A stretch of DNA of 41,448 nt from the NCBI GenBank assembly GCA_947452365.1, contig CANGCO010000015.1:1-41448 (forward strand). Reading direction: 5' to 3'. The notes under the pieces are model-generated. The model was given only the letters and a program-made list of their open reading frames with translations, ran no database searches and was not told the origin of the DNA. Position numbers and translations under genes: made by a program. Shown here piece after piece: positions 1 through 41,448 of this stretch; the stretch's first letter is position 1, and every line of letters starts with the position of its first letter. Source of the stretch: Caulobacteraceae bacterium. Its GTDB lineage: Bacteria > Pseudomonadota > Alphaproteobacteria > Caulobacterales > Caulobacteraceae.

Positions 1-57
1 CGGCCTGGAGCGGCAATGCCCCCGCCCAGGGCCAATACTAAGCTGGAGCTAAAGCCT

Positions 58-999
58 ATGAGCCTGAAAGTCGCCATCCAGATGGACCCCATTGAGGGGA
101 TCAATATCGCCACCGATACCAGCTTCATGATGATGATGGAGGCTCAGGCGCGCGGTCACAGCTTGTGGATCTATCAGCCCGAGCACTTGTCACAACTGGA
201 TGGCCGGATTTTTGCGAGGGGCCGATCCGCGGTCCTGCGCGACGAGGTGGGCAATCACTGCCAGATGGGACCGATGCAGACCGTAGATCTGTCGGAAATG
301 GATGTGGTCTTGATGCGTCAAGATCCGCCCTTTGACATGGCCTATATTACCGCCACCCATTTCCTAGAGCGGATTCACCCCAAGACCCTAGTGGTCAATA
401 ATCCGGCCGAGGTGCGTAATGCCCCGGAGAAATTGTTTGTCACCGGGTTTGAAGGCCTGCAGCCCCCGACCCTGATCACCAGTGATGAAGAAGCCATCTT
501 TGCCTTTCGTGATCAGCACAAGGACATTGTCCTAAAGCCCCTTTATGGCGGCGGTGGCTCGGGCGTGGCGCGGCTGCGGGCAGATGACCAAAACCTCGAA
601 GCCTTGCTGGAACTGCATCAGGCCATTAGCCGCGAGCCAGTGATTGCTCAGGCGTTTTTGCCCGCCGTGGAAAAGGGCGATAAGCGGGTCTTGCTGGTCG
701 ATGGCGAGCCGGTGGGCGCGATCAATCGGGTCCCCGCCGAAGGTCAGGTGCGCTCCAATCTTCGCGTCGGCGGCCGGGCGGAGGCTGTGGAACTGACCAA
801 GCGCGATCTGGAAATTTGCGCCATGATTGGACCGGAATTAAAACGCCGTGGACTGATCTTTGTAGGCATAGACGTCATCGGATCTTATCTGACAGAGATA
901 AACGTCACCTCGCCAACCGGCGCACAGCAATTGAAGAGATTTGGCGGCGCAGATGCAGCGAGTTTGCTGTGGGACAGGATTGCCTTAATCAAAAATTAA
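58..999 (+). CDS. gshB: Glutathione synthetase
   Basis: Cytoplasmic ATP-grasp ligase joining gamma-glutamylcysteine and glycine to make glutathione. The product is 313 aa, normal for bacterial GshB. The N-terminal domain begins [12 protein letters not shown], the family hallmark where the two residues after the first strand precede the substrate domain. Further typical blocks are [21 protein letters not shown], the glycine-rich ATP-grasp loop [12 protein letters not shown] and the metal-binding end INVTSPTG. I chose ATG 58 because GGAG lies 9 nt upstream; an in-frame ATG at 16 would add 14 residues that do not look like GshB. It is followed by 128 non-coding bases and then the ComM-like gene on the same strand. 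Confidence 0.95.
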
Positions 1000-1127
1000 C
1001 CTTATCTAGAAGCTTATCAGCCGGTTAATAAGAATAGCTATAGTTATCTTCACTTTCTGTTCGTAATTTGTTCTTGCTCTGATCTGTAAATTCTGCGCAA
1101 CCTGTGGATAAGTGGGGGTGCTATGCC

Positions 1128-2708
1128 ATGGTTGCGCGCGTTGTGACGGTTGCGTTTGAAGGGGTCGAGGCCAGACGGGTGGATGTCGAGGTCCAGATGA
1201 CCAGTGGCCAGCCCTTCTTCATTATTGTTGGTCTTGGTGACAAGGCGGTGGGCGAAAGTCGTGAGCGGGTGCGGGCCGCTTTTGCTGGCCTCGGCCTCGC
1301 CCTGCCAGCCCGGCGCATCGTCGTTAACCTGGCCCCAGCGGACCTACCCAAGGAGGGCAGTCACTATGACCTGCCCATTGCCCTAGCCGTCATGGCCGCC
1401 ATGGGGGTTGTGCCACCCGACAGCCTAAATGGCTGGGCCGTGGTTGGCGAATTGGGCCTTGATGGTCAGATCGCCCCAATCACCGGCGCCCTGCCCGCCG
1501 CGGTCGCGGCCAATACCATGGGGCTGGGGCTGATTTGTCCCGAAGCCTCGGGGCCAGAAGCGGCTTGGGCCGGAGATGTGGCCATTTTGGCGCCAAGGTC
1601 CTTGATTGCCCTGATCAATCATTTTCGCGGCACCCAGGTCCTGGGCGCACCGCAACCTGGACCCATGCTCGATGGCCCCGGCGTGCCCGACCTGAAAGAC
1701 GTTAAGGGCCAGGAAGGGGCCAAGCGCGCGCTCGAAATTGCCGCGGCCGGCGGGCATAATCTGTGCTTTGTCGGGCCGCCCGGTTCGGGCAAGTCCATGC
1801 TGGCCCAGCGTCTGCCGGGCCTATTGCCGCTACTTTCACCGGCCGAGCTTTTAGAGACCTCCATGGTGCATTCAGTGGCGGGGCTGATCGCCAAGGGCGG
1901 ATTGACGCGGGCTAGGCCGTTTAGGGCGCCGCACCATTCAGCCTCCATGGCCGCCTTAACCGGCGGCGGGATCAAGGCCAAGCCCGGCGAGGTGTCGCTA
2001 GCGCATAATGGCGTCCTCTTTCTCGACGAACTGCCCGAGTTTAGCGTCCAGGCGCTCGACAGCCTGCGTCAGCCGCTCGAGACCGGCGAGGTGATGGTGG
2101 CCCGCGCCAATGCCCATATCCGCTACCCCGCCAAGGTTCAGCTTGTTGCCGCTATGAACCCATGCCGCTGCGGCGTCGGCGGGCTGGGGCGCGGGGCGTG
2201 TGGGCGCGCACCCAAGTGTCAGAAGGACTATCAGGGGCGGGTGTCTGGTCCGCTGATGGACCGGATTGACCTGCAGATTGAAATGCCGCCGGTCACAGCC
2301 GCCGATCTTGCCCTGCCACCACCGTCAGAGGGCTCTGCCGAGGCAGCGGCGCGGGTTGCGCGGGCGCGCGATATCCAAGCCAGCCGGGCGGCGAGCCTTG
2401 ATCCAGACACCAGCGGCCGCGGCCTTAATGCCCAGGCGCAAGGCGGCCTATTGGAAAAAATCGCGGCCCTAGATGAGCCTAGCCGCGCCCTATTGACCCG
2501 CGCGGCCGAGGCTGGCGGCCTGACCGCCCGGGGCTGGACCCGAACCCTTAGGCTAGCGCGCACCATTGCCGATCTGGACGGCAGCGATTTGGTGCGCCGC
2601 ATCCATGTGGCCGAGGCCCTGATCTATCGCAGAAGTTCCGGTGAAGCCGCGCCGCCCGCGCATCAGGCTCTGGACGTCGCCGCTGCCAAAGGCCAAGGTC
2701 GCGCTTAA
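1128..2708 (+). CDS. comM: YifB/ComM family Mg-chelatase-like AAA+ ATPase
   Basis: Hexameric AAA+ ATPase of the YifB/ComM family. In naturally transformable bacteria ComM promotes branch migration during DNA integration; elsewhere its role is poorly defined. The 526-aa product has the N-terminal LonC-like ChlI domain (VGLGDKAVGESRERVRAA), a Walker A motif GPPGSGKS at residues 216-223, a Walker B-like VLFLDELPEF, a cysteine-rich CRCG..CG...C insert typical of the family, and the C-terminal Mg-chelatase helical domain. Start: ATG 1128 has a GGGGGTG ribosome-binding site 8 nt upstream; a GTG at 1104 would extend the frame by 8 residues without support. The gene ends 42 bp before the AmpG-like gene and may be co-transcribed with it. 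I see no other competence genes nearby. Confidence 0.92.
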   Translation: MVARVVTVAFEGVEARRVDVEVQMTSGQPFFIIVGLGDKAVGESRERVRAAFAGLGLALPARRIVVNLAPADLPKEGSHYDLPIALAVMAAMGVVPPDSLNGWAVVGELGLDGQIAPITGALPAAVAANTMGLGLICPEASGPEAAWAGDVAILAPRSLIALINHFRGTQVLGAPQPGPMLDGPGVPDLKDVKGQEGAKRALEIAAAGGHNLCFVGPPGSGKSMLAQRLPGLLPLLSPAELLETSMVHSVAGLIAKGGLTRARPFRAPHHSASMAALTGGGIKAKPGEVSLAHNGVLFLDELPEFSVQALDSLRQPLETGEVMVARANAHIRYPAKVQLVAAMNPCRCGVGGLGRGACGRAPKCQKDYQGRVSGPLMDRIDLQIEMPPVTAADLALPPPSEGSAEAAARVARARDIQASRAASLDPDTSGRGLNAQAQGGLLEKIAALDEPSRALLTRAAEAGGLTARGWTRTLRLARTIADLDGSDLVRRIHVAEALIYRRSSGEAAPPAHQALDVAAAKGQGRA

Positions 2709-2750
2709 GCTCTGGCCAGAATCGCTGGGGCCATTTGCGGGGGCGCCGTC

Positions 2751-4088
2751 ATGAGCAGTCAGTCCAACCCAGCTTCAGCCAAAAAGCTGGGCATGCGCCA
2801 TGTAATGGCCAGCCTGCGCCAGCCAAAAGTCCTGGTCATGCTGTTATTGGGCTTTTCCTCGGGCCTGCCCTTCTTGCTGACCGGCAATACATTAGGGTTT
2901 TGGCTGCGCGATGAGGGCACCAGCCTCAAGGCTATTGGATTTTTGTCTTGGGTGGGCATGGCCTATTCGCTGAAATTTCTTTGGGCGCCGTTTATTGACC
3001 GGCTGGATGCGCCCTTGTTGGGCAGGCTGGGACGGCGGCGCGGCTGGATGGTCTTGTCCCAGGTCCTGATTGGACTGGCCCTGCTCGCTATGGCCATGAT
3101 CGGACCCGGCGGCGGCCTAACGGCACTGGGCATATTTGCCCTGATCGCCGCCTTTGCGTCAGCCACCCAAGACATTGTCATCGATGCCTGGCGCATTGAG
3201 GCGGCAGACGATGTCGAGGAGATGGCGCTTTTGTCTTCTGCCTTGCAACTGGGCTATCGCGCCGCGCTTTTAGCGACGGATGCCCTGATCTTGGTCAGTG
3301 CCCAGCATCTGGGTTGGCCCTTGTCCTATGGTCTGGCCGCCGCGGCCATGACCATTGGTCTGGTGGCAAGCTTGGCCTCAAGCGAGCCAAGGCGCGATGC
3401 CGGAACCGTAGCGCGCGATGCGGCGGCGGCCCCGCTCTGGACCCTGACCGGGATTCAAGAGGCGATTATTGGCCCGTTCAGCGCCTTTTTCCGCACCCAC
3501 GGCGTCGCGGCCTTTTTAATGTTGGCCATGATCAGCCTTTATAGGCTGCCAGACTTCATCATGGGGCCCATGGCCAATCCGTTTTATCATGATTTGGGCA
3601 TAGGCAAGGACATGGTCGGTGCGGTGCGCGGCTCGGTCGGTCTGGCGGCCTCGATCCTAGGCATTGCCGCAGGCGGCCTGTTTGCCCTGCGCTTTGGCCA
3701 GGTCAAAACCTTGATTGCCGGGGCCCTATTACAGCCGATCGCTGTGGCCAGTTTTGCGCTTTTGGCCCTGAAAGGCGGGCACCTGCCGCTGTTTAGTGCG
3801 ATCATGGGCCTAGATAGTTTTGCCATGAGTTTTGCTGGCGTGGCCCTGGTCGCCTATATGTCCAGCCTAACCAGCCTTGGCTATACGGCCACCCAATACG
3901 CGCTGCTGACCTCGACCTATGCCTGGATAGGCAAGTTCTTAAAGGGGTTTTCCGGCGCAGCGGTTGAGGGGCTGGAACAGGGTCACGGCCTGATGGGGGC
4001 CTATGCGATCTTTTTTGTCGCGGCCGGGGCGATTGGCATTCCTGCCCTAGTCCTCTGCCTAGTCTTGGTTAGGCGGCCTCAAAACTAA
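2751..4088 (+). CDS. ampG: AmpG-like muropeptide MFS permease
   Basis: Inner-membrane major facilitator protein of 445 aa with about 12 hydrophobic segments. In this family AmpG imports GlcNAc-anhydroMurNAc peptides released from cell-wall turnover for recycling. Matching blocks are LGFSSGLPFLLTGNTLGFWL in the first helix, FLSWVGMAYSLKFLWAPFID, a cytoplasmic GRRRGWM loop, and ATQDIVIDAWRIE in the middle helix. The N-terminal 20 residues are polar and cytoplasmic. The 3' end overlaps the convergent murI gene by 20 bp, so two peptidoglycan-related genes meet tail to tail. A related sugar or peptide transporter remains possible, but the motif match to AmpG is good. Confidence 0.85.
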   Translation: MSSQSNPASAKKLGMRHVMASLRQPKVLVMLLLGFSSGLPFLLTGNTLGFWLRDEGTSLKAIGFLSWVGMAYSLKFLWAPFIDRLDAPLLGRLGRRRGWMVLSQVLIGLALLAMAMIGPGGGLTALGIFALIAAFASATQDIVIDAWRIEAADDVEEMALLSSALQLGYRAALLATDALILVSAQHLGWPLSYGLAAAAMTIGLVASLASSEPRRDAGTVARDAAAAPLWTLTGIQEAIIGPFSAFFRTHGVAAFLMLAMISLYRLPDFIMGPMANPFYHDLGIGKDMVGAVRGSVGLAASILGIAAGGLFALRFGQVKTLIAGALLQPIAVASFALLALKGGHLPLFSAIMGLDSFAMSFAGVALVAYMSSLTSLGYTATQYALLTSTYAWIGKFLKGFSGAAVEGLEQGHGLMGAYAIFFVAAGAIGIPALVLCLVLVRRPQN

Positions 4089-4920
4089 GCGGCGCGCCCC
4101 AAAAGGCCTCGATCAAGGCGTTTTGCGGGCCCGGCATGCCCGTGGTCAGGAACCGGCGCGTGCCGCCGCATCCTGGATCATATTCTGGGTGCTGAACAAG
4201 ATAGCGGGCTATGGCCTCGGCCGTCGCCGTGCCCTGATGAATAAGCGGCGTGCCTGCAGGCAGGGCATCGCGAAAAAGATCGGCCGTAATCTCATAATGG
4301 GTACAGCCCAAGATCGCCCGGTCAGGCGCGCGGCCAATGCGCTTGCTTAAGGTCTCAACATGCCCGGCAATCACCTTGGCAAGCGCGTCGCGCGGGGCAT
4401 TGTCCTCGATCAAGCCGGCCAGACTTGGGCAGGCTTCCGAAAACACAGCCACGTCCTGACGGCGCTTATCAATCTCGATCTCATAGACCCGGCTGCGGGC
4501 CGTGCCAGGGGTTGAAAACACGCCCAAGACATCGAGCCGCTCAACCTTGTCACCGCGCCGCTCAGCCTCATGCTCCCAGGGCAGGCCCGTGGCTGCCTCA
4601 ATTGTCGGCACAATAATACCAAGTACATTCACCGCCCGGCCAAGCTGTTTGCGATAGCTGGGCAGCCAGGTCTGTTGCAGGCGGCGCAGCGCAATGGCCG
4701 AAGCGGTATTACAGGCCAAGATTACCAGACTGGCCCCGGCCTCAAACAGGCGCATACAGCCCGCGCGCGTAAGCTCAACAATCTCCTCACCGCCCTTGCC
4801 GCCATACGGCGCATGGGCCTGGTCAGCCAGATAGATGAAATCTGCCCCGGGCAGCTTGTCCACCAAGGCGCGATGCACGGACAAGCCGCCAATACCGGAA
4901 TCAAATACCCCAATCACCAT
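4069..4920 (-). CDS. murI: Glutamate racemase
   Basis: Converts L-glutamate to D-glutamate for peptidoglycan stem peptides; cytoplasmic. The 283-aa product carries the complete catalytic set: FDSGIGG near the N-terminus (Asp7), LACNTAS with Cys70, and GCTHYE with Cys206. These are the two cysteines that act as opposing acid/base in the family. The PYGGK block at about residue 38 also matches. The length is slightly above the usual 260-270 aa because of an insert at about residues 113-128. It converges on and overlaps the AmpG-like gene. The next upstream feature is an unrecognised minus-strand gene ending 51 bp away. Confidence 0.95.
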   Translation of the reverse strand: MVIGVFDSGIGGLSVHRALVDKLPGADFIYLADQAHAPYGGKGGEEIVELTRAGCMRLFEAGASLVILACNTASAIALRRLQQTWLPSYRKQLGRAVNVLGIIVPTIEAATGLPWEHEAERRGDKVERLDVLGVFSTPGTARSRVYEIEIDKRRQDVAVFSEACPSLAGLIEDNAPRDALAKVIAGHVETLSKRIGRAPDRAILGCTHYEITADLFRDALPAGTPLIHQGTATAEAIARYLVQHPEYDPGCGGTRRFLTTGMPGPQNALIEAFWGAPLSFEAA

Positions 4921-4971
4921 GGTGCTTGGTTTAACCCCACAAGATCGCGGCGTCCATGGTCGGCTTGACCC

Positions 4972-5538
4972 CTATTCATCCGCAATCAGCCGCGAAGGAT
5001 CTTCAGGGGCCTGAATCTCGAATAGGCCAATATCTAGCCCCTTTTGCAGCCTTTGAGCCCGCAAGGGCTGCTGGGCCATGGCGCGAAGCGCAGCGGCATC
5101 AAGTTGATCGGCCTTTGGGTCGCGACGCGCCTTGCGGGCCTGGTCCAGGTTTTCGGTCAAGATTGGCTCTGCTTTCAGGCCGACGGGCCGCCAATAGGTC
5201 ACGCACAGGTGCCAGACGGTCTTGGGCCGCGGCGGCGGCGTGGGCCAGCGCCGCCCTTCACGGTGGCTGGGCTGGATCGGCAACAAGACCGGCATGCGCC
5301 CAGATACGGGGGCCACGGTCTCGCGCAGGCTGCACCAGGTCTGGTCCGGATTGAGCATGTGACGCCAGGCCTCTAGCGCCGCGTCGCGGGTTTCAAACGC
5401 AGCCCCCAGCGACTCGCTGACAAATTCAACCGCCCCGCCCGCCAGATGCGCGGCGTCACTGGCCCGCTCGGCCGCCCCCATGGGGGCAGACAAGGCGATC
5501 TGCGGAGAGTCAGCAACGGGATAGCGAACCAGGCTCAT
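4972..5538 (-). CDS. Hypothetical protein, 188 aa
   Basis: I do not recognise this protein. Reading from ATG 5538 it is a soluble, arginine- and proline-rich 188-aa protein with no signal peptide or membrane segment. The N-terminal half contains DAALEAWRHMLNP and WCSLRETVAPVSGRMPVLLP; the middle has a proline-rich RWPTPPPRPKTVWHLCVTYW stretch; the C-terminal third is helical and charged. The frame extends to an ATG at 5607 inside the divergent P450, but those extra residues are of low complexity and overlap that gene, so the inner start is preferred. It sits 51 bp upstream of murI on the same strand and could share its transcript. Only 43 bp separate it from the P450. Confidence 0.6.
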   Translation of the reverse strand: MSLVRYPVADSPQIALSAPMGAAERASDAAHLAGGAVEFVSESLGAAFETRDAALEAWRHMLNPDQTWCSLRETVAPVSGRMPVLLPIQPSHREGRRWPTPPPRPKTVWHLCVTYWRPVGLKAEPILTENLDQARKARRDPKADQLDAAALRAMAQQPLRAQRLQKGLDIGLFEIQAPEDPSRLIADE

Positions 5539-5581
5539 TAATGTATTCTGCCTGAAAATAGAAAAATATGGGAGAGGCGAG

Positions 5582-6856
5582 ATGGATCTGCACACATCAC
5601 CCGGCACGGCCGATCAGGGCGGCACAATCGATCTGAAAAATCCAGACCTCTATGTGCAGGGCGTACCGCACGAAACCTTTGCCTGGCTCAGGGCCAATGA
5701 CCCGGTCCACTGGAACCCAGAAGTCGATGGCGCAGGCTTTTGGGCCCTGACCCGGCATGAAGATATTGTCCAGGTCTCAACCGATCCAGAGACCTTTTCA
5801 TCGGCCCGGGCCAATGGCGGCCACCGGATTTTTAACGAGGACGAGGCTGCCGATCCAAGTGTCGAGGCCTCAATGATCTCGATGGACCCGCCGCATCATG
5901 TCGATTATCGGCGCATGATCATGGGCGGCTTTACCCCGCCGCGTCTGCGCGACATGGAGGCCGGTATTCGCGCCCGTGCCAATGTCTTGATCGATGCCAT
6001 GATTGTCGAGCAGGCGGCCAGTGGCGAACCCATTGATTTTGTCGCCAGCTTTTCCGCCCCCTATGCGATCCAGACCCTAGCCGAACTGTTTGGGGTTAGC
6101 GCCGCCGATGGCGACAAGCTGTTTGAATGGTCCAATGCCGTGGTCGGCGAGGATGATCCCGAACTGCGCTCCAGCCAGGACTATATCAATGCCTGTATCC
6201 AGGAGATGGCGATCTATTCCATGGGGCTTTGGCAATTGCGCGAGCAGACGCCGGGCGACGACCTAATCTCCATGCTGGTGCGCTCGGCCAAGGATGGCAC
6301 CGACCTGCCTATGCAGCGCTATTTGGCCACCTTTATCCTGCTGGTGGTGGCCGGCAATGAGACGACGCGCAATTCGATCACGGGCGGCCTGATTGCGCTT
6401 GACCAAAATCCCGACCAACGCGCCGCCCTGATCGCCGATGCCAGCCTATTGCCGCACGCAGCCCAAGAAATTGTCCGCTATATCAGCCCGGTCATGCATA
6501 TGCGCCGCACCGCGACGCGCGACGTGGCCATAGGCGGCAAGACCATTCGCGCCGGTGACAAGGTGGTGATGTGGTATGGTTCTGGCAATCGCGACGAGGC
6601 CGTATTTGACGCCCCCGACCAGTTTGACATTCGCCGCACCGCGCCAAGGAACGGCGCGCCCGCAGCGGCTGGCCGTCATCTAGGTTTTGGCTTTGGCCAG
6701 CATGTGTGTCTGGGCCAGCGTCTGGCCGAGCTTCAGCTCAAGGTCGCGTTTGAAACCCTATTTCAGCGCCTGCCTAATCTTAAGCCCGTCAATGCCCCCC
6801 GCCGCCTGAGATCAAACTTTATCAATGGCATTAAGAGCCAGATGGTGACCTTCTGA
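5582..6856 (+). CDS. Cytochrome P450 monooxygenase (1)
   Basis: Soluble class I-type bacterial P450 of 424 aa, a haem-thiolate monooxygenase that needs a ferredoxin/reductase pair not present in this window. Visible motifs: I-helix AGNETT at residues 257-262 with the acid-alcohol pair Glu260-Thr261, the K-helix E296..R299 pair, and the haem loop GFGFGQHVCLG with the Cys376 ligand. The AGNETTRN form and the MDPPHHVDYRRM block resemble the CYP108/CYP125/CYP142 group, which hydroxylates terpenes or steroid side chains; the substrate here is not known. Start ATG 5582 follows a GGAGAGG ribosome-binding site. It is divergent from the hypothetical gene with a very short intergenic region. Confidence 0.93.
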   Translation: MDLHTSPGTADQGGTIDLKNPDLYVQGVPHETFAWLRANDPVHWNPEVDGAGFWALTRHEDIVQVSTDPETFSSARANGGHRIFNEDEAADPSVEASMISMDPPHHVDYRRMIMGGFTPPRLRDMEAGIRARANVLIDAMIVEQAASGEPIDFVASFSAPYAIQTLAELFGVSAADGDKLFEWSNAVVGEDDPELRSSQDYINACIQEMAIYSMGLWQLREQTPGDDLISMLVRSAKDGTDLPMQRYLATFILLVVAGNETTRNSITGGLIALDQNPDQRAALIADASLLPHAAQEIVRYISPVMHMRRTATRDVAIGGKTIRAGDKVVMWYGSGNRDEAVFDAPDQFDIRRTAPRNGAPAAAGRHLGFGFGQHVCLGQRLAELQLKVAFETLFQRLPNLKPVNAPRRLRSNFINGIKSQMVTF

Positions 6857-6952
6857 GCGGCTATTTCAGGCCCGCGACCCCGGCGGCCAAGACGGTTAAG
6901 ATAGTCTTCTTGATTCGCCGCTAGCATAAGCTGCGAATGGAAATGGGACTTG

Positions 6953-9283
6953 ATGGCGGGTCTTGATCTGGTCTTGGTAGCGGCCCTTGTTGGTTTGGGT
7001 CTGGCGGTTGGCGCCGTGCTGTGGGGAGCCTCCTTGCGGCGAAACTTGACTACGCGCCTTGCTGAATTGACGCGCCAGCGCGACCGCGCCCAGATCGCTC
7101 TCCGTAGCCGTGATGCGGCCATGGCTGCGTTTGATAGTGCCGTCCTGTCGATCCGCGACCATGAGGCCAGGCTCGTGTTTGGCGAGGTGGGCCTCATGCA
7201 TTGCGCCCAGAGCCTTGGGCTCGATACGGCCGCGCAAATCCCCGATGCCCAGGCTCTGCTCAAGGCCTTAGGCGCTGCCAGCCCCGATGGCGGCGAGGCG
7301 CTGGAAGCCTTGTTTACGGCGGGAAAGGCCTGCCAGTATGAGGTCCAGGGACAAGCCGGCGTCATTGCGGTTGAAGGCCGGATCACTGGCGCCATGGCCT
7401 GGCTGCGCCTGACCCCCCTGGCCCGCGCCCAGATGGCATTGCCAACCGCGTCCCGGTTTGCCGCACTTTTGGATGATCAGGCCTTTCCAGTCTGGATGAC
7501 CCATAAGGATTCGAGTCTGGCCTGGGGCAATCGCGCCTGGCTGGCGGCGGCCGATGCTCAGGATCTGGGTGATGCCGCTGCGCGCGGCCTTGGCCTTGAT
7601 TTAGAAACCGAGACCCAGATCGCCAAGGCCGCCGAGGCCGGCGAGGCTCATTCCGCCCTACGCTGGATCACCCTGGCCGGGCAGAGACGCGCGCTAGGCA
7701 TTAGCGCCAAGCCCATGCCCGGCGGGGGTATGGGGGCGCTTGGCCTAGACATGACCGAGGCCGAGACCCTGCGCGAGGCCTTAAAGCGCCATATTGCCGC
7801 CCATGACCAGACCCTAGACCACCTGGCCGATGCCGTGGCGATCTTTAGCCCAGATAAGCGTCTGTCCTTTCATAATACGGCCTTTGCCCAGCTCTGGGGC
7901 CTTGAGCCGGCCTGGTTGGCCGAGCGGCCGAGCCATGGCGAAGTGCTCGACCGCCTGCGTCGTCGTCGTCGCCTGCCCGAAACCGTCGATTATAGCCAGT
8001 GGCGGGCCGAGGAATTGCGTCATTATGAGGCGCTAGAGGCCAGTCCAGACGAGCTCTGGACCCTGCCCGATGGCCGCACCCTGCGCATTGTCCGCCAACC
8101 GCACCCCTTGGGCGGCCTATTGCTGCTCTATTCGGACATTACCGGCGAGATGCGGCTTAAGGCGCAATATAATGCTCAGATCCAGGTGCAGCAGGCGACG
8201 CTGGACAAGCTCAGTGATGCTGTGGCTGTGTTTGGCTCTGACGGGCGGCTGCGGCTGCATAATGAAGCCTTTGAGACCTTTTGGAACCTGACCAGTGCGC
8301 GGCTAGCGGCAGCGGGCGATTTTGACGGTGTGGTCGAGCTATGCGTGCCCAAGCTGCATGACCAGCAATTTTGGCGTGAAATGAAGGGCCGGGTCGCCGA
8401 TCCAGACCCTCAGGCTCGCATTGCGGTCAGTGGTGAGGCCAAGACCTCGGATGGGCGGATTATTGCCTATCAGTCCCGGCCCCTGCCCGATGGCGCAACC
8501 TTGATCGCCTTTGCCGATGTCACTGACGCGCGGCGGCTTGAACGGGCGCTAGCCGACCGGTCGTCGGCGCTCGAAGAGGCCGAGCGGCTGAAACGCGATT
8601 TTGTCGGCAATGTCTCGTATGAATTACGCACGCCCTTGACCACAATTATCGGCTATTCCGAGCTCTTGACTCAAGGCGGCGAGACCCTGCCACCAAGGGC
8701 GCAGGGCTATGTCGGCTGGGTGCTGGCCGCCGCCATTCAGCTCGCTCGATCGATCGATAATGTGCTCGATATGGCCTTGATGGATGCGGGCGAGCTATCG
8801 CTTAATCTTGGTGATGTGCGGGTCGATAGCCTGCTCGAAGAGACCCGCGAGCGCTGGCGCAGCCGAGCCGAGGGCGAGGGCCTAAAGATTGCGATTGATT
8901 GCCCGGGCAATATTGGCCTGATCCGGGCTGACATGACCCGATTGCAAGAAGTGCTCGACCATTTGGTGGAAAACGCCTTGCGTCAGACCCCCACGGGCGG
9001 GGTTGTTACGCTGGCTGCGGCAAGGGCCCTGGGCGAGGTTCAGATCCAGGTCGCCGATACGGGCCGCGGCATACCGTTTCAGGTCCAGGCCCATATTTTC
9101 GACCGCTTTGTTGGCCGCGACCGCGGCGGGCCGGGCCTGGGCCTTGCCCTGGTCAAGGCCTTGGTCGAGCTGCACGGCGGCTGGGTGGCGCTTGAAAGCG
9201 AGCCGGGCCAGGGCGCGGTCTTTACCTGCCACCTGCCTGAAATTGCCGGATCAGGCACCCGGCAAAAAGAGCTGGGCTTTTAG
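6953..9283 (+). CDS. divL: DivL-like cell-cycle sensor kinase homologue with Tyr at the phospho-site
   Basis: A 776-aa membrane-anchored kinase-like protein. Order: one N-terminal membrane helix (about residues 3-25), a coiled-coil (27-55), PAS-like segments at about 155-250, 275-390 and 410-520, a HisKA-type dimerisation helix, and a C-terminal HATPase domain with GRGIP and GLGLALVKAL. The H-box reads NVSYELRTPLT: the phospho-acceptor His is replaced by Tyr556 (codon TAT at 8618-8620). Caulobacter DivL, 769 aa with Tyr550, has this feature; it controls the CckA-ChpT-CtrA relay and binds DivK. The two late PAS segments share DAVA(I/V)F...RL..HN.AF, typical of DivL. Start is ATG 6953; TTG 6950 is adjacent. 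The tail overlaps convergent marC by 4 bp. The tsaE neighbour seen in some genomes is absent. Confidence 0.88.
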   Translation: MAGLDLVLVAALVGLGLAVGAVLWGASLRRNLTTRLAELTRQRDRAQIALRSRDAAMAAFDSAVLSIRDHEARLVFGEVGLMHCAQSLGLDTAAQIPDAQALLKALGAASPDGGEALEALFTAGKACQYEVQGQAGVIAVEGRITGAMAWLRLTPLARAQMALPTASRFAALLDDQAFPVWMTHKDSSLAWGNRAWLAAADAQDLGDAAARGLGLDLETETQIAKAAEAGEAHSALRWITLAGQRRALGISAKPMPGGGMGALGLDMTEAETLREALKRHIAAHDQTLDHLADAVAIFSPDKRLSFHNTAFAQLWGLEPAWLAERPSHGEVLDRLRRRRRLPETVDYSQWRAEELRHYEALEASPDELWTLPDGRTLRIVRQPHPLGGLLLLYSDITGEMRLKAQYNAQIQVQQATLDKLSDAVAVFGSDGRLRLHNEAFETFWNLTSARLAAAGDFDGVVELCVPKLHDQQFWREMKGRVADPDPQARIAVSGEAKTSDGRIIAYQSRPLPDGATLIAFADVTDARRLERALADRSSALEEAERLKRDFVGNVSYELRTPLTTIIGYSELLTQGGETLPPRAQGYVGWVLAAAIQLARSIDNVLDMALMDAGELSLNLGDVRVDSLLEETRERWRSRAEGEGLKIAIDCPGNIGLIRADMTRLQEVLDHLVENALRQTPTGGVVTLAAARALGEVQIQVADTGRGIPFQVQAHIFDRFVGRDRGGPGLGLALVKALVELHGGWVALESEPGQGAVFTCHLPEIAGSGTRQKELGF

Positions 9284-9978
9284 CGGACATCCTCATAAGG
9301 CGCGACGGCCGAGTGGCGGATAATACCGCGCGTGGAATCGGCTATGCCGCCAATGATAAACTGAACCGCCAAGGCACAAAGGATCAGGCCCAAAACCCGC
9401 ACCACAATCGTCATGCCAATCTTGCCCAAGGCCCTCGAAATCAAGGGCGTCAGCCAAAAGGCAATCAGTATGCAGGCGGAGACCGCCGCAATCACGCCAA
9501 GACCGGTCGCCGCCCCCGCCAGGCCATAACGCTTGGCCTCGCTGGCATAGATGACCACGGTCGAGATCGCGCCGGGGCCGATCAGAAGCGGCATGGCAAA
9601 GGGCACGATCAGCCGCTCAAACCGCTTACGCGCATAAGCCCCTGTGCTCAAGGCCGCCTCACCCGGTATTTCCGGCTCGGCAAAAGTCGCAGTAAAATCA
9701 TCCCGCGCCATTTCAAGACCCAGCAAAAACAGCAAGATCCCGCCCGCAATGCGAAAGGCAGGCAGGGATATGCCAAAAAACGCCAAGAGCTTTAGGCCGG
9801 TCAGATAGAAGAACATCAAAAAGCCAAAGGCAAACAGTGAGATATACACCGCCACCCGCCGACGCCCTGCCGGGGTCGCGCCCGTCGTTGCCGCGGCAAA
9901 CAAGGGCACATTGCCGATCGGGTCGATCAGGGCAAACAGGGCAATGAAAAAGTTGACGGACAGTTCGGCCTGGCTCAT
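9280..9978 (-). CDS. MarC family integral membrane protein
   Basis: A 232-aa inner-membrane protein with about six hydrophobic helices. The first helix carries ALFALIDPIGNVPLF, the signature of the MarC/UPF0056 family, and the mid-region has GGILLFLLGLEM and PLLIGPGAISTVV, also typical. The family was once linked to multiple antibiotic resistance, but its real transport substrate is uncertain. The start ATG at 9978 gives a conventional short periplasmic or cytoplasmic N-terminus. The gene converges on divL, sharing the tetranucleotide TTAG for both stop codons. It is divergent from pyrF with 125 bp between the starts. Confidence 0.9.
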   Translation of the reverse strand: MSQAELSVNFFIALFALIDPIGNVPLFAAATTGATPAGRRRVAVYISLFAFGFLMFFYLTGLKLLAFFGISLPAFRIAGGILLFLLGLEMARDDFTATFAEPEIPGEAALSTGAYARKRFERLIVPFAMPLLIGPGAISTVVIYASEAKRYGLAGAATGLGVIAAVSACILIAFWLTPLISRALGKIGMTIVVRVLGLILCALAVQFIIGGIADSTRGIIRHSAVAPYEDVR

Positions 9979-10103
9979 TCAAGGGCTCGCTTCTTGACGC
10001 AATCGTACCGCATCGGGATTAGGCGGCCGATCTGATCCCTTGTTTAGGGCTGAGCGCGCGCCTTGACCACACCTGACTTGACCCTCGTGAAAGGACTGCG
10101 CCC

Positions 10104-10814
10104 ATGACCCGCCTTGCCGATCCGCGCCTGATCGTGGCCCTAGACCTCCCGACGGTGGCGCAGGCCAAGGCCCTGACCAACCAGATCGGTGATGCGGTCA
10201 GCTTTTACAAGATTGGCCTGCAATTGTTTGCCAGCGGCGGCATGGGCTTAGCGGCTGAACTTAAGGCTCTGGGCAAACAGGTGTTTTTGGACTGGAAGCT
10301 GCACGATATTGGCGCAACCGTTGAAAAGGCCGCCGCCGCCCTAGCCGGGGCGGGCGCTGACCTTTTAACCGTGCATGGCGAGCCACAGGTGATGGCCGCA
10401 GCGGTTAAGGGACGCGGCGCCTCAAGCCTCAAAATCCTGGCCGTCACCGTCATGACCAGCCTGACCGATCAGGATCTAGCCGAGATGGGCTATGGCCTGT
10501 GCGCGACCGATCTGGTGCAAAGGCGTATTGGCCAGGCGCTGGACCTTGGCTGTGATGGGGTGGTGGCCAGTGCGCTTGAGGCGAACATAGCCCGCGCCAT
10601 GGCCACCCGGGCCGGTCGGCCAGACTTTTTGGTAGTGACGCCCGGTATCCGGCCCGCCGATGCGGCGCTCGATGATCAGGCCAGAGTTGCGACCCCAGCC
10701 GATGCCCTAAGGTCCGGGGCCAGCCATCTGGTGATTGGCCGGCCAATTAGCGCCGCCAAGGACCCAAGGGCCGCAGCCCAAGCGATTGCTGCCGAAATGG
10801 CCGCTATCGCTTAG
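10104..10814 (+). CDS. pyrF: Orotidine 5'-phosphate decarboxylase
   Basis: Catalyses the last step of UMP synthesis, decarboxylation of OMP. The 236-aa cytoplasmic TIM-barrel contains VALDLP at residues 11-16 (Asp14), Lys36, and the catalytic block FLDWKLHDIGATVEKA with Asp63, Lys65 and Asp68. The phosphate-binding C-terminal loops VTPGIRPADA and LVIGRPI are present. ATG 10104 has AAGGA 8 nt upstream. Length and motifs are fully normal. It converges on the SDH assembly factor gene with a 4-bp overlap at TTAG. Confidence 0.96.
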   Translation: MTRLADPRLIVALDLPTVAQAKALTNQIGDAVSFYKIGLQLFASGGMGLAAELKALGKQVFLDWKLHDIGATVEKAAAALAGAGADLLTVHGEPQVMAAAVKGRGASSLKILAVTVMTSLTDQDLAEMGYGLCATDLVQRRIGQALDLGCDGVVASALEANIARAMATRAGRPDFLVVTPGIRPADAALDDQARVATPADALRSGASHLVIGRPISAAKDPRAAAQAIAAEMAAIA

Positions 10815-11038
10815 AAATCTACCGCCACGCCCTTGCGCTCCCAATCGCCAAAGCGGGTGGGCTCTGGCCCCTTTGGGCCCTGGTGCTCGGGAGCGGTCTC
10901 GATCAGGGCTTGCGCAGCGCGGCGCTGGGCCGCCTCTTCCAAGGCCCGGCGGGCCGCAGGGCTAATCGGCTTGTCGGTGGCAGCACCAAGGGGATCAATC
11001 GGGCCTTCAACCTCTGGCAAACCTTGATCGGGGCTCAT
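10811..11038 (-). CDS. DUF1674 / succinate dehydrogenase assembly factor 4 homologue
   Basis: A 75-aa protein of the DUF1674 (SDHAF4) family. The C-terminal signature GPEPTRFGDWERKGVAVDF is nearly invariant in this family; the rest is a charged, alanine-rich helix. In mitochondria SDHAF4 binds flavinylated SdhA and helps assemble complex II, and bacterial homologues are thought to do the same. ATG 11038 is preferred because GGAG lies 6 nt upstream; a TTG at 11050 would add four residues. It is convergent with pyrF and divergent from htpX. Confidence 0.85.
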   Translation of the reverse strand: MSPDQGLPEVEGPIDPLGAATDKPISPAARRALEEAAQRRAAQALIETAPEHQGPKGPEPTRFGDWERKGVAVDF

Positions 11039-11144
11039 AATGGTCTCCAAACAGCGAGGATCAGGACTTGCGAAAGATCAAGTTCATCGCCACCTCTAAG
11101 GCAGTGATTTGGGCCCTGCCAAGCTTCAATTCAAGGACGCTATT

Positions 11145-12068
11145 ATGAATCCCTTAAAGACCTTCATGCTGCTGGCGGCCATGACCGCCTTGTTCATGGT
11201 GTTTGGCTTCATGGTCGGCGGCCCCGGCGGCGCGTTCCTGGCCCTGATATTCGCATCGGCCATGAACCTGTTCACCTATTGGAATGCCGACAAGATTGTC
11301 CTGCGCACCTATAATGCCCGGCCGGTTACGGTTGAGGATTCGGATCCGGTTATTCGCGCCTATGTCACTGATGTGATTGGCCTGGCTGAGGGCGCGGGCA
11401 TGCCCTTGCCGGCCATTTGCGTGATCGATAATGACCAGCCCAATGCCTTTGCCACAGGCCGCGACCCCGACCATGCCGCCGTCTGTGCGACCACGGGTCT
11501 GTTGGCGCGGTTGAGCCGCGACGAGATCCGCGCGGTCATGGCGCATGAATTGGCGCATGTGAAGAACCGCGACACCCTGACCATGACTATTACTGCCACA
11601 TTTGCCGGCGCGATCAGCGCCATTGCCAATATTGGCCTGTTTTTTGGCGGCGATCGCGACCGGCCCGGCGGCATTTTCGGCACCATCGCCCTAGCCATTC
11701 TCGCGCCCTTGGCCGCTGCCCTGGTGCAAATGGCGATTAGCCGGACGCGCGAATATGAGGCCGATCGGGTGGGGGCCGAGATTGCCGGCGATCCAGGAGC
11801 CTTGGCCCGCGCCCTGCAAAAGATCGAGACCCTGGCGCGCGGCGGCGAGGTCAATCATGAGGCCGAGCGTCACCCAGCCACAGCGCATATGTTCATTATC
11901 AACCCCCTGTCCGGTCAGGGCGCCGATAATCTGTTCTCAACCCACCCGGCCACGGCCAATCGGGTTGAGGCCTTGATGAGCCTTGCCGGTGAGATGGGCC
12001 GTAAGAGCCCGGCGAGAGGCTCAGCTGTTCCGATCACAGGATCAGACCCAGCCGGGCCGTGGGGCTAA
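11145..12068 (+). CDS. htpX: Protease HtpX (membrane M48 metallopeptidase)
   Basis: Inner-membrane zinc protease that degrades misfolded membrane proteins as part of envelope stress control. The 307-aa product has two N-terminal membrane helices (about residues 8-22 and 26-45), the zinc site HELAH at 134-138 and the third ligand Glu205 in [12 protein letters not shown], then two internal hydrophobic segments (about 147-167 and 178-197). The C-terminal [13 protein letters not shown] and [13 protein letters not shown] blocks are typical of HtpX. ATG 11145 has AAGGA 7 nt upstream; the open frame runs back to 11109. It precedes rsmB, as in several alphaproteobacteria. Confidence 0.94.
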
Positions 12069-12140
12069 ACAGCCCAGATTCTGCCGCCAAACAGACCTGG
12101 GTCCTTGCCATGGCCCCTGCAAAGGGGTGAAGAACAGGGC

Positions 12141-13517
12141 ATGACTGTAAAGCCCACCGAAAACACCCCATCTGCCCCCGCCGTCGGCGGCCTGCCTGCC
12201 CGCGAGGCGGCGCTTGATATTATTACCGCGGCGCTGGAAAAGCGCTCGGGTCTGGATGAGGCCCTGGCTCGGCCAGGTCTAGGCGCCCTCGCCCCGCGTG
12301 ACCGCGCCTTTGCCCGCCTTTTGGCCATGACGGTCCTGCGCCAGCTCGGCGCCCTCGACAAGATCCTCGATAGCCGCCTGCGCAAACCCCCGCCCGAAAC
12401 GGTCAAGACCCTGCTGCGTCTGGGCCTGGCCCAGATCCTGTGGCTGGGCACGCCTGCCTTTGCGGCGGTTTCAACCACCCTAGCCTTGGCCGAGACCCGC
12501 AAGGATGGCAGGCCGTTCAAGGCCCTGATCAATGGCGTCTTGCGCGGGTTGGTGCGCGATCCTGCCCCCGAGCCCCGGCCTGAAGACCTGGCGCCCGACT
12601 GGCTATTGGCGCGTTGGAGCGCGACCTATGGCCGTGGCCCTGCGCTTCAGATCGCGGCCATGATTGCCCAAGAACCGGCCACCGACCTGACCTTGCGCGA
12701 TGCATCCACCGCGCCAGACCTGATCGCCGCCTTAAGCACCGAGCCGGGCGAAGCGTCAGAGATAGAGGCCGAGCCAGACGCGCCCGCGCCTGTCCCTTCC
12801 ACCGCGACCCTATTGGACGGCGGTAGCATCCGCGTGCACCGGCGCGGCGATGTCGCCGAATGGCCAGGTTTTGTGCAGGGCCAATGGTGGGTCCAGGATG
12901 CCGCCGCGGCCATTCCGGCTAGGCTGTTTGATCTTAAGCCCGGCGACACCGTGCTGGACCTGTGCGCCGCGCCCGGTGGCAAGACCCTGCAACTGGCGGC
13001 CTCGGGCGCCAAGGTCACAGCGCTGGACCGGTCCGAGGCCCGCCTGAAACGCCTGGGTGCCAATCTGGCCCGCACCGGCCTGAACGCCGAGGTGGTGACA
13101 GCCGAGGCTGTGGCCTGGGGCGATGAGCGGCCATTTGATGCCATATTGATCGATGCGCCGTGTTCGGCGACCGGCACGTTTCGACGCCAGCCCGATGTGC
13201 TCTGGGCCGCCCGCCCCGCCGATATTGCCACCCTCGCGGCGCTTCAATCCAAGCTGCTCGATGCCGCCGCCCGCCGCCTAAAGCCTGGCGGCACATTGAT
13301 CTATTGTGTCTGTTCGTTGGAACACGAAGAGGGCGAGGCCCAGGCCAGAGCCTTTTTGCGCCGCCGCCCCGACTTTGCCACCGTCCCCATCACCGCCGGC
13401 GAAGGCGGTGCCCCCGCCGCCAGCGTTATAGACCGCGGCTGGCTCCGCATCCTGCCGCATCATATCGAGGGCGGCCTGGACGGGTTCTTTATTGCGCGGT
13501 TTAGGCGGGCGGATTAG
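12141..13517 (+). CDS. rsmB: 16S rRNA (cytosine-967-C5)-methyltransferase RsmB/Sun-like
   Basis: SAM-dependent RNA m5C methyltransferase of 458 aa. The N-terminal 150 residues form a NusB-like RNA-binding domain (AREAALDIITAALEKRSGLDEAL, LAPRDRAFARLL). The C-terminal Rossmann domain has LDLCAAPGGKT as motif I, DAPCSATGTFRRQPDV with Cys341, and CVCSLEHEEGE with Cys391. Cys391 corresponds to the catalytic nucleophile and Cys341 to the release cysteine of RsmB. A low-complexity acidic/proline linker (about residues 205-223) is unusual. ATG 12141 is the likely start; an in-frame ATG lies at 12105. It follows htpX by 72 bp and converges on the island at TTAG. Confidence 0.9.
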   Translation: MTVKPTENTPSAPAVGGLPAREAALDIITAALEKRSGLDEALARPGLGALAPRDRAFARLLAMTVLRQLGALDKILDSRLRKPPPETVKTLLRLGLAQILWLGTPAFAAVSTTLALAETRKDGRPFKALINGVLRGLVRDPAPEPRPEDLAPDWLLARWSATYGRGPALQIAAMIAQEPATDLTLRDASTAPDLIAALSTEPGEASEIEAEPDAPAPVPSTATLLDGGSIRVHRRGDVAEWPGFVQGQWWVQDAAAAIPARLFDLKPGDTVLDLCAAPGGKTLQLAASGAKVTALDRSEARLKRLGANLARTGLNAEVVTAEAVAWGDERPFDAILIDAPCSATGTFRRQPDVLWAARPADIATLAALQSKLLDAAARRLKPGGTLIYCVCSLEHEEGEAQARAFLRRRPDFATVPITAGEGGAPAASVIDRGWLRILPHHIEGGLDGFFIARFRRAD

Positions 13518-14089
13518 GGGCGAACGACAGGCGTGTTTGGTGGTGGAATTACAAGGGCTTGGCTGCAATCTCTAGCAATTCGGGTATTTGGATTTGCTTT
13601 TAGCCATTCAATATCGGGCTTTACGGGGCAGGGAATCGCAAAAAACATCTCTGCACCTTTAAAGTATTTATAATATCCATCGCAATAATATCTATTTGTC
13701 GACAGGCCTAAACGACGACGTTGTTCCATGTAATCTGGGAAATCTCGTGTGATGACAGGCTGTTCTATACTAGGCCAGATAACACCCTCACCGTCTGGAT
13801 AGGTCGTGACCCAAATAGACTTATCATTGTAACACATGAACTCAATCGCCTGCACCACCGGCTTATGCTCACCTGGGCGATACATATCGACCCGTGTTTC
13901 ATATTTGAGGTCTGGCCACCGGCGCAATATGGCACCATTGGGCATGACAACAGACCCCGTCACATTGGTCAGCTGTACATAAGCCGCATAGGCCAAGCCG
14001 AGCCAAAACAGGCCGCGCACCACGCGGGATAGGCCGTCGCTGATCCGTTCGCCGAGCGGGCGTTTAGAGTCGTTGCTACTCGAGGTCAC
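13514..14089 (-). CDS. Putative immunity protein, paralogue 3 of 3
   Basis: Third of three tandem paralogues downstream of the MuF-like gene. About 191 aa from GTG 14089, chosen because this codon aligns with the starts of its paralogues (the next residues TSSSNDSKRPLGERISDGLS match theirs); an ATG at 14179 would add 30 residues overlapping paralogue 2. One membrane helix follows a basic segment (VVRGLFWLGLAYAAYVQL), predicting N-in, periplasmic C-terminal topology. The periplasmic part shares with its copies SVVMPNGAIL, RPGEHKPVVQAIEFMCYN, IWVTTYPDGEGVIWPS and YYCDGYYK, with conserved Cys positions. Function unknown; immunity is inferred from context and paralogy. The stop overlaps rsmB by 4 bp. 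Confidence 0.7.
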   Translation of the reverse strand: MTSSSNDSKRPLGERISDGLSRVVRGLFWLGLAYAAYVQLTNVTGSVVMPNGAILRRWPDLKYETRVDMYRPGEHKPVVQAIEFMCYNDKSIWVTTYPDGEGVIWPSIEQPVITRDFPDYMEQRRRLGLSTNRYYCDGYYKYFKGAEMFFAIPCPVKPDIEWLKANPNTRIARDCSQALVIPPPNTPVVRP

Positions 14090-14118
14090 AATAAGCGCCC
14101 CGCCAAACACAAACAGTG

Positions 14119-14730
14119 TCACCGCTTTGCACTTGGGTCCTCGTCTGGCCAGGCCAATGGAAGCGGGGTCGCGTCGCAAGGGTGACCAGGATACCGGCCT
14201 GAGGATCGACCTTGCCTAGGAATGCGCGGTATCATGGGACAGAGACCTTCGACCAGAAAGCCGGCGTCTAATGATGTAGGATAGTATCCGTTGCAGGTGT
14301 AGTTTTTGGACAATAAGCCCGATTGCTTCAAGGCTTGGAAATAACGCTTTGACGAGGCTGGCAAAGGATCGGCCGCAAGGCTTGGCCAAACATAGGCCTT
14401 ATAGTCTAGGGTCGAGACCCAAATCGCCTTTTGGTTATAACAAATCTGATCAACAGCATGGACAACGGGGCGAAACTCGCCTGGACGAAACAAGTTTATC
14501 GTCATTTGATATGTCAAGTCGGGTCGATAGCCCAAGACTGCGCCATTTGGTAGATTAATGGATTTGGTGGCTTCAAAGAAAACATTCATCGCCACATAAG
14601 CCATACCAAGCCAGAAGAGGCCCCGCACCACGCGAGAAAGGCCGTCGCTGAGCCGTTCGCCGAGTGGGCGTTTCGGGGCTGGGCTTGAATGGAACACCTT
14701 ATGACGCCCACGCATGTGATGAGGCATCAA
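14119..14730 (-). CDS. Putative immunity protein, paralogue 2 of 3
   Basis: Middle of three tandem paralogues. ATG 14730 overlaps the stop of paralogue 1 in an ATGA arrangement that suggests translational coupling and gives 203 aa; a GTG at 14697 aligns better with the starts of the other copies and gives 192 aa. Common pattern: basic N-terminus RPLGERLSDGLSRVVRG, one membrane helix (LFWLGMAYVAMNVFF), then a periplasmic domain with NLPNGAVLGYRPDLTYQ, RPGEFRPVVHAVDQICYN, IWVSTLDYKAYVWPSL and YTCNGYYP, and a final Cys-Pro near VEGLCPMIP. The C-terminal tail is basic and differs from the other copies. I recognise no named family. Confidence 0.7.
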   Translation of the reverse strand: MMPHHMRGRHKVFHSSPAPKRPLGERLSDGLSRVVRGLFWLGMAYVAMNVFFEATKSINLPNGAVLGYRPDLTYQMTINLFRPGEFRPVVHAVDQICYNQKAIWVSTLDYKAYVWPSLAADPLPASSKRYFQALKQSGLLSKNYTCNGYYPTSLDAGFLVEGLCPMIPRIPRQGRSSGRYPGHPCDATPLPLAWPDEDPSAKR

Positions 14731-15299
14731 GGCTTTGCACTTGCCCTATCCATTGGAGGCGCTATCGAATTCGATACTGGACCGCACAAGCTTTCCGCAA
14801 ATCCCCGTAGGCTTTTCCCATGCAGATTTGGGATGACCGGGCAATCACCACTTACCAGTAATCCCGCGCCTAAGAATCTTCGATAATAGCCATTGCAGTA
14901 ATATTTTTCAGTATCTAGGCCAGTTCCTGCCAAGACTTGATTAAAGCGCGTTGAGCGAGTCTCAACCGGATCCGCCTCAAGACTTGCCCAAATATAGCCC
15001 TTGTCTTCAAATGTCGTTACCCATATGGCCCTGTCATTATAGCATATCTGTTCAATATCGCGGATAACGGGGCGAAACTCATTGGGTCTGAAAAGGTCTC
15101 TCCGTATTTCATAGGTCAAGTCTGGCCGATAGGCTAGAATTGCGCCATTGGGCATTTCCACGGACTGCGTATAGCTAGACAAGACCACCCATGTAGTAAA
15201 GGCCAAGGCGAGCCAAAACAGGGTCCGCACGATGATGGACAGGCCATCGCTGATCCGTTCAACAATCGGACGGCTAGAGTCAGTGTTTCTTGCGGACAT
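14727..15299 (-). CDS. Putative immunity protein, paralogue 1 of 3
   Basis: First of the tandem paralogues and the one adjoining the putative toxin gene, whose 3' end it overlaps by 20 bp. From ATG 15299 it has 190 aa; the open frame extends to 15386 within the toxin gene but the residues there lack paralogue support. One membrane helix (RTLFWLALAFTTWVVLSS) follows a basic segment, then a periplasmic domain with SVEMPNGAILAYRPDLTYEI, RPNEFRPVIRDIEQICYN, IWVTTFEDKGYIWASL, YYCNGYYR and GDCPVIP. The conserved cysteines outside the membrane could form disulphides. Overlap with the upstream gene implies a single transcript, as expected for a toxin-immunity pair. Confidence 0.7.
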   Translation of the reverse strand: MSARNTDSSRPIVERISDGLSIIVRTLFWLALAFTTWVVLSSYTQSVEMPNGAILAYRPDLTYEIRRDLFRPNEFRPVIRDIEQICYNDRAIWVTTFEDKGYIWASLEADPVETRSTRFNQVLAGTGLDTEKYYCNGYYRRFLGAGLLVSGDCPVIPNLHGKSLRGFAESLCGPVSNSIAPPMDRASAKP

Positions 15300-16119
15300 G
15301 ATAAGCGCTTTTGTACTTGTCCTTGAGGACAAGTGCGTGAAACTGTGCCTGCCAATAGCCGACCACTTCATAAGCTTCACCGCCAAGCTCAGACAGAGAC
15401 TCTAGCATACTAGGCAACCGTTCCGATCGTGAGCTCGTGCCCGTCAAATTTTGTCGCAAACTGGTCGGATCAGTAAACACGTCGTGAAAACTAAAGCTGC
15501 AAATCCCGTCGATCTTTATCATGTCACCCTTGGACACAACCGATCCGAGAAAATCACCCTTTACGGTAGCATAGCCATGGGAATAGGCAACATTCTTGAA
15601 AGAATACTTGTCGCCAAAATGATAGATCGGGGTTTTGAGTTCTCTCGCCCAATCAGCGATCTGGCCCTTTAGTCTATGATAGGCACCGTCACCACCAGAG
15701 AAATACGCATATTCCTGAACAATTTCGGCAAATTGGCCGATTTCGGACAGGGTGACGGGTCGGCCGCCGCCACGATAGAAGTGCTCGACAAAGTCCAGAT
15801 CGGTCCAGCGTCTTCCGGTTGAAGCCAGGCTGTCTAAATCAACCAAATAGGCATATTCGGTCTTGCCCTCCTCAAAGGGCAGCGCCAGGCAGCGGCAATT
15901 ATAGTCCTGGCCGGGATGGCCAGTCGGCGGCGGCGTGTCCCAGCGGAAAATCTTACCCTCATTGCGGCGGTGCGAGAGGCGCACCTTGGCATCGCCGCGC
16001 GTTTCCCAGACATATTGCGGGGTCTGACGCGCGTGTTTGAGGCTCAGCTCAATTGGCAGGCCCGTGCGCAGATAGGTGAGATAGGCCGCCCTATAGGCCC
16101 TTGTGTGTTCAAGACTCAT
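15280..16119 (-). CDS. MuF/gp7-type head-protein motif fused to unknown C-terminal domain; putative polymorphic toxin
   Basis: A 279-aa protein with no signal peptide. Residues 36-81 match the end of the phage MuF/SPP1 gp7 minor head protein domain: YVWETRGDAKVRLSHRRNEG followed by PPPTGHPGQDYNCRC, with Asp43, His50, Cys75 and Cys77 at the usual places. Only the last part of that domain is present. Residues 83-160 form a linker, and about 160-279 a predicted beta-rich domain with VKGDFLGSVVSKGDMIKIDG and FSFHDVFTDPTSL. No capsid, terminase or portal gene is near. In MuF polymorphic toxins known from temperate phages the C-terminal part is the toxin and the next gene its immunity; three membrane-anchored paralogues follow here. 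Activity is unknown. A decayed phage protein is the alternative. Confidence 0.62.
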   Translation of the reverse strand: MSLEHTRAYRAAYLTYLRTGLPIELSLKHARQTPQYVWETRGDAKVRLSHRRNEGKIFRWDTPPPTGHPGQDYNCRCLALPFEEGKTEYAYLVDLDSLASTGRRWTDLDFVEHFYRGGGRPVTLSEIGQFAEIVQEYAYFSGGDGAYHRLKGQIADWARELKTPIYHFGDKYSFKNVAYSHGYATVKGDFLGSVVSKGDMIKIDGICSFSFHDVFTDPTSLRQNLTGTSSRSERLPSMLESLSELGGEAYEVVGYWQAQFHALVLKDKYKSAYHVRKKH

Positions 16120-16196
16120 GCCGCCCTCGCCGCCGGATTAACCTGGCGACTGTAATGGGACCGCGTTGAGCGTGGATAAGTTGGCCGATCGTCCGC

Positions 16197-16991
16197 TTAA
16201 GGCAGGGGCGAAAACCCGGATTTGAGCAAGATGGCCTGGGCGCGGCGGCTTTTAAGCCAGGCCAAAAACGCCTTGGCCTGGTCCGGCACCTTGGAGGCTT
16301 GAACCACGGCGCCGGGATAAACAATCAGCGGATGGCTGGTCCGGGGCAGGACGCCAACAATCTTGACCTTGGGCTCGGCCACCGCATCAGAGGCATAGAC
16401 CAGGCCCAGGGGCGCTTCACCGCGCGCAACAAAGGCAAGAGCACTGCGCACCGAATCCGAGGGGGCAATCTTGCCCTTAACCCCGTCCCATAGCCCAAGC
16501 GTAATCAGGCCAGCCTTGCCATAGCGGCCCGCCGGAACCGTATCCGGATCAGCCATGGCCAGACGGCCAGGTCCAAGCGTACGGGCCATGGCCTTTTGCG
16601 CGCTGGCCGGCGGGGCCAGGGCCAGAGTCACAGGCGCGGCTACTGGCGCGACCAAAACCAGGCGGTTGGAGATCAGATTCGAGCGGCTGGCCGGATCGAT
16701 CAGATTGCGGGTCTGGACATAGTCCATCCATTCGCTATCGGCGCTGATCAAGATATCGGCTGGGGCGCCCTGCTCGATCTGTCGGGCAATTGAGGGCGAG
16801 CCGCCAAAGGTCAGGCGCACGGCCACGCCAGTTTGGGCCGTATAGACCTTGGCCATATCGCTTAAGGCATTTTGCAGCGAGGCCGCCGCAAACACACTGA
16901 TGGACTGCGGTTCAGTCGGCGCGGCCTTGGCCAGACTTGAGGCGCCAAGCGCGCAAATCAGAACCAAGCTTTTAAAGAGGGTTTTGCACAT
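16197..16991 (-). CDS. modA: Molybdate ABC transporter substrate-binding protein
   Basis: Periplasmic binding protein of 264 aa with a Sec signal peptide (hydrophobic core LFKSLVLICALGASS, cleavage after AKA near residue 23). ModA hallmarks follow: ISVFAAASLQNAL, LTFGGSPSIARQIEQGAPADI, ISADSEWMDY, and MADPDTVPAGRYG, residues that bind the oxyanion. It would deliver molybdate or tungstate to a ModBC permease, but no permease or ATPase gene lies in this window, so the partner must be elsewhere or the gene is an orphan. It is divergent from the flavin reductase-like gene with 93 bp between starts. Confidence 0.9.
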   Translation of the reverse strand: MCKTLFKSLVLICALGASSLAKAAPTEPQSISVFAAASLQNALSDMAKVYTAQTGVAVRLTFGGSPSIARQIEQGAPADILISADSEWMDYVQTRNLIDPASRSNLISNRLVLVAPVAAPVTLALAPPASAQKAMARTLGPGRLAMADPDTVPAGRYGKAGLITLGLWDGVKGKIAPSDSVRSALAFVARGEAPLGLVYASDAVAEPKVKIVGVLPRTSHPLIVYPGAVVQASKVPDQAKAFLAWLKSRRAQAILLKSGFSPLP

Positions 16992-17084
16992 TGTCGTTTG
17001 TTCGCCGCCTCAGTTGGGCCCATTGACTCATTATATATTGCGGGTGTGTCTGTTGCCAGACCGCGAACAGACAAGGTGGGCCCC

Positions 17085-17684
17085 ATGTTTTACCAAACCG
17101 ATCAAAGGGCCCCTGGCCTGAAACACGATCCGATCAAGGCCCTGGTTGCGCCGCGCCCGATCGGCTGGATCAGCAGCTTAAGCGCCGATGGGATCGCCAA
17201 TCTTGCGCCCTATAGCTTTTTCAATCTGGTCGCGACGGGCCCAGCCATGGTCGCCTTTTCCAGCGCCGGGCGCAAAGACTCCCAAACCAATATCGAACAG
17301 ACTGGCGAATTTGTCTGCAATATTGCTAGCCAGCCCTTGAGCGCGGCGGTCAATGCCAGTGCAGCCAGCGTCGCAGGCGCGGTCGACGAATTTGCCCTAA
17401 CGGGGCTTGAGACCGCGCCCAGCGTCCTGATCAAGCCGCCCAGGGTCAAGGCCGCGCCTGCCCACCTCGAATGCGTCTATTTGCAGACCCTGCCCCTGAT
17501 CGATAAGGACGGGGTGCGCAGCCTGTTTGACCTAGTGCTCGGCCAGGTGATCGGGGTGCACATTGATGACCAGTTCATCAAGGACGGCCTGGTCGATACA
17601 GCTGCCATGCGGCTTTTGTCTCGGCTGGGCTATCTGGACTATGGCGTCACCGATACGATGTTTGCCATGCCAAGGCCAGACTAG
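17085..17684 (+). CDS. Flavin reductase-like domain (FMN-binding) protein
   Basis: A 199-aa soluble protein of the flavin-reductase-like, FMN-binding split-barrel family. Matching segments are ALVAPRPIGWISSLSADGIANLAPYSFF near the N-terminus, DSQTNIEQTGEFVCNIAS, and the C-terminal RLGYLDY. Members bind FMN and may reduce flavin with NAD(P)H for partner monooxygenases, or have other redox roles. ATG 17085 is chosen because AAGGTGGG lies 5-12 nt upstream; the open frame begins at 16998 but those residues do not fit. A strong bidirectional hairpin terminator follows directly. No monooxygenase is adjacent, although two P450s lie elsewhere in the window. Confidence 0.85.
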   Translation: MFYQTDQRAPGLKHDPIKALVAPRPIGWISSLSADGIANLAPYSFFNLVATGPAMVAFSSAGRKDSQTNIEQTGEFVCNIASQPLSAAVNASAASVAGAVDEFALTGLETAPSVLIKPPRVKAAPAHLECVYLQTLPLIDKDGVRSLFDLVLGQVIGVHIDDQFIKDGLVDTAAMRLLSRLGYLDYGVTDTMFAMPRPD

Positions 17685-17690
17685 GGGCAC

Positions 17691-17720
17691 AAAAAAGGCG
17701 GCACCGAGGTGCCGCCTTTT
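17691..17720. terminator. Bidirectional rho-independent terminator
   Basis: The inverted repeat AAAAGGCGGCAC / GTGCCGCCTTTT has a CGAG loop, flanked by an A-run on one side and a T-run on the other. It lies between two convergent genes (flavin reductase-like and TonB receptor 1) and can stop transcription from both directions. Confidence 0.88.
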
Positions 17721-17742
17721 CAGCCGTCCAGACTAGGTTGGA

Positions 17743-20373
17743 CTAGAAGTTTGCCGAGACGCGAACATATCCAAAGGCACCATTGATGCCAAAAGGACCA
17801 CCACTACGGGGATAGATCTGACCATCCGCCGTGCTGTTTGTGTCTTTAAAGATGTTATTGTCAGCCGACTGTTTAATCCGATCAGGGCGGGCATTGAACA
17901 GATTCGATGCGCCAACCGTGATCTTATAATGCTCAGCGGTTGTATAGCTGACATCCAAGTCGGTGACGAACTTCTTACCAAAGGTTTGACCTGGGTAATC
18001 GTTCTCATCACGCCAAGAGCCGTAATAGTTTTCACGAATATTGACGGCCCAGTTATCGCGCGACCAGTTGGCCGATCCAATAATCCGGGTGTTTGGCGCA
18101 AGGCGCTTCACACCATCAATCTGGGAGGCGCCGATGGCAAGTTCATCATAATGGGTCACATGACTTTGGTTATAGTTATAGGCCAAGGTCAGGTTAAGCG
18201 GGCCACCGGCAAGTTCGTCCTTATAGGTCGAAACGATATCAACACCCACGGTGCGGGTATCATAGCCATTGGTGAAGAAGTTGACCGAGCCACCCTCACC
18301 CACCGCCGCTAGGACCGGGAATGCAAGGATTTTGTCGGCCGTCACATCTTGGTTGGCAGCGATACCAATGCGCTTTTTCACATCGATTTGATAGGCATCA
18401 ACCGTGATCAAGAATTTGGAATCTGGCTTGATTACAAAGCCAAAGCCATAATCCGTTGAGGTCTCAGGCTTAAGAAGTTTGGCATCAAAGGCTTGAGCAA
18501 TCGGGCTGCTGACCGGGAAGGTGCCGACCTGAACCTGATTACCGGCGACAAAGGTCGTGGTCAGAATCTGGTCATTGGACTGGCCAGGCGACGGCGCGTG
18601 ATAGCCCGTGCCCGCGGTGCCTCGGAACGATAGAACATCATTGACCTTATAAAGTGCATTCAGCTTGCCCACCGTGGCATCACCAAACGTATTATAATGT
18701 TCATAACGGGCGGCTAGGCCGACGCTCAGCTTTTCAGTCAGATCGGTTTCAGCATCACCATAAAGGGCATAATTGGACTGGCTCCAAGACCCTGCGGCCT
18801 CTGGGCTGGTCCCACCATAACCACTCGCGGCCGGTGAAAGCTTACCGCGCGATGTCCCATCAGCTGCATACACACCTGGCGAGACCAAGGAATAGAGGTT
18901 CTGTGCCAATGCATAAGGACCAGCGCCATAGGACTGCTCGTCGCCAGCCGTCTGGCTATAGGTCTCTTTACGGTATTCAGCGCCGCCGGAAAGGGTCACT
19001 GGGCTGGCCAGCCCCTTGACCGTAAGCGGATAGCTCAGGTCCAAGTTAACGTCGGTTTCTTTTTGTCCCAACTGACCAAACTTAAAGCTAGTATGAGACG
19101 CAGGTCCATAAGTGGGGCTAAGCGAATTATACATCGACAGGTCGATCGTGTTTTCGCTGGTATTGACCGAGAGATCATAGGTCAGGCCAGAGGCCATCTT
19201 GCCCTTATAGCCAACCGCCGCATAGGCCTGCTTAACCTCACCGACAAAGCGCGGGGTAAAGCCTGCTGGATAGAGGCTCGTGAACAAGAAGGTATTGCTG
19301 TCTTTCACAAAGCCATTGGCAGGGCAGCCCGTGACGCCGGTGGGGCAAGGGGTCAGATAGAAGGTATTGCGGAACGCCGCATTGGCTGAAACCGATGCTG
19401 TACCGCCACCTGCTAGATCAAGCGTTGCGGGTATGGGTGAGCGGTAATTAAAGCTCTGGTCAGCCTTGCTCGACGCGACGTTGGCAAAGAAATACAGCTC
19501 GCTATTGGCTGTGACGTCATAGCCAGAGTTTAACAGCAGCTTATAACCATGCGCAGGCGAGGAACCCCAAATCTGCACGGGTCCAGGGTAATTGGGCAGC
19601 TTGGACGCGAGGTCTGGATTGAGCGCAGCAAATTTCAAAGCGACCGGACGGGTTGCGCCACGGCTGGTGCCGTCTTCGTCATAATACTCGCCGGTCAGGT
19701 TGACAAAGCCAGCATCGCCAAGCGCAAAGCCGAGATTAGCGCCGATCTGCTTGCTCTTGCCATCACCCTGCTTAAGGTATTGGCCGTATTTGGCATCGAT
19801 TTCGACGCCCGAGCGATTATCCTTCAGGCCATAGTTCAAAACGCCGGCAATGGCATCAGAACCATATTGCGCGGTCGCGCCTTCGCGCAGAACCTGCAGG
19901 CTCTTAATCGCCATGGCAGGAATGGCGGAGATGTCAGCACCTTGCGAGCCATAAGACAGGCCCGTATCGCCGCCACTATAGACCTGAACCAGGGCCGAGC
20001 GGTTGAAACGCTTGCCATTCAGCATGACCAAGACCTGGTCGCTGGCCTGACCGCGCAAGGACGGCGCCCGCACAAAGGTCGAGGCGTCGGAAATGGTGTT
20101 TTGACCGACAAAGAAGGATGGGACGATGCTTTTCAGCGTATCGATTAGGTTGGAAGAGGCCGAGCTCTTGAGCTCTGACGCGCTGATCACGTCCACGGGC
20201 GAGGCGGAGTCTGTAACCGTGCGGTCAGTACGGCGCGTACCAATAACCACAATTTCTTCTATGGCGGCGGCCGTCGTGGCCGTGGCTGGGGCTTGCTGTG
20301 CAAAGCTGGTGGCGGGAAATGCCATTGCGGCGACACTGGCGCTCGCCAATAATAATTTGCTGGATAGTCTCAT
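17743..20373 (-). CDS. TonB-dependent outer-membrane receptor (1)
   Basis: Outer-membrane beta-barrel transporter of 876 aa. It has a signal peptide (KLLLASASVAAMAFPATSFA, cleavage near residue 25), a TonB box region EEIVVIGTRR, a plug domain with VLVMLNGKRFNRSALVQ and REGATAQYGSDAIAGVLNYG, and a 22-strand-type barrel ending in VRVSANF with a C-terminal Phe. ATG 20373 is preceded by AAGGGGGG; the open frame runs back to 20508. The ligand cannot be told from sequence; receptors of this plug type in Caulobacter and sphingomonads take up diverse organic substrates or siderophores. It lies downstream of P450 (2) on the same strand, separated by 226 bp, so probably has its own promoter. Confidence 0.93.
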   Translation of the reverse strand: MRLSSKLLLASASVAAMAFPATSFAQQAPATATTAAAIEEIVVIGTRRTDRTVTDSASPVDVISASELKSSASSNLIDTLKSIVPSFFVGQNTISDASTFVRAPSLRGQASDQVLVMLNGKRFNRSALVQVYSGGDTGLSYGSQGADISAIPAMAIKSLQVLREGATAQYGSDAIAGVLNYGLKDNRSGVEIDAKYGQYLKQGDGKSKQIGANLGFALGDAGFVNLTGEYYDEDGTSRGATRPVALKFAALNPDLASKLPNYPGPVQIWGSSPAHGYKLLLNSGYDVTANSELYFFANVASSKADQSFNYRSPIPATLDLAGGGTASVSANAAFRNTFYLTPCPTGVTGCPANGFVKDSNTFLFTSLYPAGFTPRFVGEVKQAYAAVGYKGKMASGLTYDLSVNTSENTIDLSMYNSLSPTYGPASHTSFKFGQLGQKETDVNLDLSYPLTVKGLASPVTLSGGAEYRKETYSQTAGDEQSYGAGPYALAQNLYSLVSPGVYAADGTSRGKLSPAASGYGGTSPEAAGSWSQSNYALYGDAETDLTEKLSVGLAARYEHYNTFGDATVGKLNALYKVNDVLSFRGTAGTGYHAPSPGQSNDQILTTTFVAGNQVQVGTFPVSSPIAQAFDAKLLKPETSTDYGFGFVIKPDSKFLITVDAYQIDVKKRIGIAANQDVTADKILAFPVLAAVGEGGSVNFFTNGYDTRTVGVDIVSTYKDELAGGPLNLTLAYNYNQSHVTHYDELAIGASQIDGVKRLAPNTRIIGSANWSRDNWAVNIRENYYGSWRDENDYPGQTFGKKFVTDLDVSYTTAEHYKITVGASNLFNARPDRIKQSADNNIFKDTNSTADGQIYPRSGGPFGINGAFGYVRVSANF

Positions 20374-20549
20374 AACGCCCCCCTTGGGTTCAAAACTGAG
20401 CACCCGACCGAAGCGCAAGCGGCGCCGAGCAGGGTGGTTCAAGTTGAGGAGGATAGTTAATGTTATTGCGTAATCATCAAACTGGTAACTGTGACAAAAA
20501 TAAAACAAATGTCAGTATGTGGTACAAATGTTACACAATGACCCACACA

Positions 20550-20566
20550 CCCCGAGACGTCCGGGG
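20550..20566. terminator. Possible weak hairpin downstream of P450 (2)
   Basis: The short inverted repeat CCCCG / CGGGG has a 7-nt loop and lies 34 bp past the P450 (2) stop codon. There is no T-run, so factor-independent termination would be weak. It could instead be part of the TonB receptor leader region. Confidence 0.3.
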
Positions 20567-20599
20567 GCTTCAATTTGATTTCTTAGGCAGACCGCAGCC

Positions 20600-21808
20600 C
20601 TAGGCGCAGAACCTAACCGTCATGGGACCAATCTGGCGGATGGCACCGGAGGCGAGACGCGGAAAATCCCCAACCAGACAGGTCATGGGGGCAAGGCGCG
20701 CAATCACGGCCAAGGTCTCTTCCATCTCGGCCCGGGCCAAGGCTTCACCAACGCACCGATGCGCACCGGCTCCGAAAATCGGATGCCAACGCGGATGGTC
20801 ATTGCGGTGAATATTAAAGCGGTCCGGATCGGCATAGATGTCCGGGTCACGCAGGACCGACAAGAGCGATACGGCCACAGGCGTACCGGCCGGGACAAGA
20901 TAGCCGTCCATGTCAATATCCTGGATCGCGACCCTAGGAATGCCGGCAACGACGGGATCAAACCGCAGCCCCTCGTCCACTACCGCCTTTTTCAGGCCGT
21001 CCGGATCAGCGCAAAAAGCTGCCCACTGGTCTGGGTGCGCCAGCATATGGGCCAGGGTGATGCAGAGCGAGCCGCGCGTAGTGTCTGACCCCGCCAGGAT
21101 CAGGCCCAGAACCTGGGTGCGGATCTCGATCTCGGTAAGCGCCTCATCCTTGGCCGTCGTGGCCAGATAGTCGGTGATGAAATCTTGGCGCGGATGGACG
21201 CGGCGATCGGCAAACAGGTCAGCGACATAGGCATTAAACGCCACGAGGCTGGCCTCAATGGTTTCACGCCGCGCCGGATCGACAAAGCCAAGCGCCTCGG
21301 CTGTATCGGCAATCCATTGCAAAAACACCGGCAGATCTGAATTGGGAATGCCCAATATGTCGGCAATAATCCGGGCGGGGATCTGGGCAGCGATCTCGGC
21401 GACAAAATCGACCGGCGCACCGTTTAGCCGCGCCATAACCAGCTCAGTTGCAAATTCGCGCGCCTTGGGCCGCATGGCATCCATCAGCTTGAAGGCAAAG
21501 GTGCGCGAGACTGGATTACGCCGCCTTTGATGCGCCTCACCATTGGCAAACAACATGGCCGATTCAATAAATTCGAAGATCGGACCCGAATAAATACCCT
21601 GCATGAGCTTGGTTTCGGTCTCGATCTGACGGGTCAGATCGCTTGTGACCAGATCAAGGTGGCGGTGGCGCAAGGCGATCACCATGCCAAACATGGCCCG
21701 GGCAATCGGTGCCTGCTGGCGCAGACCGCGAATATAGGCATGGGGGTCTGAGCCCGCCTCGGCCTCAAAACTCATTTCCGGGGCATCTTCAAGGCGCAAA
21801 ACAGGCAT
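20600..21808 (-). CDS. Cytochrome P450 monooxygenase (2)
   Basis: Soluble bacterial P450 of 402 aa, clearly different from the P450 at 5.6 kb. Visible motifs are the I-helix AGSDTT at 239-244 (Asp242-Thr243 pair), K-helix Glu279..Arg282 in EGLRFDP, and the haem loop FGAGAHRCVGEALARAE with Cys352. HQRRRNPVSRTF in the C-helix and ILAGSDTTRGS are typical of CYP families acting on terpenoid or aromatic substrates; no substrate is assigned. ATG 21808 has GGGG 6 nt upstream and is preferred over an upstream in-frame ATG at 21829 with no ribosome-binding site. No ferredoxin gene is adjacent. Confidence 0.92.
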   Translation of the reverse strand: MPVLRLEDAPEMSFEAEAGSDPHAYIRGLRQQAPIARAMFGMVIALRHRHLDLVTSDLTRQIETETKLMQGIYSGPIFEFIESAMLFANGEAHQRRRNPVSRTFAFKLMDAMRPKAREFATELVMARLNGAPVDFVAEIAAQIPARIIADILGIPNSDLPVFLQWIADTAEALGFVDPARRETIEASLVAFNAYVADLFADRRVHPRQDFITDYLATTAKDEALTEIEIRTQVLGLILAGSDTTRGSLCITLAHMLAHPDQWAAFCADPDGLKKAVVDEGLRFDPVVAGIPRVAIQDIDMDGYLVPAGTPVAVSLLSVLRDPDIYADPDRFNIHRNDHPRWHPIFGAGAHRCVGEALARAEMEETLAVIARLAPMTCLVGDFPRLASGAIRQIGPMTVRFCA

Positions 21809-21930
21809 GGATAACCCCAGTCTAATCATTCAATAGTAAGAGATGCCTTCGTATCAGTCGCTCGCGCCTAGGCAAAGCCCCCCTAAGCCAAGGATGAAGA
21901 GCGTGGGTCACCGATTTACCCAAAGAATGA

Positions 21931-22356
21931 TTAGGCCAGAACCAATACAAGCGCGATGGTGTTGAGGCTGGCCAACAGGGTGGCGCCAAACAGGTTGGTA
22001 TCCACCAGATGCACCTGACCGCCTATGCGAAAGCGAAAGGGGGGGATGCCATTGACATCCTTTAGCGAGCCTTCAAACCGCTTCATATTGGCCAGGGTCA
22101 GGAAGAAGGTCACGATCCAGTTAAAGTTCAAGACCGCGGCCAAAAGTACATGGCCAGAAAACTGCGCCGCCCAGACCAGATAGAGCACAAACAAGGCTAT
22201 GCCGGCCTGGCACAGCACCTGCCAGACCACATGGAAACGGGCATGTGGCGTCCATAAGGGGTTGGTGGCATGGGTGGCATTAAAATCAGCCCGCATGGGA
22301 CCAAGGCCGGTCGCGACCGCGACCAGTGTGACCAGGATTTTTGCGGTCAGTTCCAT
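21931..22356 (-). CDS. Small four-helix membrane protein, DUF6640-like
   Basis: A 141-aa integral membrane protein with about four hydrophobic segments: KILVTLVAVATGLG, VLCQAGIALFVLYLVWAAQF, LLAAVLNFNWIVTFFLTLA and LFGATLLASLNTIALVLVL. Between the first two is FNATHATNPLWTPHARFHVVWQ, a conserved-looking polar block with His and Asp/Asn residues that I associate with the DUF6640 family; this assignment is from memory. Its function is unknown. ATG 22356 follows a GAGG about 10 nt upstream; the frame continues to 22515 without support. It is divergent from the nitroreductase gene. Confidence 0.65.
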   Translation of the reverse strand: MELTAKILVTLVAVATGLGPMRADFNATHATNPLWTPHARFHVVWQVLCQAGIALFVLYLVWAAQFSGHVLLAAVLNFNWIVTFFLTLANMKRFEGSLKDVNGIPPFRFRIGGQVHLVDTNLFGATLLASLNTIALVLVLA

Positions 22357-22587
22357 GAACACTTGGCCTCCCCGGGCCCTTATACTGCGCGATGATCGCC
22401 GCGAGGCGCGCTCGCGGACTTGCAAAGCCTGACTAAAAATGAGAGTTATGTCAATAAAGCAATGATGGGGGTCGAGCCCACCGGATGGGTCGGCCACCAA
22501 TATCAAGCTTCTCAAACCCAGCCTGATTTTCTAGATAGTCCTCACGCGGCCATTAGGGCCGCCCTAGCCTTAGGAAAAGACCGCCTA

Positions 22588-23232
22588 ATGACCCAATCCA
22601 ATGATCTGATCGACCGGATGAACTGGCGCTATGCCACCAAAAAAATGGACCCTGCCAAGTCTGTTGCGGCCGACAAGGTCGAGCGTATCCTTGAAGCGGC
22701 CCGCCTTGCCCCCACCTCGAGCGGCCTTCAGCCCTATGAAATCATTGTCGTGACCGACAAGGCTGTGCGCGAACGCATCCAGCCCGCAGCCTGGAACCAG
22801 GCCCAGGTCACTGAAGGCTCGCACCTCTTGGTTTTTGCCGCCTGGGACAATTACACCGCCGAGCGCATTAATCACATGTTTGACCTGACCAATCAGATCC
22901 GCGGCTTTGAGAACGAGGGCTGGGAAAACTATCGCAAAATGCTGCTCTCGACTTATCCGCAGCGCGACGCCCAGGCCAATTATGAGCACGCGGCACGCCA
23001 AGCCTATATCGGCGTCGGCGCCGCCCTGATTGCCGCGGCCTTTGAAGAGGTTGATGCCACGCCGATGGAAGGCTTTAGCAGCGATGCGGTCGACGAGATT
23101 TTGGGCCTGCGCACCCGCGGCCTGCGCAGCTTGGTGATTATCCCGCTCGGCTATCGCCAAGAAGACGGCGACTGGTTGGTCAAGCTTGAAAAGGTCCGCC
23201 GTCCGCGCGACCAGTTCGTGACCGAAGTCTAG
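22588..23232 (+). CDS. NAD(P)H-dependent nitroreductase family protein
   Basis: A 214-aa FMN-dependent oxidoreductase of the NfsB-like nitroreductase family. N-terminal MNWRYATKKMDP and the block ILEAARLAPTSSGLQPYEIIVV contain the FMN phosphate-binding Arg and Ser residues; ARQAYIGVGAALIAAAFEEVDATPMEGF and the late SLVIIPLGYR block complete the fold. Such enzymes reduce nitroaromatics, quinones or flavins in the cytoplasm. ATG 22588 with AGGAAAAGA upstream is preferred; the open frame extends to 22420 but that part is not family-like. A strong 14-bp stem-loop follows its stop codon. Confidence 0.9.
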   Translation: MTQSNDLIDRMNWRYATKKMDPAKSVAADKVERILEAARLAPTSSGLQPYEIIVVTDKAVRERIQPAAWNQAQVTEGSHLLVFAAWDNYTAERINHMFDLTNQIRGFENEGWENYRKMLLSTYPQRDAQANYEHAARQAYIGVGAALIAAAFEEVDATPMEGFSSDAVDEILGLRTRGLRSLVIIPLGYRQEDGDWLVKLEKVRRPRDQFVTEV

Positions 23233-23260
23233 GTCACAAGCCACCGCCCATAGACAATGA

Positions 23261-23294
23261 CCAGCCGGGGTGGGAAAGGGCCCATCCCGGCTGG
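23261..23294. terminator. Long GC-rich stem-loop after nitroreductase gene
   Basis: A 14-bp stem with one G-T wobble (CCAGCCGGGGTGGG / CCCATCCCGGCTGG) and a 6-nt AAAGGG loop, 28 bp past the nitroreductase stop. It lacks a T-run, so it may be a rho-dependent or RNA-stabilising 3' end rather than a classic terminator. Confidence 0.5.
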
Positions 23295-23392
23295 ACGGCA
23301 TAGCCCTAACCCTTTGATTTATTAGGCTCAGCCTAGGCGCGCCTTGTGCTAGACCTAGCCTAGCTGCACGCGATCGAGATCAAGGCGCATAC

Positions 23393-24013
23393 ATGACCTT
23401 TAAACATTTGGTCTTAGCAGCGGTCCTCATGGCCGCGCTTACGGGAACCCATGCCATGGCTATCGAGGAACCCGCCTTTAAGGTCGTCCTGCACGAGGGC
23501 GCATTTGAGATCCGCGACTATCCGCCCCTAGTGGTCGCCGAGGTGACGGTCACCGGCGATCAGAAGGCCGCCGCTAGTCAGGGCTTTCGTCTATTAGCGG
23601 GCTATATATTTGGCGGCAATACAAGGCGTCAAAGCATCGCCATGACCGCGCCGGTCGCTCAAGCCCAGACCAGCGAAAAAATCGCCATGACCGCGCCCGT
23701 GACCCAGATCAAGGCCGCAAATGCGTGGGTGGTTCGGTTTAATATGCCCAAGGGCTATAACTTGGCCAACCTGCCCCAGCCCAATGATCCCAAGGTCCAG
23801 CTGCGCGCCCTGCCCGCCAGCCGGTTTGCCGTGCTGCAGTTTTCGGGCCTCGCCGGAACAGATGATGTGACCGCCAAGACTGCCGAGCTGCAAAACCGCA
23901 TCACGACCCACCATCTGCGCCCCACCGGCCCGGTCAGCCTTGCCCGATACAATCCCCCCTGGACCTTGTGGTTCATGCGGCGCAATGAGGTGATGATTGA
24001 GGTGGCACGTTAA
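23393..24013 (+). CDS. Exported SOUL family haem-binding-like protein
   Basis: A 206-aa protein with a signal peptide (KHLVLAAVLMAALTGTHAMA, cleavage near residue 22), so probably periplasmic. The mature part matches the SOUL/HBP family: FEIRDYPPLVVAEVTV at the start, FRLLAGYIFGGN, and the repeated phrase IAMTAPVAQ...KIAMTAPVTQ, which is the clearest family signature. Family members in eukaryotes bind haem or porphyrins; the bacterial role is not established. It has no visible partner gene, and converges on the usher gene with 27 bp between ends. Confidence 0.88.
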   Translation: MTFKHLVLAAVLMAALTGTHAMAIEEPAFKVVLHEGAFEIRDYPPLVVAEVTVTGDQKAAASQGFRLLAGYIFGGNTRRQSIAMTAPVAQAQTSEKIAMTAPVTQIKAANAWVVRFNMPKGYNLANLPQPNDPKVQLRALPASRFAVLQFSGLAGTDDVTAKTAELQNRITTHHLRPTGPVSLARYNPPWTLWFMRRNEVMIEVAR

Positions 24014-24019
24014 AGTCAG

Positions 24020-24039
24020 TGTGCGGTTTATGTCGCACA
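24020..24039. terminator. Possible short hairpin between convergent genes
   Basis: The inverted repeat TGTGCG / CGCACA with an 8-nt loop fills the 27-bp gap between the SOUL and usher genes. The stem is only 6 bp and there is no T-run, so this is a weak call. Confidence 0.35.
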
Positions 24040-24040
24040 A

Positions 24041-26764
24041 TCATTGGCGGCTAACCACTTCGGTCTCGATGTTTCCCACATAACCCCCCGCTAGCGGAAC
24101 GGTAATAGTGGTCTGACCCCCCAAGGCAAGGTTTAGACGCTTGGCCTGGCTAGGCTCAATGCGGACCCGATAGTCGCCTGGCGGCAATTTTTCAAAGAAC
24201 AAGGTCCCGTCGTATTCGCTGCGTTGTTCCGACCTTACAAGCGTGTCGCCCGTCACAAGCTGCACAATCAGACCGGCCACCCCCGTGCGCTCACCGCCCG
24301 ATTTATGAAGCGTCAGACGCATCTGGACCTCGCCCACGGGCTTGAGACCGTAGAATATCTGGGTCACCCGTCCCGGTCTGGCATTAATTTGCACGGCATC
24401 GGCCGGTGGTACCGTATAGGCCTCATCTAGGGCATCGCTCAGTACACGGATTCGCGCGCCCGAATCGACGCCCAAACCGGTTAGCAGCGCCGCGCCACGG
24501 GCATCGGTTGTGACCATGCGGCCCTGACTTTCTAGCGGCAGACCCGCAACAAGTGCCTCGCCGGGCTGTGGGCGACCATCGCCATTGCTGTCGACAAAAG
24601 CGGTCAGGACGGCCGCGCCGCCCGATGTCGCGCCCGGCCGGACAAGCCGATAACCCCCGAGGGTGGGATCAAACATCAGGCCAAAGGCCAGTTGAACACC
24701 GATGCGGGCGTCGCGCCGATGCGTGTCAAAACCCGCATTGAGACTTAGGCTGGCCTGGTTGAGCCGCCAAACATTGGCGATTTGGAAGACCGTCGCGTTT
24801 TTTGCCGACAAGTCCTGGCTCAGCGACAAGTATAGGTTATTGCGCGCGGAGAGGGCGTGGTCATAGCTCGCGAACAAGGACTGTGGCTGCAGGCGGGGCT
24901 GTATCTGGTAGCGCAGACCGCCGCGGATCTGCCCGCCGCCGACCAATAGGCGTGAAGCCTCGGTCTGGCCGGAAATTACACTACGGGTTGCGATCATTCG
25001 GTTAGAAACTTGTGAAAAGCTAAGGTTCGACGATACGAAATTGCCTCTAGGCGCAAACGAAAAGCGGGCATCGGCAGTCGTGAACACCGAGCCATCTTGC
25101 TTGTCTTCTCGCTGGAGGTTCAGCGAAATGGGCAAGCCTGAGCCAGCCCTAAACATCCGCACGACCCCGTCTAGACGAAGCCCGCTAGACTGCCTCAACA
25201 AGGCCCCTGCGGTCAGCCCAGATCGGTTGTTTTCATCATAGAATGGGCCGCGATATTCGCCCTGATGCGCCAAAAATGAAACGCCGCGGATCTGGCCGGC
25301 AAGATTAACCACCGCAGCCTCCCCACCATCGCGGTCCTTTGCAAGATCGATCTGCATAGCCGTGCCGACCAGCGATGTTCTCAGGCCGCCAATCAAAACA
25401 TCCCGGCTCTGATTAATAACCGGCGTATAGTGTGAATAGCCGGCCACCAGCGTTAGGCCACGATTAACACCGTATTCCAACACAGCGGCGGTCCGTAGTT
25501 TGGGCTGCCCCAGTGCCGGGGCAATCTCGACCAGGTTCGTGCCCGCCTCTATAGCGCCAAAACTGAAGACCAACCCGCCCCTGTCAAGCTGGCCACCGCC
25601 GAAATTGAAGTGCCGCACAGTCTGGCTTTGCTCGCCGTGTGGACCATAAAACACAAGCCGTAAGGTGTTCGCCCCATAGGCCAGAGGAATGTCGCGAAAT
25701 TCATACAGGCCTTGGCGTGCTTCGGTCTGTTGGGCCTGAAGCAGTTCATTCGCATAGAGCTCGACCTGCCAACCCTCTGGCAACTCACCGCGTAGATCCG
25801 TATGGCTAAACACACTGCCCGATCCGCGTGAGCCCGCGCTAAAAAACACCCCCCGGCCACCCATACTTCGCGCACCGAGACTGAGACCGGGTGTAAAAGT
25901 GTCACCCAATTCGAAAGCCGTTCCGCTCAATGCCCCTAAAATGCGGCCATTAGTGTCCTTCTTAAAGAGTGTAAATCGCACATCATTCAAGCGGCCGGCC
26001 TGATCCGAGCTCGCAAACATCTGCATCCCGGCATAACCAATATCGCCCGCCGCGCGCAGATCATATTGGCCCACTGTGCGCGGGCTAATTAGCCCAGCCC
26101 CGAGATTGAGCATGACGTCAAAGGATGTCGGCGTGTAGGCAAGATAAGGCGTCTCGACCTTCATGACCGTCAGATGGTCGGACGAGGCCCCAAGTGTGCT
26201 GCGCCTTCGCTGTCTTTGCAGGCGCAACTGAAAAGGCAACGGCTCACGCGGTTTCAGATTAAGGCTTAAACCGCGCGCATCAAATGTCAGGTTCACCGGC
26301 AATAATTTTTCCATAAGATCAAGCCGGATATAGATATCGTCATAGTATAAGGCCGCCTCATCAAGCCCTATGGCGAAGGTTTTGCCGTTCAAATTTGCAG
26401 TGCGATTATTTAGGTCGAAAGACAAGGTGCGGCTCTGATCTAAGATCCAACCGCCAGCCTTCATTTCTGCCGGATAGACTGTGATGGCGAGATCAAGCGC
26501 TCGTGCCAATTCGCCGATGGGCAGATAAACCCCCTTGCGTGATGAATAGACCGAAAGCGTCTCAGCCAGTTGATCGGCCCCGACCTTGACCTCCACGAGC
26601 AATTGATCTTCGCTGACGAACAGGGCTTGGGCCCGCGCGATCGGGCTTGCTTGGTTCTGTGGTGGCTCGGCATTTTCAAGCGGCGGCTGGGGTATTGCAT
26701 GCGCGGGTGTTGCCAACACGATACAAAACAGCGCAAGTCTATAGAGATGGGCCGCCATCCTCAC
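24041..26764 (-). CDS. Fimbrial outer-membrane usher protein
   Basis: Outer-membrane usher that forms the pore for chaperone-bound pilin subunits. About 905 aa with a signal peptide (LYRLALFCIVLATPAHA). N-terminal region with LLVEVKVGADQLAETLSVYS and VYLPIGELARALDL; central barrel with LRGELPEGWQVELYANELLQ, a hallmark usher block, and REGLYEFRDIPL-like QGLYEFRDIPLAYGANTLRL. The C-terminal 190 residues form beta-sandwich modules, including DSNGDGRPQPGE, a calcium-loop-like motif, and SEYDGTLFFEKLPPGDYRV. The GTG at 26764 overlaps the chaperone stop as GTGA; an ATG at 26758 is the alternative start. It is the last gene of the pilus operon. Confidence 0.88.
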   Translation of the reverse strand: MRMAAHLYRLALFCIVLATPAHAIPQPPLENAEPPQNQASPIARAQALFVSEDQLLVEVKVGADQLAETLSVYSSRKGVYLPIGELARALDLAITVYPAEMKAGGWILDQSRTLSFDLNNRTANLNGKTFAIGLDEAALYYDDIYIRLDLMEKLLPVNLTFDARGLSLNLKPREPLPFQLRLQRQRRRSTLGASSDHLTVMKVETPYLAYTPTSFDVMLNLGAGLISPRTVGQYDLRAAGDIGYAGMQMFASSDQAGRLNDVRFTLFKKDTNGRILGALSGTAFELGDTFTPGLSLGARSMGGRGVFFSAGSRGSGSVFSHTDLRGELPEGWQVELYANELLQAQQTEARQGLYEFRDIPLAYGANTLRLVFYGPHGEQSQTVRHFNFGGGQLDRGGLVFSFGAIEAGTNLVEIAPALGQPKLRTAAVLEYGVNRGLTLVAGYSHYTPVINQSRDVLIGGLRTSLVGTAMQIDLAKDRDGGEAAVVNLAGQIRGVSFLAHQGEYRGPFYDENNRSGLTAGALLRQSSGLRLDGVVRMFRAGSGLPISLNLQREDKQDGSVFTTADARFSFAPRGNFVSSNLSFSQVSNRMIATRSVISGQTEASRLLVGGGQIRGGLRYQIQPRLQPQSLFASYDHALSARNNLYLSLSQDLSAKNATVFQIANVWRLNQASLSLNAGFDTHRRDARIGVQLAFGLMFDPTLGGYRLVRPGATSGGAAVLTAFVDSNGDGRPQPGEALVAGLPLESQGRMVTTDARGAALLTGLGVDSGARIRVLSDALDEAYTVPPADAVQINARPGRVTQIFYGLKPVGEVQMRLTLHKSGGERTGVAGLIVQLVTGDTLVRSEQRSEYDGTLFFEKLPPGDYRVRIEPSQAKRLNLALGGQTTITVPLAGGYVGNIETEVVSRQ

Positions 26765-27663
26765 GGTGCGATGAATTCACGCCCCATAGATTGACCGCCT
26801 CGGTTGAGGTCTTGGTCGCGCCAAGCGATTAATAGGTGTTCGCCAGCGGCTAGCTTGCGCTGAAGTGGCACCTTCAGGCGTAATTGCCCAAGTTCCGGAT
26901 ACACCCCGATCCCATTGACCTCGCCCACCACAGGACCGTTTCGTCCGCCAGACCGCACCACTATGTCGCCATAGAGCGATGCGGCCCCGTCCCGCTCTAG
27001 GTCCATCTCGAGTAGGGCATGGCCATCTTGCACCGAACTGGTGATATTCTTGATCTGCCCTTGGGCATCGATTTGGCCCTGACGATAAATGACCGGGATA
27101 GCCAGGCTGTAAAGCGCAAGCACACGCACTGACAGCGCCTTGGTTTGGCCAGGCGTACCGACCTGGTCTGCGACAAGACCCGTCTCCTCGGGCGGCAGGG
27201 CCGTGATCACAAGATGGGTCCGGTATTCGCCGGGGGCAGCGTCGAGAGGCGGGTGGGCGCGGATTCGAACGGTTTGGCTCTCATGCGGCGCCAACCAAAT
27301 TCGCCGCGGTGTTACCAGCATCAGGTCGCGGGCGGACTTCAGCTTGGCGATCTTTTCGGCCGCAGACGGATCGGACGCTAGATCCGAAACCTTCTTTATC
27401 CGGCCGTCCGCCAGCATAATCTCATCAACCAAATCGACGCTATAATATCCAGACGTCCCGCCTTGGTTAAAGACATAGACCGTCGCCGAACGGGTCTGGG
27501 CATCTAGGACGAGGCGCTTGGGCGAGAGGTTGAGATCAGCGCCCAGCGCGCCAACTTCAAGGCTGGGCCCAGCCCCAAGCGGGCCGGCTTGGGCCGCGTT
27601 CAGCGTCATTGGGTTAGCAATAAGGGCCAGGCCAAGAATAAGGGACGGCATCCTGCAGCTCAT
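26761..27663 (-). CDS. Fimbrial periplasmic chaperone
   Basis: PapD-like periplasmic chaperone, about 300 aa from ATG 27663, that donates a strand to pilin subunits before handing them to the usher. It has a signal peptide (PSLILGLALIANPMTLNAAQA). Mature part: LNLSPKRLVLDAQTRSATVYVFNQG, the typical first strand, then PRRIWLAPHESQTVRIRAHPPLDAAPGEYRTHL, containing the conserved Arg and the PG-x-YR turn of the first immunoglobulin-like domain. Starts at 27696 or 27723 are also in frame; 27663 gives the best signal peptide and leaves the upstream hairpin outside the gene. It overlaps the usher gene by 4 bp, indicating coupling. Confidence 0.85.
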   Translation of the reverse strand: MSCRMPSLILGLALIANPMTLNAAQAGPLGAGPSLEVGALGADLNLSPKRLVLDAQTRSATVYVFNQGGTSGYYSVDLVDEIMLADGRIKKVSDLASDPSAAEKIAKLKSARDLMLVTPRRIWLAPHESQTVRIRAHPPLDAAPGEYRTHLVITALPPEETGLVADQVGTPGQTKALSVRVLALYSLAIPVIYRQGQIDAQGQIKNITSSVQDGHALLEMDLERDGAASLYGDIVVRSGGRNGPVVGEVNGIGVYPELGQLRLKVPLQRKLAAGEHLLIAWRDQDLNRGGQSMGREFIAP

Positions 27664-27705
27664 GCTGTTGGGCTTTCGATAAAAATGGCCGGACATTCGC
27701 AAACC

Positions 27706-27739
27706 AGGGCGCGGCCACGCCAAAGCACCGCCGCGCCCT
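27706..27739 (-). other. Intercistronic stem-loop between pilin and chaperone genes
   Basis: A perfect 10-bp inverted repeat (AGGGCGCGGC / GCCGCGCCCT) with a 14-nt loop, located between the pilin stop codon and the chaperone start. There is no T-run. Such hairpins in pilus operons commonly protect the pilin mRNA or reduce read-through so that subunit is made in excess; that role is inferred here. Confidence 0.55.
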
Positions 27740-27777
27740 AAGCTTGTTCTGAGATGACTGGGGTTAGGGGTTAGGGA

Positions 27778-28278
27778 TTAAGGATAGTTCACGGCCACCT
27801 TATAGGTGCCTGAATACTTGCCAGACTTCGTGCTGCCCGGAATGCTGAGCACGCCCCCCACGGCGAATTCTGCAGACTTTCCCTTCAAATATGTTGGGAG
27901 GCTAGAGACCTTGGTCTCACCTTTTATATCGCCCGAAAAACCGGAGATGGAGGAATCCACAAAGACGCTAATCGCCGTATTGGACTCACCCGTGACCTCA
28001 AACATGCCGGCTTGGCCAATATTTGCCGCAACAGCCCCGACACCGCCCGCAACCGAGCGAACGCCCTCGCTTGGGTCAATCGCAACCTCACCACCGGCCT
28101 CGCCCGACGTGATCGAGCCGAAATCAAGGCCCTGGGTTTGGGTTACAGTGATGGGCGTAAAGATCGTAACGGCGGCAGTACCGGCAGTTGATGCGCCGTT
28201 TGCACTGTCTGCAAGCGCCGGCGTCACGGCCCCGACCATAGCGATTATGCCGATACTCATCAGAATAATTTTTTTCAT
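27778..28278 (-). CDS. DUF4402-type major pilin subunit
   Basis: A 166-aa exported protein with a signal peptide (KKIILMSIGIIAMVGAVTPALA, cleavage at about residue 23). The mature domain has the DUF4402 pattern: an alanine/threonine-rich N-terminal donor strand (STAGTAAVTIFTPITVTQTQ), LDFGSITSGEAGG, and a C-terminal YKVAVNYP strand. It is small, glycine-rich and lacks cysteine, as expected for these pilins. GGAG lies 8 nt before ATG 28278. As first gene of the three-gene operon it is probably the main structural subunit; no separate tip adhesin is present. Confidence 0.85.
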   Translation of the reverse strand: MKKIILMSIGIIAMVGAVTPALADSANGASTAGTAAVTIFTPITVTQTQGLDFGSITSGEAGGEVAIDPSEGVRSVAGGVGAVAANIGQAGMFEVTGESNTAISVFVDSSISGFSGDIKGETKVSSLPTYLKGKSAEFAVGGVLSIPGSTKSGKYSGTYKVAVNYP

Positions 28279-28693
28279 ATTTTTGCTCCATTAAGACATT
28301 TGACAATCGACCCAAGTACAGCCGCGCGGAACAATTGGCCGTTAGTGTGCGGTCGGGAAATGACATATGTCGAAGCACTAAATTTTAGCCTCGGGCGGCG
28401 AGCAATCTGAGCTGAAGAGCGCTTGATTATGATACCAATTACAAGCCAGACACGCTGCATTAGCGCCGGACAAACACCTTGCTGGGGCGGCAAGGCGTTT
28501 GCCAAGCCTAGGCCTCGTGTTGATCGCCGAGCGCGTGCGGTATTGGCGACCAGGCTCAGGGCTCAGGCCAATCTCGGCGGGAAATAGGTCGGCCGGGCAA
28601 GAGCCCACTAGGCTGGGATGATCATTTACTGTTTCACCTCGGGCCTGGCCTAGCCTAATGTCGCAAGATTGAAATCGTTGCGGGGGATGACCC
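28279..28693. promoter_or_regulatory. Divergent intergenic region, pilus operon / amidase
   Basis: This 415-bp stretch has no convincing gene; short frames in it are not conserved-looking. It must hold the pilin promoter (leftward) and the amidase promoter (rightward). A perfect 10-bp palindrome GACATATGTC lies at 28362-28371, about 85 bp upstream of the pilin start, and could bind a dimeric regulator. No clear sigma-70 boxes are assigned. Confidence 0.4.
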
Positions 28694-30277
28694 ATGTTTA
28701 TAGTGCTCGCAGTCGCGGTCGGACTGGCGGCCCAGGCCCCGAATATTGAAGAAAAATCCATTAGTGCGCTTTCAGCTGACCTTCAGGCCGGGCGCTTGAG
28801 TGCCGAAACCCTGGTCACAACTTATCTAGAGCGCATTGCCAAGCTCGATAGCGCGGGCCCGGCCTTGCACAGCGTGATCGTCACCAATCCCAACGCCCTA
28901 GACCAAGCCCGAACTATTGATGCGCGGCGCAGGCACGGCGAGCCGCTTGGGCCGCTCGCTGGGATACCCATTCTGGTTAAGGATAATATCGAAACGGCCG
29001 ATGGTATGGCCACGACCGCAGGGTCTCTGGCCTTGAAGGATAATATTACCGGCCGCGACGCCCCCGTAATCATGCGCCTCAAGGCCGCCGGGGCGATTAT
29101 TCTTGGCAAAACCAACCTGTCGGAATGGGCCAATATCCGATCGACCCATTCCATCAGCGGCTGGTCTGCCATAGGCGGTTTGGTAAAAAACCCCTATGCT
29201 CTGGATCGCAATGTGTGCGGCTCGTCCTCTGGAACTGGAGCGGCAATAGCCGCTAGCCTTGCCGCTGGCGGAGTCGGCACAGAGACGGACGGGTCCGTGA
29301 CCTGCCCAGCCTCGCTCAACGGATTGGTCGGGCTTAAGCCGACCGTCGGACTGGTGTCGCGCCGTCTGATCGTGCCGATTTCCCATAGTCAGGACACGGC
29401 TGGCCCAATGACGCGAAGCGTGGCGGACGCGGCACTCCTGCTCGATGCCATGGCGGGGCCGGATAAGGCCGATCCTGCAACACTGGCCGCACCGCTGGGT
29501 CATGAAAACTATGCCGCGGCCGCTGCCAAGGGCAGCCTGAAAGGCGCGCGGCTTGGTATTTTGCGCTATGCGACCGGCATTAGTCCGGCCGATGATGCGG
29601 TTTTCGAAGACGCACTCAAAACCATGCGTGCGGCAGGCGCTGATCTTGTCGAGATCAAGGACTTCCGTCCCGATCCTGCCGCGGCAGAGGCTGAAGGCCT
29701 GGTCCTGACGGTTGAGTTAAAGGCCGATCTTAATGCCTATCTCGCCAATGCGGCGCCAGCGGTCAAGACGCGTAGTCTGGCGGATCTGATTGCCTTTAAC
29801 GCCCAAAATCCGCGGGAACTGGCCCTGTTCGGACAGGAGTTTTTCGAAGAGGCGCAAAAAACTTCGGGCCTATCAGACCCCGCCTATCTGGCGGCCCTGG
29901 CCAAGGAAAAGAAGCTTTCAGGGCCAGATGGCATCGATGCCTTGGTTGCGACCTATAATCTCGACGCCCTAATCGCGCCTAGCTATGGCCCGGCATGGCG
30001 CACCGATATTGTCGGCGGTGATCATGACGGCGGCGCGATTGCCTCGATCGCCGCACAGGCCGGCTATCCTCATCTTACCGTGCCCATGGGTGCGATCAGG
30101 GGTCTGCCTGTGGGCGTGTCGTTTATTGGCAAGGCATGGAGCGAGGCCAAGCTTTTGGGACTTGGCGCGGCATTTGAGCGCCTCACTGGAGCCCGCTTCG
30201 CGCCCAGCTTTGCCCCATCCGTGGAGGATGGTCCCGATATGCGGCCTCTGCTTGCGCCAAGCCGTTCAAGCCATTAA
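28694..30277 (+). CDS. Exported amidase (amidase signature family)
   Basis: Amidase-signature hydrolase of 527 aa. It carries the full Ser-cisSer-Lys triad: Lys96 in ILVKDNIETA, Ser177 in the GSSSGTG block and nucleophile Ser201 in TETDGSVTCPAS. The spacing of 24 residues between the two serines is that of the family. The N-terminus MFIVLAVAVGLAAQA looks like a short signal peptide, so it is likely periplasmic or secreted, unlike GatA. It has no GatB/C partners. Substrates could be peptide amides, aliphatic or aromatic amides; not determinable. TonB receptor 2 lies downstream on the same strand after 235 bp. Confidence 0.92.
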   Translation: MFIVLAVAVGLAAQAPNIEEKSISALSADLQAGRLSAETLVTTYLERIAKLDSAGPALHSVIVTNPNALDQARTIDARRRHGEPLGPLAGIPILVKDNIETADGMATTAGSLALKDNITGRDAPVIMRLKAAGAIILGKTNLSEWANIRSTHSISGWSAIGGLVKNPYALDRNVCGSSSGTGAAIAASLAAGGVGTETDGSVTCPASLNGLVGLKPTVGLVSRRLIVPISHSQDTAGPMTRSVADAALLLDAMAGPDKADPATLAAPLGHENYAAAAAKGSLKGARLGILRYATGISPADDAVFEDALKTMRAAGADLVEIKDFRPDPAAAEAEGLVLTVELKADLNAYLANAAPAVKTRSLADLIAFNAQNPRELALFGQEFFEEAQKTSGLSDPAYLAALAKEKKLSGPDGIDALVATYNLDALIAPSYGPAWRTDIVGGDHDGGAIASIAAQAGYPHLTVPMGAIRGLPVGVSFIGKAWSEAKLLGLGAAFERLTGARFAPSFAPSVEDGPDMRPLLAPSRSSH

Positions 30278-30338
30278 TCCGCCCGACCAAGGTTTACCGA
30301 CTAAAATCCCCCGCCAAGGCCAGATTTTTCGAAAGCTC

Positions 30339-30353
30339 GCTCAAGCATTGAGC
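30339..30353. promoter_or_regulatory. Short inverted repeat upstream of TonB receptor 2
   Basis: GCTCAA-gca-TTGAGC is a perfect 6-bp inverted repeat in the 235-bp gap between the amidase and TonB receptor 2, about 160 bp before the receptor start. It may be an operator or a small hairpin at the amidase 3' end. Confidence 0.3.
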
Positions 30354-30512
30354 AGGTTTCAGGCATTTGATGCATAGATGTCACAGAAACCGTATAGATG
30401 ACGAAGAATCTTATATTTTTTATTGACCGCTATTGTTTCGCTTAAAAACCGCCCCTTATCTTTTCGTAATCGCCTGCGAACTGCGGCGCTTCTATACGAA
30501 TGGGGGATTTTT

Positions 30513-33506
30513 ATGTTAAACATTAAAAAGTTGTATCTCGTTTCGACAGCATTGGTCGGCTTGGCGGGGGCCTTGCCGAGCATGGGGTTTGCCGCAGACA
30601 AGGCCTCTGACGCGTCCGATGTGCAGGAAATCGTCGTTACGGGATCGCGCATTGCAAGGCCTAATCTGGAACAGCCGACACCGGTCTCCATGCTGTCCAA
30701 TCTTCAGATCGTTAATTCCGGATCGGCGAACCTTGGCGATATTGTCGCCAAATTGCCCAATGTTGGGACTGCGGCCACTGTTCGCGCCAACTCGAACAAT
30801 TACGGTAATAGCGCGGGCATTTCCGCCATTGACCTGCGAAATCTTGGCACGAGCCGCACCCTAGTCCTCGTCGATGGCCAGCGGCACGTGGCCGGCGATC
30901 TTGGCGCCAATGCCGTCGATACCAATTCTATTCCAACGGCGCTTGTAGAGCGCGTGGAAATCATAACCGGCGGCGCATCGGCGGTGTATGGCTCGGACGC
31001 CGTTTCGGGCGTCGTTAATATTGTGATGAAGAAGGCCTTCGAGGGGATTGATGCTTCGGTTCAAACCGGCGGTTTTGACCAGGGCTTTGGCCGAAAAAGC
31101 TCAGCCTCAATTACAGCGGGCCACAACTATCTTGACGGCAAGCTGAATTTTACGGGCTCGGCCTTCTGGACTGAAGAGCAGGCCATCATGGCCCGGCAGA
31201 TTCCAAATAGCCGCAATTATGGAACCATTACCAATCCCAACGATCTGAGTGATAGTCTCGATCCAACCTATCTCAGTTCGCCATCGGCCATTCCCAATAA
31301 CGGCATACCCGATACGCTTTGGGTGCCCAATGTTGGGTCAGAATATGTCGCCCGCAACGGCGTTTTGCTCAGCCCCTATACCTTTAACCCGCTGGTCAGC
31401 TTCGATGCCCATGGCAACCCAATCCCTGTCCCTGTGCGGACCGGCTATAATTCCTTTGCCTTTGGTCAGTTGCCCGCCAACTGCCAGGACTGTTATTTTC
31501 CGGAAGCCTATACGCAAATCTCATCGCCAATTCGCACCCATGGGCTGGAATTTCGCACAAATTATACGGTCAATGATCACCTGCACCTGAGCCTCGATGC
31601 CAAATTCGTCGAGTCCCAGGTCAAGAACCTCATTCAACCCTCTTTCAGTTTTGGTGACTATCAGATTGCGCCAGACAATGCCTTCGTAACCCCAGCCATC
31701 ACGGCAGCGATCGGGGTGGGTAACGAGTTTCCCTATTACGCCGCCTTCATAAATGACGTGAGAGACAGCGCCATTGCCCGGCGTACCTATCGGATCGCGG
31801 GAAATATTGGCGGTGATTTTGATACCAAATATGCCGGTATCCGCTGGGACGGCGCTCTAAACTATGGCCAAACCGCTAGCCATATCGCCAGTGGGGGCAT
31901 TCGCATCAATGAGAATTTTGCTGCGGCCTTTGACAGCGTGATTGACCCGGCAACCCAACGGGCCGCCTGTCGCATCAATGTTCCCTCGGCTCAAGGCGTT
32001 GATTATGTTGCGCCTTCACCGGCCCATCCCAATGCCTGTGTGCCGTTCAACCCATTTGGCTCACTCACCAATTCGGCGGCGGTCTATGGCTATAGCTTTG
32101 GGCGTTATCTGACGCGCGATTTCCTGACCCAAGAAGTTGCCAGCCTAAACTTCGCCACCGATACCAGCAAGGTGTTCAAACTTCAGGGTGGCCCGATCGG
32201 TCTGGCCTTCGGCGGCGAATACCGGATGGAGCGGACCTATGAGCTCAATGATGCGGCCCTGACAGATGGCTCGACGGAGAATCTCGCCTCCGACTCGGCT
32301 GGCGGGTTTAATGTTTGGGAGGCCTATGCCGAAGCCAACCTGCCCATCTTCAACAAGGCGGGTTTTCTTTTGGATGAACTGTCTTTGGACGCGGCCTATC
32401 GCTTTGGCCACTATTCCACGGTCGGGAACGTTTATGCCAACAAGATTAGCGGCATTTATGGACCGGTCTCATGGTTGAAATTGCGAGGCACAGCCGGGCT
32501 TGCTGTTCGCGCGCCGAACATCACCGAGGCCTTCTCCCCGCAGCAACAGTCATATTTCAATGTGACCGACCCCTGCGACCAGACCAATATCAATTCGAAC
32601 GTCAATTATGCCAAGAACTGTGCGGCGGCGGGTATACCGGCAGATTTTGTGTCCAACCTGAACGCGTCAATCATTGGTCAGATTTCGGGCAATCAAGACC
32701 TGTCGCCGGAAAAATCCCTGTCCTATACGGCCGGTTTCGTTATCCAGCCAACCCTAGTTCCCAGACTGACGGTTACGGTCGATTACTATTCGATTCTAAT
32801 TAAGAATGCGATTACGCTGGTCGCCGCTCAGGATATTATCGATAACTGTTTCTCGAATGGCGCGGGTCTAGACAATCAATACTGCTCTTTGTTCAATCGC
32901 GGATCTGACCAGAATATCGATTTTGTTAAGACAACCTATGTCAATGCCGCCAAGGTCTTCACCCAAGGTTGGGAGTTTCAGATCGCATACAATACGCCTG
33001 CGCATGACCTGTTTGGCTCAACCCCTTTACTGAACAAGCTGAACGGCCAATTGGGTATGACGCTCGACGCCAATTATGTGTTCAAGTTGCGCGACTATCC
33101 GTTCCAGAACAATCTCAATCAGTACCATATTCGCGAAGGCGCGATTACGGGCGCCGAGGGCGACGTCCCTTCGGTGCGCGGGATTGCGGACTTGAACTAT
33201 AAAGATGGCCCGTGGAATCTTGACTACCAGATGCGTTATCTGGGCAGGGCTGATCGTTATAGCCGCGACAAAACCGAGGCAGATGGCTCAGAAAGCGTGA
33301 CCTTCCCGGTTGCAGGGGCAAAGGTCTTTCATTCAGTCGCCATACACTATGACGCTTCGAACTGGATGGCGGGGTCTGAAGTTTTTGGCGGTGTGAACAA
33401 TATATTTGGTGAACTACCGCCGATTGGCCTGGTCCAAGGATCGGGTGCTGATGCTGGCTATGAACTTGGGCGTTACGCCTTTATCGGTCTTCGCCTACGT
33501 CGATAG
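30513..33506 (+). CDS. TonB-dependent outer-membrane receptor (2)
   Basis: A 997-aa outer-membrane receptor. Signal peptide LYLVSTALVGLAGALPSMGFA; TonB box region VQEIVVTGSRIARPN; plug with IDLRNLGTSRTLVLVDGQRH and VERVEIITGGASAVYGSDAV; a large barrel with many Asn- and Tyr-rich loops, containing LRGTAGLAVRAPNITEAFSP late in the barrel. The protein ends FIGLRLRR, lacking the usual terminal aromatic residue but keeping the amphipathic last strand. This Ile-Ala-Arg-Pro type plug is common in Caulobacterales and sphingomonads, often near genes for use of peptides or sugars. ATG 30513 follows GGGGGA. A perfect hairpin follows the stop. Confidence 0.93.
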   Translation: MLNIKKLYLVSTALVGLAGALPSMGFAADKASDASDVQEIVVTGSRIARPNLEQPTPVSMLSNLQIVNSGSANLGDIVAKLPNVGTAATVRANSNNYGNSAGISAIDLRNLGTSRTLVLVDGQRHVAGDLGANAVDTNSIPTALVERVEIITGGASAVYGSDAVSGVVNIVMKKAFEGIDASVQTGGFDQGFGRKSSASITAGHNYLDGKLNFTGSAFWTEEQAIMARQIPNSRNYGTITNPNDLSDSLDPTYLSSPSAIPNNGIPDTLWVPNVGSEYVARNGVLLSPYTFNPLVSFDAHGNPIPVPVRTGYNSFAFGQLPANCQDCYFPEAYTQISSPIRTHGLEFRTNYTVNDHLHLSLDAKFVESQVKNLIQPSFSFGDYQIAPDNAFVTPAITAAIGVGNEFPYYAAFINDVRDSAIARRTYRIAGNIGGDFDTKYAGIRWDGALNYGQTASHIASGGIRINENFAAAFDSVIDPATQRAACRINVPSAQGVDYVAPSPAHPNACVPFNPFGSLTNSAAVYGYSFGRYLTRDFLTQEVASLNFATDTSKVFKLQGGPIGLAFGGEYRMERTYELNDAALTDGSTENLASDSAGGFNVWEAYAEANLPIFNKAGFLLDELSLDAAYRFGHYSTVGNVYANKISGIYGPVSWLKLRGTAGLAVRAPNITEAFSPQQQSYFNVTDPCDQTNINSNVNYAKNCAAAGIPADFVSNLNASIIGQISGNQDLSPEKSLSYTAGFVIQPTLVPRLTVTVDYYSILIKNAITLVAAQDIIDNCFSNGAGLDNQYCSLFNRGSDQNIDFVKTTYVNAAKVFTQGWEFQIAYNTPAHDLFGSTPLLNKLNGQLGMTLDANYVFKLRDYPFQNNLNQYHIREGAITGAEGDVPSVRGIADLNYKDGPWNLDYQMRYLGRADRYSRDKTEADGSESVTFPVAGAKVFHSVAIHYDASNWMAGSEVFGGVNNIFGELPPIGLVQGSGADAGYELGRYAFIGLRLRR

Positions 33507-33512
33507 CCCAAA

Positions 33513-33545
33513 CTAGGCGCGCAGTCCTGCTGACTGCGCGCCTAG
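33513..33545. terminator. Stem-loop terminator after TonB receptor 2
   Basis: A perfect 14-bp inverted repeat (CTAGGCGCGCAGTC / GACTGCGCGCCTAG) with a 5-nt loop, 7 bp after the receptor stop codon. It is followed by ACCTTA rather than a long T-run. Confidence 0.7.
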
Positions 33546-33567
33546 ACCTTATGACCGGCCTAGCCGC

Positions 33568-33606
33568 GACTCTTTCACGGGCAGTGTCTCTGGCCGTGGA
33601 AGAGTC
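33568..33606. repeat. Second long stem-loop in the same gap
   Basis: GACTCTTTCACGG and CCGTGGAAGAGTC form a 13-bp stem with one T-G wobble and a 13-nt loop. It lies 23 bp past the terminator hairpin. The remaining 33607-33843 stretch of this 337-bp gap shows nothing I can identify. Confidence 0.5.
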
Positions 33607-33843
33607 TTCATTCCGCCCACAGCCCATCCTTAGGCCATGGTCATTCACCCGTTTAACAGGTGCCCTTAGCGCCGAGCTTGGCTTAAGATAAATGGCGCGC
33701 CACGGAGAATGAAACTACGAACAGCTATAGCTTTGATATTGTTGTTATAAGAAGATCTCCATCGCGGATTTGATACCGAAGCGGTCGCGCCTAATTGCTG
33801 GCAGTCAATGTCGCAAAAACGGCTCAACGCCCGACATCAGTTC

Positions 33844-34650
33844 CTAGTGCGGCTCCTCACCGCCGGACACATTCATCGACTCCGCCGTGATATAGCCTGC
33901 TCCCTCGGAGCATAAAAACGCGACGGCATTGGCCGTGTCCTCGGCCAGACCTGCGCGGCCCATGGGGATGCGGTTGATCATGGCCGCCATATAGGCAGCG
34001 ACGGAATCGTGACCCGTAACCTTGGCAAAATACTCATTCTGCCATGCGCCGAGGCCTGTGGTCACATGGTTGGGGCAGACATTGTTCAGGGTTATGCCAT
34101 GCGCGCCAAGCTCAATCGCGGCTGAGCGAACTAGGCCAACCAGGCCATGTTTGGAGGCAGAATAGGCTTGAGCATGCGGAAATCCAGACTTGGCGGCTTG
34201 ACTGGCAATATTGATAATCCGCCCGCCCTCGCCTTGAGCGATCATGATTTCAGCGGCGATCTTGATGCCAAAAAAAGCGCCGGTCAGATTAACCTCTATG
34301 ACCTTGGCCCAGTCCTGGGGGGAGACTTCCAGCAACGGCTTCATAATATAGCCTATCCCGGCATTATTGACCCAGATATCCAGTCGGCCAAATTCGGAAA
34401 GGCTTGCCTGGCCCAGCGCCTGGACCTGATCATAATCGGTAACGTCACAAGCTTGGGTTGAGACACTATAGCCCTCTTGCCGACATTCCTGAGCCAGAGC
34501 TTCGATTTCATCGGTCAGCGTCACATCCGACAAGATGATCTTGGCACCCTCGCGCGCCAGTCGCCGCGCAATGGCAATCCCGAGCCCCGCCTCACGACCG
34601 GAACCGGTAATGACGGCAACCTTACCCGTAAGCGGGAGCAACTGGCTCAT
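33844..34650 (-). CDS. SDR family NAD(P)-dependent oxidoreductase
   Basis: Classical short-chain dehydrogenase of 268 aa. Cofactor loop TGSGREAGLG at residues 15-24, NNAG at 95-98, and the catalytic set Asn121, Ser150, Tyr163 and Lys167 (YSASK). Asp42 after the second strand (ILSDV) suggests NAD preference. It would oxidise or reduce an alcohol/ketone of the unknown pathway substrate. It is the last gene of the MmgE/PrpD - HapK-like - SDR operon; only 12 bp separate it from the preceding gene. Confidence 0.93.
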   Translation of the reverse strand: MSQLLPLTGKVAVITGSGREAGLGIAIARRLAREGAKIILSDVTLTDEIEALAQECRQEGYSVSTQACDVTDYDQVQALGQASLSEFGRLDIWVNNAGIGYIMKPLLEVSPQDWAKVIEVNLTGAFFGIKIAAEIMIAQGEGGRIINIASQAAKSGFPHAQAYSASKHGLVGLVRSAAIELGAHGITLNNVCPNHVTTGLGAWQNEYFAKVTGHDSVAAYMAAMINRIPMGRAGLAEDTANAVAFLCSEGAGYITAESMNVSGGEEPH

Positions 34651-34662
34651 GGTCTGGCCCCC

Positions 34663-34971
34663 TTAAGCTTCGATAGATTCGGTCACCAAAAAGGTGACAT
34701 CGGCCATGGCTTGAAACTGGGCTGCGATCTTGGTCATGGTCTCGGTCGCCACATCCTTGCCGAACTGTTCTTCATTATTAATGTCAATAATTTCAATATA
34801 TTGATAGGGCGGTCGCGCATCAGACCCCATAATCGCGACCGCGCGCTCAACGCGGAAACCATCGATGGAACCTAGGCTACGCACGGTAGGCAGGTCGGTT
34901 GTCCGGGCCCAGGTTTCATAGTCTTGCGGGGTAATGCCGGGCTTAAGATTGAACAGGGCGATCAAGCGCAT
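34663..34971 (-). CDS. Small ferredoxin-like-fold protein, REDY/HapK-like
   Basis: A 102-aa soluble protein beginning MRLIALFNLKPGITPQDYETW, followed by DLPTVRSLGSIDGFRVERA and YQYIEIIDINNEEQFGKDV. The pattern is that of the HapK/RedY family of dimeric alpha-beta-barrel proteins, named after genes in prodigiosin-type pigment clusters; similar small proteins also occur in aromatic-degradation operons. The assignment is from memory of the family pattern. Its biochemical role is unclear, possibly a cyclase, monooxygenase-like or isomerase helper. It lies 20 bp after the MmgE/PrpD gene and 12 bp before the SDR, so it is almost surely co-transcribed. Confidence 0.7.
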   Translation of the reverse strand: MRLIALFNLKPGITPQDYETWARTTDLPTVRSLGSIDGFRVERAVAIMGSDARPPYQYIEIIDINNEEQFGKDVATETMTKIAAQFQAMADVTFLVTESIEA

Positions 34972-34991
34972 ATCGGTTCTCCTTTGCTAAA

Positions 34992-36368
34992 TCAGGATTG
35001 GGTGTAAAGCGCCGCCTCAAGATCGTCAGACACATTGGTGCTGTCGGTCAGGGTCATAACGGCATCGGTCAGGGCCTGGTGGCGATCAGCCATACCGGCG
35101 AAAACCATGCAGGCGCTCGCCTTGGTAAGGTGCTGGTCATAGGTCAGGGGAAGCGCGGGTGAGCCCAGCTGCGCTAGGATTGAAACTTCAAACCGTGTGC
35201 CATCGCTTAGAACGGCTGTGGCCAGCGCGGGCGTAAAGGCGGCGGGGTCTTGATTATCGTTCACCACAATTTCGATCTTTTGCGCCAGGGACAGGGTCTG
35301 AGGATCACGCAGGCGATCTGGGGTAAAGTCTTCAAGCCCCACTGTCCCATAGCGCAGGACAAGACTGGCAAGATAAGGCAGGCATAGTCTTGCATAGGCG
35401 GGCGTCATGTCCGCTGTGGCCGGGCGCCCGACAAGCCGATGGATCAAGGGCGGGGCACTATAGGTTAGACGTGCTAATCGCTCTGGCGAAACCGCGTGCT
35501 CCGCCATCAGACGTTGGGTTGCGACAATGCCGCCATGCGCCGCACGGCCAGTTGGGAACGGCTTCCAGCTCACCTCAGAGATCCGAGACACGGTGCCTAA
35601 CTGATTTAAAACATGCGCTAAATCAGCAGAGTCTTCAAATAGGCTGAGATAACCAAAGGGCCCATCGATCGCGCCCTTGGGACCGGGAAGCCCTGCCTGC
35701 GCCAAGTCCAGCGCCTGGATCGCTGAGCGCGCGGCGCCTGCAATTTGAACCGGCAAGGTTGGTAGGCCTTCGAGGTGCGCCTGCATGGTACCGCTGGCAA
35801 AGGCGAGGCCATAGCCGAAGGCATTGATGGTTTCATCGCGGCTAGCACCGCGCAACTTGGCCAAGCCCGCGATACAGCCAAATATACCCGCTGTGGCCGG
35901 GCGAAAGAATTTTAGTGCAGACGTCGCGGCCATGCCGAGCGCCACAGAAATATCAACCCCAGCACACATTGCGGTCAAAAATCTGCGGCCATCACAGGGC
36001 GGGCTGCGATCGATTTCCGCCAAGAGCACCGCAACCAAGGTTGCCAGCGGATGCACGACGGCCGGTTCATGAACGCAATCAAATTCCTGCCCGTGAATTT
36101 GATAGGCATTAACAAAGGCGGCGTTTGGCGCCGGAAGTCGCAAACCCGGGCGACCAAGCACTGTGCTGCCCCTGTCAGCGGGCAGGCCCCAAGCCGAGGC
36201 TGCTGCAAACAAGGCATCAGCATAGGGCGCCTTTTTTCCGGCCAGACCGACGGCTAAGCTATCGTGCAAAAAGAGTTGAGCGCGATGCTTCGAAAGCTCA
36301 TCAAGTGAAGCCCACTGTAGCGATTCAACATAATCGGCAAATACGGCGGATGCGGGCTGAAAATCCAA
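34992..36368 (-). CDS. MmgE/PrpD family protein
   Basis: A 458-aa cytoplasmic protein of the MmgE/PrpD family, which includes 2-methylcitrate dehydratase, cis-aconitate decarboxylase and many catabolic-cluster members of unknown function. Typical parts: a helical N-terminal domain with LFLHDSLAVGLAGKKAPYADALF, NAAFVNAYQIHGQEFDCVHEPAVVHPLATL, an invariant family block with His residues, and SWKPFPTGRAAHGGIVATQ in the second domain. It is the first gene of a three-gene operon and is divergent from the flavoprotein gene with 93 bp between. The substrate is likely a carboxylic acid or hydroxy acid, but that is not known. Confidence 0.88.
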   Translation of the reverse strand: MDFQPASAVFADYVESLQWASLDELSKHRAQLFLHDSLAVGLAGKKAPYADALFAAASAWGLPADRGSTVLGRPGLRLPAPNAAFVNAYQIHGQEFDCVHEPAVVHPLATLVAVLLAEIDRSPPCDGRRFLTAMCAGVDISVALGMAATSALKFFRPATAGIFGCIAGLAKLRGASRDETINAFGYGLAFASGTMQAHLEGLPTLPVQIAGAARSAIQALDLAQAGLPGPKGAIDGPFGYLSLFEDSADLAHVLNQLGTVSRISEVSWKPFPTGRAAHGGIVATQRLMAEHAVSPERLARLTYSAPPLIHRLVGRPATADMTPAYARLCLPYLASLVLRYGTVGLEDFTPDRLRDPQTLSLAQKIEIVVNDNQDPAAFTPALATAVLSDGTRFEVSILAQLGSPALPLTYDQHLTKASACMVFAGMADRHQALTDAVMTLTDSTNVSDDLEAALYTQS

Positions 36369-36422
36369 TTTAAAGTCTCGAAAAACTGACTAGGACCTCT
36401 TAGTATCTAGTTGATTTTGCAT

Positions 36423-36434
36423 GGTTTAGAAACC
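36423..36434. promoter_or_regulatory. Candidate operator in divergent promoter region
   Basis: GGTTT-AG-AAACC is an inverted repeat in the 93-bp region between the divergent MmgE/PrpD and flavoprotein genes, 28 bp before the flavoprotein start. Its position fits a regulator acting on one or both promoters; no regulator gene lies in this window. Confidence 0.35.
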
Positions 36435-36461
36435 GTTTAAAGCTATTTCGGAGCGCAATTT

Positions 36462-37859
36462 ATGTCCGTTATTGTTTCAGGCTCCACGACCTTTGAGGTC
36501 GAGGTCGAGGTGCTGATCATTGGTGGCGGGGCTTGTGGCTTGACTGCGGCCCTGGCCGCCAAAGATGCGGGTAGCGAACCCCTGGTGCTAGAGCGCTGGG
36601 CGAGCTGTTCGGGCAGTAGCAGTATGTCGCTCGGGGCCCTGTGTGCTGCGGGCTCATCCGAGCAAAAACTTAACGACATTGACGATGATGCCGAGGTGTT
36701 TTTCGCCGACATTATGCACAGGACCGGCGGCACGGCCGATCCTGTTATTGCCCGCACTGTGGCGGAAAACAGCGGCCCGGCCCTAGACTGGTTGGCCAAC
36801 CGCCATAATGTGGTGTTCGAGCTTGATCTCGGCTGGCGCCCGGCCTTTGGCCATACGCGGCAAAGGCTACATGCTGTGGCCGAACGCACCGGCCAAGACA
36901 TGATGGCGCGTCTTTTGAACGCCTGCGAACACGCCCAGATTGACATCATGACCGAGGCTCAGGTCACGGATCTTTTTGCCACGCCTGAAGGATTGATCAC
37001 GGGCGTGCGGGTCAAGCGGCCAGATGGAAGCCTTGAGGAGATTGGCTGCAAGGCCATGGTGCTGGCCACGTCAGGATTTGGCGGAAATCGCGACATGATC
37101 ACCCGCCACATCCCAGACATGCAGGATGCGCGCTATTTTGGCTGGGAAGCCAATCAGGGCGATGGAATTCGATGGGGCCAGGCGCTTGGCGCGGCCGTTG
37201 CCGATATGGATGCTTATCAGGGGCTTGGTCTTTTGGCAGAGCCTCAAGGCCTCGACGTCAATCCAAAACTGCTGATCGAGGGCGGCTTTCAGATCAATTC
37301 ACAGGGCGTTCGGTTCAGTCATGAACTCGATGATGTATCAGGCCAGGGCGCGCGCGTGATCCGCCAGCCCGGCGGGTTTGGCTGGGTCATTTATGATCAA
37401 AGAATTCATGAGATCGCCACGACCTTTCCGCAATACCAGGCCTTGATGGCGCTCAATGCCGCAAAGACCGCCGCGACCGCAGAGGATTTGGCGAGACTGA
37501 TGGCCATCGAACCGGGCCCGTTTGCGCAAACCTTGGCCGCGGTGCAGGCCTTGCAACAGGGAGGCGGGATTGATGAATTTGGTCGCCGCTTTGAAGCGCC
37601 AAGCTTAAGCGCGCCCTATTTTGCGCTCAAGGTGACCGGCGCCCTGTTTCACACCCAAGGCGGTTTGGAGATTGATGCCACGGCAAGGGTCAAGCGCGGG
37701 GATGGCAGTTTGCTAGCTAATCTGTTTGCCGGCGGCGGCGCGGCGCGGGGGATAAGTGGTAAGGGGCCGTCGGGATATCTGCCGGGCGCTGGCCTATGTT
37801 CGGCTGTAAGCTTGGGCTTTGTTGCGGGCCAATCGGCCGCCAAGCTTGCAAAAGCCTAA
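36462..37859 (+). CDS. FAD-dependent oxidoreductase, fumarate reductase/3-ketosteroid dehydrogenase type
   Basis: A 465-aa flavoprotein of the FAD-binding-2 family (fumarate reductase flavoprotein, 3-ketosteroid-1-dehydrogenase, urocanate reductase). N-terminal dinucleotide fold VEVLIIGGGACGLTAALAAKDAG, a second FAD block MVLATSGFGGN, and the C-terminal LFAGGGAARGISGKGPSGYLPGAGLCSAVSLG that closes over the flavin. It has no signal peptide or haem-binding motifs, so is a soluble cytoplasmic member. It likely adds or removes hydrogen across a C=C bond next to a carbonyl. GGAG lies 8 nt before ATG 36462. It is divergent from the MmgE/PrpD operon and convergent with TonB receptor 3. Confidence 0.88.
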   Translation: MSVIVSGSTTFEVEVEVLIIGGGACGLTAALAAKDAGSEPLVLERWASCSGSSSMSLGALCAAGSSEQKLNDIDDDAEVFFADIMHRTGGTADPVIARTVAENSGPALDWLANRHNVVFELDLGWRPAFGHTRQRLHAVAERTGQDMMARLLNACEHAQIDIMTEAQVTDLFATPEGLITGVRVKRPDGSLEEIGCKAMVLATSGFGGNRDMITRHIPDMQDARYFGWEANQGDGIRWGQALGAAVADMDAYQGLGLLAEPQGLDVNPKLLIEGGFQINSQGVRFSHELDDVSGQGARVIRQPGGFGWVIYDQRIHEIATTFPQYQALMALNAAKTAATAEDLARLMAIEPGPFAQTLAAVQALQQGGGIDEFGRRFEAPSLSAPYFALKVTGALFHTQGGLEIDATARVKRGDGSLLANLFAGGGAARGISGKGPSGYLPGAGLCSAVSLGFVAGQSAAKLAKA

Positions 37860-37864
37860 GGGTT

Positions 37865-37893
37865 GGGGGCCCCGCCTGAACGGCAAGGCCCCC
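37865..37893. terminator. Stem-loop between convergent flavoprotein and TonB receptor 3
   Basis: GGGGGCC / GGCCCCC pairs as a 7-bp stem, with a small inner GCC/GGC stem. It lies 5 bp past the flavoprotein stop and 11 bp before the receptor stop. No T-run is present; probably a shared bidirectional terminator. Confidence 0.5.
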
Positions 37894-37904
37894 TTAGCCC
37901 AGTT

Positions 37905-40223
37905 TTAGAACCGATAATGGACCCGCACGGCCCAGGTGCCGGGCGTGTTGAAATACTTGTAACCAAACAGGTAGGTCGTGCCCCAATCCTCCATGGTGCA
38001 GTTTTTGCACTCGGCGGAAATCGTCCAGGGCTGGTTGTTCGGGGCTAGCACAAGACCCAGATCCAGCACGGTCCGAGACGGTTCGGCACCGGCAGGCAAA
38101 CCGGCCGTGCTGACATTTTGACGATCAAGCCATTGCACCGACGCGGTTGGACTCAAGACAAAGCTGCCCAAATCCCAGTCATAGGTGGCGCTGGTAGACA
38201 GGGTGGTCTTGGGGCTTTGCGAAGGCTCTGCCAGATTGCCGGCAAGATCAACAATGCCTGCGCCGCAAGCGGGCGTTGCGGCACCGGGCGCAGCGCGACA
38301 GGCGGCCTGTTGGGCCTGAACATTGGCGCTGGGGGACTGATATTTGGCATCCATAAGGCCCAGTTGTGCGGATATGGACAAATGCTCAATCGGACGCCAA
38401 TCCAGATCAATTTCAGCACCATAGGCCCTGAAATCCGCCGCATTAGTGGTCACAAAATCTCCGGCGGTCGGAAGGTCCGACAAGAGCTGATAACTTTTGA
38501 CGTCTGAATAGAACAAGGTGCCGTTGAAACGCAGCTTGCGGTCAGCGCTTTCAGAGCGCAGGCCGGTTTCGTACGACCAAACCGTTTCAGGATTGAAGTT
38601 ATTGAAGGTCTTAGCCTTGAAGGTCAGACCATTCCAACCACCACCCTGAAACCCGCGCGTGGCCGAGGCAAATAGCATCAGGTTCGAATCCACCTGATAC
38701 TGAACCGCAGCCCGGGGCGTGAACTCATCCACGGTCAAATCGGTCTCATAACCAGCGGCGCGAATGTCCTCTGTGGTAAACCCTAGACCTGGCGCATTAG
38801 CCGCGGCGGTTAAGGTTTTTTTCTCGTGCGTAAAGCGCCCGCCAAGGGTCACGGTCAATTGGTCATTGACCTTGTAATCGCCCTGGGCATAGACCGCCGC
38901 CGATTTTGTATCATTCTTGGTCAGCTCATCCCCAAGCGGGGCTGGGAAATAGGTAAAACCAATCAGCGGGCCAATATTGGCGGCAGCGCCGAAATTATTG
39001 CGGTTGGTCTCGAACATATAGAAGGCGCCAGCCGTATAGCTGAGCTTGGGTCCAAGCTCGCCATTCCACTTGACCTCTTGTGAGTACTGATAGCTGCGTA
39101 GCGCTTGAGCGAGGGCAAATTGACCAATCGCGCCTTGATCAAATGGAACCAGCGGGCCGAAAGCGGCCAGCGGGAAGTCCACGCCAAGCTTCTGGTCCAG
39201 CCCGCGAAAGCCAGTAATGAGGGTGAGCGTGCCGCTCGAAAGATCTATCTTCAGATTGGAGCTCGCGCCCCAGCTCTTGACCTGAACGCCTTGGCCAAGC
39301 TTGGACTTATCGCCCGTCAAGAGGGTCGAAAGCGCCGACCCAGCCTTGCTATAGCCGGTATAGGCCACCCGGCCGCTACCATCCACGCCGCCAGGTCCTG
39401 GGAAATTCAGCACATTGGCGGAATCACTGTTGGAATAATCTGCCGCCAAATTCCATTCTAGGTTCGAATAGGCCTTGGGGCGGATGCGCAAGGCTTCACG
39501 AAAGCCGTAGCTTTCGATGTCATTGAGGGTTTCCCCATTGGTCAGGTTTTCGACATAGCCATCATTCTTGGTGTAGAAGGCGGCGCTTCGCGCACTCACC
39601 TGATCACTCAGCGGCGTGTCGACTGCACCGCGCGCACTGATCTGTTTAAAGCCACCATAGGACAGGTCCAAATCGCCGCCAAGGCTATCGCCGGGCTTTT
39701 GCAGGGTGACAACAACCGCGCCGCCCGTCGAATTGCGCCCAAACAGCGTGCCTTGTGGCCCGCGCAGGACCTGAACCTGCTCCACACCAAACAGGGCCAG
39801 ATTATTGGCGTTCTGACGACCAATATAGATGTCATCGACATAGGTGCCGACCTGCGGCTCAAAGGTCGGGAAGGACTGGGTCTGGCCAAGGCCCCGAATA
39901 TAATAGACGTTTGCCGAGCCTTGGCCGACATTGTTCGAGGCAATCATATTGGGCACAAGGCGTGCAATATCCAAGGCTGTCGTGATCTGTGCCCTTTGCA
40001 ATGTCGCCTGGGAAAGACTGGTGACGGCCAAGGGAACTTTTTGCAGGTTCTCGCTGCGGCGCTGGGCTGTGACGATCACTTCATCAAGACCGCCCCCAAC
40101 GGCCTTGTCGGAGGCAGATGCTGGCGCTGCGGCGACGACTTGAGCCAGAACGGGTGCGCTAAGCGTCTGGGCCAGCAGGGCCAATCCTATGGCCGTTGCC
40201 GATTTCAAGACTGATTTCACCAT
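37905..40223 (-). CDS. TonB-dependent outer-membrane receptor (3)
   Basis: A 772-aa receptor. Signal peptide (SATAIGLALLAQTLSAPVLA), TonB box region LDEVIVTAQRRSENLQKVPLAVT, plug with VYYIRGLGQT and VQVLRGPQGTLFGRNSTGGA, and a barrel ending WAVRVHYRF with terminal Phe. Near the C-terminus it has SAECKNCT, a short Cys-Lys-Asn-Cys motif frequent in receptors of this class in sphingomonads and Caulobacterales, where they often accompany catabolic gene clusters. The ligand may be the substrate of the adjoining cluster; this is inference. ATG 40223 follows GGGGA; the frame extends to 40250. Divergent from the methyltransferase gene. Confidence 0.93.
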   Translation of the reverse strand: MVKSVLKSATAIGLALLAQTLSAPVLAQVVAAAPASASDKAVGGGLDEVIVTAQRRSENLQKVPLAVTSLSQATLQRAQITTALDIARLVPNMIASNNVGQGSANVYYIRGLGQTQSFPTFEPQVGTYVDDIYIGRQNANNLALFGVEQVQVLRGPQGTLFGRNSTGGAVVVTLQKPGDSLGGDLDLSYGGFKQISARGAVDTPLSDQVSARSAAFYTKNDGYVENLTNGETLNDIESYGFREALRIRPKAYSNLEWNLAADYSNSDSANVLNFPGPGGVDGSGRVAYTGYSKAGSALSTLLTGDKSKLGQGVQVKSWGASSNLKIDLSSGTLTLITGFRGLDQKLGVDFPLAAFGPLVPFDQGAIGQFALAQALRSYQYSQEVKWNGELGPKLSYTAGAFYMFETNRNNFGAAANIGPLIGFTYFPAPLGDELTKNDTKSAAVYAQGDYKVNDQLTVTLGGRFTHEKKTLTAAANAPGLGFTTEDIRAAGYETDLTVDEFTPRAAVQYQVDSNLMLFASATRGFQGGGWNGLTFKAKTFNNFNPETVWSYETGLRSESADRKLRFNGTLFYSDVKSYQLLSDLPTAGDFVTTNAADFRAYGAEIDLDWRPIEHLSISAQLGLMDAKYQSPSANVQAQQAACRAAPGAATPACGAGIVDLAGNLAEPSQSPKTTLSTSATYDWDLGSFVLSPTASVQWLDRQNVSTAGLPAGAEPSRTVLDLGLVLAPNNQPWTISAECKNCTMEDWGTTYLFGYKYFNTPGTWAVRVHYRF

Positions 40224-40311
40224 GAAAAATCCCCTTTTTCGATCAGCCATTGACCAGCCGATTTGATTGCCGGCGCGTGAACAGCGCGGATGAACAAAGA
40301 AACAATTTTCT

Positions 40312-40325
40312 TTTGCTAATGCAAA
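40312..40325. promoter_or_regulatory. Candidate operator between TonB receptor 3 and methyltransferase
   Basis: TTTGC-TAAT-GCAAA is a perfect 5-bp inverted repeat in the AT-rich 167-bp divergent promoter region, 66 bp before the methyltransferase start. A TTGACA-like box lies just after it at about 40332. Weak evidence without comparison. Confidence 0.35.
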
Positions 40326-40390
40326 TGAAATTTGACATCATACGTCAGATCTTGAACCCCGCTCTAAATACATTCGACGGAGAAACGGCC

Positions 40391-41448
40391 ATGCCCTTGG
40401 AGCTTTCGCATAGTCTTAAGGCGGCGCACGGGCGCGATGCCTTGGCGCGTCAGGACTTTGTTTCAAGCCTGCGAGGCTTCATTCTAAACGATATGGCCAA
40501 TGGTATGAGGGCCCGCTTCGACGAGGTTGTCGCCCCCAATTTTGCCAAGGCCCATGCCCGCGCCCCTGAAACCCAGGACGAGGTGCATGACCTGATGAAA
40601 CAGGACGTGTATTTCAAGTTTTATAGCGCGGTGCGCTATAATGCTCAGGAAATGGTCTGGCGGTCTGTCATTCCGGGTGTTGAGAAGGCCTTGTCCGATC
40701 TCGAGCAGACCTATAGCGCCTTGTCGGGCAGTGCTGGAGGCAGCCTCACCCTCGATCCCAATCTGGGCGTGCCAAACAATGTCTCGGCCGTTGACGTGCA
40801 CCTGATGCCGGGCGGCTATGCCGCCAATGAAACCCTCGGCCCAGGCGCTGTTTATGATAATGGGCTGGCGATTTTTTCTGCAGGATTTATGGGCACTAAT
40901 CTGGACGATATTGGCCAGTCCATCGCTCATTATGTGAAGCAGCGCTTCCCGGACTTTAATCCAACCAAGATTTTGGATTGCGGCTGCACGGTCGGCCATA
41001 ATACGGTCGCCTGGGCCCAGACCTATCCAGAGGCGGAAGTGCACGGCATCGACGTCTCGGCGGCTCTGGTGCGGTTTGCCCATGGTCGCGCCGAAGCCTT
41101 GGGCGTACCCTTACATTACCGACAGATGAATGCCACCAAACTGGCCTATGAAGATGCGTCCTTCGATGTCGTCTTCACTTCGATGTTCCTGCACGAATTG
41201 TCGCTGAAAGACATTCGCGCCTTTTTTGCCGAAGCCCAGCGCGTGCTGCGTCCGGGCGGGCTGTTGATCAATATGGAACTGCCGCCAAACCAAGAACTTG
41301 AGCCCTATGACCAGTTTTATCTGGACTGGGATTGTTATTACAACAAAGAGCCCTTCTACCGGACCTTCCGCGATCAAGACCCGCGTGACCTGATTGCTGC
41401 CGGGGGCTTTAGCAAGGACCGCTATTTTCAGTTTGCCGTGCCGCAATA
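40391..41448 (+). CDS. SAM-dependent class I methyltransferase (3' end cut by window)
   Basis: Open reading frame from ATG 40391 (GGAG 8 nt upstream) to the window end, at least 352 aa without a stop. Residues 1-165 are a helical N-terminal region I do not recognise (ALARQDFVSSLRGFILNDMA at the start). From about 190 a Rossmann methyltransferase domain: ILDCGCTVGHNT (Asp196, motif I), VHGIDVSAALVRFA (motif II), SFDVVFTSMFLHELS (motif IV) and AQRVLRPGGLLINMELP. The second glycine of the usual GCGxG is replaced by Thr-Val. The enzyme would methylate a small molecule, perhaps a pathway intermediate. It is divergent from TonB receptor 3. Confidence 0.85.
   Translation, partial: MPLELSHSLKAAHGRDALARQDFVSSLRGFILNDMANGMRARFDEVVAPNFAKAHARAPETQDEVHDLMKQDVYFKFYSAVRYNAQEMVWRSVIPGVEKALSDLEQTYSALSGSAGGSLTLDPNLGVPNNVSAVDVHLMPGGYAANETLGPGAVYDNGLAIFSAGFMGTNLDDIGQSIAHYVKQRFPDFNPTKILDCGCTVGHNTVAWAQTYPEAEVHGIDVSAALVRFAHGRAEALGVPLHYRQMNATKLAYEDASFDVVFTSMFLHELSLKDIRAFFAEAQRVLRPGGLLINMELPPNQELEPYDQFYLDWDCYYNKEPFYRTFRDQDPRDLIAAGGFSKDRYFQFAVPQ

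Follow-up and report, generated by a model that had tools for sequence, protein, structure and literature searches.

Six genes at the end of the window (the whole stretch of DNA that was analysed, 41,448 bp, which is the entire contig G000:C15) belong to a conserved set that recurs in relatives, in many cases near genes for ring-opening enzymes that act on nitrogen-containing rings. We put at about even the chances that this set is a module that imports an imide- or lactam-type nitrogen-ring compound and carries out its first conversions, perhaps by way of alkyl-maleimides. Nitrogen-ring catabolism is indicated because PuuE-type hydrolases lie near the core genes in 34 of 60 loci of at least 18 kb that were picked by their MmgE/PrpD gene. 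What is established is which genes make up the set, that they are conserved and to which families their partners belong. The enzyme families are known and their combination is apparently undescribed; no description of the six-gene cluster was found in the portion of the open PMC literature that we covered.

The six-gene locus and its proteins

All six genes proposed in the first-pass annotation (SDR, HapK-like, MmgE/PrpD, flavoprotein, TonB receptor and methyltransferase) were found where it had placed them, with Pfam scores above cut-off (Table 1). Open reading frames were intact for all of them except the methyltransferase, which is cut by the contig end; since the window is the entire contig, the sequence past 41448 is unreadable. 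The gaps of 12-20 bp claimed for the MmgE/HapK/SDR operon were measured as 20 bp from the MmgE stop to the HapK start and 12 bp from the HapK stop to the SDR start. Of the two divergent promoters suggested earlier, the divergent gene pairs are present, but a sigma-70 consensus scan returned six sigma-70-like sites, against an expectation of 4.7, and both intergenic gaps were free of them. Judging from alignment, the most likely start codon of the methyltransferase is the ATG at 40391 and not an upstream TTG at 40250, from which the reading frame is open.

Table 1. Coordinates of the six genes and the two divergent intergenic regions in the window
Feature	Position	Strand	Length	Pfam families and remarks
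SDR, NAD(P)-dependent short-chain dehydrogenase by family	33844..34650	-	268 aa	PF13561/PF00106, over cut-off
HapK/RedY-like dimeric alpha-beta-barrel protein	34663..34971	-	102 aa	PF11639
MmgE/PrpD family protein	34992..36368	-	458 aa	PF03972 + PF19305; TTG start
Intergenic region, divergent MmgE / flavoprotein genes	36369..36461		93 bp	
FAD_binding_2 flavoprotein	36462..37859	+	465 aa	PF00890
TonB-dependent receptor	37905..40250	-	781 aa	PF00593 + PF07715; start may be 40223
Intergenic region, divergent receptor / methyltransferase genes	40224..40390			starts taken as 40223 and 40391
Class I SAM methyltransferase, extra N-terminal region	40391..41448	+		PF13649 (Methyltransf_25); cut by contig end

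The HapK-like protein scored 48.9 bits against PF11639 (cut-off 25), and its AlphaFold model (pLDDT 95.3) found HapK of Hahella chejuensis (2jdj) as best structural match (Z 13.0, rmsd 2.9 over 97 residues), a structure also retrieved by sequence with an E-value of 7e-07. Small barrel enzymes, for example SnoaB, olivetolic acid cyclase and a hydroxynitrile lyase, were among the other best structural matches. Prodigiosin clusters are a known setting of HapK/RedY proteins. Although the window protein shares Pfam family and fold with Hahella HapK, the two are only 29% identical and the window-type setting looks catabolic rather than devoted to prodigiosin synthesis; no prodiginine or bisindole biosynthesis genes were seen near the HapK-like gene in the window, in the cluster on plasmid pJE1 or in the related loci.

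For the MmgE/PrpD protein, whose two domains scored 147.1 and 82.4 bits (Pfam cut-off 32.1) and whose orthologues are 46-92% identical, the nearest solved structures by sequence were cis-aconitate decarboxylases. The profile alignment that places it in their family puts R156, L205 and L312 at the positions of a His, a Lys and a Tyr that are catalytic in cis-aconitate decarboxylase, and keeps H106. On the strength of these three replacements, an identity as cis-aconitate decarboxylase was rejected.

The flavoprotein had been described as of the fumarate-reductase type, which holds for its fold family but not for its binding site. Its score against the flavocytochrome c model TIGR01813 (NCBIfam) was 227.6 bits, under the cut-off of 285.45, and pairwise alignment with 1qo8 showed Leu for the His of QAHPT, Ser for the Arg of TRDK and loss of the Arg of YNRLGG. 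In Fcc3, dicarboxylates are bound by His365, Arg402 and Arg544; with such residues missing, an identity as fumarate reductase was rejected. Models of ketosteroid dehydrogenase and of 4-oxocyclohexanecarboxylate dehydrogenase matched as well, all below cut-off. The plug and barrel domains of the TonB receptor scored 64.3 and 130.4 bits, above their Pfam cut-offs. The methyltransferase model had a mean pLDDT of 70.4 with an N-terminal region that could not be interpreted, and its top structural matches were methyltransferases. PADLOC returned a single methyltransferase-domain match (mad2, 63.9 bits), which we regard as a generic domain match.

Conservation of the gene set

One counterpart is a cluster on plasmid pJE1 of Sphingomonas sp. 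JE1 (NZ_KM017071, record positions 2554-44799), in which the six gene families occur together with receptor and regulator at identities to the window of 57% (MmgE), 63% (SDR), 48% (HapK), 46% (flavoprotein), 34% (receptor) and 31% (methyltransferase). Whereas the window holds the core only, pJE1 adds PuuE-type hydrolases, an isochorismatase-type gene, LeuCD, lyases, HyuAB and a GntR-type regulator. The same six families also form three compact clusters, in a Sphingomonas MAG (L134), a Rhizorhabdus MAG (L135) and Sphingomonas sp. Y57 (L176). As in the window, the flavoprotein gene in these clusters is divergent to MmgE (an arrangement also seen in G004, G006 and G043), with SDR, HapK, methyltransferase (52-55% identity) and receptor (42-44%) alongside; they differ in gene order and in an extra VOC-domain gene and a regulator that looks LysR-like by sequence. 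The receptor reached 57% identity in a further locus, L154. Among cultured carriers, Sphingomonas sp. Y57 has the compact form, while Novosphingobium sp. AP12 and Brevundimonas naejangsanensis have fuller clusters.

Among 80 loci chosen by MmgE/PrpD alone (the best 80 of 444, close relatives included), all six families were found together in 13, and HapK, SDR, flavoprotein and methyltransferase in 30; another 30, some on short contigs, had MmgE without any of these four. Gene order in relatives was derived by tblastn tiling with hand-picked queries and thresholds, so that locus counts depend on these choices, and gene calls, made with simple scripts, are approximate. HapK was constantly associated with the SDR, whose identity across related loci was about 62-94%. 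An SDR was present in all 48 HapK-bearing loci of the 80 and directly adjoined HapK in 45 of them; the spacing was at most 51 bp in 44, 179 bp in L161 (a partial match) and about 3 kb in L125, L126 and L128, where flavoprotein and MmgE separate the two genes. Contrary to what had been supposed, the HapK-like protein is not unusual in such a setting.

When loci of the family were picked by HapK (24 matches of at least 50% minus those of three genus genomes, with 16 weaker matches excluded), MmgE was near in 12 of the 21 and the flavoprotein in none, several of these loci being short. Three of these weaker loci (L114-L116) were without core partners; two of them had an amidase match at 29-30% and nothing else. 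Within the genus, MmgE, HapK and flavoprotein co-occurred in three of seven genomes and were absent from the other four, three of which are 63-89% complete. Because the three genes are present or absent jointly, their independence is unlikely. In 207 kb of control DNA (parts of pJE1, the window, G004 and the three weak-HapK loci; a non-random choice, with MmgE outside the marker list), none of 17 marker proteins reached the same identity thresholds. Together with the recurrence on pJE1, in the compact clusters and among the MmgE-picked loci, this rules out a chance grouping. The module is patchily distributed, and its neighbourhood is conserved; the expectation that the genes form one unit with import is supported, and the first-pass interpretation holds in this part, while the substrates it suggested are so far unsupported.

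Enzymes linked to the core in relatives

The enzymes linked to the core in relatives include several C-N hydrolase families, alkyl-malate-type enzymes and CoA enzymes. Besides the PuuE-type genes, isochorismatase-type genes were near the core in 15 of the 60 long loci, and HyuA/HyuB relatives occurred in seven of the 80 loci (L127, L147, L155, L162, L173, L181 and L198) and on pJE1. Larger islands contained amidase and CN_hydrolase families as well as CaiB, a RipB/Ich-like hydratase (MaoC) and an HpcH/HpaI lyase. An island PuuE-type protein matched PuuE structure 3cl6 with an E-value of 9.3e-66, a clear family resemblance, although the one pJE1 protein examined scored only 80.3 bits against the allantoinase PuuE model TIGR03212 (cut-off 424.6). 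The isochorismatase-type protein of relatives had 4l07 as its best solved match (E 1.6e-31), followed by 4l08, and also matched 3ot4/3uao; all of these are named as isochorismatase family and are probably maleamate amidases.

The lower-pathway genes of pJE1, which look to be of an alkyl-maleate type, comprise LeuCD twice, an isocitrate lyase/PEP mutase family member, an HMG-CoA-lyase type and CaiB. Its amidase, LeuCD-type hydratase and isocitrate-lyase-family lyase fit the logic of maleamate pathways and of the lower path of nicotinate fermentation, which runs via 2,3-dimethylmaleate and dimethylmalate to a lyase, but the window has no such partner and the comparison is one of analogy. pJE1 does not serve a single purpose, since apart from this cluster it has another catabolic region, which encodes a thiolase, a P450, a subunit of a ring-hydroxylating dioxygenase, an EthD protein and a further MmgE/PrpD protein. 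No publication about it was found in the part of the open PMC literature covered.

At E-values up to 1e-10, no PuuE-type gene turned up in the genome of the window (97.75% complete), in six other genomes of the genus or in the three compact-cluster genomes, and the downstream steps of relatives therefore do not transfer directly to the window. An isocitrate-lyase-family gene of the pJE1 kind was not found (E up to 1e-20) in the genome of L134 or in the three module-bearing genus genomes (G000, G004 and G006). With neither gene found in these sets, the larger island is not supported as the pathway of the window itself. The only linked-looking genes in the genome of the window are on another contig, C18 (HyuB 73%, isochorismatase 37%, CaiB 33%). 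We regard them as unlinked, given that G002 and G003, genus members in which the module was not found, likewise have relatives of HyuA and isochorismatase. Of the 60 long loci, 12, including L134 and L176 (L135 is shorter than 18 kb), lacked all seven downstream families counted, and HyuA/HyuB were present in five of these 12.

Proposed route and competing explanations

The proposed route is inferred throughout, from the individual reactions and their sequence to the class of substrate. The TonB receptor would import the compound, and the HapK-like protein and the SDR would work as a pair, the former contributing a barrel-protein step and the latter NAD(P)-dependent carbonyl/alcohol chemistry. 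The flavoprotein may add or remove a hydride pair at a C=C (or C-N) bond of a substrate that is probably more than a simple dicarboxylate, and the MmgE/PrpD protein may be a lyase, isomerase or epimerase; the methyltransferase might modify substrate or product. In relatives, a PuuE-type (or HyuAB-type) enzyme would next open the ring, a maleamate-type amidase and LeuCD-type hydration would follow, and an isocitrate-lyase-family or CoA-dependent lyase would finally give central metabolites and ammonia. The methyltransferase has no obvious place in a nitrogen-ring route, which counts against this reading.

A less likely competitor, in line with the first-pass annotation, is that the module serves catabolism in general and acts on a plant compound without nitrogen, such as a terpenoid, steroid or aromatic; the C-N hydrolases would then have been added later in some relatives. 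L134, L135 and L176 show no C-N hydrolase of the tested families in the locus and no PuuE-type gene in their genomes, and the sub-cut-off flavoprotein matches point the same way. In Novosphingobium MBES04, a HapK-like gene, possibly an orthologue, showed a 1.9-fold increase on a lignin model dimer (PMC4609964). Against this explanation, PuuE-type, isochorismatase, amidase, CN_hydrolase and HyuAB genes recur round the core in different lineages, and record positions 1-52142 of pJE1, where the cluster lies, have neither a ring-hydroxylating oxygenase nor a thiolase among their annotated genes (the gene table is incomplete, and such genes occur elsewhere on the plasmid). The terpenoid, steroid, lignin or cyclic-acid substrates of the first-pass annotation are so far unsupported, given the kinds of enzymes linked to the core; for the compact form of the cluster they may still apply.

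We consider improbable an itaconate- or citramalate-like dicarboxylate catabolism in which a cis-aconitate-decarboxylase-like MmgE/PrpD protein feeds CaiB, MaoC (RipB) and HpcH/HpaI. The presence of these three in larger islands and the nearest solved MmgE structures would suit it, but all three are missing from the window, one island RipB/Ich-like protein scored 224.7 bits against an equivalog cut-off of 340, and R156, L205 and L312 again stand where the decarboxylase has catalytic residues. Less probable still is a biosynthetic role in which the genes tailor a secondary metabolite and HapK acts like RedY in a pigment pathway. The occurrence of HapK/RedY in prodigiosin clusters, the 2jdj match and the methyltransferase speak for it; PKS, NRPS and prodigiosin condensing enzymes are absent among the annotated or Pfam-typed genes of the related clusters examined, and CoA-transferases, lyases, GntR-type regulators, MFS proteins and TonB uptake indicate catabolism.

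Within the preferred reading of a nitrogen-ring module, a more specific and rather doubtful version makes it the front end of an undescribed bacterial route for pyrrole-derived pigments (bilins, phyllobilins, chlorophyll oxidation products) via alkyl-maleimides or related lactams. Relatives would open these with PuuE- or HyuAB-type hydrolases to an alkyl-maleate; an alkyl-malate would follow, and a lyase would convert it to pyruvate-type products, with release of ammonia. Leaves, roots, lakes and cyanobacterial blooms are the origin of some carriers, in part according to their records. If this version is true, it bears on how bacteria recycle the carbon and nitrogen of chlorophyll and bilin debris; we know of no described pathway for this, and none was found in the portion of the open PMC literature covered. 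Earlier reports cited in PMC7318184 describe maleimides and haematinic acid in senescent leaves and lake sediments, and that paper's own data give haematinic acid in leaves with maleimides not detectable.

The analysis gives a likely function class to genes annotated as separate, vague families. It also places the HapK-like family in a catabolic-looking setting with a constant SDR partner, and for this reason HapK-like enzymology becomes testable.

Conservation of the gene grouping

The six genes at the right end of the window form a conserved catabolic unit built of known enzyme families. As a combination this module is apparently undescribed, and a literature search returned no publication that we recognised as describing the cluster. 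The gene names proposed in the first-pass annotation (SDR, HapK-like, MmgE/PrpD, TonB receptor, methyltransferase) all held, each protein scoring over its Pfam cut-off. The methyltransferase start is an ATG placed by alignment with relatives; the window is the entire contig (G000:C15), and the assembly has no sequence past 41448.

Genes of the module, with coordinates in the window
Gene product	Start	End	Strand	Pfam
SDR	33844	34650	-	over cut-off
HapK-like protein	34663	34971	-	over cut-off
MmgE/PrpD protein	34992	36368	-	over cut-off
FAD_binding_2 flavoprotein	36462	37859	+	over cut-off
TonB-dependent receptor	37905	40250	-	over cut-off
Class I methyltransferase	40391	runs off contig end	+	over cut-off

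The grouping is real. A neighbourhood search for the gene set, which the same annotation had left unassigned, found it kept together, in whole or in part, in the genus, on the Sphingomonas sp. JE1 plasmid pJE1 and in loci picked by their MmgE gene. MmgE, HapK and flavoprotein genes were detected in the same three of the seven genus genomes (the window's own, G004 and G006); the remaining four yielded none of them. Both G004 (~91-94% identity) and G006 (~69-75%) carry flavoprotein, MmgE, HapK and SDR genes together, arranged as in the window. On pJE1, all six families lie inside ~10 kb (receptor 34%, MmgE 57%, SDR 63%, HapK 48%, methyltransferase 31%, flavoprotein 46%).

Species genomes were scanned with an MmgE profile, and the best 80 of 444 relatives were taken as 80 loci. 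Among these, HapK was found in 48, SDR in 49, and flavoprotein and methyltransferase in 35 each; 30 loci contained all four, 13 the receptor as well, and 30 lacked all four. Every one of the 48 HapK-bearing loci had the SDR. In 45 of them the two genes were direct neighbours on one strand (44 pairs at no more than 51 bp, a single pair at 179 bp); in L125, L126 and L128 they were ~3 kb apart. In 21 loci of the family picked by HapK, several of them short, the SDR was present at 55% identity or more in 20 and at 50% in the other one, MmgE in 12, methyltransferase in eight and flavoprotein in none. None of 17 marker proteins matched over the same identity thresholds in control DNA (seven stretches, 207,287 bases, a non-random sample).

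The closest clusters, with all six families, are those of a Sphingomonas MAG (L134), a Rhizorhabdus MAG (L135) and Sphingomonas sp. Y57 (L176): flavoprotein and MmgE 55-58% each, SDR 63-67%, HapK 52-57%, methyltransferase 52-55%, receptor 42-44%. Unlike the window, these compact clusters have a VOC-domain gene and a LysR-like regulator, the latter recognised by eye. A further locus, L154, matches at 57-68% identity in MmgE, receptor, HapK and SDR.

Enzyme families of the module

The flavoprotein had been described as fumarate-reductase-type. Its membership of FAD_binding_2 stands, while fumarate reductase function is unlikely, since its profile score is under the flavocytochrome c model cut-off and alignment with 1qo8 shows the loss of a His and two Arg positions, which we take to be dicarboxylate-binding. 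The MmgE protein retains H106; its R156, L205 and L312 align with His, Lys and Tyr of cis-aconitate decarboxylase, presumably the catalytic residues of that enzyme, and all four positions are invariant in a 12-sequence alignment.

The structure model of the HapK-like protein is confident (pLDDT 95.3), with HapK as its best structural match (Z 13.0). Several small barrel enzymes score almost as high, among them Passiflora hydroxynitrile lyase, RslO4, SnoaB and olivetolic acid cyclase; a catalytic role would be compatible with these matches. A passage of PMC4609964 reports a HapK-like gene up 1.9-fold on a lignin model dimer. The methyltransferase model is fair (pLDDT 70.4), and its structural matches are SAM methyltransferases.

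Partner genes and candidate substrates

The HapK-SDR pair of Caulobacter, Brevundimonas, Phenylobacterium and others lies inside a larger island. As typed on single representatives, its other members are an amidase, a PuuE-type hydrolase, an HpcH/HpaI lyase, a RipB/Ich-like hydratase, an acyl-CoA dehydrogenase, a PaaK-like ligase, two CaiB CoA-transferases and often a second MmgE/PrpD. An isochorismatase and two PuuE-type genes lie next to the SDR, flavoprotein, MmgE and HapK genes of Azospirillum, Niveispirillum and Nitrospirillum. Plasmid pJE1 adds two PuuE-type hydrolases, an isochorismatase whose nearest solved relatives are 4l07/4l08 (maleamate amidases, as we understand them), two LeuCD pairs, an isocitrate lyase/PEP mutase family protein, an HMG-CoA-lyase type protein, CaiB and HyuAB. 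Among the 60 of the best 80 loci that span at least 18 kb, 34 had PuuE-type genes nearby, 24 LeuC and 15 the isochorismatase, and 48 had one or more of seven downstream families; HyuA/HyuB relatives occurred in seven of the 80.

The simplest joint reading of these partners is that an imide or lactam ring would be opened, the opened product deamidated, an alkyl-maleate-like acid hydrated, and a lyase cleavage would follow. Nitrogen-ring catabolism is the best-supported class. A bolder option would be a pyrrole pigment as substrate; PMC7318184 found haematinic acid in leaves and refers to maleimides known from leaves and lake sediments, the maleimides themselves being undetectable in that study.

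For the window itself we claim the upper, uptake-and-conversion module alone, because no PuuE-type gene turned up, HyuA and isochorismatase relatives occur in genomes that yielded no module, and pJE1 is mixed in content, with a separate region of aromatic- and lipid-type catabolic genes. The PuuE-type query matched in none of the seven genus genomes and none of the three compact-cluster genomes; it does work, since six of the ten genomes of the second search, which included the latter, matched. In two of those three, isocitrate-lyase-family, LeuC and LeuD genes are present with a HyuA relative nearby, which may substitute for the PuuE-type step. The Y57 genome has a separate ICL-LeuC-LeuD stretch (L232); close to it lie receptors, a HyuA relative and an HMG-CoA-lyase-like gene. 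Another contig of the window's genome carries a CaiB (33%), an isochorismatase (37%) and a HyuB relative (73%); G002 and G003, genus members that yielded no module, likewise have relatives of HyuA and of the isochorismatase.

Large sphingomonad plasmids, pJE1 (L118/L203) and pTomTYG65b (L122), carry forms of the cluster; PLSDB types them as mobilizable and conjugative, respectively, which fits the patchy distribution. The separate, second catabolic region of pJE1 (L205, record positions 122000-171000) contains, besides another MmgE/PrpD gene, CoA enzymes, a ring-hydroxylating dioxygenase subunit and an EthD-domain gene adjoining a P450. In L109 (G147:C96, 1-10923), four DUF3108-like genes lie between two methyltransferase relatives, adjoining HapK-SDR-LeuC-ICL; such genes occur in 25 of the best 80 MmgE loci.

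Other features of the window

Three neighbouring genes (13514-15386; ~200-220 aa) without Pfam matches look by eye like putative paralogues with a common N-terminal-region motif, and adjoin a Phage Mu F-like domain protein (15280-16119). At 24041-27723, a large protein preceded by a smaller one looks by eye like a fimbrial usher with its chaperone, with no such Pfam match. An amidase, over the NCBIfam NF006006 cut-off, and a second large TonB receptor, both on the + strand (28694-33506), directly flank the module on its left. In the relatives' loci compared, the amidase had one weak match (plasmid locus L120, 32%) and the receptor none (G004, G006 and pJE1 included). A SOUL heme-binding protein (23393-24013; PF04832, 168 bits) lies ~10 kb from the module, a position that would be at most suggestive for the pyrrole-pigment idea.
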